Positions 1 to 46,229 of a stretch of DNA of 46,229 nt are shown here, piece by piece. The stretch is from positions 1-46,229 of IMG/VR virus record IMGVR_UViG_3300032293_000850; one strand, written 5' to 3'. A program made the translations under genes and the position numbers. Below the pieces are notes generated by a model that saw only the letters and a program-made list of their open reading frames with translations, made no database searches and was not told where the DNA came from. Numbering within the stretch: position 1 is the first letter of the stretch; each line of letters begins with the position of its first letter. This stretch comes from a virus.

Positions 1-1809
1 ATATATTTTAACTCCTTCTTTTTTACCTTTAACAGCAATACAATCCAATTCAACAACAGAATATTCATCTTTTACTTGTTCAGCTGTGAGTGGTCCAAGA
101 ATAATTTTAACACCATAGGGTTTACTTTGTCCTTCAAGTCTTGATGCTAAATTGACCGAATCACCAAGACAAGTGTAATCAAATCGTTGACTTGAACCCA
201 TATTACCAACAACAACGGTGCCTGTATTAATACCTAAACCCATACCAAAGGCAGGAATACCTTCTTGCTCAATTTCTCTATTAAATTCATCTAAACTATT
301 CATCATCTGTAATGCAGTTTTAACTGCCATCTTAGCATGATTGGGTTCATCTACAGGTGCGTTCCAAAATGCCATTTGAGCATCACCAATATATTTGTCT
401 AATGTTCCATTGTTCTCTATAATCTTTGCTGTCATTGCAGTCATGTATCGATTCATAATCTTAGTAAGACCTTGAACATCTTTACCATAGTGTTCGGAAA
501 TTGTTGTAAATCCACGAACATCCGTAAACATAATAGAAAGTTCTCTTGATTCTCCACCAAGAACTAACAGTTCTGGATTCTTCTGCAATTTTTCTACTAG
601 TGCTGGAGACAAATATGTTCCAAATTGTTTTTTGATTTGGAGTTTTTGTTTGAGCTCGGACAAAAATTTGACTGTGTATCCATGAGCGTAACAAAGCGTA
701 ATGGTGAGTATAGGAAATACAGCATCAAAAAGATATTGGTGTCCCAAAAATAATTGTTTGGTGCCAAAGTAAGTAAATACGGCAATTGTGATTGGTGCGA
801 TGTATCCATGCGTATACCTCGTAAAGAAAAGAGCTAATAAGCAAGCAATAAATGTATATAATATTTCTGCACCGTCAGCATAATCTGTTCGAGATATATT
901 AGTACCTGAAATTACAGTATCTAATACGGCTGCTTGTAAATAATGTGGATAGACTGACCCCATAGATGTTCCGACAGGGTTGTTAAGACCCTTTGCGGTA
1001 ACACCGATGATGACAATTCCTCCTTTGAAATCATTGGGTAAGTTGTTGGCACTATGTTGAATTGGTTTTGTTGACCAGTCAACCCAAATTCGACCCATGT
1101 TGTCCGTTGTAATTTTACCAAATTTTGGAATTCTGACGGCTTCGATTCCGTATTCAGTAACTTTGACTTGGAAACTTGGGTCTCCGCTGGCGACCCGCAA
1201 TGTTTCAAGACTAATGCTCGGATACAACTTTTGTTGTGAGCTGACGACCATAGGAACTCGTCTGGTAACGCCATCAAGTTCTGGTAAGGTATTAACAATG
1301 CCAACGCCAGCAGCAGTTGAATTAAATGATTGTATATTAGGTTCAATGTTTTCATATTTTATTCCTACATCTTCACCACCAATTACGGAAACACCTGGCC
1401 TAAATGGTGTATGTTTCTGTTTGAAGTGTGTGTCATTTGTGCCTGTATGTGGTATAACAACAGGAACTTGTTTAAATGTTTGTGCTAAATCCAAATCTTG
1501 ACCAAAACGGTCAGACTCAGGCATATAGATATTAAAGACAACCAGCCCAGCACCACGAGCATAAACATCATTAATAAGTTTGGAATATTCTCTGCGAGGG
1601 AACGGGAATTGTCCTTTTTGTCGAATAGTTTCGTCATCTATATTTACAACATGTACCTGTTGAGATACAGTTGTCTCCTTTGAGGTTATTAATTGGTCGA
1701 AATAACGAAGTCGAACAGATTCCAAAAAAATAGGGTCTGCAATCCGTATGGCAAGTAATAACAACAATGTGATTACAGCTGTCCATGGAGAGAATAATAT
1801 TTTTTTCAT
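1..1809 (-). CDS. CHASE2-domain class III adenylate cyclase (3' end beyond window)
   Basis: This reading frame is open from its ATG at 1809 to the window edge (603 codons, no stop). The order is an N-terminal membrane segment (about residues 10-25), a CHASE2-type extracytoplasmic sensor (about 30-320), a hydrophobic block of probably three membrane segments (about 330-405), then a class III cyclase domain (about 420 onwards). The expected catalytic residues are all visible: metal aspartates D430 (FTDVRGF) and D476 (KYIGDA), adenine-selecting K472 and D544 (FDYTCLGD), and transition-state N553 and R557 (VNLASRLEG). The K/D pair predicts ATP rather than GTP as substrate, giving cAMP. Its ATG overlaps the stop of the upstream FecR gene (ATGA), so the two are translationally coupled. 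FecR proteins and CHASE2 cyclases are often neighbours in bacteria. An active cyclase in a phage is unusual; activity is inferred, not shown. Confidence 0.9.
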   Translation of the reverse strand, partial: MKKILFSPWTAVITLLLLLAIRIADPIFLESVRLRYFDQLITSKETTVSQQVHVVNIDDETIRQKGQFPFPRREYSKLINDVYARGAGLVVFNIYMPESDRFGQDLDLAQTFKQVPVVIPHTGTNDTHFKQKHTPFRPGVSVIGGEDVGIKYENIEPNIQSFNSTAAGVGIVNTLPELDGVTRRVPMVVSSQQKLYPSISLETLRVASGDPSFQVKVTEYGIEAVRIPKFGKITTDNMGRIWVDWSTKPIQHSANNLPNDFKGGIVIIGVTAKGLNNPVGTSMGSVYPHYLQAAVLDTVISGTNISRTDYADGAEILYTFIACLLALFFTRYTHGYIAPITIAVFTYFGTKQLFLGHQYLFDAVFPILTITLCYAHGYTVKFLSELKQKLQIKKQFGTYLSPALVEKLQKNPELLVLGGESRELSIMFTDVRGFTTISEHYGKDVQGLTKIMNRYMTAMTAKIIENNGTLDKYIGDAQMAFWNAPVDEPNHAKMAVKTALQMMNSLDEFNREIEQEGIPAFGMGLGINTGTVVVGNMGSSQRFDYTCLGDSVNLASRLEGQSKPYGVKIILGPLTAEQVKDEYSVVELDCIAVKGKKEGVKIY

Positions 1810-2876
1810 TTTTGTATAATAGTAATGTTAGTTGTACCACCAGTATTAACTTTTTGGTATATTGGCGAACTATCTTGTGTAATATTTAGTACGAGGTTGG
1901 ATTCTCTATTTACCGTTACGATTGCCGTGTGAGCCGCAACCTTCATTAATATCAACTTACCATCTTCAGTTACAGCATATTTTAATCCACTTCCCTCATT
2001 GTATCCTGGAAGCATAGTACTTTGTTCTAATATAGATTCCTGTGACGCTGATAATGCTCTATTGCTCTCATCGAGCATATTTGGTAATAGATCGACATCG
2101 AGGTAATTCATGCCCAATAAATCATATATTAGGTAATCTTTATTCAACTCATCGAACTTTAATAAATCTTTATCCAAAAAGTTTACATCAAGCGGATTAA
2201 TTTTATTGTTGGATAATTTATCTTCTTCTTTTATTTCTTTTGGTGGAGAAACAATTAAAAGATTGTTAATATTACTTGGATCGATTAAAACAATCACAGG
2301 AGCACTTGGTGGAGTTGATAGAGAATTGACAACTGTAGTTTGAAATGCTTGATCCATATACACCTCGCCCGCATCATTTTTTACAGAGATTGCTCCAGTA
2401 ACGCATGATTTCTTATCACAAGAGGGTAACAACATAATCATACTTCTACCCAACTCATCTACTGTCATAGAAAAGTCAGTGCCTCTAACTGCAATGGTGG
2501 CAGTAGGAGTACTCACAGCAACTTGTTGTGGATTTGTTTTTGCAATTTGACCACTAGCATAACGAGCAGTGCCCATTACAACTTTCATAGCAAGTTTTCC
2601 CGAACCTTTCTTTGGATCATACACGAAGTCATCCACCACAAGTTTTGATTGCTCAGTGATGTTGACTGTCGTGTTGTCCTCAAAGGTCAGCTTTGCTTTG
2701 GCTTTTGCAGTAATAATAGTATCATTCATCTCTACTCCAGAGCCAACCTTAGCTGAAATAGAATTTTTATTGCGTACTATCTCAGTTGGACCAGATTGTT
2801 CTGTGACCTTACCTACGGCCGCAAAACAATTATGGTTGCTGAGTAATATTAAGAGTAATGCCTGAGCCAGACGCAT
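1806..2876 (-). CDS. FecR-domain periplasmic protein with curlin-like tail
   Basis: A protein of 356 aa with an N-terminal signal peptide (hydrophobic stretch ending near CFAA). The FecR domain spans about residues 25-150: a region typical of FecR/SH3-like beta repeats, then the hallmark AVRGTDFSMTVDE. FecR domains are periplasmic and are usually signal-transfer or surface-associated modules. The middle (about 200-270) is rich in Leu, Asp and Asn. The last 30 or so residues (LNITQDSS ... TNITIIQK) look like a curlin repeat, linking it to the preceding gene. Its start lies inside the end of the curlin-like gene (47-nt overlap) and its stop overlaps the cyclase start. It could couple curli assembly to the CHASE2 cyclase; that role is inference. 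Confidence 0.8.
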   Translation of the reverse strand: MRLAQALLLILLSNHNCFAAVGKVTEQSGPTEIVRNKNSISAKVGSGVEMNDTIITAKAKAKLTFEDNTTVNITEQSKLVVDDFVYDPKKGSGKLAMKVVMGTARYASGQIAKTNPQQVAVSTPTATIAVRGTDFSMTVDELGRSMIMLLPSCDKKSCVTGAISVKNDAGEVYMDQAFQTTVVNSLSTPPSAPVIVLIDPSNINNLLIVSPPKEIKEEDKLSNNKINPLDVNFLDKDLLKFDELNKDYLIYDLLGMNYLDVDLLPNMLDESNRALSASQESILEQSTMLPGYNEGSGLKYAVTEDGKLILMKVAAHTAIVTVNRESNLVLNITQDSSPIYQKVNTGGTTNITIIQK

Positions 2877-3468
2877 TTACAGTACTTTGTTGCACTATCG
2901 CACCACTCTGTGTCACATTAATATTATTAGTTGCACCAGATGTTGCCAATGAGTTTACGGTAATATCGGCTTGATGAGAACCGCCTGTAGCACTATGAGT
3001 AATGTTGGTATAATCTCCAACAATACTTACAACGCTGCGTTGATTTCCACCTGAACCGAGAGCTTGAGTTACTGTATTATTATCACCTTGAATAGTGGTG
3101 GTAATTGTTGCACCAGAACACCCAGCAGAACTAGAAGTTCCACATGTAATCGATTGTATATTTGTGCTACCAACTGTTGATAATGTAACAGCTGCAGCAC
3201 TTCCATTTACTGTCATGTCCAATTCATTATTAGATCCTTGTTGAGTAATAGTAGCAGCAACCGAGTCACCATAAATGATGGCCGGATTTAACAATGTACC
3301 AATTCGGTTATCGGAACCGTCTTGTGTTATGTTGATTGTTGCACTATCACCGCTTTGGTCTAAATATAATTCATTTGCCTTAACGATATTCAAACCAAGA
3401 ACAGTCATTAATACTACTGCGAGTACTTTGCTCGACAACCCGCAAACGCCTGTCGTTCTAGTTTTCAT
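2830..3468 (-). CDS. Curlin-repeat secreted protein (CsgA/CsgB-like)
   Basis: A protein of 212 aa with a signal peptide (basic start, hydrophobic core about residues 13-28, cleavage near VKA). The mature part is rich in Asn, Gln, Ser, Thr and Gly and contains degenerate curlin-type strands with Asn/Gln ladders: INITQDGSDNRIG, ATITQQGSNNELD, TTIQGDNNTVTQ, YTNITHSATGG, NNINVTQSG and LNITQQP. In curli, such repeats (N-x5-Q-x4-N-x5-Q type) form stacked beta-strand-turn-beta-strand amyloid. The repeats here are irregular, and two Cys (in SITCGTSSSAGC) are unusual for curlins. It sits directly downstream of csgG in the same operon, so it is the likely cargo of that channel. It could instead be a non-amyloid adhesin built from the same repeat. 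Confidence 0.75.
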   Translation of the reverse strand: MKTRTTGVCGLSSKVLAVVLMTVLGLNIVKANELYLDQSGDSATINITQDGSDNRIGTLLNPAIIYGDSVAATITQQGSNNELDMTVNGSAAAVTLSTVGSTNIQSITCGTSSSAGCSGATITTTIQGDNNTVTQALGSGGNQRSVVSIVGDYTNITHSATGGSHQADITVNSLATSGATNNINVTQSGAIVQQSTVNASGSGITLNITQQP

Positions 3469-4247
3469 TTGTTTTCCTTTTTAAATTTCCAGATACCTTT
3501 TCTTTCTCCTTCCATAATCAACTCGTATACGCCTTGTTCAATGGCAACTCGAACAGCATATGTTGTTGGTTCATTCAATGCAGCGCCATTTTCTAATTCA
3601 AGTGATTTTGTTCCTTGGTCAACAAATCTTAAAACTCCTACATTGTGAGCGGTACTGTAAATAGTTTTTGATACAGCAGTCGTCAGCAATACTTCTCCTG
3701 ACGCCACACTTACGATTCTTAATGAAATGACTACTTCATCCACTCGATATTGTTGACTACCACCAATTCCTAAAAATCGTGCTCCATTTCCGCCTGAACG
3801 AATATTGGTATCATAACCAACTATACCACCTTCAATTACTATACCAGCAACAGACAATGGCCTTAAAGGCTTTGCATCTTTACCTTCATATACGTCACGC
3901 TGATTGCGTATTAGTTGTCTTTCTTTGATAAGATTATCGAGACCAACTCGTTCAACAACTTTAAACCATCCTTTAGAATCCTGTAGTGCTTTAATTAAAA
4001 ACACTTCAGATCCTTGTGTAACTGCGGAAGAAAATAACGCCAATCTTTCGCTTGATTTTTTTTGGCCAGTTAAATCTCTAAACCCATAAACTGCCATAGT
4101 TAATGGAGGACCATCAAGTTCTGGCAATCTTTCTACTAATGATTTTCGTGGCTCAAGTTTTATTGGTTCTTCTTGAGATGCCATCATGTGAATGTTTGCA
4201 CATCCAGATAACATAGTAATTATGAATAACACTATAAGTTTATTCAT
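3465..4247 (-). CDS. csgG: CsgG-family curli secretion channel lipoprotein
   Basis: A protein of 260 aa, near the usual CsgG length. It has a lipoprotein signal with lipobox MLSGC (Cys16), so the mature protein should be lipidated and placed in the outer membrane, where CsgG forms a nonameric beta-barrel that exports curlins. Family blocks are clear: AVYGFRDLTGQ, ALQDSKGWFKVVER, GLDNLIKERQ, EGGIVGYDTN, RSGGNGARFLGIGG, LRIVSVASGEVL and NEPTTYAVRVAIEQGVYELI. By eye, the E. coli pore-constriction segment (Tyr51, Asn55, Phe56) aligns with SERLALFS, so only the Phe seems kept. It starts 2 nt after csgF and overlaps the curlin-like gene by 4 nt. CsgG homologues are known in HTVC008M-like phages. 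Confidence 0.93.
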   Translation of the reverse strand: MNKLIVLFIITMLSGCANIHMMASQEEPIKLEPRKSLVERLPELDGPPLTMAVYGFRDLTGQKKSSERLALFSSAVTQGSEVFLIKALQDSKGWFKVVERVGLDNLIKERQLIRNQRDVYEGKDAKPLRPLSVAGIVIEGGIVGYDTNIRSGGNGARFLGIGGSQQYRVDEVVISLRIVSVASGEVLLTTAVSKTIYSTAHNVGVLRFVDQGTKSLELENGAALNEPTTYAVRVAIEQGVYELIMEGERKGIWKFKKENK

Positions 4248-4248
4248 A

Positions 4249-4695
4249 TTAAAATGAAAATGAGGCTATGGGAACAGTAATGTCGGTTCGATTCCCGTTG
4301 GTTTCAGTGATTGTTAATGTGACATCAACTCCGGTTTTAACCCAAGAAATATTTGTTCCTTGAAAATCCAGAGAACCCGAAGTACCGCCACCTTCGGCAA
4401 ACATTGCGTCAGCTAATTGTTTTGATAACTGTGCGTAAATACGAGATTCTACATTAACCAAAAACTTTGATAAATTTGTATTTTTTGATTCTCGTTCAGC
4501 TTTATCAGAAGCTGCTTTTTGTTCATCTTTAATTTTTGCTTTACGTTGTGCTTCAATTGTTTCAATAGTTAAAACATGGGTTGACCAACCTATACCATTA
4601 AAAGCGGGTGAATTGAATTGATGAATTAACTCAGATGCATATGAATTTGAACTAATCAGTAGGAGGATTACTAGAATCTTTTTTATGTTTTTCAT
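4249..4695 (-). CDS. csgF: CsgF-family curli assembly protein
   Basis: A protein of 148 aa with a signal peptide (cleavage near NSYA-S). The mature N-terminus ELIHQFNSPAFNG resembles the CsgF N-terminus (aromatic, Asn-Pro-x-Phe-Gly), the part of CsgF that inserts in the CsgG barrel and forms a second constriction. A charged linker (about residues 50-75) follows, then a C-terminal beta-rich part (VDVTLTITETNGNRTDITV) matching the CsgF tail. In bacteria CsgF sits at the cell surface and links nucleation to the pore. It is immediately upstream of csgG, and its start overlaps the end of the upstream membrane-protein gene by 44 nt. No csgE, csgC or csgD is visible in the window. Confidence 0.82.
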   Translation of the reverse strand: MKNIKKILVILLLISSNSYASELIHQFNSPAFNGIGWSTHVLTIETIEAQRKAKIKDEQKAASDKAERESKNTNLSKFLVNVESRIYAQLSKQLADAMFAEGGGTSGSLDFQGTNISWVKTGVDVTLTITETNGNRTDITVPIASFSF

Positions 4696-4930
4696 CTTCT
4701 TTAATTTCTCGCATCATTAATACGATGTTAATTTTCTGATTCAATCTTATCAAATCATTATCTAACATCCTGACACGGTCAATCAAGGCAATCAAAACAC
4801 CACTGGCTTCACTAAGAACGGGTTTAATTTCTTTTGTTACCCAAGTCCACACATAATAAATGAAGTAACCCATGCCACCAGCAGCAACAATTGGGAAACC
4901 ATATTTGTTAACTAATTCTACTATATCCAT
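4652..4930 (-). CDS. Small membrane protein, paralogue of the 5123-5401 protein
   Basis: A protein of 92 aa. The N-terminus has one membrane segment (about residues 10-30: GFPIVAAGGMGYFIYYVWTW). An amphipathic, likely coiled-coil part (about 40-75) and a short charged tail follow. It shares layout and residues with the 92-aa product at 5123-5401 (GFP..AA...GYF, then SG.. .ALIDRV/ALDNRV and a LIRL/VIRI block), so the two are duplicates. Its size and layout resemble holin-like BhlA/UviB-type proteins, but that is only a structural comparison. It overlaps csgF by 44 nt. Confidence 0.7.
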   Translation of the reverse strand: MDIVELVNKYGFPIVAAGGMGYFIYYVWTWVTKEIKPVLSEASGVLIALIDRVRMLDNDLIRLNQKINIVLMMREIKEDEKHKKDSSNPPTD

Positions 4931-4936
4931 TTTTTA

Positions 4937-5122
4937 TTAATGTCTTTTTACAAAGGACACACGACCAGTCGAACCAACTTTTATTTCAAACAAATCTCCT
5001 TGTTTCCAAGATGCTGGTAAATTACCATAAACATTTTCATTTGTTTGTTCTTTTAATTTTAAATCTCTGTCAAGAATAAGAGCATTTTCTCCAATATCTA
5101 GAACATAGTCTACATACATCAT
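4937..5122 (-). CDS. Conserved small protein of unknown function
   Basis: A protein of 61 aa lying between the two paralogous membrane-protein genes. It starts directly after the stop of the upstream gene and ends 6 nt before the next. It has no signal peptide or membrane segment. The C-terminal part (QGDLFEIKVGSTGRVSFVKR) reads like two or three beta strands of a small barrel. I do not recognise the family; its tight position in the late operon supports it being real. Confidence 0.6.
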   Translation of the reverse strand: MMYVDYVLDIGENALILDRDLKLKEQTNENVYGNLPASWKQGDLFEIKVGSTGRVSFVKRH

Positions 5123-5401
5123 TTAATCTCTCCTAGCATCATTCTTGCCGTCTGCACGAGCAATACGGTCGATATCAGGTTTGACACCCATAGCACTTGA
5201 CATTAGAGTATCAATTCTGATAACATCATGGTTCATTGTTTTAACACGATTGTCTAAGGCGGTAATAATACCACTTAAACTTTTGACAGAACCGGTAACA
5301 CCGGCCAGAATAAATTTTAGAGTTAGGAACACAAAGTAACCTGCCGCAAACGCTGCGGCCATTGGGAAACCTAATTCGGCAACAATCTTAAAAAAGTCCA
5401 T
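5123..5401 (-). CDS. Small membrane protein, first gene of the leftward late operon
   Basis: A protein of 92 aa. One hydrophobic N-terminal segment (about residues 8-32, GFPMAAAFAAGYFVFLTLKF) is followed by an amphipathic helix with a heptad-like LSGIITALDNRVKTMNHDV and a charged C-terminus. It is a paralogue of the product at 4652-4930. It is the first gene after the minus-strand late promoter at 5472-5479, 71 nt from that promoter to its ATG. A holin-like or channel-partner role beside csgF/csgG is plausible but unproven. Confidence 0.7.
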   Translation of the reverse strand: MDFFKIVAELGFPMAAAFAAGYFVFLTLKFILAGVTGSVKSLSGIITALDNRVKTMNHDVIRIDTLMSSAMGVKPDIDRIARADGKNDARRD

Positions 5402-5471
5402 TTTTATATTGACAATCGTTGGTTATTGATATATAATCAGTAAATCATCAATATAAATTTCAGTACACACT

Positions 5472-5479
5472 TATTTATA
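5472..5479 (-). promoter_or_regulatory. T4-type late promoter for the curli operon
   Basis: On the minus strand these bases read TATAAATA, a perfect match to the T4 late promoter element recognised by gp55-programmed RNA polymerase. It lies in the divergent gap and points towards the leftward operon, 71 nt before its first ATG. No other promoter-like element of similar quality is visible upstream of that operon. Confidence 0.7.
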
Positions 5480-5485
5480 CCAAAT

Positions 5486-5513
5486 TTGATGTGCATTAAA
5501 TAACTTTTAAATA
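5486..5513 (+). promoter_or_regulatory. Possible sigma70-like promoter for the rightward replication genes
   Basis: TTGATG (5486-5491), 16 nt, then TAAATA (5508-5513), 24 nt before the ATG of the first rightward gene, which has a GGAG ribosome site. It fits an early promoter for the polymerase operon, but the sequence is AT-rich and the match is only moderate. Confidence 0.35.
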
Positions 5514-5536
5514 TATTCGCTCTGGAGATAATAACT

Positions 5537-5848
5537 ATGAAAATTTTAGCACTTAAACTAATAACTGGTGAAGATGTACTTGGAGAGATTGAATCTGAAT
5601 CTGAAACTGAATTTGTGATAACCAATCCTGTTGGTATCGCTGTGGTTCGTGGTAAAGACGGGCAACCATCTGTGGGATTCGCACCATTTCCCATTCATGC
5701 CGAACAAAAAACAAATGCCGTGGTTGCCTTAGCTAAGAAGAATGTAGTATACTCCTATGTTCCTGCGGAAGATTTTATCACGAACTACAATCAAATTTTT
5801 GGTTCTGGTATTGTTCTTCCTCCACAAAAAACTTTAATTACAGGTTAA
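5537..5848 (+). CDS. Conserved phage protein, possible Sm-like fold
   Basis: A protein of 103 aa and first gene of the rightward cluster, with GGAG upstream of the ATG. The N-terminus (LKLITGEDVLGEIESESETE, then NPVGI) resembles the strand-turn pattern of Sm/Lsm-like barrels, in which TGE-x-hydrophobic-G is typical. The rest (PFPIHAEQK, VVYSYVPAEDF, IFGSGIVLPPQ) is like proteins commonly found beside gp43 in T4-like cyanophages. The function is not known. It ends 1 nt before the TTG start of DNA polymerase. Confidence 0.75.
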   Translation: MKILALKLITGEDVLGEIESESETEFVITNPVGIAVVRGKDGQPSVGFAPFPIHAEQKTNAVVALAKKNVVYSYVPAEDFITNYNQIFGSGIVLPPQKTLITG

Positions 5849-5849
5849 A

Positions 5850-8387
5850 TTGAGTTCATCATTCTACACTAATGTTCAATGTTTCGGTAGCAACATACTC
5901 TATCGAGGCATTCAGGATGGCAAAAGAGTAAAACAGAGAATTGAATATTCACCTTCTCTTTTTCTACCATCCAAACGAGTCACCAATTTCACCACACTTA
6001 CTGGTGATTATCTAGACCAAAAAGTATTTGGTACAACTAAAGAGGCAAGAGATTACATCAAGCAATTCGATGGTGTGTCTGGTGCCTCTAAAGTCTATGG
6101 ACAAACACGATTTGAATATGCTTTTATTGCCGATCAACATCAAGGAATGGTTGACTATGACCAAGATAAGGTCTTAATTGCTGTAATTGATATTGAGGTC
6201 GGTTCAGAGAATGGCTTTCCTGATCCGTATGAAGCAAACGAACCTATCACAGCAATTGCAATTAAGTATCTTAACGGCAAAACTTATGTGTTTGGCTGTG
6301 GTGATTATGTCACACAAGGTGAAGAAGTTTATGTAAAATGTAAAGACGAATATTCTTTATGTAAACAATTTATGGCACTCTGGACAAAAGTATGTCCTGA
6401 TATTCTTACTGGTTGGAACACCAAGTTCTTTGACGTACCTTACATCATCAATCGTTTTCGTAAAATTTTAGGTGAAGATGAAACTAAAACCTTGTCTCCT
6501 TGGAAGTATCTTACCGAAAGAAAAACACGAATCAATGGTCGTGAGTTAATTGCTTATGACATTGTTGGTGTTGCAGCACTCGATTATATTGAACTGTACA
6601 AATGGTATGCACCAGGCGGTAAGTCACAAGAATCCTATCGTTTGGATAACATTGCACAGGTTGAGTTGGGTGAAGGTAAGATTGCGTATGATGAATATGA
6701 TAATCTACATGCCTTGTATCGTTTGAACTATCAAAAGTTTGTTGAGTATAACATCAAAGACGTTGAGTTGATTGTTCGACTTGAAGAAAAGTTGAAACTG
6801 TTGGAACTAGGTGTAACTTTGGCCTACGACACAAAATCCAACTATGAAGATATTTTTGCACAGACTCGTATGTGGGACGCAATGACTTATTCCTATTTGC
6901 GTGAGAAGAACATCATTGTTCCACCAAGAGAAGTAAAAGAAAAAGATGGAATGTTTGAGGGCGCATATGTTAAGACACCAAAAACAGGATTACATGATTG
7001 GGTTGCCAGTTTCGATTTGAACTCACTCTATCCACATTTGATGATGCAGTATAATATTTCTCCAGAAACTCTGATCGAGCCTGAAGATTATACACAAGAG
7101 ATGAGGAATGTTTTATCACAAGGCGTTTCTGTTGACAAACTTTTGACTAAATCGGTTGACACTTCTCGATTAGAAAATGTTACCATCACTCCAAATGGAC
7201 AATTCTTCCGCACAGACATTCAAGGTTTCTTACCTAAAATGATGGAAGAAATGTATCAAGATAGAAGTAAGTTTAAAAAGATGATGTTGTCTGCGAAACA
7301 GGAGTATGAGAATCAAACAGATGAATCTAAAAAGTATGAAATCGAGAAACGAATTGCGAAATACAACAATATTCAATTGGCAAAAAAAGTATCTCTCAAC
7401 TCTGCTTACGGTGCTTTGGGTAGCCAGTATTTCCGTTTCTATGATTTGCGAATGGCTCTTGGCGTTACGACTGCTGGACAATTAAGTATTCGTTGGATTG
7501 AAAACAAGATCAACCAATACATGAACAACTTATTGAAAACGGAAGAAGATTATGTTATCGCCTCTGACACAGATTCGATTTATCTCCACCTTGGTGAACT
7601 TGTTAAGAAGGTGTATCCAAACCAGACTGACGTTAAACAAGTTATCGCCTTCATGGACAAGGTGTGTGAAGAAAAGTTACAACCATTTATTGACAAGAGT
7701 TATCAAGAGCTTGCTACGTATGTTCATGCTTATGACCAAAAAATGCAAATGAAACGAGAAGGCCTTTCCAATAAAGGTATTTGGACGGCCAAAAAGCGTT
7801 ACATTCTAAATGTGTATAACAATGAAGGTGTTCAGTATAACGAACCACAGATGAAGGTGATGGGTCTTGAGATGATTAAGTCATCTACACCATCTGCCAT
7901 TCGTGAGAAAATGAAAGAAGCAATTCAATTGATGGTGAATGGTACGCAAGAGGATATTCATAAATTCATTGCTGATTTTAGAAAAGAGTTTAAGACTTTG
8001 CCAGTAGAAGAAATTTCTTTTCCTCGTGGATTGAATGGCCTAAATACCTATTCAGATACAGTTAACCTTTATAAAAAAGGCACACCAATTCATGTTAAAG
8101 GTGCGATTATCTATAACACCAATCTAAAACGATTGAACCTCACCAAAAAATATCCACTTATTCAAGAAGGTGAAAAGGTTAAGTTTACTTACCTAAAAAT
8201 GCCTAATCCATTTAAAGATACTGTCATCTCATATCCATCTCGTTTACCTAAAGAATTTGAAATGCAACAATACATCGATTATGATATGCAATTCGATAAA
8301 GCGTTTCTTGAACCAATCAAAGTGATTTTAGATTGTATGAAGTGGTCAACAGAAAAAACTAGTTCGATAGAGGATTTCTTCTCATGA
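5850..8387 (+). CDS. 43: Family B DNA polymerase gp43
   Basis: A replicative DNA polymerase of 845 aa (T4 gp43 is about 900). The 3'-5' exonuclease has DIE (D114, E116) in its first motif, NTKFFDVPYI in the second and YNIKDVEL in the third. The polymerase domain has motif A DLNSLYPHLM (D389), motif B KVSLNSAYGALGS and motif C ASDTDSIY (D573, D575), so both activities should be intact. The start is TTG: no ATG precedes the conserved SSFYTNVQ N-terminus that aligns with the T4 start, and TTG sits 1 nt after the previous stop. Its stop overlaps the next start (ATGA). Confidence 0.97.
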   Translation: MSSSFYTNVQCFGSNILYRGIQDGKRVKQRIEYSPSLFLPSKRVTNFTTLTGDYLDQKVFGTTKEARDYIKQFDGVSGASKVYGQTRFEYAFIADQHQGMVDYDQDKVLIAVIDIEVGSENGFPDPYEANEPITAIAIKYLNGKTYVFGCGDYVTQGEEVYVKCKDEYSLCKQFMALWTKVCPDILTGWNTKFFDVPYIINRFRKILGEDETKTLSPWKYLTERKTRINGRELIAYDIVGVAALDYIELYKWYAPGGKSQESYRLDNIAQVELGEGKIAYDEYDNLHALYRLNYQKFVEYNIKDVELIVRLEEKLKLLELGVTLAYDTKSNYEDIFAQTRMWDAMTYSYLREKNIIVPPREVKEKDGMFEGAYVKTPKTGLHDWVASFDLNSLYPHLMMQYNISPETLIEPEDYTQEMRNVLSQGVSVDKLLTKSVDTSRLENVTITPNGQFFRTDIQGFLPKMMEEMYQDRSKFKKMMLSAKQEYENQTDESKKYEIEKRIAKYNNIQLAKKVSLNSAYGALGSQYFRFYDLRMALGVTTAGQLSIRWIENKINQYMNNLLKTEEDYVIASDTDSIYLHLGELVKKVYPNQTDVKQVIAFMDKVCEEKLQPFIDKSYQELATYVHAYDQKMQMKREGLSNKGIWTAKKRYILNVYNNEGVQYNEPQMKVMGLEMIKSSTPSAIREKMKEAIQLMVNGTQEDIHKFIADFRKEFKTLPVEEISFPRGLNGLNTYSDTVNLYKKGTPIHVKGAIIYNTNLKRLNLTKKYPLIQEGEKVKFTYLKMPNPFKDTVISYPSRLPKEFEMQQYIDYDMQFDKAFLEPIKVILDCMKWSTEKTSSIEDFFS

Positions 8388-9406
8388 TACTCATGATAAT
8401 TTTAACACTTCTTTCAGCATTATTACTTTCTGGTATTGCAGCCTATTATTCTATTATTGGATTGGCTGCAATCTTTACTGGTGCTTTTTGGCCAATCGTT
8501 TTCATGGGTTCTGTTTTGGAAATGAGTAAATTGGTTACTGCATCATGGCTTTATCGTAACTGGAAAACTTGTCCAATACTGTTAAAATCTTACCTAACAT
8601 TTTCTGTTGTGGTTCTAATGATAATCACCAGTATGGGTATCTTTGGCTTCTTATCTAAGGCACATATAGATTCTACAATGGATGCTGGTGTTAATTCGGT
8701 TGAAATTAAAACCATTTTACAACAAGAGAAGATTATAAAAGAACGGTTGGATTATTTGTTGGCTCGTGCTAAAGATCCATCGACAGCCAGTAATCGATTG
8801 GATAGACAGATTCAAGATACCCAAAGAGAACTGTCACAACTCAATAAACAAAAATTACCATTATTAAAAGAGAACAATAAACTTGAGGCAGAAGTTGGTC
8901 CTATCAAATATATTGGTGATATGATTTATGGTACCGATGATGAAAATGGTTTAGATAAGGCAGTTAGACTGGTAATCATGTTAATTATGGTTGTATTTGA
9001 CCCTCTAGCTGTGTTATTATTGATAGCAGCAAACATGTCAATTAAACAAAGGTCTGATGAGTTAAATGGATTAGTACCGGAGAAACCACATGAGGAAAAA
9101 AATACCACATTACCTAAAACTGAAGTGGATAATAAAAATATTGAAGAACGGCCGGACGATAAAGTGCAAGACGATACTATTCAAATCGAAAAAGAAAATA
9201 TCACTTCAATCGAGGAGAATATTGAACCAAAAAGTGAAGAAGTTGACCTCAATGCAACTATCAAAGGAACGGATCTTCCTTTAACTCCGAAACGAGGATT
9301 TCCTAATAGAAAATCCAATAAAGTAGAAGATATAAGTAAGTATGATGAGAAGGCTGAACTGGCCTTTCGTGAAAAGAAAAATGAATTAGATGGTGGTAAC
9401 TTTTAA
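8384..9406 (+). CDS. Membrane protein with coiled coil, between gp43 and uvsX
   Basis: A protein of 340 aa. Two N-terminal membrane segments (about residues 2-22 and 25-45) and a third (about 69-90) precede a long charged coiled coil (about 105-180, QQEKIIKERLDYLL ... LNKQKLPLLKENNKLEAEVG). A fourth membrane segment (about 192-216) leads to an acidic, disordered-looking tail rich in Glu, Lys and Asp (220-340). I do not know a function. Its place inside the replication operon suggests a membrane anchor for replication or an early membrane-remodelling factor, which is inference. Confidence 0.75.
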   Translation: MILMIILTLLSALLLSGIAAYYSIIGLAAIFTGAFWPIVFMGSVLEMSKLVTASWLYRNWKTCPILLKSYLTFSVVVLMIITSMGIFGFLSKAHIDSTMDAGVNSVEIKTILQQEKIIKERLDYLLARAKDPSTASNRLDRQIQDTQRELSQLNKQKLPLLKENNKLEAEVGPIKYIGDMIYGTDDENGLDKAVRLVIMLIMVVFDPLAVLLLIAANMSIKQRSDELNGLVPEKPHEEKNTTLPKTEVDNKNIEERPDDKVQDDTIQIEKENITSIEENIEPKSEEVDLNATIKGTDLPLTPKRGFPNRKSNKVEDISKYDEKAELAFREKKNELDGGNF

Positions 9407-9417
9407 AAAGGTGAGTT

Positions 9418-10491
9418 ATGAGTATATTAGATAAAATCAAAAAGAATAGTTCAATCAAAGAATCGGCTATTCTATCCAAATCAAAGTTCTTCACACAGAA
9501 GGACATGATTCCAACATCGGTGCCAATCATTAATGTGGCATTGAGTGGTAAACTCGATGGTGGTTTGACACCAGGTCTTACAATGTGGGCAGGTCCATCC
9601 AAACATTTTAAGACTGCATTTTCATTATTGATGGCCAAATCTTACTTGGACAAATATCCTGATGCAGCTTTGTTATTCTATGATTCGGAGTTTGGAACGC
9701 CGCAATCCTACTTTGATTCCTTTGGTATTGATACTAATCGTGTATTACATACCCCTCTTACTGATATTGAACAATTAAAATTTGATGTGATGCAACAGTT
9801 GACTAGCTTAGAACGAACCGATAAATTAATTATTATTATCGATTCTATTGGTAACTTAGCATCCAAAAAAGAAGTTGATGATGCACTTGAGGGCAAATCA
9901 GTTGCTGATATGTCCCGTGCAAAACAAGTTAAATCATTATTTCGAATGGTGACACCACATCTCACCATGAAAGATATTCCCATGATTGTAGTTAATCATA
10001 CATACATGGAAATTGGTATGTTCCCGAAAGCAATTGTTGGTGGCGGAACAGGTTCATATTACTCTGCTGACAACATCTTTATCCTTGGCCGACAACAAGA
10101 AAAAGAAGGTACAGAAGTTGTTGGTTATAATTTCATAATCAACGTGGAGAAATCCAGATATGTCAAAGAAAAATCAAAAATCCCCGTTTCTGTATCTTTT
10201 GATGGTGGTATTAGCCGTTGGAGTGGGTTACTTGATATTGCACTCGATGGTGGATTTGTTGTTAAACCTTCTAATGGCTGGTACTCGAAAGTAGATGAAG
10301 ATGGTGTGATTGAAGATAAAAAATATCGTATCAAAGAAACTGACACGGCAGACTTTTGGTTACCAATATTGAAAAGTAAAAAGTTTCAAAAATTTGTTGC
10401 TGACAAATATCAAATTGCTTCCGGTGAAATCATGCAAGGCGGCAATGATAACATATTTGATGAAGTTGAAACGATGAATGGAGCTGAATGA
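9418..10491 (+). CDS. uvsX: UvsX RecA-like recombinase
   Basis: A protein of 357 aa (T4 UvsX is about 390). The Walker A segment GPSKHFKT (59-66) is the UvsX variant of the RecA P-loop, with K65 and T66. Walker B is LIIIIDSIGNL. Further RecA-core blocks are MIVVNHTYMEIG and VVGGGTGSYYSADNIFIL. It forms filaments on ssDNA and drives recombination-dependent replication and repair. It has a strong ribosome site (AAGGTGAG), and its stop overlaps the next start. Confidence 0.95.
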   Translation: MSILDKIKKNSSIKESAILSKSKFFTQKDMIPTSVPIINVALSGKLDGGLTPGLTMWAGPSKHFKTAFSLLMAKSYLDKYPDAALLFYDSEFGTPQSYFDSFGIDTNRVLHTPLTDIEQLKFDVMQQLTSLERTDKLIIIIDSIGNLASKKEVDDALEGKSVADMSRAKQVKSLFRMVTPHLTMKDIPMIVVNHTYMEIGMFPKAIVGGGTGSYYSADNIFILGRQQEKEGTEVVGYNFIINVEKSRYVKEKSKIPVSVSFDGGISRWSGLLDIALDGGFVVKPSNGWYSKVDEDGVIEDKKYRIKETDTADFWLPILKSKKFQKFVADKYQIASGEIMQGGNDNIFDEVETMNGAE

Positions 10492-10811
10492 TGACAGAAG
10501 GTATTGATTATTGTTTCATCTATCCCAAAGATGACAGTACTGCGGTAAACATCAGATTACTAGATGGACCATATAAAGATACCATCTTCAAATACGGCAA
10601 GGTAAAGTTTAAAGAAGAAAATGAACAAATCTATTTACTTTTCGCCTACGATGTGTTAGAATCTACCGTAGATACTCCTAAGAAACTGGAGAAAGATGGC
10701 AAGTTTAAAGATTACCTAGGTGATTTGCTTGTCGAATTGATGTCAAATAATATTGAGCAGGAAATAGTGGATGAAACTGGAACAGACGATATTAAAAACC
10801 CTGATTTATAA
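10488..10811 (+). CDS. Conserved small protein between uvsX and helicase
   Basis: A protein of 107 aa with no signal peptide. A beta-rich N-terminal part (NIRLLDGPYKDTIFKYGKVK, then QIYLLFAYDVLES) is followed by an acidic helical tail. Similar small proteins sit between uvsX and gp41 in other aquatic T4-like phages. The function is unknown. It overlaps uvsX by 4 nt and the helicase start by 41 nt. Confidence 0.7.
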   Translation: MMTEGIDYCFIYPKDDSTAVNIRLLDGPYKDTIFKYGKVKFKEENEQIYLLFAYDVLESTVDTPKKLEKDGKFKDYLGDLLVELMSNNIEQEIVDETGTDDIKNPDL

Positions 10812-12153
10812 TGAAGAATTTCTGCGGAAAGTTTTACCATTTTTAAAGACAGAATATTTTAGTGATAGCGTAGAGAAAACTTTATTTAATGAGATTACAT
10901 CGTTCACGGAAACTTACAATGCTGCGCCATCGGTTGAAGCAATTGATATTGCCGTCAAAGAAAGGCGTAATCTCACGGATGACGAAGTTAAGAGATGTGA
11001 ATCTTATCTTAAAGAAATCGAAGCTAATAGCCAAACAGAAACCAAGATTCAATGGCTTGTTGACAAAACCGAATCGTTCTGCCAAGAGAAGGCCATATAT
11101 AATGCAGTATTGGGGTCTATTTCAATTCTCGATGGCAAAGACAAAACGAATGATAAAGGTGCGATTCCCAAGATATTATCGGACGCTTTGGCCATTTCTT
11201 TCGACAACTCAGTAGGGCACGATTACCTTGATGATTCTGACGAGCGTTATGATTTTTATCATAGAAAAGAAGAACGAATTCCCTTTGACTTGGACTATTT
11301 TAACAAGATTACAAAAGGCGGACTACCTACAAAAACCCTCAATATTGCGTTGGCTGGAACGGGTGTTGGTAAGAGTTTGTTTATGTGTCATGTGGCCGCA
11401 GGTGCAATGGTACAAGGCAAGAATGTTTTGTACATCACACTTGAAATGGCTGAAGAAAAGATTGCAGAAAGAATAGATGCAAACTTATTGAATGTTTCAC
11501 TTGATGATTTGATGGAACTACCTAAAGATTTATATGACAAGAAGGTTGCTCGTGTTCGTGAGAAATGTACCGGCAAACTTATCATTAAAGAGTACCCAAC
11601 TGCTTCAGCATCCGTAACACACTTCAGAACATTACTAAATGAACTCAATCTCAAAAGGTCTTTCGTACCTGACATTATCTTTATTGATTATCTTAATATC
11701 TGTTGTTCTTCTCGTATCAAGGCTGGTGCGAATATTAACTCTTACACTTACGTTAAGTCAATCGCAGAAGAACTTAGAGGCCTTGCGGTTGAACATAATG
11801 TTCCTATTGTATCTGCTACACAGACTACAAGGAGTGGATTTACATCGAGCGATCCTGGCTTGGAAGATACGAGTGAGTCATTCGGGTTACCTGCAACCGC
11901 CGACTTAATGTTTGCTTTGATTTCTTCTGAAGAACTGGAAGAACTTGGCCAGATTATGGTAAAACAATTGAAGAATCGATACAATGATCCAACATTTCAT
12001 AAACGATTCACTCTTGGTGTTGACCGTGCAAAGATGAAATTGTTTGACATTGAACAATCAGCACAAATAGGTATTGCTGATGCTGGCCATTCTGGTATTG
12101 GTGCTCACAACAAAATTAAACATGAAAAGAAATTTGAAGGCTTTAAAGTATGA
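10771..12153 (+). CDS. 41: Replicative DnaB-like helicase gp41
   Basis: A protein of 460 aa (T4 gp41 is 475). The N-terminal helical domain (about residues 1-130) is followed by a RecA-like motor with Walker A GTGVGKS (196-202), Walker B IIFIDYLNICC and downstream VSATQTTRSGF, as in DnaB-type hexamers. It unwinds the fork 5'-3' and pairs with the primase encoded at 34476-35489. The start is inside the end of the preceding gene; the N-terminus MKLEQTILKTLIYNEEF matches the family start, so the overlap seems real. Confidence 0.95.
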   Translation: MKLEQTILKTLIYNEEFLRKVLPFLKTEYFSDSVEKTLFNEITSFTETYNAAPSVEAIDIAVKERRNLTDDEVKRCESYLKEIEANSQTETKIQWLVDKTESFCQEKAIYNAVLGSISILDGKDKTNDKGAIPKILSDALAISFDNSVGHDYLDDSDERYDFYHRKEERIPFDLDYFNKITKGGLPTKTLNIALAGTGVGKSLFMCHVAAGAMVQGKNVLYITLEMAEEKIAERIDANLLNVSLDDLMELPKDLYDKKVARVREKCTGKLIIKEYPTASASVTHFRTLLNELNLKRSFVPDIIFIDYLNICCSSRIKAGANINSYTYVKSIAEELRGLAVEHNVPIVSATQTTRSGFTSSDPGLEDTSESFGLPATADLMFALISSEELEELGQIMVKQLKNRYNDPTFHKRFTLGVDRAKMKLFDIEQSAQIGIADAGHSGIGAHNKIKHEKKFEGFKV

Positions 12154-13256
12154 TGTTAAGTAAAGAAGATGGTATTCATGTTGCTAAGGTATTCCAAGAT
12201 TACTTTGGTAATTTTGGCCGTATTGATGATTACATGCGTGACCAGAAACTAGCCTCTCTTTCCGAAATCTCAATCAATCCATTATTTCCAATCGAAGAAG
12301 ATTTGTTCTCTGATTTTTCAATGCATCCTAACGATATGGATCTGGAAGTGTTGGAGATTCCAAGTGATACATGGGAAACATTGTTGAGTATTACCAGTTC
12401 ACATATCAATATTGCACCTGTTGGTCGTCAACTAAAACTTGCCGTTAAAGAAAAGAACTCAGGAAAGTTCGCAGGTTTCATTCGAGTAGGTTCACCTGTC
12501 ATCAACTGTCGACCACGAAATGAAATGCTTGGACAAGTGTTTACGCAACAACCTGAGTGGGGTAAACGCTTCAATGACTCCGCAATGATGGGGTTTGTTA
12601 TTGTACCAGCACAACCATTTGGTTATAATTATCTTGGTGGCAAACTACTGGCTGCCATCTGTACCAGTCACACAGTAAGAGAACTGGTAAACAAGAAATA
12701 CAATATGAATATGTGTTTGTTTGAGACCACAAGTCTATATGGTTCAACAAAGGCATCTTCACAGTATGATGGTATGAAACCATATATTCGATATAAGGGC
12801 TTGACAGAATCAGATTTTTTGCCTATGATGCGTGGTAAACCATATTCTGATTTGGTTGCATTTGTTGAATCAAAAATTGGTAAGTTTGTAGAAGATGGTA
12901 TCTCTAGTCGTAAACTAAAAATCTCAATGAAGATGATATCTTTAACTAGAGCTGCATTAAAGAACACAGATGAATTGGTTGCATTTGATACAACGATTGC
13001 AAACGCTAAAAAGTTGACAGAACAGAAACGATATTATGTTTCCGATTATGGTTATAAAAATATGGTTGATTACATAACTTGCAAGACAGACACACTTTCA
13101 CCTGGTGAAAACTACCATAAACACGAATTAGAAAATGTGATACAATGGTGGAAACAAAAAGCCAGTAACCGTTATGATACATTAAAGTCTGAAGGTAGAT
13201 TGAGAAGTGAACTGGAAATATGGACATCAGGAAAAGATATACAAATTATCCGTTAA
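12150..13256 (+). CDS. DruA/DUF4338-like protein downstream of helicase
   Basis: A protein of 368 aa. The central part has a pattern I associate with the DUF4338/DruA family: GKFAGFIRVGSP (about 105-117), MGFVIVPAQPFGYNYLGGKLLAAI (two blocks either side of residue 160), then LFETTSLYGS (about 190) and SQYDGMKPYIRYKGLT. DruA is the hallmark protein of Druantia defence systems, and homologues occur in phages and transposons. The C-terminal third (about 240-368) is helical and Lys-rich. It overlaps gp41 by 4 nt, so it is co-translated with the replisome. The family call is by memory of motifs only. Confidence 0.5.
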   Translation: MMLSKEDGIHVAKVFQDYFGNFGRIDDYMRDQKLASLSEISINPLFPIEEDLFSDFSMHPNDMDLEVLEIPSDTWETLLSITSSHINIAPVGRQLKLAVKEKNSGKFAGFIRVGSPVINCRPRNEMLGQVFTQQPEWGKRFNDSAMMGFVIVPAQPFGYNYLGGKLLAAICTSHTVRELVNKKYNMNMCLFETTSLYGSTKASSQYDGMKPYIRYKGLTESDFLPMMRGKPYSDLVAFVESKIGKFVEDGISSRKLKISMKMISLTRAALKNTDELVAFDTTIANAKKLTEQKRYYVSDYGYKNMVDYITCKTDTLSPGENYHKHELENVIQWWKQKASNRYDTLKSEGRLRSELEIWTSGKDIQIIR

Positions 13257-13264
13257 TGATATAT

Positions 13265-13272
13265 AATAAATA
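13265..13272 (+). promoter_or_regulatory. Possible late promoter variant
   Basis: AATAAATA, 7 of 8 matches to the T4 late element TATAAATA, lies 23 nt before the next gene in a short gap. It overlaps a TATAAT (13262-13267) that could instead be the -10 of an early promoter, so the class is ambiguous. Confidence 0.3.
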
Positions 13273-13294
13273 CTCTCAATTAATGGAGATTTAA

Positions 13295-14386
13295 ATGCCG
13301 AAGTATCTATCTGGTGGCGAACAAACTACAGTAAATTCAACAATTACCGAATTGTTTCCTGCACTTTGGTTCAACAATAACAGTAGACCTCCTAGAACTA
13401 CCGATGAACTAAGCAATTTTATTAATAAAGTTAATCTGAATAGTCCAAATTCTAAAAAAACCTTTGTAGCCAGTTCAATGACATCGGACATCAAGCAAGC
13501 TGAAAAGTTCATAAATCAAGCATTCACTTTAATTGAACCAAAAATGTTAAAGACTAAATTGGATAACGCATTTGGTATCACACAATATTTGTATGAAACT
13601 GATGCATCCAATCCAATATCTAAAGCCGTTTGGGGTTATCGTGCAAAGCCAGCAGGTGTTCCAAGTAATCATGCAGGTGACATATTCTTAATATTTGCAG
13701 ATAAATCAATTGCTGGTATAAGTTTAAAAGCAGGAACTTTAAAATCTTCTGAACCAAAATTGAATTCATATGTAAGAACAACATTAATGAAACCTTATTG
13801 GCAAAAATTGGATCCCAAAGCAGATGATAATTTAAAATTGGCTCTTTGGAAAAATGTATACTCTAAAGTTCCTGGTTTACCAAAAAGTGTAACAAAAAAT
13901 AATTATTATAGTGAAGGCAGAACTGCTAAAATAAATCCAGAAATGGATGCCGCAATTTTAAAACTATTTAAATCTGATCCTGACGAATTTGATAGGCTTT
14001 ATCAGTTACAAAATAAAACCAGTAAAGAAGCTCTTGTTAAAATAATTAATTCTAGTGTTAAAGTAACTAAGCAATGGATTAATGAAGAATTTCGTTTAGA
14101 AAAACCACAAGAGGTACCACTCATACTTGTTAAAGCGATTGGAAATAAAGCCGAAGAACAAGGCGATAAGTTGGTTAATTTTTTAAGTAAAGTTACAAAG
14201 GTTCACGCTTACATAAACAAAAACTCCGTTCAAGAATGGTTTATTGATGTTTCAGATTCAAAAGGAAAAAAACTTACTTTATTAATGACCATACGCAGCG
14301 ATTCTGAATATAGAGCAGAAAAAAGAAAAGGTAAGTTGGGTGCTTTAGCAATGTTAAAATTATTATATCGTGGAGTGAAAAAGTAA
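13295..14386 (+). CDS. Putative PD-(D/E)XK-type nuclease
   Basis: A protein of 363 aa, behind a GGAG ribosome site. The block AGDIFLIFADKSIAGISLKAG carries D129 and, after a short beta-hairpin distance, S143-L-K145. This matches the core of restriction-like nucleases (Asp ... (D/E/S)-x-Lys), including the common SLKAG ending. The flanking part is helical and Lys-rich. Expected roles would be DNA end processing or host DNA degradation. The acidic residue of the second half-motif is replaced by Ser, as happens in some members. The assignment is motif-level. Confidence 0.45.
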   Translation: MPKYLSGGEQTTVNSTITELFPALWFNNNSRPPRTTDELSNFINKVNLNSPNSKKTFVASSMTSDIKQAEKFINQAFTLIEPKMLKTKLDNAFGITQYLYETDASNPISKAVWGYRAKPAGVPSNHAGDIFLIFADKSIAGISLKAGTLKSSEPKLNSYVRTTLMKPYWQKLDPKADDNLKLALWKNVYSKVPGLPKSVTKNNYYSEGRTAKINPEMDAAILKLFKSDPDEFDRLYQLQNKTSKEALVKIINSSVKVTKQWINEEFRLEKPQEVPLILVKAIGNKAEEQGDKLVNFLSKVTKVHAYINKNSVQEWFIDVSDSKGKKLTLLMTIRSDSEYRAEKRKGKLGALAMLKLLYRGVKK

Positions 14387-14667
14387 TGGGATTAATTGAT
14401 TTTGACAAACTCGCAAAAGAGTATGCTGGCATTGAAGATGATTTTGGTTTCTCTGCTGTAAGTGAAGAAGAATATAATGCTGTTATCAATAAGACAGCTG
14501 AAACGGCTGATGATTACAAAGTTAGACTACAAGAAGTAGAGAAGATGATTATTCCTTTTCTTCAGAAGTTGTATTCGACTGGAGACAAAGAATACATATA
14601 TTGGCCTAATCGTAAACCGATTATTGAAAAACAAATTGAAAGAATATTAAAATTAACTAGAGATTAA
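14386..14667 (+). CDS. Conserved small protein of unknown function
   Basis: A protein of 93 aa starting in a TAATG overlap with the nuclease-like gene. It is helical and acidic, without membrane segment. The C-terminal half (VRLQEVEKMIIPFLQKLY, then YIYWPNRKPIIEKQI) is typical of short conserved proteins of T4-like cyanophages. No function is recognised. Confidence 0.7.
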   Translation: MGLIDFDKLAKEYAGIEDDFGFSAVSEEEYNAVINKTAETADDYKVRLQEVEKMIIPFLQKLYSTGDKEYIYWPNRKPIIEKQIERILKLTRD

Positions 14668-14670
14668 ATT

Positions 14671-15387
14671 ATGTCTGCTACCGTGATTATACCAACTACT
14701 GGATCACCAGAAGTTAAAACTGCCGTTGAATCTGTTCTGAATCAAAGTCATCCTACCAAATGTTATGTTGTGATTGATGGTGATGAGAATGTAGAAAAAA
14801 CATTAGAAGTGTTAGATTCAACCGTGAATGATGAACGAGTATACATTTGTTCGTTACCAATCAATGTCGGTGCCAAAGGTTTCTATGGTCACCGTGTCTA
14901 TGCGGCTTTCACGCACCTAATCGATACAGAGTATGTTGGGTACCTAGACCAAGATAATTGGTTATATCGGTCTCATGTGGAAAACTGCATCAAAACAATT
15001 AACTCAACAAATTTAGATTGGTGTTATTCTCTACGACAAATATATAACAAACAAGGTAAGATGGTTGCTTTTGATGATTGTGAATCTCTTGGTATCTGGC
15101 CAACATATCATGGCCATCATCACATAGATACTAATTGTTACTTTATTAAAACTGATGTGGCAATCAAACTCGCAAGTGTTTGGCACGGTGGTTGGGGACA
15201 AGATAGAGTGTTTTTACAAGCAATCACAAAACACTTTCCTAAATTCTATTGCACAGGTGAATATTCAACTTGTTATAGAGTAGATGGTGGCCAAGGTTCT
15301 GTTACGGCAGAATTCTTTGAAAATGGTAATAAAATAATGAATGAAAAATATAATGGAGTTTTCCCATGGCGAGCAAAAAAGATTTAA
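14671..15387 (+). CDS. Family 2-like glycosyltransferase
   Basis: A protein of 238 aa. The GT-A fold signature is visible: ATVIIPTTG at the N-terminus, SVLNQSHPTKCYVVIDGDEN for the nucleotide-binding strand, and a DxD-like YLDQDNW (about residue 92). A later GGWGQDRVFLQAI resembles the acceptor-side ED motif region. It would transfer a sugar from a nucleotide donor. It opens a run of glycan genes reaching 21282. Confidence 0.8.
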   Translation: MSATVIIPTTGSPEVKTAVESVLNQSHPTKCYVVIDGDENVEKTLEVLDSTVNDERVYICSLPINVGAKGFYGHRVYAAFTHLIDTEYVGYLDQDNWLYRSHVENCIKTINSTNLDWCYSLRQIYNKQGKMVAFDDCESLGIWPTYHGHHHIDTNCYFIKTDVAIKLASVWHGGWGQDRVFLQAITKHFPKFYCTGEYSTCYRVDGGQGSVTAEFFENGNKIMNEKYNGVFPWRAKKI

Positions 15388-16223
15388 TCATTGGTGCATT
15401 TACAAATTACAATTACAATCAATTAAAACCTTGGGTTGAATCGATTGATAAACTACAGGGTTCAAACAATATCGAAAAGGTGATGGTTGTTGGTAATGCT
15501 TCACAAGAAACTAAAAATGAATTAACAAAAAGAAACTTCATTTTAGTTGATATGCCGCAGGCAAATATTCCTGTGCATGTTCTCCGATTTCTCTCCATCT
15601 ATGAATACCTAAGAACCAATCATAACAAATATCGTTATGTGGTTACTACTGATGTTAAAGATGTTTACTTTCAAATGAATCCGTTTCAATGGTTAGAGAA
15701 CAATCTAGGATCCTGTAAATTGGTTGCCGGTTCAGAAGGTATGAGATACAAAGATGAGCCTTGGGGTAATGAGAACTTAATGCAAGCCTACGGTCCGTAT
15801 GTACACAATCTATTCAAAGATAATGTAATATACAATGTAGGAACGATTGGTGGTGAATCGGAGTATGTTAAAGACTTAGTGTTCAACATCTTCACTAATG
15901 CCACCAATCGTCCAATTCCTATCGTTGACCAAGCGGTATACAATGTGTTAATCAATACTGTGCCGTATAGCGACATTACTTATTTTGCATATCAATTGGA
16001 TGGATGGGCATGCCAGGCCGGCACAACAGTAGATCCATCCAAAATAGAACAGTTTAGGCCAAACCTACTGGAAGCTGAGCCTAAATTTGAGGAGGGTGTT
16101 GTTAAAACATCTTTGGGACAACCTTTCTGTATTGTGCATCAATATGACCGAGTACCTGAATGGAAAAAGTTTGTTGAGAAAAAATATGGGCAAGAAGATT
16201 TAATTACTTTTAGGACAACATAA
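15366..16223 (+). CDS. Glycosyltransferase-like protein (GT-A type)
   Basis: A protein of 285 aa. VVTTDVKDVYFQMNPFQW (about residues 95-112) is a metal-binding Asp motif in a GT-A context, and YNVGTIGGESEYVKDLV resembles the NxGxxGG loop of sugar transferases that scan a membrane or glycan acceptor. The start has its own GGAG site and lies 22 nt inside the preceding gene. Acceptor and sugar are not predictable. Confidence 0.65.
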   Translation: MASKKDLIIGAFTNYNYNQLKPWVESIDKLQGSNNIEKVMVVGNASQETKNELTKRNFILVDMPQANIPVHVLRFLSIYEYLRTNHNKYRYVVTTDVKDVYFQMNPFQWLENNLGSCKLVAGSEGMRYKDEPWGNENLMQAYGPYVHNLFKDNVIYNVGTIGGESEYVKDLVFNIFTNATNRPIPIVDQAVYNVLINTVPYSDITYFAYQLDGWACQAGTTVDPSKIEQFRPNLLEAEPKFEEGVVKTSLGQPFCIVHQYDRVPEWKKFVEKKYGQEDLITFRTT

Positions 16224-16750
16224 TGGACTTTGAAAAAGAATATCAAGATGCGTGTGTGAGAGTTACAGACATACACGAACATTTACCTATCATATCGGAA
16301 TTAACTTCGGAATGTAAACACGCAACAGAACTTGGTGTGGGTTGGGCTCAAAGCACTAGAGCCTTTTTACGACATGATGTTGAATTACACAGTTACGAAT
16401 ATTCACCTTTGCCGGGAATTATCGACTTTTTTATTCAAGCAAAAAAATCTGGCCGAAATGCAACACTACATATTGATGATACACGCAAAGTAGAAATTGC
16501 AGAAACCGATATTATGTTGGTAGATAGTTTACATGTTTATGAACAAGTAAAAACTGAACTGGAATTGCACGCTGGTAAAGTAAAAAAGTATCTGTTGTTT
16601 CATGATACCACACTATTTGCAGACAATGGTGAATTTGGTGGCAAAGGTATCTGGCCAGCTGTTCAAGAATTTATCGACTCACATCCAGAATGGCAACTGA
16701 TTGAGAGAAGAACTAATAATAATGGTTTAACAATTTTAAAGAGAGTATAA
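16223..16750 (+). CDS. Class I SAM methyltransferase-like protein
   Basis: A protein of 175 aa. ATELGVGWAQSTRAFL resembles the glycine-rich motif I of SAM-dependent methyltransferases, followed by the acidic strand LHSYEYSP, motif DIMLVDSLHVYEQVKTELEL, and LLFHDTTLFAD. This small family is common in phage and bacterial glycan clusters and is likely to methylate a sugar. It starts in a TAATG overlap. Confidence 0.65.
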   Translation: MDFEKEYQDACVRVTDIHEHLPIISELTSECKHATELGVGWAQSTRAFLRHDVELHSYEYSPLPGIIDFFIQAKKSGRNATLHIDDTRKVEIAETDIMLVDSLHVYEQVKTELELHAGKVKKYLLFHDTTLFADNGEFGGKGIWPAVQEFIDSHPEWQLIERRTNNNGLTILKRV

Positions 16751-17751
16751 TGAAAATCTTTATTACAGGAATTGCAGGTTTCCTAGGTAGCCACCTTGCA
16801 GATAGAATGTTGGATTTAGGACACGAAGTTCTTGGTAATGACACTCTTATTGGTGGTTATCGTGACAATGTTCCAAAGAAAGCAAAATTATATGTTGTCG
16901 ATTGTTGTGATATTGAAAAGATGACATATGTTATGGAAGGTTGTGATATTGTAATTCATACTGCTGCTACTGCACATGAAGGCCTTTCTGTATTCAGTCC
17001 TAGTTTTATTACCAAAAATATTTTTGAAGCCTCTGTTGCAACAATCTCCGCAGCAATACAAAACAAAGTAAAACGATTCGTATATTGTACCTCAATGGCA
17101 AGATATGGTAATCAACCACATCCATTTACAGAAGATATGGCACCACGACCAGTAGACCCATATGGTGTTGCAAAAGTTGCTGGTGAAGATGTATTAAAGA
17201 TTCTTGCAGAAACACACGGCATGGAATGGAACATTGCTGTACCACATAACATCGTTGGTCCTCGCCAAAAGTTTGATGATCCATTCCGTAATGTAATGAG
17301 TATTATGGCTAATCGTAATCTCCGTGGTAAACCTGCAATCATTTATGGTGACGGCAATCAAACTCGTTGTTTCTCGTACATTGCTGATTGTATTAATTGT
17401 TTGGAGAAGATGGCATTGGATCCAAAGGTTGTTGGTGAAATTATCAACATTGGTCCTGATGATGGTACAATCTCAATTAAAGAATTGGCAGTATTGGTTG
17501 CAAAAGAAACTGGATTTGAAGGTGAAGCAATTCATGTGCCAGACCGACCAAGAGAAGTTAAACACGCAGATTGCTCTGCTGATAAGGCAAGATGGTTACT
17601 ACAATATGAAACCAAAACTACATTAGAAAAGTCTATTCAAGAAACTGTATCATACATTAAGAAAAAAGGTCCTAGAGAATTTGACTATTCTTATCCAGTG
17701 GAGATTATCAATGAAAAAACTCCTAAAACATGGAAAGACAGGTTAATGTAA
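16750..17751 (+). CDS. NAD-dependent sugar-nucleotide epimerase/dehydratase (SDR)
   Basis: A protein of 333 aa, normal length for extended SDR enzymes. The Rossmann motif ITGIAGFLGSHL (TGxxGxxG, residues 5-16) is followed by VDCCDIE, VIHTAATAHEG, VYCTSMARYG (active-site Ser/Thr) and the catalytic pair DPYGVAK (YxxxK). GPRQKFDDPFRN and YGDGNQTRCFSYIADC are substrate-binding blocks of GalE-like proteins. It would interconvert or dehydrate a nucleotide-sugar for the neighbouring transferases. The stop overlaps the next ATG. Confidence 0.9.
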   Translation: MKIFITGIAGFLGSHLADRMLDLGHEVLGNDTLIGGYRDNVPKKAKLYVVDCCDIEKMTYVMEGCDIVIHTAATAHEGLSVFSPSFITKNIFEASVATISAAIQNKVKRFVYCTSMARYGNQPHPFTEDMAPRPVDPYGVAKVAGEDVLKILAETHGMEWNIAVPHNIVGPRQKFDDPFRNVMSIMANRNLRGKPAIIYGDGNQTRCFSYIADCINCLEKMALDPKVVGEIINIGPDDGTISIKELAVLVAKETGFEGEAIHVPDRPREVKHADCSADKARWLLQYETKTTLEKSIQETVSYIKKKGPREFDYSYPVEIINEKTPKTWKDRLM

Positions 17752-18509
17752 TGACTGATGTTTCTTTTTGTCACCTCGCCTCAACAGGTAAAAAAATATC
17801 CACAGAAAAAATAGTAGAAAATAATCGTAAACATTATCCAGATGCTTATTATTTTTTAGGCTCAGATGCTGCTGATGATTTATCTGAAATTGGACTGAAC
17901 AATAAATGTGATTATTATCCATTTTCTGTAAAAGTTGGATATCCTAGTTACGATTTAAAAAAACTACTGTTATGGTTTGAAAGATTTAAATTAGCTTGCC
18001 AAAATTGTAACACTTCACATATAATGATGATGGAAGACGATGTTTGGATTAAAAAACAATTGTCTATTGAAGATGCTTGGGAGATGGCAGGACACGATAT
18101 TAGAATTGGTAATATTATTCCTGATTTTATTATTGATAGTATTGAAGAATTTTCTGGCAAAAGGCCATTAACAAATCAATATGGTTGTGGTGGAGGATCA
18201 ATATTCAAAGTGTCTACCTTTTTGAATAACCATGATAGAGTAATTGCTTGGTTTAAGAATAATCACGATAAGTTTCAACAACAATATAACCCACTAGGAT
18301 TTATGGATTGTTATATGGTAGTTTATTATATGTTGTGTGGAAAAGATTATAGTGTTAATCCATATTTGACAGATACACATCATCACCAAAAAGGTTTTGA
18401 TTTTGATAAATTTGTAGAAGATCAACCTGAACATATTGAAATCATCAACAACTATAAAAAATATTATTGGCCAGAGAATAATGATGTACTCACTTTTATC
18501 ACATTATGA
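17751..18509 (+). CDS. Putative glycosyltransferase
   Basis: A protein of 252 aa from the ATG at 17751, which overlaps the epimerase stop (TAATG). An in-frame ATG 21 nt upstream is less likely. MMMEDDVWI (about residue 92) looks like a DxD motif on a hydrophobic strand, and QYGCGGGSIFKVS like the Gly-rich acceptor loop of GT-A enzymes. DTHHHQKGF lies near the C-terminus. The family is not certain. Confidence 0.55.
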   Translation: MTDVSFCHLASTGKKISTEKIVENNRKHYPDAYYFLGSDAADDLSEIGLNNKCDYYPFSVKVGYPSYDLKKLLLWFERFKLACQNCNTSHIMMMEDDVWIKKQLSIEDAWEMAGHDIRIGNIIPDFIIDSIEEFSGKRPLTNQYGCGGGSIFKVSTFLNNHDRVIAWFKNNHDKFQQQYNPLGFMDCYMVVYYMLCGKDYSVNPYLTDTHHHQKGFDFDKFVEDQPEHIEIINNYKKYYWPENNDVLTFITL

Positions 18510-19050
18510 ACAAAATCGGCCTAGGTATTTGGACACAGACAAAGAACATCCTAGTCATGAATATATAAGTAAATTCTATACCTTTGAATTTGAGAAATAT
18601 AAGAACAAACAAATTAATATTTTAGAAATTGGTTGTGCTTCTGGTGGTAGTTTGTTATTATGGTCGGATTATTTTCCTCATGCAACAATATATGGTGTTG
18701 ATAGTGGCCAAGATGCAAGATTTAAACGATGTAAAAGTTCTACCGCAGGCAATAATAGAATAAAATTGTATGAAGCGAGTGGTTATAATCCTGATTTGGT
18801 AAATGCATTGCCAAATTTTGATATAATTATTGATGACGGCCCACACACAAAAGAAAGTCATTTACAGTTTTTAGATTTATATGTAAATAAATTAAACCGA
18901 AGTGGTGTTTTAATTATTGAAGATGTGGAAAATATATCTTATGGTATAGAGTATAGTAAAAAGTTAACCTCAGATTTTCAATATGCAACACTTGACATTA
19001 ATACAAAAAAAGAGTATAATAGTATTTTATTTGTAGCAAGAAAAATATGA
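18484..19050 (+). CDS. Class I SAM methyltransferase
   Basis: About 188 aa from the ATG at 18484; an in-frame ATG at 18436 lies deeper inside the previous gene and is less likely. Motif I is ILEIGCASGGSLLLW, motif II IYGVDSGQD, and the conserved FDIIIDDGPHTKESHLQFL and GVLIIEDVENI match cephalosporin-hydroxylase or sugar O-methyltransferase type proteins found in glycan loci. It lies between glycosyltransferase-like genes, so methylation of a surface glycan or nucleotide-sugar is the natural reading. Confidence 0.8.
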   Translation: MYSLLSHYEQNRPRYLDTDKEHPSHEYISKFYTFEFEKYKNKQINILEIGCASGGSLLLWSDYFPHATIYGVDSGQDARFKRCKSSTAGNNRIKLYEASGYNPDLVNALPNFDIIIDDGPHTKESHLQFLDLYVNKLNRSGVLIIEDVENISYGIEYSKKLTSDFQYATLDINTKKEYNSILFVARKI

Positions 19051-19835
19051 ATGACATTACAATAGTTACCGCTTTCTTTGACATTGGTCGTGGTGATTGG
19101 TCTCCTGATAAAGGACTACCACACTATCTACAAAGAACAACACAAACCTATCTAGAAAGATTTGGTCATATGGCTAAATTGGAAAATGATATGGTTGTTT
19201 ATACTTCAAAAGATATGGTGGATGAGGTTAGAAGGTTGCGCCAAGATAAGCCAACACAAATATTAATAGTTGACTTTAAGAATAGTTTTCAAAATCTTAG
19301 GGAAGAAATTAATAAAGTACAAAAGAACTCCTCTTATCAAAGTAAAATTAATCCAAGTCAAGTAAAAAATCCAGAATACTGGAATGCCGATTATGTTCTT
19401 GTGAATTTATTAAAATCATCTTTTGTCAATCGTGCCTTAGATGTAATTAAAACGGATTTGGTTGCTTGGCTAGACTTTGGTTATTGTCGTGATGAGTCTG
19501 TACGCAATGGTGTAAAACGCTGGCAGTATCCTTTTGATAAAGATAAAATACACTTCTTTAATTTAAAAGATTGGAAAGAAGGAACATTTATTGAAGAAGT
19601 GATATCAAATAATGATGTGCATATTACAGGACCTTGCATTGTAGCCGGTAGAACAATGTGGCCAACTTTAGAAAAATTAGTTCACCACAATGTGAATGAA
19701 CTATTGAGTAATAACTTAATAGATGATGACCAAACCTTATTGTTGATGTCATATTTACAAGCACCAAATCATTTTGAATTGCATAAAGTATCCGAACATG
19801 ATTGGTTTACAATATTTAAGGATTATAGTGAATGA
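19047..19835 (+). CDS. HtrL/YibB-like protein
   Basis: A protein of 262 aa. The N-terminus ITIVTAFFDIGRGDW and the following LENDMVVYTSKDM match the WlaTC/HtrL family, associated with lipopolysaccharide or glycan biosynthesis. LVAWLDFGYCRDE is a further family block (Asp-Phe-Gly). It begins and ends with ATGA overlaps in the glycan island. Confidence 0.7.
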   Translation: MNDITIVTAFFDIGRGDWSPDKGLPHYLQRTTQTYLERFGHMAKLENDMVVYTSKDMVDEVRRLRQDKPTQILIVDFKNSFQNLREEINKVQKNSSYQSKINPSQVKNPEYWNADYVLVNLLKSSFVNRALDVIKTDLVAWLDFGYCRDESVRNGVKRWQYPFDKDKIHFFNLKDWKEGTFIEEVISNNDVHITGPCIVAGRTMWPTLEKLVHHNVNELLSNNLIDDDQTLLLMSYLQAPNHFELHKVSEHDWFTIFKDYSE

Positions 19836-20572
19836 AAATATATCTTAATGGAACTGCCAACTTAGGCGACTTCTTAAATGGTTTGCCGGTTCTTTCTGGT
19901 ATCAGTAAGTCGTATGGTAAGTTTGATTTAATTATTAAGCATGAAATGCGAAAGTTTAATGGCATCAAAGAATTTTTGGTGTACCAAGACATTTTTAGTA
20001 GTGTTGAATTTGATGATGACCTTTTCTTTACTGGTGCAACACACATGAGCAGTTGGCCAATCAGAGAAGATAAAAATAATCTCTGGCGACCAATTGAAAC
20101 TTGCCGTTATGAAAATTTTATGAAGGATGTTAATCACATGAAATTTCAAGTTGATGATGATTTCACAGTAAAAACACCAGAATATGATATTACTGTGAAA
20201 GACGCCTATTATGTTGGTGATAGGTGGGCTGTAGGTAATATTGATGATCGTAGAGAAACCCACGTACTATCACACTTAAAAGATTGTGAATTCATTGATT
20301 TCAATCGGCCCATGTTAGAGAATGCTTATATCATTAAAAATTTAAAGAAACCGTTCATCACAAACTTTACTGGCGTTGGTATGCTAGCTGACTTGTGTAA
20401 TGTTCCTTTATATTGTGTGTGGAAGGCAGAAGATTGGAAACCAGAATTTAGAGTAGGTGATGATGTATCTTGGGACGATGGTAAGAACATTGATAAAGTA
20501 TTTGAAAAACATTTCTATCTCAACCGTAAAGCAAAACTAGTTCATGCAAAAGATTTAGAAAGTTTATTATGA
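19832..20572 (+). CDS. GT9/heptosyltransferase-like protein (divergent)
   Basis: A protein of 246 aa. NGTANLGDFLNGLPVLSG at the N-terminus is the GDxxxxxP pattern of family 9 glycosyltransferases, and FITNFTGVGMLADLCNVPLYC resembles their donor-site TG-x-G/H segment. It is shorter than typical heptosyltransferases, and the next gene looks related, so the two may act together or one may be non-catalytic. Confidence 0.5.
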   Translation: MKIYLNGTANLGDFLNGLPVLSGISKSYGKFDLIIKHEMRKFNGIKEFLVYQDIFSSVEFDDDLFFTGATHMSSWPIREDKNNLWRPIETCRYENFMKDVNHMKFQVDDDFTVKTPEYDITVKDAYYVGDRWAVGNIDDRRETHVLSHLKDCEFIDFNRPMLENAYIIKNLKKPFITNFTGVGMLADLCNVPLYCVWKAEDWKPEFRVGDDVSWDDGKNIDKVFEKHFYLNRKAKLVHAKDLESLL

Positions 20573-21282
20573 TTATCAATATTGAACCAGGTACTTTTGG
20601 TACAGTTCGTAATGGTGATATGATTGGTGTCGCTAATGTTCTAGAACACCTTAGAAAAACAAATAACAATCCTACAATACAGTTTCATTTGAAACCAGGA
20701 AATGTTAGCTCAGACACACATTGTCAAACATTTTATGAGATAATGTTGAAGATGACTAACTATTTCTCCAAAGAAGAAGGTACAGAGTCCTTACCTTGGA
20801 GAAAGGTCAATGTTTGGGACTTTAGAGATATCTCTGGTGACCTGGTAAAAATACACAATGATGCTCAAATGGAAAAGAAAATTGTTATTTTTCCATTGTT
20901 TGATGCACCATACAACACATACCGAAATTGGCCTAGAGAACTATTGCCAAAATTGATTGAAAAATTTAGTATTGATGAGTATAAAGATTATGAAAAAATA
21001 ATTTGTAAAAAAGGTGAACCGACAGAAGGTTGTCCATTTGAAGGTTGGAGGTATTCTACCAACTTTGTTCAGAATTATTACCACATTACCACATCGGAAA
21101 TCTTTATTGGTGGTGATACCGGTTCTAGCCATTTTGCATGGGCACTTGACAGAGGACCTAAGGATATGTTATACTATAACTCCAGTAGAGGATTGATACA
21201 TACACTACCGTTTTATCTGTTACAAGGAAAGGGTAGAATGTCAAACTATTGGTTGGATTTTGAAGGTACAAAATGGAATTAA
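20569..21282 (+). CDS. GT9/heptosyltransferase-like protein
   Basis: A protein of 237 aa. FIGGDTGSSHFAWAL (about residues 180-195) is a clear GT-B donor-site signature of heptosyltransferase-type enzymes (GDTG-x-x-H-x-A). The N-terminus (IEPGTFGTVRNGDMIGV) and KIVIFPLFDAPYNTYRNWP fit the first Rossmann domain. It is the last gene of the glycan island and is followed by a 124-nt gap holding a late promoter. Confidence 0.6.
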   Translation: MIINIEPGTFGTVRNGDMIGVANVLEHLRKTNNNPTIQFHLKPGNVSSDTHCQTFYEIMLKMTNYFSKEEGTESLPWRKVNVWDFRDISGDLVKIHNDAQMEKKIVIFPLFDAPYNTYRNWPRELLPKLIEKFSIDEYKDYEKIICKKGEPTEGCPFEGWRYSTNFVQNYYHITTSEIFIGGDTGSSHFAWALDRGPKDMLYYNSSRGLIHTLPFYLLQGKGRMSNYWLDFEGTKWN

Positions 21283-21353
21283 AAGACAACATTTGATGCA
21301 CTATGTATCGAACCCAATCTTTCTATAGTTTAGCTGTATAAATCCAAAAGTTG

Positions 21354-21361
21354 TATAAATA
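21354..21361 (+). promoter_or_regulatory. T4-type late promoter
   Basis: A perfect TATAAATA, 45 nt upstream of the next ATG in the 21283-21406 gap. A second near-match (TATAAATC, 21337-21344) lies just before it. It separates the glycan genes from the internal-head-type genes, as expected for a switch to late transcription. Confidence 0.75.
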
Positions 21362-21406
21362 AGCGAACGGCAACCAAAGTGTGTTGCAAATCTAGTAAGG
21401 AAATCA

Positions 21407-22597
21407 ATGTTATCATTTAAGTCATTCTTAAAAGAAGAATCTGAAACGGGTTCTGAACTTAAACACATTCATCATGCGGAAGATAGACCTTTAATGCATG
21501 GACATTCTGGTTTTGAACACGCTCATGCCGCTTTGATGAAAGCCCATGCACACATGACTGGTGGACATAAAAGTACCAATCTGACAATGAAATATGATGG
21601 TTCACCATCGATTGTTTTTGGTCATCATCCTAAGAATAATAAATTCTTTGTTGCAACCAAATCGGCTTTCAATAAGAATCCAAAGATTAACCACACAGAA
21701 GCTGATATTGATAGAAATCATGGCCACGCACCAGGATTAGCAAAAACACTTAAACACGCTCTCAAACATCTGCCAAAAGTAACACCCAAACAAGGAGTAT
21801 TTCAAGGCGACTTGATGCACCATGCAGATACCAAAACACTACACGAAGGTTATCTAGCAGAAGCTAAAGGTGATGTTTCTTTCACACCAAATACCATCAC
21901 ATATACCGCTAAAGGTAAAGAAGCCGACAAGATTAAAAAATCTAAAGTTGGTGTTGTGGTGCATACTCAATATAGTAATGACTTAAAACACAATACTCCT
22001 CATGTGGATACCAGTAAATTTAAAGAGCATCCAGATGTACACATTCATGGTGCTGAACATGATACAAGTAAAGTTAAACACTCAGCTGAGAACGAGAAAC
22101 ACTTTCAGAAACATATGGCTGCAGCCAAAGAAATTCATGACACTCATGGTCACAAAATGTATGATTCTATACACAAAAATCATAGTGGAGAAACTGGCCA
22201 CCTATCGACATACATAAACAAGACAGTAAGACACGATGAAGTGCCTAGTGTAAAAGGTTTTAAAGAACACTTGCATGATGTTCATTCTAAAATGGCTGCA
22301 AAAGTTAAAACTGATAAATCCAAATCAGAAAAGACTAAAGAAGGAACTTCTCAGATTTCTCATGTAGAAAAACACAAAGCACATTATGGAAACTTATTGT
22401 CAATGCATCACCATTTACACCAAGCCAAAAATGCTTTGGTTAAATCATTAGAAACACATGAAGGACATTACCAACACCACATTGAAGGTAAAAAGTCTAA
22501 ACCTGAAGGTTTCGTAGTTCATCACGACAATCAACCAACCAAATTGGTTAACCGTGCTGAATTTGCTAAACAAAATTTATTAAAAGTGCGTAAATGA
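21407..22597 (+). CDS. His-rich internal-head-type protein with ligase-like nucleotidyltransferase motifs
   Basis: A protein of 396 aa, extremely rich in His and Lys. The N-terminus MLSFKSFLKEE matches the capsid-targeting type MKTYQEFIAE of T4 internal proteins. Motifs of the DNA/RNA ligase superfamily are visible in order: K62-Y-D-G-S-P (motif I, KxDG), VFQGDLM (residues 131-137, motif III-like), PEGFVV (366-371, motif IV) and TKLVNR with K379 (motif V). This suggests an enzyme that forms a Lys-AMP or Lys-NMP intermediate, perhaps packaged in the head. The late promoter upstream supports structural timing. Activity and substrate are unknown. Confidence 0.55.
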   Translation: MLSFKSFLKEESETGSELKHIHHAEDRPLMHGHSGFEHAHAALMKAHAHMTGGHKSTNLTMKYDGSPSIVFGHHPKNNKFFVATKSAFNKNPKINHTEADIDRNHGHAPGLAKTLKHALKHLPKVTPKQGVFQGDLMHHADTKTLHEGYLAEAKGDVSFTPNTITYTAKGKEADKIKKSKVGVVVHTQYSNDLKHNTPHVDTSKFKEHPDVHIHGAEHDTSKVKHSAENEKHFQKHMAAAKEIHDTHGHKMYDSIHKNHSGETGHLSTYINKTVRHDEVPSVKGFKEHLHDVHSKMAAKVKTDKSKSEKTKEGTSQISHVEKHKAHYGNLLSMHHHLHQAKNALVKSLETHEGHYQHHIEGKKSKPEGFVVHHDNQPTKLVNRAEFAKQNLLKVRK

Positions 22598-24579
22598 AAT
22601 CTTTTTTAGAATTAGTCGAAGAAACCAAACAAGGTGAAAAACACCATGTGATGACCTTTGGTCGGATGAATCCTCCAACTACAGGACATTTAAAGTTAAT
22701 CGACAAGGTAAAAGAAGTTGCTGATAAGAACAAAGCATCACACTCTGTCGTGGTTTCTCACTCACAAGATTCTAAGAAGAATCCATTATCTGGTGAAACT
22801 AAGGTCAAACACCTTAAAAGATATTCTCCAGGTACTCATATTGAATCGTCCTCAAAAGAACATCCAACATTCTTACACCACGCAGAGAAGTTACATAAGG
22901 CCGGTGTAACTCATTTACATATGGTCGTTGGTTCTGACCGTGTTAAAGAAATGAAAGAAAAGCTGCACCAGTATAATGGCACACATAAAGGTGCCCTATA
23001 CAACTATAAGAAGATTACAGTACACTCAGCAGGTCATCGTGATCCTGATGCAGAAGGTTCTGAAGGTATGTCAGGCACCAAAATGCGTAGTCATGCGGCT
23101 TCAGGTAATTATAAAGAATTTAAAAAAGGTGTTCCTGGTCATGTTGCCGACCACCATGCAAAAGAACTCTATCACGATACACGCAAAGGCATGGGAATAC
23201 ACGAAAATATCAACCGTGGACTATTCAAGGCTATCTTTGTTACTGGTGGTCCAGGTTCAGGTAAAGATGTTATCATTCGTGAAGCCATTGCTGAATCACG
23301 AGCAGTAGAATTGAATGCTACGCAAGCCTTTGATTACCTTGCTGATAAACAGAAACTTGCAGAAAAGACAAGTGATTTCCGCAGAGAGTCCATTCGAAAT
23401 CGTGGTCCTCTAATCATTAATGGACCAGCAGATAGCATTGATAAGATTAACCATATTAAAGAAGAACTGGAAGAATTAGGTTATTCCACAATGATGGTGT
23501 TTGTCAATACAACAAACGAAATTAGTCAAGAAAGAAATACCAAATTATCTAGGATGATGGTCGAATCTATTAGATATGATAAGTGGTCGCAAGCTCAGAA
23601 AAACAAAAGACTTTTTTCAGAATCTTTTGATGACTTTATACAAATTGACAATACTGGTTCATTGGAATCAATCGAGCAAGATATCACAAATACCTACATA
23701 AATATAAATGCATTTATAGAAAACAACTCCTATAATGATGTGTCATTATCATGGCTCGAAAACCACGGTAAGTTAAATATAGGTGATAAACTTGATATTA
23801 TTAAGGAAGAAAGAAATGTTAAAAGCGTTAATAAATTTATTCAAATCAAAACCAACCGAGGACTCCAAGCCGCTGGACTCGATAGTATCCCAGCCGACAA
23901 TCGTGCAGGAGACCCCAACGCAGACGACATCAAGTGGGACGCACCAAAAAGAACAAAAACCTACATCTTCCGCACCTATAGCGAAGAAAGCAAACCCACG
24001 CTCACGATCAACCCAGTCCCAAAAGAAGCCAACTTCTCCAAAGACAAAGAAAAAGTAAAGAATAAAAAACGATATTCTGATGCTCCAACAGTAAGTCAAA
24101 GACTACGAAACACCACGGGTGTTGGACCAGAATTCGATACACGCCAGCAGGGAACAGTATATCCCATGTCCGGTCTAGGCGATGTAACATATAGAGAACA
24201 AAAAGAATTTAATAGTTTTAGAAAAACGATTAAAGAGTACAAAGGATTTCAGAATGATACATCCATATCAGATATGGGAGTAGGTGGCGTTCTGAATGGT
24301 GCGACAAATTTTGAGCCCATGCAGTCTTATAAAGATGCAGAACGAAATATTGGTGTGGCTATTACCAAAAAGAAAAAACCTGTAAAAGAAGATGCGGTGA
24401 GTAAGTTGGAAACTGGTTTAACTAAATTACAAAAAACCGATTATGACACTATTGATAAGTTGATGACAAGAATTTCTAAAGATGAGAAAACAACAGGTAA
24501 AGATTTACATGACGATTTTGTAAAAAAACACGGTAAGGTACCGGACAATTGGATAAAAGACAAAAAACAGGAGAAATAA
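22594..24579 (+). CDS. NadR-like nucleotidyltransferase-kinase with capsid-targeting-like start
   Basis: A protein of 661 aa. The N-terminus MKSFLELVEE is capsid-targeting-like. Residues about 18-200 form a nucleotidyltransferase: TFGRMNPPTTGH (T29/T30-x-G31-H32, the T/HxGH motif) and SGTKMR (160-165, equivalent to ISSTxxR). Residues about 212-370 form a P-loop kinase-like domain with GGPGSGKD (218-225). This order resembles NadR, which makes NAD from nicotinamide riboside, but substrate specificity is not readable. The C-terminal 290 residues are basic and low-complexity, with VGPEFDTRQQGTVYPMSGLG and GVLNGATNFEPM as conserved-looking blocks. Codons at 23870-24060 are C/G-ending, unlike the rest, where a second frame is open. 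Confidence 0.65.
   Translation: MKSFLELVEETKQGEKHHVMTFGRMNPPTTGHLKLIDKVKEVADKNKASHSVVVSHSQDSKKNPLSGETKVKHLKRYSPGTHIESSSKEHPTFLHHAEKLHKAGVTHLHMVVGSDRVKEMKEKLHQYNGTHKGALYNYKKITVHSAGHRDPDAEGSEGMSGTKMRSHAASGNYKEFKKGVPGHVADHHAKELYHDTRKGMGIHENINRGLFKAIFVTGGPGSGKDVIIREAIAESRAVELNATQAFDYLADKQKLAEKTSDFRRESIRNRGPLIINGPADSIDKINHIKEELEELGYSTMMVFVNTTNEISQERNTKLSRMMVESIRYDKWSQAQKNKRLFSESFDDFIQIDNTGSLESIEQDITNTYININAFIENNSYNDVSLSWLENHGKLNIGDKLDIIKEERNVKSVNKFIQIKTNRGLQAAGLDSIPADNRAGDPNADDIKWDAPKRTKTYIFRTYSEESKPTLTINPVPKEANFSKDKEKVKNKKRYSDAPTVSQRLRNTTGVGPEFDTRQQGTVYPMSGLGDVTYREQKEFNSFRKTIKEYKGFQNDTSISDMGVGGVLNGATNFEPMQSYKDAERNIGVAITKKKKPVKEDAVSKLETGLTKLQKTDYDTIDKLMTRISKDEKTTGKDLHDDFVKKHGKVPDNWIKDKKQEK
23816..24058 (+). 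CDS. Possible overlapping gene nested in the NadR-like gene
   Basis: An 80-aa frame inside the preceding gene, with a good ribosome site (AAGGAAG, 8-9 nt before the ATG). The product starts MLKALINLFKSKP and continues as a Pro/Thr/Ser/Lys-rich, disordered-looking chain ending in KKK. Base composition is visibly richer in G+C than flanking sequence, as expected where two frames are constrained. Near-matches to the late promoter (CATAAATA at 23697-23704, TATAAATG at 23703-23710) lie about 110 nt upstream. The role is unknown and it may be fortuitous. Confidence 0.4.
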   Translation: MLKALINLFKSKPTEDSKPLDSIVSQPTIVQETPTQTTSSGTHQKEQKPTSSAPIAKKANPRSRSTQSQKKPTSPKTKKK

Positions 24580-24580
24580 A

Positions 24581-26329
24581 ATGTTTGTCAATAAGTTAAA
24601 GATGGATGAAATTGCTGAAGCAGTTAAAAAGTGTATGGACGAAGCCGACTTGGAAGAAACAGGTCTACGCAAAGCCGCTTATGATGCTCACACCAAAGGC
24701 GAAAAAATGTTTTCGTTTAAAGGCAAAACATATCCTGTTAAAGTTCAAGGTGAAGAAGTTTCATATGGTAAAGAAATAAAAGAAGCTTCTTGTGAAGATG
24801 AAGTAAAAAAACATGAAAAAAGATTACATGGCAAAGATGGTGAAGTCAGTAAGCATGTAGATAAGATGCATAAAGAAGAACTATCACACAAACAAAAGAA
24901 GATTGCTAAACTCAATCATCCAAAAGATGAAATTGATGCTGGTGATTTGGCCAAATTACGTGGTGAAGAAACTGAATTGGATGAAGCAGATAAAGTTGCA
25001 ACATCTACTGGCATGAGAGTATATGGTTCTTCGTATGGTGATTCAGCTAAAGCACGCCGTGACCAATTAAAGCGTCCTGTTGATGACACCAAAGGCCCAA
25101 ACAAATCACAATTAGCTCAAATGGCTAAGATCAAGAAAGAAGAATTTTTCAAAGATAAACTCATTTCAAATTATATCGAAGAAGAAGCAGCGTTTGAAGC
25201 TGAGTTGCAAGAAGTTCTTTCTAAAGATGCAAGTGCTGGTGACTACATCAGTGATTTTGTTCATTCCGATAATCCAAAGTTTGCTGGTAAATCAGTTAAG
25301 AAGCGTCAAAAGATGGCACTTGCAGCTTACTATGCAAAGAAACGCAACGAGTCGGTAGATGATAGTTATCCTGTAACAACAGACACCGTTGCTGGTCGTA
25401 TGCCAGGTGGTATGTCAAACACTTTCAAACAATTCAAAGTAAGAGTTTCAGCTAAAGATAAAGAAGCGGCTGAAACAAAGAATAGAATTCCAAACTCCGA
25501 TCCAATGAACATGACTGCTCGTGAACCTCATGTTGGTCATGGTGGTTTGGTATCAATTCCTCCAGCAGGTATTGTTCGTAAAGAAGAAGTTGAGTTGGAT
25601 GAAAAAGAAGGTTATGGTGGTTCTGATCCTTTAGCCAATAGAGCATCCTATGCAAAAAAACATGGCACAGGCCAAGTTTATAAAAAAACCTATCCTGGCG
25701 ATAAAGTGGGTATGACTAGAGCTCATGCCTATGATATTAAACGAGCTGGTCCTAAGGGTAAATTGCCTGAAGAAGTTGGATTGAATGAGGTTTCAAAATC
25801 TGAAGTTGAACATCATTTTCATAATTGGACAAATTCTGAACACGCTCCTTATAATAGTGATGCCGGTAATGATAATAAAATTCATCAGTCAGCTTTAGGC
25901 TACTTAAAAAGTACCAATGTGCCAAAAGAAGATCATGAAAAAATGGCCATGCACATTGCTCATAAGTTTCATGGAAGTGGCATTTATGAATCAACTCCAC
26001 CAAAGAATACAGATGTTGCAGATAAGTCTTACTTAAAAGATATGGGTAAAAAACCTACTGTTAAATCTGATCTAAAAAACTTCAAAAACTTTTTAACTGG
26101 TAAAAAAGAAACGAACGAAGGCAAACAACCAGAAACAGATAATGTTCCTTTTGTAACAAATGCAGACCAACCTCCTTTTGATGGTCCATACAAAAAAATT
26201 GATAAAGTAACAACAGATAAATCTGGTGCAAAACACACACCAATGAGTCGTGCAAGAGATTTGGCTCAAGCAGCAATGAAACGAGTTAAAACAGAAATGC
26301 TGGGTAAGGCTCCTGGTAATAACGGTTAA
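24581..26329 (+). CDS. Internal-head/prohead-core-type polyprotein
   Basis: A protein of 582 aa, highly charged, no membrane segment. Repeated (L/I/V)-x-E sites of the type cut by the T4 gp21 prohead protease occur in acidic tags: TELDEAD, VELDEKE, VGLNEVS. The block KDASAGDYISDFVHSDN (about residues 219-235), followed by GKSVKKRQKMALAAYYAKKRNE in two halves, is a known conserved stretch in structural proteins of cyanophage-like myoviruses. It starts behind AGGAG just after the NadR-like gene. It is likely a scaffold or packaged internal protein that is cleaved during maturation. Confidence 0.6.
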   Translation: MFVNKLKMDEIAEAVKKCMDEADLEETGLRKAAYDAHTKGEKMFSFKGKTYPVKVQGEEVSYGKEIKEASCEDEVKKHEKRLHGKDGEVSKHVDKMHKEELSHKQKKIAKLNHPKDEIDAGDLAKLRGEETELDEADKVATSTGMRVYGSSYGDSAKARRDQLKRPVDDTKGPNKSQLAQMAKIKKEEFFKDKLISNYIEEEAAFEAELQEVLSKDASAGDYISDFVHSDNPKFAGKSVKKRQKMALAAYYAKKRNESVDDSYPVTTDTVAGRMPGGMSNTFKQFKVRVSAKDKEAAETKNRIPNSDPMNMTAREPHVGHGGLVSIPPAGIVRKEEVELDEKEGYGGSDPLANRASYAKKHGTGQVYKKTYPGDKVGMTRAHAYDIKRAGPKGKLPEEVGLNEVSKSEVEHHFHNWTNSEHAPYNSDAGNDNKIHQSALGYLKSTNVPKEDHEKMAMHIAHKFHGSGIYESTPPKNTDVADKSYLKDMGKKPTVKSDLKNFKNFLTGKKETNEGKQPETDNVPFVTNADQPPFDGPYKKIDKVTTDKSGAKHTPMSRARDLAQAAMKRVKTEMLGKAPGNNG

Positions 26330-26337
26330 GGTACAAG

Positions 26338-28260
26338 ATGAGTTTAGCTAAAAAACTAAAGATGATTATCAAAGGTGAACCAAAACCCACCTTTGGTACC
26401 GATCCTAATGATCCATGGTCAGTTCGTGTAGGCATTACTGAATCAGAAACTAGTATGTTGGGTTCATACCTCAAATCACGAGGTATTAATCCAGAATTTG
26501 TAAGTAAAGATACAAAAATCTCTCATGCCAAATCGACAGAGTTTTCAAAGTGGAAACGTGACCATAATTTTGATGATCCTGCCGATTATGTTTCTTCTAC
26601 TACGAGAGATAAAATGAAATCTCAAAGAGAAGAAGTTCAGTTCGATGAAGCCAAAACTATTCAAGGCACCGCTTTAGATAAGTTTCGTCAGGCTGCAGCA
26701 GAACGAGCAAAGAAACATGATGATATTGAACGAGCAATGAAAGCCCGTCATGCTGCTGGTAAAGAAGATATGAAATGTTCTATTGACCGTTTAGAAAAAC
26801 AACTGAACAAAGAAGAATCTGGTGAATTTATGAAGAATGTGAAAAAGAAAGTTGCTGCAGCAAAAGCGGACAGATATACACATTATTCCAAAACTTCTAA
26901 AGATATGCCAAATACAGCTGACACATATGCTCAGATGGCAAAACACCAAAAGAAGTTGTCACAAGAAGAATCTGAAGTGAATGAAGCGGACCAAAAGTTT
27001 ATTGATTCACTTAATAAATTAGCAAAGACACACAAAGTTGGTGATTCTGTTACGGTCAACTCCAAGTTTTTTGGTAAACAAAAAGGTAAAGTAACCAAAG
27101 TAGATAACCAATCTGTGCATGTTGTTAGAGATGGAAAGAGTTCATCTGAAAAGTATCCGCACGATGCTGTTGTCAAAGAAGAATCTGGCGTTAGTAAAAC
27201 AAAAGAAACTGCATTCCATAAAAAATTAGATAAACTTGTTCATGGCACTTTTGGTAAAAGAAAAGATGAAATGAAAGAAGAAATTGATATTACTGAAAAA
27301 AATGATTCTCATACACACGCCGCACACTATGAAGATCCAAAAACAGGTGAATGGACAGGAATGAATTTGTTGATTGCGAAAGACGATGAAGATGCGATTC
27401 GTCAAGCAAATGAAAAATGTAAAGAAGGTTGCCGCCTAACAAAAGTGGAGCGACACATTACTGTTAAAGAAGAAGTTGAACAGATTGATGAATTGAATTA
27501 TGATACAGTAAAATCTCTTTATAAAAAGCGTAGAGATGACTTTCATGGTGACCAAGTTGGTAAAAAGAAAAAAGGCAAAGAAGTTTCAGCAAAAAATGTG
27601 TCAAGATCGATTTCTCGGCTGACTGGTTTTAAACCAACACAAAATCAACCACAAAAAGAAGAAGTTCCTTGGGTTATTGAAGATGTTGAACAAATTGATG
27701 AATTAAAAATGTCAACTGTCAAATCTTATCATAAGAAACGATTGACCGACTTTTCATATTCAAATAAAAAACCTGGTGAAATATCTACAAAACCACGCAA
27801 CGCAAGAATTAAAAAGGTTTCTGCTGGTGTTGACCGTTCAATAGACCGTCAGACTGGTCTTAGGCCAACTAGTGAAGATGTATTCCAAGATACACAGGCT
27901 GCAACACAAACACCTTTTGATATGGGAACTCAGGCTGATGATAGAGAGCCAACATATTCTCGTAAAAAAGAAATGTCCAAGTCTGCTCGGATGATTAAAT
28001 CTCTATATAAGAAACACAAGATGGTGAAAGAAGAACTTTACGACCATGAAAAAGAAGATAAGTCCGTAGCAACCTATGGTAGAAAACCAAAGGTCGAAAA
28101 GGTACAGGTTGATGGTGACGAAAATAACCAAGCAGCTATGGTGTTGAAGGGTGGAAAGACACTAACGGGTCAAACTAGAGATACCCTCGAAATTGATCCT
28201 GTAATGAGAAAACCATCAAGTTCAGAAATTAAAAACAGCAGTACGAAAACAGATAAATAA
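26338..28260 (+). CDS. Repeat-containing internal-head-type polyprotein
   Basis: A protein of 640 aa, Lys/Glu-rich, no signal peptide. Candidate protease tags recur: VQFDEAK, SEVNEAD, VEQIDEL (twice). A small basic beta module near residues 230-280 (VGDSVTVNSKFFGKQKGKVT) resembles a KOW-like barrel. Two copies of a roughly 60-residue unit lie at about 379-440 and 449-510, each starting with VEQIDEL and ending with RS-I-x-R-x-TG-x-x-PT. It follows the previous polyprotein by 8 nt. It is probably a substrate of prohead proteolysis whose fragments remain in the capsid; this is inference from pattern. Confidence 0.55.
   Translation: MSLAKKLKMIIKGEPKPTFGTDPNDPWSVRVGITESETSMLGSYLKSRGINPEFVSKDTKISHAKSTEFSKWKRDHNFDDPADYVSSTTRDKMKSQREEVQFDEAKTIQGTALDKFRQAAAERAKKHDDIERAMKARHAAGKEDMKCSIDRLEKQLNKEESGEFMKNVKKKVAAAKADRYTHYSKTSKDMPNTADTYAQMAKHQKKLSQEESEVNEADQKFIDSLNKLAKTHKVGDSVTVNSKFFGKQKGKVTKVDNQSVHVVRDGKSSSEKYPHDAVVKEESGVSKTKETAFHKKLDKLVHGTFGKRKDEMKEEIDITEKNDSHTHAAHYEDPKTGEWTGMNLLIAKDDEDAIRQANEKCKEGCRLTKVERHITVKEEVEQIDELNYDTVKSLYKKRRDDFHGDQVGKKKKGKEVSAKNVSRSISRLTGFKPTQNQPQKEEVPWVIEDVEQIDELKMSTVKSYHKKRLTDFSYSNKKPGEISTKPRNARIKKVSAGVDRSIDRQTGLRPTSEDVFQDTQAATQTPFDMGTQADDREPTYSRKKEMSKSARMIKSLYKKHKMVKEELYDHEKEDKSVATYGRKPKVEKVQVDGDENNQAAMVLKGGKTLTGQTRDTLEIDPVMRKPSSSEIKNSSTKTDK
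27472..27753 (+). repeat. Two copies of a VEQIDEL-headed unit
   Basis: At 27472-27543 and 27682-27753 the encoded 24-residue segments match at 16 positions (VEQIDEL, TVKS, KKR and DF shared). Both are followed by Lys-rich spacers and a related RSI-R-TG-PT ending, so the duplicated unit is nearer 60 residues. It is an in-frame domain duplication inside one gene. Confidence 0.75.
28252..28259 (+). promoter_or_regulatory. Probable late promoter variant
   Basis: GATAAATA (7 of 8 to TATAAATA) overlaps the stop codon of the upstream gene and lies 31 nt before a gene with a strong AAGGAG ribosome site and its own terminator. That layout suits a highly expressed structural gene. Confidence 0.45.
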
Positions 28261-28290
28261 ACACAAACAAGGCTATTTAAGGAGAATAAA

Positions 28291-28971
28291 ATGCCATCAT
28301 GGGGAAATTACGATAACGCAGCCAACGCACCGTATTGGGCTGTAAATTCGACAATTGTAAACGCAGCAAACACAAAAATTAACGCTTCTGCTCCAACAGC
28401 GGCCAACGTAGCATTATTATACCAAAATACAACACCAGATGTTTATACTACTGATGAAACTATTGGTTTATTTGCTGTTGATGCCTTTGAAGCTGATGTT
28501 AATGATGAAGTGGCTCATAGTGGATGGGTGTTACGCACCGTTGGATCTGGTGGACGTGCAGGTCGTGTGCAACAAGAAGTTTTGATTGCTACTGGCATTA
28601 TCACAGACAATACCAGCCCAATCTATCCTGATGCAACAATTACTATCAGTTCACAACCAGGCAGCAATACTGCTAACTTAACAGTTGGTAATACAGCTAC
28701 ATTCCGTGTAACAGCAAGTATCACTGAAGGTAATACAGCTGCTCCGTTGACATTCCAATGGCAGCGTTCTGCAACGATTAGTGGTTCATATGTAAACGTA
28801 GTGAATGGTACACCTGCAAACACAACATACACAGGCGGAACTACTGCCGCATTGGTAGTTATTCCTACATTTACTGATGCAGACAACAATTACTATCGTG
28901 TAGTGATTAACGCAACAGGCACAGAAGCTACGGATGTAACTTCTACACCTGCTAAGTTGGATGTAGTTTAA
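28291..28971 (+). CDS. Ig-like structural/decoration protein
   Basis: A protein of 226 aa, low in charge and rich in Thr, Ala, Asn and Val. The N-terminal part (about 1-110; PSWGNYDNAANAPYWAVN, HSGWVLRTVGSGGRAGR) resembles capsid-associated proteins of cyanophage-like myoviruses. The C-terminal part (about 115-226) is an Ig-like domain: ITISSQPGS, TATFRVTAS, LTFQWQRS, NNYYRVVINATG. Strong ribosome site AAGGAG, a late-promoter variant upstream and a clean terminator downstream predict abundant late expression. It is likely displayed on the head or tail surface. Confidence 0.75.
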   Translation: MPSWGNYDNAANAPYWAVNSTIVNAANTKINASAPTAANVALLYQNTTPDVYTTDETIGLFAVDAFEADVNDEVAHSGWVLRTVGSGGRAGRVQQEVLIATGIITDNTSPIYPDATITISSQPGSNTANLTVGNTATFRVTASITEGNTAAPLTFQWQRSATISGSYVNVVNGTPANTTYTGGTTAALVVIPTFTDADNNYYRVVINATGTEATDVTSTPAKLDVV

Positions 28972-28997
28972 TAGTACTTTAACTTTAAACTGAATAT

Positions 28998-29023
28998 ATG
29001 GGAGCTTCGGCTCCCATTTTATA
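28998..29023 (+). terminator. Rho-independent terminator
   Basis: An 8-bp perfect stem (ATGGGAGC with GCTCCCAT) capped by a TTCG tetraloop and followed by TTTTAT, 27 nt after the Ig-like protein gene. It is the clearest terminator in the window. Confidence 0.92.
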
Positions 29024-29034
29024 ATAAGAATAAT

Positions 29035-29421
29035 ATGTTTGATGATTTGAATGACAACAATTTTATGATATATGCAGTTAAGTGCTATAATGCACCACAT
29101 TGTATTATGTCTGAATTCGAAAGTGATATCAAACGAACAAAGTATTTAAAAAGGTTGTTTCGTAGGTACAAAATTACAAAATCTCTTAAAGAGAGATTGA
29201 TATTGAATCATATTATTTTATTGAATAATGTTTTTGGTCCAGAACATACGGCAAGAATATTGTTCTATAAAATAGACGAAAGAGATTATGATATTTTGAA
29301 AACTTTTTTGTCTTATTTGAATATAGTTCCCGAAATGGTTTATGGAGTTAGAGGTAAAAACATTCCGGTTGCAGAAATTCCAATAGATGTTAATATCGCA
29401 GAGATACTTAGAAAAATATGA
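29035..29421 (+). CDS. Conserved T4-like phage protein of unknown function
   Basis: A protein of 128 aa. The N-terminus DDLNDNNFMIYAVKCYN and the block LKERLILNHIILLNNVFGPE are like a widely conserved aquatic T4-like phage protein with no assigned role. It is basic and helical, with no membrane segment. The stop overlaps the next ATG. Confidence 0.75.
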   Translation: MFDDLNDNNFMIYAVKCYNAPHCIMSEFESDIKRTKYLKRLFRRYKITKSLKERLILNHIILLNNVFGPEHTARILFYKIDERDYDILKTFLSYLNIVPEMVYGVRGKNIPVAEIPIDVNIAEILRKI

Positions 29422-29738
29422 AAACATTTAAACAGTTCCTAGAAGAAGATTATTTGGATGAGAAATCTCCAGCATGGCAACGATCTGCCGGCAAAGATCC
29501 AGAAGGCGGTTTAAATCGTAAAGGTATCGCATCTTACCGCAGAGAAAATCCCGGTTCAAAGTTGTCTATGGCTGTTACAACAAAACCATCCAAATTAAAA
29601 CCAGGTTCAAAATCAGCAAATCGTAGAAAATCATTTTGTGCTCGTATGGGTGGCATGAAGAAAAGATTAACTTCAGCCAAAACCGCAAATGATCCAGATT
29701 CACGTATCAACAAAGCTTTAAGAAAGTGGAACTGCTAA
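29418..29738 (+). CDS. Small basic protein with capsid-targeting-like start
   Basis: A protein of 106 aa. It begins MKTFKQFLEED, close to the T4 capsid-targeting MKTYQEFIAE. The body (SPAWQRSAGKDPEGGLN, then RRKSFCARMGGMKKRL and DPDSRINKALRKWNC) belongs to a phage family I recall as DUF6321. It is strongly basic and suits DNA binding inside the head. The stop overlaps the next ATG (TAATG). Confidence 0.75.
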   Translation: MKTFKQFLEEDYLDEKSPAWQRSAGKDPEGGLNRKGIASYRRENPGSKLSMAVTTKPSKLKPGSKSANRRKSFCARMGGMKKRLTSAKTANDPDSRINKALRKWNC

Positions 29739-30412
29739 TGAAATCATTTAAACAATATCTTGGTGAAGATTTACGCCAATGGTTTAAACAAAAGTGGGTT
29801 CGCATGGACACCAAAGGCAACATTAAAGGTGATTGTGCTAGAGAACCTGGTGAAGGTAAACCAAAGTGTTTACCTCAAGCAAAAGCTCACGCAATAGGCA
29901 AAGAAGCTCGTGCTTCTGCTGCTCAAAGAAAGCGTAGAGAAGATCCTAATCCGGAACGCCGTGGTGCACCAATCAATGTAAAGACAGAAGAAGTCGATGA
30001 AGCCTGTTGGGACGGATATACAGCAAAAGGTATGAAGAAAAAAGGCAATCGCATGGTACCTAATTGTGTACCAGAAGAAGTTGAACAGATTGAAGAAAAG
30101 AATGTACCAACAAGTCCAGAAAAATGGGCTCGTGCTAAGGCCGCCGCCAAATCTAAATTTGCAGTATATCCATCCGCATACGCAAATGGATGGGCATCGA
30201 AAAAATATAAAGCTATGGGTGGCGGGTGGAGAACCGAAGAAACAGTTAGTGAAGATGGTGCGATGGGGGGTTCTGTTGGTCCAACAAATGTGGTCGGTGA
30301 TGGCGCAATTGCCGGAACAGGCGGTAAAGGCGGTGAGCCAGGAGTTTATTTACCAAGAAGAAAAAAGAGTGCCATACTGATGTCTATCCGGAGAAAATCT
30401 CCAAAGGCTTAA
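29738..30412 (+). CDS. Basic internal-head-type protein with capsid-targeting-like start
   Basis: A protein of 224 aa from the ATG at 29738, which overlaps the previous stop. It starts MKSFKQYLGED. The body includes LRQWFKQKWVRMDTKGN and CLPQAKAHAIGKEARASAAQRKRRED, a block related to the preceding family, and AVYPSAYANGWASKKYK. Acidic tags TEEVDEA and VEQIEEK look like prohead-protease sites. It ends Gly-rich then basic. A Lys/Arg-rich protein of this type is likely packaged with DNA. Confidence 0.65.
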   Translation: MKSFKQYLGEDLRQWFKQKWVRMDTKGNIKGDCAREPGEGKPKCLPQAKAHAIGKEARASAAQRKRREDPNPERRGAPINVKTEEVDEACWDGYTAKGMKKKGNRMVPNCVPEEVEQIEEKNVPTSPEKWARAKAAAKSKFAVYPSAYANGWASKKYKAMGGGWRTEETVSEDGAMGGSVGPTNVVGDGAIAGTGGKGGEPGVYLPRRKKSAILMSIRRKSPKA

Positions 30413-30413
30413 T

Positions 30414-30908
30414 ATGTGGTTCTTATCATTCATACCTGATTGGATTTTACAATGGGCAATACACGGTTTAGTCATACTTGGACTGTTGTTGACTTTTATA
30501 GGTTCGTTAGTTAGATTTATACCTGTAATACAACCATACGCTTTAGTTGGCAGACAATTAGGTATAGTGTTATTAGTAGTTGGTGTATTCTTTGAAGGAG
30601 GATATGCCACAGAAATGTCATATCGTGCTAGAATAGCCGAAATGCAAGCAAAGATAAAAGAAGCAGAAATTAAATCTGCAAAGGTCAATGAAAAGTTGGC
30701 AAATGAAGTTAGTAAAAATAAAGAGTTGATTAAAGAGAAGGTGAATAGAAATGCTAGGGATATTGAAGCAAAGAGAGAAGCTATTAATTCTAAGTGTGAG
30801 TTGTCTGATGACGCTTGGATGCTCTACAACCGTGCCGTTGAGCCAAAAATTTCCAGAGGTTCCTCAAGTGCTAATGGAGCCCGCTCCGGCTCTAAAGCCT
30901 CTAAGTGA
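30414..30908 (+). CDS. Probable inner-membrane spanin (Rz-like)
   Basis: A protein of 164 aa. Two N-terminal hydrophobic segments (about residues 10-35 and 45-65) are followed by a long coiled coil (about 70-125, IAEMQAKIKEAEIKSAKVNE onwards). Its 3' third contains the start of a separate lipoprotein gene in another frame, the classical nested Rz/Rz1 arrangement. i-Spanins normally have one membrane segment; here two are seen, which is a deviation. It begins the lysis island. Confidence 0.65.
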   Translation: MWFLSFIPDWILQWAIHGLVILGLLLTFIGSLVRFIPVIQPYALVGRQLGIVLLVVGVFFEGGYATEMSYRARIAEMQAKIKEAEIKSAKVNEKLANEVSKNKELIKEKVNRNARDIEAKREAINSKCELSDDAWMLYNRAVEPKISRGSSSANGARSGSKASK

Positions 30909-31044
30909 AGATAAAAAGACATTAGCAGACCTGTTACAAAATGCTAATGAGAATTACGGACTGTATTATGAGTTACAGGATAGATATAATGCATGGCAGT
31001 TATGGTATAAACAACAGAAACAAATATTTGATAGTGTAAAATGA
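30751..31044 (+). CDS. Probable outer-membrane spanin lipoprotein (Rz1-like), nested
   Basis: A protein of 97 aa starting inside the Rz-like gene in a different frame, behind AAGGTGA. A signal sequence with a hydrophobic core (LLILSVSCLMTLG) leads to Cys24, a loose lipobox (TLGC; position -3 is not the usual Leu). Proline-rich residues follow (about 28-50), typical of Rz1. It extends well past the end of the Rz-like frame. Together the two would bridge and fuse inner and outer membranes at lysis. Confidence 0.6.
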   Translation: MLGILKQREKLLILSVSCLMTLGCSTTVPLSQKFPEVPQVLMEPAPALKPLSEDKKTLADLLQNANENYGLYYELQDRYNAWQLWYKQQKQIFDSVK

Positions 31045-31475
31045 AAAAACTACTACTTGTATTACTTGCAATGCCAATGTTGGTGATGGCACAAAAAACT
31101 CCGCAAGGTGTAACCTATGATGCACAGATTGTCCGCATGATTGATGGCGATACTGTGGTCATAGCGGCTCCCTTTTTACCAGCACCACTTAAACCCGAAC
31201 TTGCCGTTAGAATATTCGGTGTGGATACTCCAGAAAAAGGACACAGAGCTCAATGTCCTTCCGAAGATACCCGTGGCAAGGCCGCTACTGAATTTACAAA
31301 AGCCGCCATTGCAAAATCTACCAAGCGTCAAGTTGTGTTGTATAGCTGGGATAAATTTGGTGGCCGTGTCTTAGGTGACATCATTTTAGATGGACAATCA
31401 TTACGCACAGGTCTAATTCAAAATGGTTTTGCTCGTGAATACTTTGGTGATGCAAAGCAATCATGGTGTAATTAA
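31041..31475 (+). CDS. Secreted thermonuclease (staphylococcal nuclease family)
   Basis: A protein of 144 aa with a signal peptide (about residues 1-17, ending MVMA). The SNase core is visible: RMIDGDTVVI (metal Asp), VRIFGVDTPEKGH (Arg, Asp and Glu of the active site) and FGGRVLGD (second catalytic Arg). It should act in the periplasm or outside the cell on DNA or RNA. It is common in T4-like cyanophages. Overlaps on both sides (ATGA before, TAATG after) tie it to the lysis genes. Confidence 0.9.
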   Translation: MKKLLLVLLAMPMLVMAQKTPQGVTYDAQIVRMIDGDTVVIAAPFLPAPLKPELAVRIFGVDTPEKGHRAQCPSEDTRGKAATEFTKAAIAKSTKRQVVLYSWDKFGGRVLGDIILDGQSLRTGLIQNGFAREYFGDAKQSWCN

Positions 31476-31879
31476 TGAAAAAATTAATACCATTGGCCTT
31501 TGTTGTATTGTTAAGTGGTTGTACTTTATTTGATGCCTACTTTATGGCCAAGTATGACACTAACGAATACTTCATTGTTAATGATATTAAAACAAAAGCA
31601 CAAGTTGCCGAAGAAAATTGTGGCAATCAATTATTAGTTGTTGCACAGGTAAATGATTTGTATATTAAAACTTTAGAATTTAAGAATTTTACATCTCATA
31701 TACCAAGAAATAAAGATACGGATAATATGTCAACCAAGTTATTGACATTGACAAAAGATACAAGAGATTATTTTAACAAAGCAGAAAAGATTTCACCAAT
31801 TTTTTGTAAAGCAAAACTACAACAGATTGTTAAATCAGCTGATACAATTCAACATGTACTAGGGAGCAAACCAAGATGA
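31475..31879 (+). CDS. Small lipoprotein of unknown function
   Basis: A protein of 134 aa with a lipoprotein signal (LIPLAFVVLLSGC, Cys16). The mature part is soluble, with one Cys pair (EENCGNQ and FCKAK) and helical heptads. Its lysis-island position suggests a periplasmic or outer-membrane role, such as a spanin accessory or superinfection factor. Not recognised. Confidence 0.7.
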   Translation: MKKLIPLAFVVLLSGCTLFDAYFMAKYDTNEYFIVNDIKTKAQVAEENCGNQLLVVAQVNDLYIKTLEFKNFTSHIPRNKDTDNMSTKLLTLTKDTRDYFNKAEKISPIFCKAKLQQIVKSADTIQHVLGSKPR

Positions 31880-32082
31880 CACCAGAACAATTAAATGCTT
31901 ACATCATTGAATACAATAAAATGTTGGCCGATGGATTAGTTAGTAAAGAAGAATATGTCGAATTGCTGAAAGGCATTAATATTATGGAAGGTATTGCTGA
32001 CGATGCTGAAGGATTGGCATTAAAAGAGCAATTAAATTTAATCATCAACGCTGCTATTAGTGCAGCTTCTTTAATGGCATAG
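31876..32082 (+). CDS. Small helical protein of unknown function
   Basis: A protein of 68 aa starting in an ATGA overlap with the lipoprotein gene. It is acidic and helical (EQLNAYIIEYNKMLADG, SKEEYVELLKGI), ending in a hydrophobic NLIINAAISAASLMA. It is like short conserved proteins in cyanophage-type lysis regions. No function is recognised. Confidence 0.65.
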   Translation: MTPEQLNAYIIEYNKMLADGLVSKEEYVELLKGINIMEGIADDAEGLALKEQLNLIINAAISAASLMA

Positions 32083-32094
32083 GGGGAATAAAAA

Positions 32095-32208
32095 ATGGTA
32101 GATACACTTTTTTGGGTTTTAGTTGGCGCATTTGTAGGTTGGCATTTTCCAGAACCTTTTTGGGCTAAAGCAATTAAAGCTAAAATTTTAGGAATGATCA
32201 AGAAATAA
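32095..32208 (+). CDS. 37-residue membrane peptide
   Basis: This short gene has a strong ribosome site (AGGGGG) before the ATG at 32095, and its stop overlaps the endolysin start (TAATG). The product MVDTLFWVLVGAFVGWHF starts with a single membrane segment and ends in a basic tail (KAIKAKILGMIKK). Its place directly before the endolysin suggests a holin- or antiholin-like role, which is inference. Confidence 0.65.
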   Translation: MVDTLFWVLVGAFVGWHFPEPFWAKAIKAKILGMIKK

Positions 32209-32834
32209 TGGAACTGACAAAAGATCAACTGAAGCAATTGCTTCCAAAGAATCCATACATTGACCAATGGCACAATGCATTGTCACAATTGTTACCCGAT
32301 TATGGTATCAATACACCTCAACGCATTGCTGCCTTCATAGCACAATGCGCTCACGAATCCGGTAATTTTGTATTTCTCAAAGAGAATTTAAATTATCGTG
32401 CGCCGACTTTGCGTAAACTCTTTGCCAAGTATTTTCCAACAGATGAATTGGCCAATGAGTATGCAAACAAACCAAATAAACAAGAAGCAATTGCAAATCG
32501 TATCTATGCTAATCGTATGGGTAATGGTGATGAAGCTTCTGGTGATGGTTTCAGATATTGTGGTCGTGGCCTAATTCAATTGACAGGTAAAGAGAACTAT
32601 TCTTGGTTTGCTGCTTCAATTGAAGTATCTGTTGAAGAAGCATCCGAATATTTACAAACTTTTGAAGGTGCTGCTCAATCTGCTTGCTGGTTCTGGGAAA
32701 CAAACAACCTAAATCAATGGGCTGACAAAGGCGACATATTAACATTAACAAAGCGTATCAATGGTGGTACCATTGGCCTTGAAGATAGAATCAAACATTA
32801 TGAACACGCACTTCATGTATTAGGAGTCCATTAA
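32208..32834 (+). CDS. GH19-type endolysin
   Basis: A protein of 208 aa of the chitinase-19 fold used by phage lysozymes. The catalytic acid is E50 in QCAHESGNF, with E59 in KENLNY as second carboxylate. Further family blocks are YCGRGLIQLTGKENY and the C-terminal TKRINGG..GLEDR. No signal peptide, so release needs a holin or other pore. It cleaves the glycan strands of peptidoglycan. Confidence 0.92.
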   Translation: MELTKDQLKQLLPKNPYIDQWHNALSQLLPDYGINTPQRIAAFIAQCAHESGNFVFLKENLNYRAPTLRKLFAKYFPTDELANEYANKPNKQEAIANRIYANRMGNGDEASGDGFRYCGRGLIQLTGKENYSWFAASIEVSVEEASEYLQTFEGAAQSACWFWETNNLNQWADKGDILTLTKRINGGTIGLEDRIKHYEHALHVLGVH

Positions 32835-33106
32835 TGAATGACAAGAAGTTATTAAAGTGGATTTTGTTTATATTATTATTGCCTTTAACATTGGCTTATT
32901 TTAGTGGTGATAGATTTCGATATCCATGCCAAGATCCAGCAAATTGGGACAAAGATATATGTAAATTACCATGGTGTGATGTAACTAGAACTTGTCCGGA
33001 ACATATTTTTAAAGGTCAAAATGATCCAAGAGTTGGTCTTGCTGGAGATAAGTCACTCACACAAAAAACACCAACACCAACAGTAACCGGAGCGAATTGC
33101 AAATGA
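32834..33106 (+). CDS. Membrane-anchored small Cys-containing protein
   Basis: A protein of 90 aa. The N-terminal hydrophobic segment (about residues 6-22) is a signal anchor. The rest has paired Cys (YPCQDP, DICKLPWCDVTRTCPEH), suggesting a periplasmic disulfide-stabilised domain, then a Thr/Pro-rich tail. It is linked by TAATG and ATGA overlaps to its neighbours. Function unknown. Confidence 0.65.
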   Translation: MNDKKLLKWILFILLLPLTLAYFSGDRFRYPCQDPANWDKDICKLPWCDVTRTCPEHIFKGQNDPRVGLAGDKSLTQKTPTPTVTGANCK

Positions 33107-33621
33107 ATTTATTTAACAAAGAAACAAAACAACCAGAAACAGATTTTATGTATACAGAAGAGCAGTTAATGGCTCGTCTGAAGTTTTTCATTGGTATTTG
33201 TTTGACACTCACATTGTTTGGTATTGTATTCGTTGTGTTGTATTCTTTAATTTTCGTAACACAACCACTCAATGCTATTTCTCCAATCGACCAAAAGTTC
33301 TTTGAGTTGATTGTACCTATCGCCACATTTTTGACTGGTACATTGTCAGGTATCATGTTGGCTGGTGGTGATAAGGATGCACAAAAAAGAGCATTAGAAT
33401 TGGCTAATAGACCAACAACAGTATCGCCTGCACCAACCACACCATCTACACCAAGTTCATCAACAAGCTTTGGTGGAAATACATCACAGTTTACTGGTTC
33501 GTTTGGTGGCCACACAAATCAATTTACCGCAACACCAACAGCATCACCATTTACACCGGGAGTTGTAACGGGATTTGGTGGTAAACCAGCACCTGTTCAA
33601 CCACCTCAACCGGAGTTATAA
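33103..33621 (+). CDS. Two-segment membrane protein, holin candidate
   Basis: A protein of 172 aa from the ATG at 33103, overlapping the previous stop (ATGA). Two membrane segments (about residues 27-52 and 66-88) are followed by a long Pro/Thr/Ser/Gly-rich tail with repeated FGG motifs (SFGGNTSQF, SFGGHTNQF, GFGGKPAP). The topology fits a holin-type or other lysis-timing membrane protein, but the long disordered tail is atypical. Confidence 0.6.
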   Translation: MNLFNKETKQPETDFMYTEEQLMARLKFFIGICLTLTLFGIVFVVLYSLIFVTQPLNAISPIDQKFFELIVPIATFLTGTLSGIMLAGGDKDAQKRALELANRPTTVSPAPTTPSTPSSSTSFGGNTSQFTGSFGGHTNQFTATPTASPFTPGVVTGFGGKPAPVQPPQPEL

Positions 33622-33622
33622 A

Positions 33623-33844
33623 ATGAATTGGTTAAACAGTATGTTATCCGATGGAACAGATAGTTCTGTCAGTAGCAAAAGAGTTATAACATTTATGTCA
33701 TTTTTAATATGTGGGTTTGCACTTGTTGCCGACATATTTGGTTACAAAGTAACACCAGTATTATTCGAATCAATGATATATCTTGTAATTGCAGGATTAG
33801 GTTTTACTGCTTCAGAAAAATTTGCCAAAAAGGAAGAAAAATGA
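33623..33844 (+). CDS. Small two-segment membrane protein, holin candidate
   Basis: A protein of 73 aa from the ATG 1 nt after the previous stop. Two membrane segments (about 21-40 and 46-64) separated by a short loop and a basic tail (KFAKKEEK) give a small holin-like topology. It sits in the lysis island. The start is chosen because the upstream in-frame ATG lies inside the previous gene. Confidence 0.65.
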   Translation: MNWLNSMLSDGTDSSVSSKRVITFMSFLICGFALVADIFGYKVTPVLFESMIYLVIAGLGFTASEKFAKKEEK

Positions 33845-34032
33845 AAAAGTTTTTAATTGCACTTAATCTTGTAGCTTGGTCTCTTATTGGTTATCAGGTT
33901 GCTTACGCAGCTGAAACCAAAAAATCTTGTATTATAACCAAAGATGCAAAAACTGGTAAAGAAAAAGAAGTTTGTAAAGAAATCAAAGTGCATAAGAAAT
34001 TAGAAGGCACAAAAGTACCAGAGAAAAAATAA
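33841..34032 (+). CDS. Small secreted Lys-rich protein
   Basis: A protein of 63 aa from the ATG at 33841 (ATGA overlap). A signal peptide (MKKFLIALNLVAWSLIGYQVAYA) was read, with likely cleavage after AYA; the mature 40 residues are Lys-rich with two Cys (SCIITKD, VCKEIKV) that may form a disulfide. Likely periplasmic. Unknown role. Confidence 0.65.
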   Translation: MKKFLIALNLVAWSLIGYQVAYAAETKKSCIITKDAKTGKEKEVCKEIKVHKKLEGTKVPEKK

Positions 34033-34451
34033 TGGCAGATGATTTATCCGAGATTAAGGTTGATGTTGGTGTTTTAAAGACGCAAGTATTGACTTTATCT
34101 GCTTTATGTAATAAAATGGATCAAGTTATAGAAAAACTTGTGGACCAACACGACCGACATATTTCTGGTGTGTATAGTAACATTGACAAAAGAAGATTAG
34201 AAACCGAGGACGATATCAAAGAAATTCACGAAAGAATAGACACCGTTTTGGACAAAATGGAAAAGTCTAACGAAAAAATTATGGAAGAATTCAAATCTTT
34301 ACGCAAAGACATGGCAGACCATAATCTAAAAGAAAAAGAGGCATTAGACCAATTACTTAAATGGAAGTGGATGGTTGCCGGTGGTATTGTTGCTCTTTCA
34401 TGGTTGATTTCTCACTTTAATCCTGATACAATTATAAGTCTACTTAAATAG
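34032..34451 (+). CDS. Coiled-coil protein with C-terminal membrane anchor
   Basis: A protein of 139 aa. Almost the whole length is charged coiled coil (about residues 5-110), ending in one membrane segment (about 113-130, WMVAGGIVALSWLISHF). This tail-anchored layout is the mirror of an i-spanin and could be a lysis or envelope factor. It starts in a TAATG overlap and ends the lysis island. Confidence 0.65.
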   Translation: MADDLSEIKVDVGVLKTQVLTLSALCNKMDQVIEKLVDQHDRHISGVYSNIDKRRLETEDDIKEIHERIDTVLDKMEKSNEKIMEEFKSLRKDMADHNLKEKEALDQLLKWKWMVAGGIVALSWLISHFNPDTIISLLK

Positions 34452-34475
34452 TCATATAACTGAATTGAATATATC

Positions 34476-35489
34476 ATGAGTGTCTTTATTGACAGAACTT
34501 TCCTACTCCGCATTTCACCAAAACTACAAAGGTTTTCTCAAAAGAAAGACGACCTTTATAATTTTCGGTGTCCCTTGTGTGGAGATTCTCAAAAGAATAA
34601 AACAAAATGTCGTGGCTACGTTTTTCGCAAGAAGAATGACTACTTCTATATGTGCCATAACTGTGGCGCATCCTGTTCTTTTTATAACTTTTTAGATAGA
34701 GTTGACCCTACACTCATTAAAGAATATTCACTTGAAAGATATAAAAATGGAGATAACAACAAATCCAACCACAGCGAACCAAATTTCAAGGAGTATAAGT
34801 CGCCAGCGCCCATCTTCAAAAAGGCCTTGGAACTTCCTACAATTGACTCATTACCAAAGGCGCATTTTGCTAAGAACTATGTTCAGCAAAGAAGGATTCC
34901 GGAGACCTTTTACTCGCAACTATACTTTGCGGAAGATTTCGCAGCCTTCGTACAAGGTCTTGGGATTGAAAAAGACGGACTTCACAAAAATGACCAACGC
35001 CTCGTTATTCCGTTCTACGATAAAGAAAAGAACCTTGTTGCAATACAGGGGAGAGCGTTAGGAGAATCTAAACTCCGATACATCACAATCAAACTACATG
35101 ATGACAACCATAAAGTCTTTGGTGCTGATAGGATAGACGAGGACAAGACGATATATGTAGTGGAAGGTCCTATTGACAGCATGTTCTTAGACAACGCTGT
35201 GGCTACTGCTGATAGTAACTTGGAATCCATCACCTCTATATACGACAAGAGTAAAGTGGTGTTAGTATTTGATAATGAACCACGCAATAAAGAAATCATT
35301 AAAAAAATTGATGATGCGATAGAAAAACATTATCATGTAGTGATTTGGCCAGAAATGATTGAATCTAAAGACATTAACGATATGATACTGGATGGATTCT
35401 CACCAGATGAAATTCAAGACATTATAAGTAAATACACATTCGTTAATTTGAGAGCAAAAGCAGAACTTGTGAATTGGAAGAAAGTATAA
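34476..35489 (+). CDS. 61: DNA primase gp61
   Basis: A protein of 337 aa (T4 gp61 is 342). An N-terminal zinc-binding module (CPLCGDS, C32/C35; CHNCGAS, C60/C63) is followed by a Toprim-type catalytic domain with VVEGPIDSMFLD and VVLVFDNEPRNK. It makes RNA primers for lagging-strand synthesis with the gp41 helicase, which lies 22 kb upstream here. Confidence 0.9.
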   Translation: MSVFIDRTFLLRISPKLQRFSQKKDDLYNFRCPLCGDSQKNKTKCRGYVFRKKNDYFYMCHNCGASCSFYNFLDRVDPTLIKEYSLERYKNGDNNKSNHSEPNFKEYKSPAPIFKKALELPTIDSLPKAHFAKNYVQQRRIPETFYSQLYFAEDFAAFVQGLGIEKDGLHKNDQRLVIPFYDKEKNLVAIQGRALGESKLRYITIKLHDDNHKVFGADRIDEDKTIYVVEGPIDSMFLDNAVATADSNLESITSIYDKSKVVLVFDNEPRNKEIIKKIDDAIEKHYHVVIWPEMIESKDINDMILDGFSPDEIQDIISKYTFVNLRAKAELVNWKKV

Positions 35490-35493
35490 AATT

Positions 35494-36141
35494 ATGAAAG
35501 TAGAATTATTATCATACACACAGCCGGCTCAACACTTTGCTGAAAACTTGACCGAACTTATTGCCTTCTGTGCAAGGGTTTCAAATCCAAGTAATCAAGC
35601 AAACCATGAAACAAGTGAGAAGTTAATTCGATATCTTATTAAACACCAACATTGGTCGCCACTTGAAATGGTGAGTATATGTTTGGAGATTGAAACAACT
35701 CGTGACATTGCAAGACAAATATTGCGGCACCGTTCTTTTTCATTCCAAGAGTTCTCCCAAAGATATGCCGTGGCTGATTTGGGTTTTGAATTTAAAGAAG
35801 CTCGGTTACAAGATGAAAAAAATCGGCAAAATAGTATTGAAACGAAAGATGTTGGTTTGCAATTGAATTGGGAAACACAACAAGATTATGTAATTGTGGC
35901 TGCTGAAAGAGCCTATCGTTGGGCATTAGAACACGGTATTGCAAAAGAACAAGCTCGTGCGGTTTTACCTGAAGGCATTACAGTATCAAGGTTGTATATG
36001 AATGGAACTCTACGATCATGGGTTCACTATATACAGCTTCGTAGTGGAGTAGAAACACAAAAGGAACATCGAGAAATTGCTTTAGCTTGCGTTGATGCAA
36101 TCGAACCAATTTTTCCAATGATTAAAGAATTCGTCAAATAA
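35494..36141 (+). CDS. thyX: Flavin-dependent thymidylate synthase
   Basis: A protein of 215 aa, typical ThyX length. The signature RHRxxSxxxxSQRY is complete (R78-H-R80, S83, S88-Q-R90-Y91). It makes dTMP from dUMP using FAD and methylene-tetrahydrofolate. It sits directly before nrdA, so nucleotide supply genes are grouped. T4 itself uses the unrelated ThyA-type enzyme. Confidence 0.95.
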   Translation: MKVELLSYTQPAQHFAENLTELIAFCARVSNPSNQANHETSEKLIRYLIKHQHWSPLEMVSICLEIETTRDIARQILRHRSFSFQEFSQRYAVADLGFEFKEARLQDEKNRQNSIETKDVGLQLNWETQQDYVIVAAERAYRWALEHGIAKEQARAVLPEGITVSRLYMNGTLRSWVHYIQLRSGVETQKEHREIALACVDAIEPIFPMIKEFVK

Positions 36142-36162
36142 AAATAACAATGAGGCAAGTAT

Positions 36163-37953
36163 ATGGAATACCTAGGCATTAATATAGATTTAGAACGAGA
36201 TAAACTTTTTGATGAATTAGGAATTAAACGATTACAAGAATCGTACATGAAAGAAGATGAAACATCACCACAACATAGATTTGCATTTGTATCAAAATCG
36301 TTTGGAAGTAATCAAGATCATGCACAAAGACTATACGAATACAGCAGTAAACATTGGCTCAGTTATTCTACTCCCATTCTCTCTTTTGGTCGTTCTAAGC
36401 GTGGCATGCCTATATCATGTTTCCTTAATTACATTGAAGATACTGCGGAGGGTTTAGTTGATAATCTTAGTGAAACAAATTGGCTTAGTATGCTTGGCGG
36501 CGGCGTTGGTATTGGCTTTGGTATTAGGTCTGCTGATGATAAGTCGACTGGTGTTATGCCCCACCTCAAAATATATGACGCATCTTCGTTGGCTTATAGA
36601 CAAGGTCGCACACGCCGTGGTTCTTATGCTGCTTATCTCAATATTTCCCATCCTGATATTATTCCATTTTTAGAAATGAGGAAGCCAACTGGTGATCCTA
36701 ACCAGCGATGTTTGAATCTACACCACGGTATTAATATTACAGATGACTTCATGTATCTTATCGAACAATCTATGTTAGATCCAGAATTCGATGATTCATG
36801 GAATTTAATTGATCCTGCCTCAAATGAAATTAGAGAAACTGTATCCGCAAAGATGTTATGGCAAATGATCCTAGAATTGCGTATGCATACTGGTGAACCT
36901 TACATTCATTTTATCGATACAAGCAATAATCAATTGCCACAATGGTTAAAGGATAAAGGATTAAAAGTACACCAATCGAACTTGTGTTCTGAAATTATTC
37001 TGCCTACGAATGAAGAAAGAACAGCTGTGTGTTGTTTATCTTCTTTGAATTTAGAAACTTACGATGAATGGAAAAATGATGAACTATTTTTTAAAGACGT
37101 TGCTGAAATGCTCGATAACGTGCTTAATTACTTTATTGATAACGCTCCTGATGCTATCTCTCGTGCCAGATACTCCGCTCAGCGAGAGCGTTCTATTGGC
37201 ATTGGTGCTCTCGGGTTTCATGCTTATCTACAGCGTAACGGAATCGCTTTTGAGGGTGTTATGGCGAAAGTGGCCAATAACAGAATCTTTAAATCAATCC
37301 GAGAGGGATTAAATGCCGCCAACATTCAGCTGGGAACAGAGAGAGGTGAAGCACCCGATGCGAAAGGTACTGGTTTCAGGTTTAGTCATCTTATGGCTAT
37401 TGCTCCTAATGCTTCTTCCTCTATCATCATGGGAAACACTTCTCCTTCAATTGAACCCTACCGTGCAAATGCATATAGACAAGATACTTTATCCGGTTCT
37501 TTCTTAAATAAGAACAAGTGGTTGGATGCCGTTATCACACAAGTTTCAAATGAAAAACCTAAAGAATGGTATGATGATGTTTGGTCATCTATTATTGCTA
37601 ATGATGGTTCAGTTCAACATTTGGATTGGATGTCAGAACATGATAAAGATGTATTCAAAACATCCATGGAGATCGACCAAAGGTGGGTGATTGAATTGGC
37701 TGGCGACAGACAACAATATATTGATCAAGCTCAATCATTGAATTTATTCTTTAGACCTGATGCACACATCAAATATATTCACGCTATTCATTTTATGGCA
37801 TGGAAAAAAGGATTGAAAACACTTTACTACTGCCGTTCTGAAAAGATTGGTAAAGCAGATAAAGTATCCAAGAAGATTGAACGCAATGTTATCAAAGAGC
37901 TAGACATGACACAAATTGCTCAAGGTAACGATTGTATTGCTTGCGAAGGTTAA
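36163..37953 (+). CDS. nrdA: Class I ribonucleotide reductase large subunit
   Basis: A protein of 596 aa, clearly shorter than E. coli or T4 NrdA (about 750). Active-site residues are present: N273, C275 and E277 (NLCSEI), C86 (PISCFL) and C290/C291 (AVCCLSSLNLE) for the reducible pair, and a C-terminal redox pair C591/C594 (CIACEG). C86 stands where E. coli has C225, so about 140 N-terminal residues including the ATP-cone overall-activity domain are missing. The enzyme should therefore not be shut off by dATP through that domain. It reduces NDPs with NrdB encoded downstream. Confidence 0.96.
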   Translation: MEYLGINIDLERDKLFDELGIKRLQESYMKEDETSPQHRFAFVSKSFGSNQDHAQRLYEYSSKHWLSYSTPILSFGRSKRGMPISCFLNYIEDTAEGLVDNLSETNWLSMLGGGVGIGFGIRSADDKSTGVMPHLKIYDASSLAYRQGRTRRGSYAAYLNISHPDIIPFLEMRKPTGDPNQRCLNLHHGINITDDFMYLIEQSMLDPEFDDSWNLIDPASNEIRETVSAKMLWQMILELRMHTGEPYIHFIDTSNNQLPQWLKDKGLKVHQSNLCSEIILPTNEERTAVCCLSSLNLETYDEWKNDELFFKDVAEMLDNVLNYFIDNAPDAISRARYSAQRERSIGIGALGFHAYLQRNGIAFEGVMAKVANNRIFKSIREGLNAANIQLGTERGEAPDAKGTGFRFSHLMAIAPNASSSIIMGNTSPSIEPYRANAYRQDTLSGSFLNKNKWLDAVITQVSNEKPKEWYDDVWSSIIANDGSVQHLDWMSEHDKDVFKTSMEIDQRWVIELAGDRQQYIDQAQSLNLFFRPDAHIKYIHAIHFMAWKKGLKTLYYCRSEKIGKADKVSKKIERNVIKELDMTQIAQGNDCIACEG

Positions 37954-37954
37954 T

Positions 37955-38593
37955 GTGTCACACATAATTGCTAACTTACCACCAGTAAAGTGTTTTATTC
38001 GTAAAGAGTTTCTCTATGACTTTGAAAAAGGTCACGGAGAACTTGAACCTTGCTGGTGGGTGAGTATTAAATCATTAAGAGGTCAAGCATTTCGTATTGA
38101 ATCATATTTAAATCACTATGGCGCACTATACGATAAACTTCCTCTACATGCTTATTGTTGGAAACCAATTGAAGGTGAACCTTTACCATTAGATTATCTG
38201 CAACTTTGGGATTGTCTTTCTTATGATATTACAGTAATAAAAAAAGCACAGTTACAATCAATGAAGTGCAAAATTAAATTAAAAAGTGGTGGTTGGGCTT
38301 ATGGTGAATATATGTTTACTGTGGACTCAGCACATCCCGACTTCAACACTTTAGATACTGGTTTTTCTGAAGATGTAGAAGATCATAAGTCTTATAATTT
38401 TATTAAGTTGGATAACGGACAATTTGCCGCTCAGCCCAACAATCGAATGATAGTATTAGAACCTAGCAGTAACCCAAAAGAATTAAAAATACCAGACTTC
38501 AAGGTAGCAACTAAGCGTTGGTCAGTTGAAACCGATCCTAAGTGGGCTCTTGGAGATACAAACACAGTTATGTACGAAAGAAAAGAAAAATGA
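37955..38593 (+). CDS. Conserved phage protein between nrdA and nrdB
   Basis: A protein of 212 aa if it starts at the GTG at 37955, 1 nt after the nrdA stop. The upstream in-frame ATG (37916) lies inside nrdA, and an ATG at 37953 in another frame stops after four codons. The conserved-looking start is SHIIANLPPVKCFIRKEFL, followed by SLRGQAFRIESYL, DYLQLWDCLSYD and GEYMFTVD. Such a protein lies beside nrd genes in many aquatic T4-like phages; its function is unknown. Confidence 0.7.
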   Translation: MSHIIANLPPVKCFIRKEFLYDFEKGHGELEPCWWVSIKSLRGQAFRIESYLNHYGALYDKLPLHAYCWKPIEGEPLPLDYLQLWDCLSYDITVIKKAQLQSMKCKIKLKSGGWAYGEYMFTVDSAHPDFNTLDTGFSEDVEDHKSYNFIKLDNGQFAAQPNNRMIVLEPSSNPKELKIPDFKVATKRWSVETDPKWALGDTNTVMYERKEK

Positions 38594-39576
38594 TTAAGAA
38601 AATAGAATCGAGGATGACCGATGAACGGACATATTTTAAACCTTTTAATTATGCTTGGGCTTATGATGCATGGCTTAAGCATGAGCAATCTCATTGGTTA
38701 CACACCGAAGTTCCAATGTTGGAAGATGTCAAAGATTGGAAAAAGAAACTTACCAAAGAAGAAAAACAATTTCTCACACACATCTTCCGATTCTTTACTC
38801 AAGGAGACATTGACGTTGCTGGTGGTTATGTTAATAATTATCTTCCTTATTTCCCACAACCAGAAATTAGGATGATGTTGTTGGGGTTCGCTGCAAGAGA
38901 AGCGTTACACATTGCTGCATATTCACACCTAATCGAAACCTTAGGTCTTCCAGACACAACCTACAACGAGTTTATGGCCTATGCTGAGATGAAAGAGAAA
39001 CACGACTATGTTATGAACATCTCTGGTCAAAATACCACGAAAGAAAATACTGCTACACATATTGCTGTATTCTCCGCATTTACTGAAGGTATGCAATTAT
39101 TCTCATCATTCATTATGTTACTTAACTTCCCACGACACGGTAAGATGAAGGGTATGGGTCAAATCGTAACTTGGTCAATCGTTGATGAAACACAACACAC
39201 CGAAAATATGGTCAAATTGTTTAGAACATACATTCAAGAAAACAATGAGATTTGGAATGATGAACTAAAAGGTCGTCTATATACAATTGCTGAACGCATG
39301 GTAGAATTAGAAGATAAATTCATTGATCTAGCTTTTGCTATGGGTGCAATGGAAGATTTATCCGCTGAAGATGTTAAAAAGTATATTCGTTATATTGCAG
39401 ACCGCCGACTGATTTCTTTAGGACTCAAAGGTGTGTTCAAAGTGAAAAGAAATCCTCTACCGTGGGTGGAAGAAATGATCAACGCACCAACACACACCAA
39501 TTTCTTTGAGAATAGAGCAACCGATTATGCAAAAGGTTCTTTATCTGGAGATTGGGGTGATGTGTGGGCTCATTAA
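38590..39576 (+). CDS. nrdB: Class I ribonucleotide reductase small subunit
   Basis: A protein of 328 aa from the ATG at 38590, overlapping the previous stop (ATGA). The di-metal site is visible in REALHIAAYSHL (Glu-x-x-His) and DETQHTEN (Glu-x-x-His), with the radical-type Tyr in the position following EALHIAAY. Other R2 blocks are QGDIDVAGGYVNNYLP and FTEGMQLFSSF. It provides the tyrosyl radical for NrdA. Confidence 0.95.
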   Translation: MIKKIESRMTDERTYFKPFNYAWAYDAWLKHEQSHWLHTEVPMLEDVKDWKKKLTKEEKQFLTHIFRFFTQGDIDVAGGYVNNYLPYFPQPEIRMMLLGFAAREALHIAAYSHLIETLGLPDTTYNEFMAYAEMKEKHDYVMNISGQNTTKENTATHIAVFSAFTEGMQLFSSFIMLLNFPRHGKMKGMGQIVTWSIVDETQHTENMVKLFRTYIQENNEIWNDELKGRLYTIAERMVELEDKFIDLAFAMGAMEDLSAEDVKKYIRYIADRRLISLGLKGVFKVKRNPLPWVEEMINAPTHTNFFENRATDYAKGSLSGDWGDVWAH

Positions 39577-39585
39577 GGAATCTGT

Positions 39586-39774
39586 ATGACAAACAAAGTA
39601 CTTTCAGGCGATTGCCTCAACTGTGAATCACAATATAGTGTAGAATTTATGGAAGAAGAAGTATCTCAAGATTTACCGGAACATTGTCCTTTCTGTGGAG
39701 AAAGAATCGAAGAATTATCTGAAGAATATATAGAAGATAATGACGATGAAATGGACAATGGAGAATGGGATTAA
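39586..39774 (+). CDS. Zinc-ribbon-like small protein
   Basis: A protein of 62 aa behind AAGGA. Two CxxC pairs (DCLNCESQ, HCPFCGE) form a likely zinc ribbon and the C-terminus is strongly acidic. It is a common companion of nrdB in cyanophage-like genomes. Function unknown. Confidence 0.75.
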   Translation: MTNKVLSGDCLNCESQYSVEFMEEEVSQDLPEHCPFCGERIEELSEEYIEDNDDEMDNGEWD

Positions 39775-40211
39775 CCTGGCAATATAATGGTAAAGATTTT
39801 ACGGAAGACTTAATTGGTAATAATTACGGGTTCGTGTATCAGATAACTAATCTGACGAATGGTAAAAAATACATAGGCAAGAAATTCTTTTATTCTGCCA
39901 AAACCAAGCAAGTCAAAGGTAAAAAGAAAAAGATTAAAGTACCAAGTGATTGGCAAACTTACTATGGAAGTAGTGACATTCTTAAGCAAGATGTGTTACA
40001 ATTAGGTCACGACAAATTCAATCGTGAAATATTACATCTTTGCCAATCTAAAGGTGAATGTGGTTATCTTGAAGCTAAAGAACAATTCGGCCGTGGTGTT
40101 ATGGAAACGGAAGATTACTACAATACTTGGATTATGGTAAGAGTGAGAAAATCACATATCAAGGACTATAATGCTAGACTTCTTAAAACCAATGAAACAA
40201 GAGAGCTTTGA
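39765..40211 (+). CDS. GIY-YIG-like putative nuclease
   Basis: A protein of 148 aa overlapping the previous gene by 10 nt. GFVYQITNLTNGKKYIGKK is the GIY-YIG core (here GFVY ... KYIG), followed by a Lys-rich insert (about residues 45-65) and SSDILKQDVLQLGHDKF, then GECGYLEAKEQF with a possible catalytic Glu. Related phage proteins are often called endonucleases of the Seg/homing type, but this one is a resident, conserved gene by position. Confidence 0.6.
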   Translation: MGLTWQYNGKDFTEDLIGNNYGFVYQITNLTNGKKYIGKKFFYSAKTKQVKGKKKKIKVPSDWQTYYGSSDILKQDVLQLGHDKFNREILHLCQSKGECGYLEAKEQFGRGVMETEDYYNTWIMVRVRKSHIKDYNARLLKTNETREL

Positions 40212-40521
40212 CTTTTTAACTTTCTTAGCTGGTGATACCGATAATGAAATTGCAATTGTAGGACAAGAGTACGCCAATAAAGGCGAACCTATTGGAGGAA
40301 ACGAACTAGGTTTGACTTATCATATTGTTCTGTTCAGAGATAGTAAGACTGAAAAGGACGCCTATGGTGAACTGGATTCATTTGAGGCAATACTTGCCGA
40401 TCCATTAGAGTATATCTCTGGATTAATACCAGGTGGATTCTATGGTATAATTGCAAAGAAAACTACCACTTCACATAAAATCATCGACAAACTACTTGAC
40501 ACAATGAAGAAAACAATGTAG
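40171..40521 (+). CDS. Conserved small phage protein
   Basis: A protein of 116 aa whose start lies 41 nt inside the previous gene. ESFDFLTFLAGDTDNEIAIV and LTYHIVLFRDSKTEKDAYGE are the main recognisable blocks; the C-terminus GGFYGIIAKKTTTSHKIIDK is basic. It is mixed alpha/beta with no membrane segment. Unknown function. Confidence 0.6.
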   Translation: MLDFLKPMKQESFDFLTFLAGDTDNEIAIVGQEYANKGEPIGGNELGLTYHIVLFRDSKTEKDAYGELDSFEAILADPLEYISGLIPGGFYGIIAKKTTTSHKIIDKLLDTMKKTM

Positions 40522-40554
40522 GATATAGTCTTTAGAAACTATTGAAAGTTTGTT

Positions 40555-41403
40555 ATGATTCTCGTGGATTTAAATCAAGTACTACTATCTGGCCTAATGG
40601 CACAGATTTCAAATCAAAAAGGGTTGAAACTGGATGAAAGTCTAGTTCGACACCTGATTCTTAATATTCTCCGCATGCACATCAGAAACTTCCGTAAGGA
40701 TTATGGTGATGTTGTTTTGTGTTGTGATAATCGCAAGTATTGGCGTAAAGAATATTTTCCATTCTACAAGGCTGGTCGTAAAAAAACCAGAGAAAAGTCT
40801 GATTTAGATTGGCATATGATTTTTGATATGTTAGCCAAATTCAAATCAGAACTCCGTGAAAATTTTCCTTACAAAGTAATCGATGTTGAAGGAGCTGAAG
40901 CGGATGATATTATCGGTACACTTGTGCCAATGTATGCAAAACATGAAAAGGTTTTGATTCTATCCAGTGACGGTGATTTTTTGCAACTACAACATTATGG
41001 TGTTAATGTTAAACAGTATAATCCGGCTCAAAAGAAGTTTGTTAAATCGGTTGATCCTCTCATTGAACTAAAAGAGAAGATTATTCGTGGTGACAAAGGT
41101 GATGGTATTCCAAATATGTTTTCTCCTTCTGATTGTTTTGTCCGAGATTTGCGACAGAAACCAATCACCAAAGGAGTTTTGGATAAGTATCTAAAAGAAG
41201 ATGTGAATAATTATAGTGAAACAGACAAGGCAAATTATTCTAGAAATGCCACACTTATTGACCTTACACATATACCAAAAGAGATCAAAGAAAAAATCAT
41301 AAATACATATGATGAAACAAAACCGGCATCCCGCCAAAAGTTATTGAACTATTTTATAGAACACAAACTAAAGAACCTAATGGATGTAATTGAGGAATTT
41401 TGA
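40555..41403 (+). CDS. rnh: RNase H / 5'-3' exonuclease
   Basis: A protein of 282 aa (T4 RNase H is 305). FEN-like active-site acids are seen in ILVDLNQVLL (D5), VVLCCDNRKYWRKEYFPFYK (Asp, then the Arg/Lys helical arch), GAEADDIIGTL and LSSDGDFLQLQ, with KGDGIPN for the H3TH region. It removes RNA primers on the lagging strand. Confidence 0.93.
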   Translation: MILVDLNQVLLSGLMAQISNQKGLKLDESLVRHLILNILRMHIRNFRKDYGDVVLCCDNRKYWRKEYFPFYKAGRKKTREKSDLDWHMIFDMLAKFKSELRENFPYKVIDVEGAEADDIIGTLVPMYAKHEKVLILSSDGDFLQLQHYGVNVKQYNPAQKKFVKSVDPLIELKEKIIRGDKGDGIPNMFSPSDCFVRDLRQKPITKGVLDKYLKEDVNNYSETDKANYSRNATLIDLTHIPKEIKEKIINTYDETKPASRQKLLNYFIEHKLKNLMDVIEEF

Positions 41404-41825
41404 TGAAAAATATTTACGAAGTATTTGATGAATTTGAAGAAGCTAAAAATAAAAAAGAAAGAATGGAAATAATTGAAAAGAACCTATCAAAAACTTTGGT
41501 AGATGTTCTACAGTTCACTTTTCATCCAGATTGTAAATGGAAAATTAAAGAAATGCCGGACAATTACAAGATTCCTGATACTAAACCAGGAATTTCACCG
41601 TGTCAACTTTCAACTGAAATTAGAAAACTGTATCTATTTCAAGAAGGACATGCAGAAGCAGAAAAGTTATCTCCTAGGAGACAGAATGAACTATTGATTC
41701 TTTTACTTGAATCATTAGAACCCCGTGAAGCTGAAGTTATTATTGGGATCTTTAGAAAAGATCAAGGTGTGAGAGGTTTGGATTATAAGTTTGTTAAAGA
41801 GGCATTTCCAACACTAATACCCTAA
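41403..41825 (+). CDS. Conserved T4-like phage protein downstream of RNase H
   Basis: A protein of 140 aa from the ATG at 41403, overlapping the RNase H stop (TGATG). MKNIYEVFDEFEEAKNKKER and KLSPRRQNELLILLLESLEP with EAEVIIGIFRKDQG match a family widespread in T4-like phages (I recall DUF6433). Helical, no membrane segment. Its consistent place after RNase H suggests a replication role. Confidence 0.75.
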   Translation: MKNIYEVFDEFEEAKNKKERMEIIEKNLSKTLVDVLQFTFHPDCKWKIKEMPDNYKIPDTKPGISPCQLSTEIRKLYLFQEGHAEAEKLSPRRQNELLILLLESLEPREAEVIIGIFRKDQGVRGLDYKFVKEAFPTLIP

Positions 41826-41829
41826 TTCA

Positions 41830-42201
41830 ATGCACGAAAAAGAAAAAATAATAATCGTCACTGGTGAATTTGATCCATTGGATATGGAAAATTTAAAATT
41901 TTTAAAAAAATGCAAACGTAAAGGTGATTGGTTAATTGTTGGTGTACATTCTGATTGGTGGATGTTATATTCTGTTGGAGGGTTTGTACACAATTACGAA
42001 ACTCGCCGTGAGATACTTTCCAATATTAAGTGTGTCGATGAGATATTCTCTTTTAATGATACTGATGGTACGGTTTGCCAATTATTAAAAATTGTAAAAA
42101 TTTGTTATCCACAATCTGACATAACCTATGTGTCGAATATGGATATGCATAATATGCCTGAAACAAAAATTAAAGGCATTACTTTTGAAACGGTAAGATA
42201 G
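41830..42201 (+). CDS. Cytidylyltransferase-fold protein with altered active site
   Basis: A protein of 123 aa. The layout is that of GCT/RfaE-type nucleotidyltransferases: IIIVTGEFDPLDMENLKFLK, then GDWLIVGVHSDWWM and YETRREILSNIKCVDEIF. In the family the first block contains HxGH; here the equivalent residues are M-E-N-L, so the catalytic His pair is missing. It may bind a nucleotide without catalysis, or be a regulatory protein. Confidence 0.6.
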   Translation: MHEKEKIIIVTGEFDPLDMENLKFLKKCKRKGDWLIVGVHSDWWMLYSVGGFVHNYETRREILSNIKCVDEIFSFNDTDGTVCQLLKIVKICYPQSDITYVSNMDMHNMPETKIKGITFETVR

Positions 42202-42210
42202 GAGAAGCAA

Positions 42211-42387
42211 GTGACTAAGTTTGTAGGTAAATTTCGTAAGAATCAGGATTACAATGAAGATTATGAATATGCAAAAAATGTTTTACATCACAAGAAACGC
42301 AATAACGAACATTCTGAAGTAAAGAAGCTAAAAGTTCAGGAAAGAAAAAAGTTTGATTTATTCGATGAGTATCAGGAAAACGATTAA
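42211..42387 (+). CDS. 58-residue basic protein (GTG start)
   Basis: A short frame from a GTG with AGGAG 8 nt upstream. The product MTKFVGKFRKNQDYNEDYEY, then Lys/Arg-rich helix and acidic end, resembles a small protein common in T4-like cyanophages. It ends 9 nt before the inverted repeat at 42397. Confidence 0.65.
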   Translation: MTKFVGKFRKNQDYNEDYEYAKNVLHHKKRNNEHSEVKKLKVQERKKFDLFDEYQEND

Positions 42388-42396
42388 TTTCACCTT

Positions 42397-42439
42397 ATAA
42401 GAAAAATCGTGTTTGCCACTATAATATGATTTTTCTTAT
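42397..42439 (+). repeat. Inverted repeat, possible terminator or operator
   Basis: A 12-bp perfect inverted repeat (ATAAGAAAAATC and GATTTTTCTTAT, arms 42397-42408 and 42428-42439) with a 19-nt spacer. It stands between the 58-residue gene and the promoter at 42519. The stem is AT-rich with no clear T-tract, so a terminator call is weak. The rest of 42388-42574 shows no convincing gene. Confidence 0.5.
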
Positions 42440-42518
42440 ATAAGTATCGGTGTCCTGTTTTAAAATGATGCTTTGGAACCTTATGGTACCGAAGTGTGTC
42501 ATAAAAACAACATATAGC

Positions 42519-42547
42519 TTGACAACACATCAAAACTAGTGTATTAT
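42519..42547 (+). promoter_or_regulatory. Sigma70-like early promoter
   Basis: TTGACA (42519-42524), 17 nt spacer, TATTAT (42542-42547), 27 nt before the ATG of the next gene. Consensus -35, optimal spacing and a near-consensus -10 predict strong host-polymerase transcription. Confidence 0.75.
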
Positions 42548-42574
42548 TGTAGATTCCAGTCAGGAGTCTATATT

Positions 42575-42919
42575 ATGATTATACACGGTTACATTCCAAA
42601 ACAGAAAAAACGCAAAGTTCCAAAATCCGTGAAGATGCAACACGAAGATTGGTTAAAATCAATTTCCAAAATACCTCGGATTTGTAATAAAACTAATTCC
42701 AAAGTGGTAATCAAATCAATGCCTATTCCTAAAGTTCCGGCTGGCAGAGAAACTCCCCTATGCGTTTCCATTGATACAGGTTTTATACCTTGTACCAAGA
42801 AATCCCAAAATTCATATACAGGCGAAAAGATGAAAGGTGTAGCAACTATGCACAAGTCAAATGCCGTTCCTGTATTTACAGATAAAGAAGCAAAAGAAAT
42901 TTCTAACATGAGAAGGTAA
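42575..42919 (+). CDS. Conserved small phage protein
   Basis: A protein of 114 aa from the ATG at 42575, which has AGGAG upstream; an in-frame ATG 36 nt earlier lies before this ribosome site, next to the -10 element. It is basic: MIIHGYIPKQKKRKVPKSVK, then PKVPAGRETPLCVSIDTG and GVATMHKSNAVPVFTDKEAK near the end, which is like a conserved T4-like phage early protein of unknown function. Confidence 0.7.
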   Translation: MIIHGYIPKQKKRKVPKSVKMQHEDWLKSISKIPRICNKTNSKVVIKSMPIPKVPAGRETPLCVSIDTGFIPCTKKSQNSYTGEKMKGVATMHKSNAVPVFTDKEAKEISNMRR

Positions 42920-42922
42920 TAA

Positions 42923-43078
42923 ATGATTACAAGTGAAGAATGGGAAGATTATAAAGATTACCTTTCAGATTTAACGCAGGAAGAACTTGAAGTTGAGTTA
43001 AAATGGTTAGAATCTGTAGGTCAAGCGAAGAAAAGAGGCAGCGTAGTCAGCTGTATTGAAAATTATACTATACAATGA
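42923..43078 (+). CDS. Short acidic protein
   Basis: 51 residues from the ATG 3 nt after the previous stop. MITSEEWEDYKDYLSDLTQE followed by ELEVELKWLESVGQAKKRG is an acidic helical pair, then a short basic end. It is part of the early transcript started at 42519. Function unknown. Confidence 0.55.
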   Translation: MITSEEWEDYKDYLSDLTQEELEVELKWLESVGQAKKRGSVVSCIENYTIQ

Positions 43079-43085
43079 GGTGAAA

Positions 43086-43274
43086 ATGTTACAACAATGG
43101 GAAGAATCACAAATTTATCGTGGCGTAGATGAAATTATGTTCAATTTACGACACATTCCGGCTCAAGATGTCGCTTATTTTCTTGTAAAATTCAATCCGA
43201 ATCTTGCAGAAGAGCTGGCATCAGCATTAGAACAACAAATTTTTGATAAAAATGAAGGAAGTAAACATGATTGA
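43086..43274 (+). CDS. Small conserved phage protein
   Basis: A protein of 62 aa from the ATG at 43086 behind GAGG; an in-frame ATG at 43056 lies within the previous gene. It is helical (HIPAQDVAYFLVKFNPNLAE, ELASALEQQIF). Overlaps the next gene by 8 nt. Function unknown. Confidence 0.6.
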   Translation: MLQQWEESQIYRGVDEIMFNLRHIPAQDVAYFLVKFNPNLAEELASALEQQIFDKNEGSKHD

Positions 43275-43428
43275 GCAAAATCAGCCTCTAATTTTCTCGG
43301 CACGAGCAGATGATGATGAAATTCCAGCGTGGAAACGACTGGATGATGTTACTAGAAAATGGGCAGCATTAACCGGCATGGAAAATGACCTTTCCGACTA
43401 CCAAAAACGCAAGGAATTCTATCAATAA
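43267..43428 (+). CDS. Small conserved phage protein
   Basis: A protein of 53 aa from the ATG at 43267 behind AAGGA. Residues about 15-45 (DEIPAWKRLDDVTRKWAALT) are helical with a conserved look. Its stop runs directly into the terminator hairpin at 43427. Function unknown. Confidence 0.6.
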   Translation: MIEQNQPLIFSARADDDEIPAWKRLDDVTRKWAALTGMENDLSDYQKRKEFYQ

Positions 43429-43460
43429 GCGGTTTGTTGCTAAAAAACAACGCTTTTTTC
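43427..43460 (+). terminator. Probable Rho-independent terminator
   Basis: Stem AAGCG/CGCTT and TTGTT/AACAA with a 2-nt bulge and 7-nt loop, followed by T residues (43456-43459). It ends the small early gene group just before the next promoter. Confidence 0.55.
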
Positions 43461-43468
43461 GAAATATC

Positions 43469-43496
43469 TTGACGGATCCTTGGATTCCTGTATAAT
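43469..43496 (+). promoter_or_regulatory. Sigma70-like early promoter
   Basis: TTGACG (43469-43474), 16 nt, TATAAT (43491-43496), 23 nt before the ATG of the VWA-protein gene, which has an AGGAG site. Near-consensus elements support an early, host-polymerase promoter. Confidence 0.75.
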
Positions 43497-43519
43497 AATG
43501 GAATTAACTAGGAGATTTC

Positions 43520-45643
43520 ATGCAATTACAAGACACCAAATCGTTACTTGCTAAACTAATGGCAACCGAAAACCTTGTGGTAGAACACCGTAAGGTATCA
43601 ACAGCTATGTTTGATGTAAAAAATCGTGTTTTGGTAATTCCAGTTTTAGATAATAACATCAATGCCTACACTTACGACCTTTTTGTTGGTCATGAAGTTG
43701 GTCATGCACTTTACACACCCATAGATGGTATGTTCAAAGCTAGAGATGAAAAAGTAAACCCATCTATTCTTAATGTTGTAGAAGATTCCCGCATCGAGCG
43801 AAAAATCAAATACAAATATCCTGGTCTCTGTAATTCATTCGTTAAAGCATACAAAGAACTTTATGCCAAAGATTTTTTTGGTACTAATGGTATTGATTTA
43901 AATGAAATGAATTTTATTGACCGCATTAACCTACATTGTAAACTTGGCGCAGGTCTTGGTATTAAATTTAATGCCGAAGAAAAATCCTTACTCAAGGAAG
44001 TAGAAACCACCCAAAATTACGATCAGGTTATTGATGTAACCAAACGCATTGTGGAATATATGAAACTACAAGAAGAAGAGCGTAAGTCCAAAATGTCGCC
44101 TGATGATGAACAAGACGAAGAAGATGGAGATGGTAATGATGGATTTAATTCTTGGGACGATTTAGATGATTATGAAGAAGGCGAAGAAACCGAAAACGAA
44201 GAAGGTAATGTGCCATCCGATTCTAATGAAGGTGAAGAAAAATCTGAAGATGATGATGAGCTAATCAATGGTGATGATCGGTTTGACCACAAAAAAGTGG
44301 AAGAAGATAATGTTCGGTCATTTACTGATGAAGCTTACAAACAAAACGAAAAGAAACTTTTTGCTGAAAATGCAAAAAACTTACTCTATGGTAACATTCC
44401 CAAATTCGATATGAATAAAGGAATCGTATCATACAAAACTCTGTATAAAAGATACAGAGAAACAATGGCCGACTATAAGAGAGATATTAATGACCATACT
44501 CATTATTTGAAAATGCGCCGTGAAACCAATAAGGTTGTTTCTTATTTGGTAAAAGAATTTGAATTGAGAAAAAATGCCGACCAGTTGAAACGTGCATCTA
44601 CTGCCAAAACTGGTGAACTTGACATGAAGAAGATTTTCTCGTATCAGTTTAATGATGACATCTTTAAGAAGATTTCGGTTGTGCCTAATGGTAAATCTCA
44701 TGGCCTAGTCATGTTCCTTGACTGGTCTGGTTCGATGTCAAACCACATTGAGAACACCGTAAAACAATTACTTTCATTGGTGATGTTTTGTAAGAAGGTG
44801 AATATTCCTTATGATGTGTATGCCTTTGCAACACCAGAATCGCATGATGCACACGATTATACGATTACGCCAAAAGAAGGTGATTTGGTTTCTAAAAACT
44901 TTTACTTGATGAATCTGTTATCCAGTAAAATGACAGCTGGTGAATTTACCTTTGCAGCATCGTCATTGGTTAAAATGTCTTTGAGTCCTCGTTTTCTGCC
45001 ATATTGGATGACGATGGGTGGAACGCCATTGAACGAAGCAACAATTGCTGCTATGGAGATTGTACCACATTTCCAAAAACAGTATAAATTACAAATTGTA
45101 AATACTGTGTTTTTAACTGATGGCGAAGGACATACGATTCGTAATGTTTATAGTAAAACGGATGATGGACGTCTTACTACTAGAGGAGACACTTACGGTT
45201 ATTCCCGAGAACAGTTTGGTATAGTGATTCGTGATCCAGTTACAAAACAACAAGAAACGATTGAAAATATATATAACTGTGCCTCACATACTGCCGCTTA
45301 TGTTAAGTTGTTGAAAGCTAAAACTGGTTGTAATGTTCTTGGTTTTTATGTAATCACTGGTCGTGAGTTTGGCCGCAAGATGCATGAATTTTATCCTCGT
45401 ACTGCAAATTATGATGTGATTAAATCAAACTTTCGTAAGAATAAGTATGCAGTTGTCAAGACTGCAGGATTTGATGAATATTATGTCTTGCGGTCTGAGG
45501 CATTAGATACAGAAGAAAATTCTAGTTTTGAAGTTAAAGAAAATGCCACTACTCGTGGCCTCGTTTCGGCTTTCAGTAAGTACACTGGTGGCCGTGTTGC
45601 TAACCGTGTAGTATTAAACAGATTCATAGGATTAATATCATGA
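43520..45643 (+). CDS. CobT-like protein with HEVGH motif and VWA domain
   Basis: A protein of 707 aa. The N-terminal part has VGHEVGHALYT (H58-E59-x-x-H62), a zinc-peptidase-type HExxH motif, followed by VVEDSRIERKIKYKYPG. A very acidic linker (about residues 190-260) leads to a helical segment and a C-terminal VWA domain (about 395-640) with an intact metal-dependent adhesion site: D401-W-S403-G-S405, GGTPLNE (Thr) and FLTDGEGH (Asp). This resembles CobT-type proteins that work with a MoxR/CobS AAA+ partner; a CobS homologue is known in cyanophages but lies outside this window, if present. It has its own early promoter. Confidence 0.8.
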   Translation: MQLQDTKSLLAKLMATENLVVEHRKVSTAMFDVKNRVLVIPVLDNNINAYTYDLFVGHEVGHALYTPIDGMFKARDEKVNPSILNVVEDSRIERKIKYKYPGLCNSFVKAYKELYAKDFFGTNGIDLNEMNFIDRINLHCKLGAGLGIKFNAEEKSLLKEVETTQNYDQVIDVTKRIVEYMKLQEEERKSKMSPDDEQDEEDGDGNDGFNSWDDLDDYEEGEETENEEGNVPSDSNEGEEKSEDDDELINGDDRFDHKKVEEDNVRSFTDEAYKQNEKKLFAENAKNLLYGNIPKFDMNKGIVSYKTLYKRYRETMADYKRDINDHTHYLKMRRETNKVVSYLVKEFELRKNADQLKRASTAKTGELDMKKIFSYQFNDDIFKKISVVPNGKSHGLVMFLDWSGSMSNHIENTVKQLLSLVMFCKKVNIPYDVYAFATPESHDAHDYTITPKEGDLVSKNFYLMNLLSSKMTAGEFTFAASSLVKMSLSPRFLPYWMTMGGTPLNEATIAAMEIVPHFQKQYKLQIVNTVFLTDGEGHTIRNVYSKTDDGRLTTRGDTYGYSREQFGIVIRDPVTKQQETIENIYNCASHTAAYVKLLKAKTGCNVLGFYVITGREFGRKMHEFYPRTANYDVIKSNFRKNKYAVVKTAGFDEYYVLRSEALDTEENSSFEVKENATTRGLVSAFSKYTGGRVANRVVLNRFIGLIS

Positions 45644-45855
45644 TTGATCAGATAGTAACTTTTTTTGGTGCCAATGGACATCGCATGGCCGAAATAGGAT
45701 TTTTGGCGAGCTGTGTGGTTACGCCTTTTTACATTGTTGACTTTATTGATAATAAAACAGGATCACAATTAACTAAATTCTTTAGTAGTGAAGAAGAGGC
45801 CGAAGAAGCTGCCAAAATGTATGCTTTCGAAGGAATAATAAAGGATGTAAAATGA
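45640..45855 (+). CDS. Small conserved protein of unknown function
   Basis: A protein of 71 aa starting in an ATGA overlap. A hydrophobic segment (about residues 18-34, IGFLASCVVTPFYIVDF) is followed by an acidic helix (SSEEEAEEAAKMYAFEG). Possibly membrane-associated. Not recognised. Confidence 0.55.
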   Translation: MIDQIVTFFGANGHRMAEIGFLASCVVTPFYIVDFIDNKTGSQLTKFFSSEEEAEEAAKMYAFEGIIKDVK

Positions 45856-46118
45856 TCATCCTTGCGGAGCCTGATGATTTTAGTCCAAAGAAGATTGCTG
45901 ATGATTTATTTGAAAGATGTAAGCAAGCAAAAGCATGGTTTGTATATTGTTACATAGAAGAGCAATGGATGCCAACCGGTGCACCTATACCATTCGATAT
46001 AAGAATTGTTGATGGCATTGTTGGTTGTAGAGTTATTTGTACCTCCTATTCGGAAGCACAAACAATCGTGGCCAATATTTTGCCTGTGATTAAATTTATT
46101 AAAGATGATACATTATGA
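45852..46118 (+). CDS. Small conserved protein of unknown function
   Basis: A protein of 88 aa between ATGA overlaps on both sides. Acidic start (ILAEPDDFSPKKIADDLFER) then a beta-rich part (AWFVYCYIEEQWMPTGAPIP, DIRIVDGIVGCRVICTSYSE). No membrane segment. Its coupling to the VWA-protein gene and the following oxygenase is by position only. Confidence 0.55.
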   Translation: MIILAEPDDFSPKKIADDLFERCKQAKAWFVYCYIEEQWMPTGAPIPFDIRIVDGIVGCRVICTSYSEAQTIVANILPVIKFIKDDTL

Positions 46119-46229
46119 TTCAAATGTATGAAAATGTTATACCAGAAAATTTTTGTAATCACCTGATTCAGAAGTTTGAAAATGAAACCAACTTAGATAA
46201 AAAATTTGATGTCTTTGACCAATTAGAAA
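46115..46229 (+). CDS. Probable 2OG-Fe(II) oxygenase, N-terminal fragment
   Basis: 38 codons up to the window edge, open throughout. The start MIQMYENVIPENFCNHLIQK followed by FENE is the usual N-terminus of prolyl-4-hydroxylase-like 2-oxoglutarate oxygenases, common in aquatic T4-like phages. The iron-binding HxD...H residues lie outside the window, so the call rests on the N-terminus alone. Confidence 0.5.
   Translation, partial: MIQMYENVIPENFCNHLIQKFENETNLDKKFDVFDQLE

Follow-up and report, generated by a model that had tools for sequence, protein, structure and literature searches.

It is known that phages encounter cyclic-nucleotide signals or turn them to their own use. The locus described here raises the question of what a phage would do with a membrane receptor of its own that is predicted to make cAMP and is encoded last in a curli operon. 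The gene lies at the left edge of a viral contig, IMG/VR virus record IMGVR_UViG_3300032293_000850, of which positions 1 to 46,229 were analysed (46,229 nucleotides, hereafter the window). A preliminary description, made from the letters alone, had presented it as a catalytically complete adenylate cyclase with a CHASE2 sensor, carried by a phage, and had attached to it proposals on host regulation and defence.

A putative CHASE2 receptor cyclase on the contig of a T4-like phage

The plus strand of this virus record encodes a T4-type DNA polymerase, UvsX, a DnaB-like helicase, a primase, ribonucleotide reductase and thymidylate synthase, together with an endolysin and a head protein, and the gp43-type polymerase shares 52% identity with its counterpart in cyanophage S-RIM50. 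The T4-type replication genes and the S-RIM50-like polymerase rule out a bacterial contig; judged by its gene content, the contig genuinely belongs to a T4-like phage akin to Kyanoviridae, and the assignment of the cyclase to a phage is upheld by the company it keeps. Further along the window, a probable surface-modification region (15366-26329) contains glycosyltransferase, nucleotide-sugar epimerase and cytidyltransferase-like genes.

The cyclase frame runs on the minus strand from an ATG start through 603 codons without interruption and is open at the left contig edge. Pfam searches located a CHASE2 domain at residues 14-325 (E 2.7e-37; 129 bits, cut-off 26.3) and a Guanylate_cyc domain at residues 422-598 (E 1.1e-21; 77.7 bits, cut-off 21.9), confirming the CHASE2 domain and class III cyclase first proposed for this protein. 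A hydrophobic helix at residues 3-29 stands ahead of most of the CHASE2 domain, and the predicted model places helices at residues 311-396, between CHASE2 and the cyclase domain, which matches the layout of CHASE2 receptors, i.e., an N-terminal membrane segment, CHASE2, further membrane helices and a cytoplasmic output domain. The structure predicted with AlphaFold from 16 sequences has a mean pLDDT of 80.9, with low values near 392-418 and at some places in the active site; its catalytic domain resembles those of CyaB (Z 20.4) and CyaC (Z 19.3).

The residues of a class III cyclase are present, namely both metal-binding Asp (D430 and D476), the transition-state Asn and the Arg. Among 83 aligned cyclase sequences, D430, K472, D476 and R557 are invariant, and the transition-state Asn, N553, is kept in 81. 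Five of the six catalytic residues originally named thus stand as named (81-83 of 83), while the sixth, D544, was placed two positions off, the true residue being T546. The substrate-selecting position of class III cyclases lies seven residues ahead of the transition-state Asn; here it is T in 80 sequences, D in 2 and S in 1, and T546 aligns with the Thr of CyaC 'DFTAIG' in the HMMER alignment. Since the substrate-selecting pair is K472 and T546 (K/T, not K/D), which we take to be the hallmark of class IIIb adenylate cyclases, the window cyclase is, as far as its sequence tells, a class IIIb enzyme similar to CyaC and CyaB, with an adenine-selecting T546. CyaC of Arthrospira and CyaB of Pseudomonas aeruginosa share its catalytic fold and K/T pair, whereas their sensor domains and cellular setting differ. 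The cyclase is real and phage-encoded, looks catalytically competent and is probably active.

In most relatives, two of them 97% identical, the protein runs 65-84 residues further and ends in a conserved WDGxYRATSK. Because these relatives continue beyond the edge, the window copy is best read as cut by the contig end, with about 66 C-terminal cyclase residues lying outside it; a broken gene is ruled out, as the frame is intact in relatives past the edge position. The full frame expected to the left of the edge is therefore found uninterrupted in relatives, although the window ORF itself is incomplete.

Organization of the curli-cyclase operon

On the minus strand, two 92-aa paralogues are followed by the genes for CsgF, CsgG, curlin, FecR and, last, the cyclase, all tightly packed with overlaps or short gaps (Table 1). 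A short ORF of about 61 aa lies between both 92-aa genes (4937-5120). The curlin-repeat protein matches the annotated curlins of phages HTVC008M and Melnitz in phmmer searches. Bacterial curli operons (csgBAC/csgDEFG) carry CsgE or CsgD with CsgG, whereas among the operon proteins of the window, which covers part of the phage genome, no Pfam match to CsgE or CsgD was found.

Table 1. Features of the curli-cyclase operon in the window.
Feature	Position	Strand	Basis
CHASE2-transmembrane-class IIIb adenylate cyclase (predicted)	1..1809	-	Pfam CHASE2 and Guanylate_cyc; 603 aa visible
FecR-domain protein, predicted exported	1806..2876	-	Pfam FecR 5.1e-11
Curlin-repeat protein (CsgA/B-like fibre subunit)	2830..3468	-	Pfam Curlin_rpt 0.0043, below cut-off
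CsgG, outer-membrane curli secretion pore	3465..4247	-	Pfam CsgG 2.3e-49
CsgF, curli assembly factor	4249..4695	-	Pfam CsgF 7.2e-17
92-aa small membrane-type protein	4652..4930	-	phrog_18771 7.5e-37
92-aa small membrane-type protein, paralogue	5123..5401	-	phrog_18771 1.4e-34; hydrophobic segment aa 10-35
T4-type late-promoter motif TATAAATA	5472..5479	-	exact match, upstream of operon

This gene order is not new. Adenylate cyclase and FecR were described in pelagiphage curli clusters in 2022 (PMC9599517), CsgF and CsgG are discussed in PMC7029224 and PMC9004378, and both HTVC008M and Melnitz carry the same operon, with homologues annotated as adenylate/guanylyl cyclase. The earlier statement that no phage membrane receptor cyclase of this type had been described is consequently withdrawn, although CHASE2 is unmentioned in the text of these three papers. 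The curli (T8SS) cluster of HTVC008M, of HTVC023P-type phages and of pelagimyophages (PMC9599517, PMC7029224) has the same genes in the same order as the window, HTVC008M showing two small proteins and then CsgF, CsgG, curlin, FecR and a cyclase to which that of the window is 38% identical. A second curlin, placed between FecR and the cyclase in the HTVC008M-type cluster, is absent from the window. The Methylophilales phage Melnitz (PMC9004378) also shares the operon, its order and the upstream late motif, and its cyclase is 39% identical to the one studied here; its catalytic domain, however, is of another subtype, with D546/S553 in place of T546/N553, and cAMP synthesis may therefore not be universal among relatives.

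Within the phage collection, HTVC008M and Melnitz, both curli phages, are the only ones with the 92-aa paralogues (phrog_18771), which accompany the curli-cyclase operon even in rearranged loci. The pelagiphage curli cluster was described with a histidine kinase ahead of it (PMC9599517), and the paralogues are probably the genes so named. Their size contradicts this label, as does the fact that no kinase domain is recognisable in them; searches gave no Pfam or NCBIfam match that stands.

In the model of the FecR protein (mean pLDDT 71.6), the predicted fold of residues 49-206 matches the cell-surface signalling domain of PupR (Z 15.3, 2.5 A over 134 residues), and a disordered linker leads to a C-terminal block of six short strands at residues 298-355. 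The C-terminal residues NITQDSS...NITIIQK (window 1806-1990) resemble the curlin repeats of the adjoining gene, and no solved curlin structure was among the matches listed for this end of the protein. Given the curlin-like NITQ/IIQ motifs and the predicted strands, the FecR protein may dock on, cap or join the curli fibre.

The operon is preceded by TATAAATA, 71 bases upstream of its first 92-aa gene. In T4 such a motif is established as the late promoter, and it has been applied in this sense to Melnitz (PMC9004378). Across the whole window TATAAATA is not enriched (2 found against 4.8 expected); what stands out is solely where the motif sits in relatives, ahead of the operon. Of 50 related loci, 39 have NATAAATA in the 250 bases preceding their first 92-aa gene, whereas about 0.03 occurrences would be expected in a stretch of that length; as the loci are related, the 39 are not independent events. 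The motif is retained at differing distances, also where the 92-aa genes are inverted. From this placement we infer late transcription of the curli-cyclase operon, which probably makes the curli genes late genes.

A late operon with these contents could also serve lysis timing, in which case the small membrane proteins would act in lysis together with the CsgG/CsgF pore, and the cyclase would report the state of the envelope. Curli pores were proposed to take part in lysis control for Melnitz (PMC9004378), and the accompanying 92-aa paralogues and the late motif upstream would fit such a module. A bare pore, however, has no need of the curlin gene present in the window and in relatives, and the window encodes a separate endolysin, so that we consider this reading improbable.

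Distribution and conservation of the cyclase

At least 562 IMG/VR stretches encode a relative of the cyclase, of which the best 80 were analysed (n = 83 in the residue alignment). The search of viral databases for the same gene beside FecR bore out the neighbourhood seen in the window, since FecR and CsgG lie upstream on the same strand in 44 of the 49 loci having at least 6.5 kb upstream. Of the 14 large phage records that encode the cyclase, 13 also encode CsgG; the remaining one is a fragment whose FecR gene is truncated by the end of the locus examined. Pairwise dN/dS was 0.10-0.15 for the whole protein and 0.05-0.12 for the catalytic domain, and the cyclase is therefore under purifying selection. 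Chance or artefact is ruled out by the Pfam scores, the more than 500 related stretches and the low dN/dS.

These data bear on the view that the FecR-cyclase pair is a passenger that arrived together with the curli genes and that some lineages are losing or have in inactive form. Melnitz-type cyclases with S for the transition-state Asn would agree with it, as would the HTVC008M cyclase, which has no C-terminal tail, unlike the window cyclase, for which a tail is expected from the 97% identical relatives. Decay is nevertheless difficult to reconcile with dN/dS values of 0.05-0.15, with an active site nearly invariant in the best 80 of at least 562 IMG/VR relatives and with the consistent co-occurrence with CsgG; we regard it as very unlikely.

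Origin of the module

For comparison, the bacterial class to which a Rhodobacteraceae bin belongs was sampled (289 genomes). A cyclase match was found in 172 of them and CsgF in 5, one being the bin that holds phage-type contigs. Of 53 listed places with a bacterial cyclase, 19 have a FecR domain at most 8 kb away, where a rough estimate based on 4-Mb genomes would predict about 0.6, whereas three bacterial curli loci have neither FecR nor cyclase within about 9 kb. The phage module consequently looks like two joined bacterial cassettes, the pairing of FecR with a CHASE2-cyclase having most likely been adopted from bacteria as a finished unit and combined with curli genes. Bacterial CHASE2-adenylate cyclases such as CyaD1 of Sinorhizobium meliloti (PMC5498481) have the same domain order, and FecR is a common neighbour of bacterial CHASE2-cyclases; a FecR-CHASE2-AC-TPR-PDE cluster that likewise pairs FecR with a CHASE2-cyclase of this domain order has been published for Campylobacterota (PMC9239204). 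The phage sensors differ from these bacterial proteins in being joined to curli genes and in forming a separate clade (100/100 in a tree with a limited bacterial sample).

The catalytic-domain tree does not follow the CHASE2 clade, its bootstrap being not settled, and three loci (L082, L084 and L085) combine window-like sensors with Melnitz-type catalytic domains bearing D546 and S553. Since the sensor and catalytic trees disagree, we read the cyclase catalytic domains as having been exchanged between phages. Together with L003, these loci carry the other catalytic subtype on window-like or Melnitz sensors, possibly with altered activity. A genome-contig scan for the closest bacterial source gave only four MAG contigs with a phage-type curli operon, and a donor was not found. 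These contigs (L084-L087), which come from planctomycete MAGs and from the Rhodobacteraceae bin, itself with four copies of CsgF, probably belong to phages and were binned with bacteria.

Possible role of the cyclase

The cyclic-nucleotide-binding domain PF00027 was not found in 14 related phage records, some of them possibly fragments, and the receiver of any cAMP signal is therefore probably the host's. Two Acinetobacter phage MD-2021a records (CAKLQH020000011.1 and CAKLQF020000009.1) carry cyaA-like genes (27% over 285 aa) and may be bacterial sequence filed as phage.

We tentatively favour, with slightly less than even confidence, an explanation in which the cyclase ends a late phage curli (type VIII secretion) module, senses the envelope or fibre export and makes cAMP that the host reads. 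The operon would be transcribed late, and curlin would be exported, passing the CsgG/CsgF pore, while the exported FecR-domain protein would act either periplasmically or at the base of the fibre. As the gene neighbourhood suggests, the periplasmic CHASE2 domain could sense FecR or curlin traffic, or the envelope state, possibly through a FecR-CHASE2 contact. The cyclase would then make cAMP inside the cell. Since no cyclic-nucleotide-binding protein is recognised in the related phages, the signal would be read by a cAMP receptor of the host, which would tune late envelope functions such as fibre display or lysis timing. Against this explanation count the 5 of 49 loci in which the cyclase does not follow the curli genes, the many loci with other genes between FecR and the cyclase, the tail-less cyclase of HTVC008M and the D546/S553 subtype of Melnitz-type relatives; moreover, clumping of infected cells was not seen with Melnitz (PMC9004378). 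A more specific version, in which a dedicated late circuit reports export of the phage-made amyloid fibre, FecR sitting on the fibre or pore, CHASE2 reading it and cAMP setting how the host cell behaves late in infection (aggregation, or the time of lysis), seems to us unlikely.

The preliminary description had instead suggested that the phage reprograms host cAMP-CRP regulation. In a form close to PMC9599517, the phage would raise cAMP and thereby act on host CRP-type regulators of metabolism and biofilm, curli being one target. The cyclase looks competent for this, a host receptor would be needed as no phage-encoded one was found, and a regulatory role of the adenylate cyclase for curli has been suggested (PMC9599517). 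The suggestion nevertheless received no direct support: the conserved late motif upstream of the operon argues against an early takeover role and suggests expression after takeover, the adjoining curli genes are the phage's own, CsgD is lacking in these phages (PMC9599517) and streamlined marine hosts may have few cAMP targets. We hold such reprogramming to be a possibility, but a rather doubtful one.

Nor was direct support obtained for the idea that the enzyme feeds or jams a cyclic-nucleotide defence signal. A cyclase that feeds, swamps or mimics a signal such as that of Pycsar might be suspected because PADLOC PycC profiles match it at 6.9e-26; this match, however, is to the catalytic domain only, and PycC profiles share the general class III fold. 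Moreover, the gene encodes a CHASE2 receptor within a late curli operon that has no effector gene, its K/T pair is that of class IIIb adenylate cyclases, and no effector with a cyclic-nucleotide-binding domain occurs in the 14 related phage records. Membership in Pycsar is thus rejected, and a counter-defence or decoy role is highly improbable.

A phage curli operon with FecR and adenylate cyclase was already known. To the published accounts of these clusters the present analysis adds the CHASE2 assignment, purifying selection and the conserved late motif, as well as the bacterial FecR-CHASE2-cyclase pairing absent from three bacterial curli loci, the apparent exchange of catalytic domains and the finding of no cyclic-nucleotide-binding protein in 14 records. 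If the late curli module works as we tentatively propose, a phage-encoded transmembrane receptor that makes cAMP would constitute a signalling input in the envelope of the infected cell. The gene is common in IMG/VR, so its role is worth a bench test, and its relatives in two cultured phages, HTVC008M and Melnitz, make expression timing and cAMP levels measurable.

Follow-up and report, generated by a model that had tools for sequence, protein, structure and literature searches.

Curli-type (type VIII) secretion modules are already known from marine phages. A pelagiphage module comprising CsgF, CsgG, CsgA/B, FecR and adenylate cyclase genes was described in 2022 for both podo- and myophages, where it is preceded by one or two genes termed histidine kinase and where a second curlin gene is frequent but not universal (PMC9599517). 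CsgF and CsgG have likewise been reported together with a curli-associated protein (PMC7029224), and the paper describing Methylophilales phage Melnitz, which stated that csgA and csgB were absent, proposed a role in lysis (PMC9004378). Beyond these three papers, no in-depth treatment of phage curli modules was apparent in the part of the literature covered by our search.

Here we describe a module of this kind in a viral contig of 46,229 nt (IMG/VR record IMGVR_UViG_3300032293_000850), referred to below as the window. Its gene content and order closely follow those of Pelagibacter phage HTVC008M (KC465899), in which two 93-aa proteins, CsgF, CsgG, a curlin, a FecR-domain protein and a cyclase are encoded in the same order, with the curlin gene annotated as “curlin minor subunit CsgB” and a late motif upstream of CsgF. 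The two phages share 48% identity in CsgG and 27% in the curlin-like protein, which we call CURL1. The HTVC008M module lies between genes for a ssDNA-binding protein and a putative tape measure protein, whereas that of the window adjoins a DNA polymerase gene. Phage Melnitz (MZ577097) has the gene order of the window and an annotated FecR gene, and its CsgG is 47% identical to that of the window. Both HTVC008M, in which it sits between FecR and the cyclase, and Melnitz, which carries two “curlin associated repeat” genes, possess a second curlin gene that the window lacks; among the relatives collected in this study, L024 and L037 have this gene in the position seen in HTVC008M. The window thus has the phage type VIII order of CsgF, CsgG, curlin and FecR with the cyclase downstream, and differs from the published pelagiphage module in that its relatives include contigs of 300-364 kb and in that the two genes preceding CsgF encode no detectable kinase domain.

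The kind of module, its gene order and the presence of a cargo gene within the operon are therefore already published for marine phages. The first-pass annotation had taken the cargo to be the new part, a view that does not survive comparison with the curlin genes annotated in HTVC008M and Melnitz or with the whole module described in PMC9599517. As far as these sources go, what is new is the curlin-like tail of the FecR protein, the exchange of genes as a block and the large size of some carrier phages; a kinase-free pair of small proteins, and an endolysin and spanin-like pair encoded elsewhere in the window, which weaken the case for a lysis pore, are new details as far as we have found. 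Alphaproteobacterial curli operons (loci L140-L142) resemble the window in having CsgF-CsgG with curlin genes nearby, and no such FecR gene or pair of small proteins was found within 18 kb in these three loci, which represent few genomes. One bacterial curlin protein (L141:6691-7599) ends in a two-cysteine motif, GCVISSGCGAVSVTQ, that strongly resembles the end of the second curlin protein of phages, and it is possible, judging from this likeness, that it is a trace of where the phage protein originated.

Extent of the module and its promoters

The genes for CsgF (4249..4695), CsgG (3465..4247) and CURL1 (2830..3468) lie on the minus strand exactly where the first-pass annotation had placed them, with a 1-nt gap between CsgF and CsgG and a 4-nt overlap between CsgG and CURL1, and they form a real and intact operon on the contig of a T4-like phage. 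The interval of 2830-4695 given for the system does hold these three genes and is nevertheless too short, as the module extends over about 1-5401. Upstream, on the same strand, a candidate T4-type late-promoter motif, TATAAATA (5472..5479), heads the operon and is followed by the genes for two small membrane proteins of 92 aa each, S92b (5123..5401; phrog_18771, E 1e-34), which is the operon's first gene, and its paralogue S92a (4652..4930; phrog_18771, E 7.5e-37). Downstream, also on the minus strand, are the genes for a FecR-domain protein (1806..2876), which overlaps CURL1 by 47 nt, and for a protein with a CHASE2 sensor (2.7e-37) and a class III adenylate/guanylate cyclase domain (Guanylate_cyc, 1.1e-21), which directly overlaps the FecR ORF and is cut by the window edge (1..1809). 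A poorly conserved 61-aa ORF is called between S92b and S92a (4937..5122, minus strand), with 49.7% nucleotide identity to its nearest relative, in L024, compared with 93-97% for both of its neighbours.

S92b has a single hydrophobic N-terminal segment followed by a probably helical tail. Among isolate phages, S92a and S92b are restricted to the CsgG-bearing HTVC008M and Melnitz strains, and searches of Pfam, NCBIfam and PHROGs placed the pair in no family other than phrog_18771. Judged by position, they probably correspond to the “histidine kinases” of PMC9599517; none of 22 S92 members contains a kinase domain by Pfam or NCBIfam.

The window contains two exact copies of the motif TATAAATA, where chance alone would give 4.8; one of them, on the strand of S92b, ends 70 nt ahead of the start of that gene. 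In the relatives it is found within 150 nt upstream of S92b on the coding strand in 10 of 56 genes against 0.22 expected from its density, an enrichment of about 45-fold. It also precedes CsgF in 4/68 and the cyclase in 2/54 relatives, and was found upstream of none of their S92a, CsgG, CURL1 or FecR genes. The suggestion that the operon is expressed late in infection is probably correct. A perfect sigma-70 consensus (TTGACA-17-TATAAT; 5409..5437, plus strand), called by its match to the consensus, points towards the DNA polymerase side and away from the module; from these two motifs, both recognised by sequence alone, two divergent units probably meet here.

Elsewhere in the window, the second copy of TATAAATA (21354-21361) lies just before an ORF at 21407 of unknown function (phrog_455). 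Glycosyltransferase and nucleotide-sugar epimerase genes at 15366-17751 may constitute a glycan-modifying island, and a 661-aa protein (22594-24579) has both a cytidylyltransferase-like domain and a weak region of zeta-toxin/AAA type. Scans of the window for tRNAs and Rfam families were both empty.

The left 5.4 kb is encoded on the strand opposite to the rest of the window and carries genes of bacterial type, as might be seen if it were a misassembly or bacterial contamination. The junction between the cassette and the DNA polymerase gene recurs, however, at about 73-89% sequence identity in four contigs from four different metagenomes (L023, L024, L025 and L037), the GC content is continuous and the best relatives are phages. 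We consider the recurrence of the junction sufficient to exclude misassembly, which the first-pass annotation had named as something that would refute its proposal.

Conservation and exchange among relatives

With CsgG as query, 33 IMG/VR loci were retrieved; the CURL1 alignment retrieved 280 relatives, of which 80 were kept, and removal of duplicates left 67 distinct viral loci. A match in Salmonella phage S.Kent, a draft contig of 1.5 kb that carries no annotation, was left out of the evidence. In every one of the 67 loci CURL1 comes immediately after CsgG, an adjacency far above chance, and FecR follows CURL1 in 66. CsgF was found in 65; 53 loci have the S92 pair within reach, and an equal number the cyclase. 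The contigs of these relatives are as long as 364 kb, and five of them, measuring 337-364 kb, carry the gene for an endolysin that shares 70-79% identity with that of the window, from which we infer that the window may be one piece of a similarly large phage genome.

Nucleotide comparison with L024 revealed identity that shifts abruptly at gene borders. The gene adjoining DNA polymerase (91.7%), S92b (97.5%), S92a (93.2%) and the cyclase (95.9%) are highly similar, whereas CsgF (71.7%), CsgG (71.9%), CURL1 (55.7%) and FecR (66.9%) are far less so, marking out a putative exchanged block at 1806..4650 on the minus strand. The nearest relatives of the genes are split in the same way: L024 supplies those of S92a, S92b and the cyclase, at 97-99% amino acid identity, and other phages supply those of CsgF, CsgG, CURL1 and FecR. 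Given low identity inside the block, high identity outside it and this split, the simplest reading is that the four genes have been replaced as one unit between phages.

Two further observations concern the relatives. In 17 of the 67 loci an extra secreted protein of ∼620-710 aa is encoded between CsgF and CsgG or after FecR (for example L005:7992-10001, L006:8109-9962 and L009:12602-14731). It contains a threonine-rich linker and a C-terminal domain that ends in F and has the look of an autotransporter beta-barrel; it has no meaningful match in Pfam or PHROG, and weakly matches a protein of cyanophage DSL-LC03 annotated as an autotransporter. A metagenome bin assigned to Rhodobacteraceae (G008) holds four different phage-type cassettes on separate contigs (L136-L139), which are probably binned phage DNA.

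The pore, its curlin-like cargo and the FecR protein

The checks proposed in the first-pass annotation included profile searches of the three core proteins. CsgG, predicted to be an outer-membrane lipoprotein secretion channel with the lipobox LSGC, matched Pfam PF03783 at 2.3e-49 (168 bits, cut-off 20.8) and aligned over its full length (residues 1-256) with solved E. coli CsgG structures at 2.8e-47. CsgF, the putative pore-associated chaperone, matched PF10614 at 7e-17 (62.2 bits, cut-off 25.8) and, along its pore-binding N-terminal segment, weakly resembled solved CsgF; in E. coli this segment lies inside the CsgG barrel. By these matches both are clear members of their families, and with a channel, CsgF and a curlin-repeat cargo the locus has components expected of a type VIII secretion system.

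No cassette protein has a Pfam match to CsgE, the gate of the pore, and the window holds part of a phage genome. This absence is not decisive, since other phage modules likewise lack CsgE (PMC9599517). It leaves room for a channel that may stay open, as would suit a pore through which nutrients or cofactors are taken up while the cell is infected (PMC7029224, PMC9599517). Uptake would not require CsgF, CURL1 or FecR, which are nevertheless conserved with CsgG, and we regard such a function as very unlikely.

By itself CURL1 falls short of the Pfam curlin cut-off (17.4 against 20.7 bits), so the label curlin-like required further evidence. The protein carries a signal peptide, and its Q-x-G-x-x-N repeat positions are kept across 28 aligned relatives, in which many of the Q, G and N residues, as well as C109 and C117, are invariant. 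An AlphaFold2 model from 26 sequences (mean pLDDT 83.7, pTM 0.77; alignments for structure prediction were built from the window and IMG/VR loci alone) is a ladder of regularly spaced short beta strands of about seven residues each. Searched with Foldseek, this model best matched phage proteins that bear the name “Curlin associated” (E 4e-10, TM 0.63); against the PDB it gave at most weak matches to beta-helix proteins such as SufD, with no good match to a solved amyloid structure (CsgA fibril, E 1.4). The first-pass annotation had made its curlin-like call depend on a beta-solenoid prediction and on homologues beside csgG; the predicted fold is of beta repeats, and the homologues stand next to CsgG in all 67 viral loci. 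With conserved family repeats, a beta-repeat model and curlin-associated structural matches, the assignment of CURL1 as a curlin-repeat cargo protein holds at the level of sequence and model, and with the family matches of CsgG and CsgF it bears out the proposal that a T4-like phage encodes a curli-type export system together with a curlin-like cargo for it. CURL1 is also the most divergent of the genes compared, with a mean pairwise identity of 52% against 72% for CsgG and 76% for S92b, as would be expected of an exposed part.

The FecR protein is composed of a signal peptide, consistent with secretion, a FecR domain (PF04773, 5e-11) and a curlin-like C-terminal repeat (1809..1907, minus strand). 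Its last ∼30 residues follow the pattern x-I-x-Q-D-G...V-N-x-G-G...I-x-I-x-Q, and two of its glutamines, Q334 and Q355, do not vary among the 24 sequences aligned. A tail of this kind ends every complete FecR protein examined among the relatives; the strict pattern missed nine proteins, eight of them conservative variants and one a truncated ORF. Profile comparison of the tail with CURL1 (hhalign) scored 24.4, compared with at most 19.5 in 300 column shuffles and at most 14.3 for FecR segments short of the tail. The hhalign probability was low (11-26%), so that the likeness is support for, and not proof of, common descent. The tail was modelled as beta repeats with block-mean pLDDT of 63-88, which ranks it with the better-predicted parts of an otherwise poor model. 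FecR has been discussed as an iron regulator (PMC9599517), and no sigma factor gene lies beside the FecR gene in the locus. Predicted secretion, the curlin tail and co-exchange with the fibre gene better suit a part in the fibre, and we therefore think that this protein is probably a fibre component rather than an iron regulator.

Possible functions of the module

Building on gene content and order, the curlin nature of CURL1 and the FecR tail, the late motif and the block exchange, all established from sequence, we consider it probable that this is a phage type VIII secretion module that acts late and secretes a surface fibre. The module would be switched on late in infection; CURL1, and probably the FecR-curlin protein too, would pass the Sec system and then the CsgG/CsgF pore, and the exported proteins would assemble into beta-solenoid fibres at the cell surface. 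For the FecR protein, the C-terminal curlin repeat would most likely be the means of joining the fibre, in which the protein would act as anchor, cap or nucleator. What the phage would most likely gain is a remodelled surface on the infected cell, for example one that excludes competing phages or holds cells and debris together. This reading is favoured by the conservation of cargo and FecR with the pore, the beta-repeat model of CURL1, the enriched late motif, the four-gene exchange unit, the divergence of CURL1 and a FecR tail score beyond all shuffles. Against it stand the lack of CsgE in the cassette, the CURL1 score below the Pfam cut-off and the want of a good match to a solved amyloid.

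One form of the surface-fibre reading, put forward in PMC7029224 and PMC9599517, is aggregation or “sibling capture”, in which fibres hold infected and healthy cells together so that progeny find hosts. A complete set of secretion and fibre genes would fit this purpose. Melnitz-infected cultures showed no clumping (PMC9004378), which counts against surface fibres in general as well as against this form of them, and we judge sibling capture rather unlikely. A more elaborate proposal, which we offer tentatively, is a two-part fibre with FecR as subunit or anchor, encoded by a serotype-like cassette of four genes that would set which rivals or cells the surface admits.

The first-pass annotation had also raised an outer-membrane exit pore, and the Melnitz proposal is similar in giving CsgG/CsgF mainly the role of a lysis pore, with depolarisation of the cell or the onset of progeny release brought about through a gated channel (PMC9004378). 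The late-promoter motif would fit such a role, as would the S92 matches to holin-like families, very weak and not significant as they are (phrog_4898, E 0.0055; YvrJ, E 0.0038). The window, however, has lysis genes of its own: a strongly matched endolysin (32208-32834; phrog_181, 9e-75) and a membrane protein with a weak match to Rz-like spanins (30414-30908), whose gene is overlapped out of frame by that of a lipoprotein (30751-31044) in an Rz/Rz1 arrangement. Overlapping pairs of an Rz-like protein and a lipoprotein are typical of spanins. With these genes present, CsgG is probably dispensable for disruption of the outer membrane, which weakens the idea of a lysis pore. Relatives larger than 300 kb also encode an endolysin, and a lysis pore leaves the retention of cargo and FecR unexplained. 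We consider it quite unlikely that lysis is the main function.

The role of curli modules in phages has been an open question since at least 2020. The present analysis narrows it, in that the cargo and FecR genes are inseparable from the pore, four genes appear to move together, the FecR protein resembles a part of the fibre and lysis has separate genes. A surface-fibre function thereby becomes directly testable with four genes.
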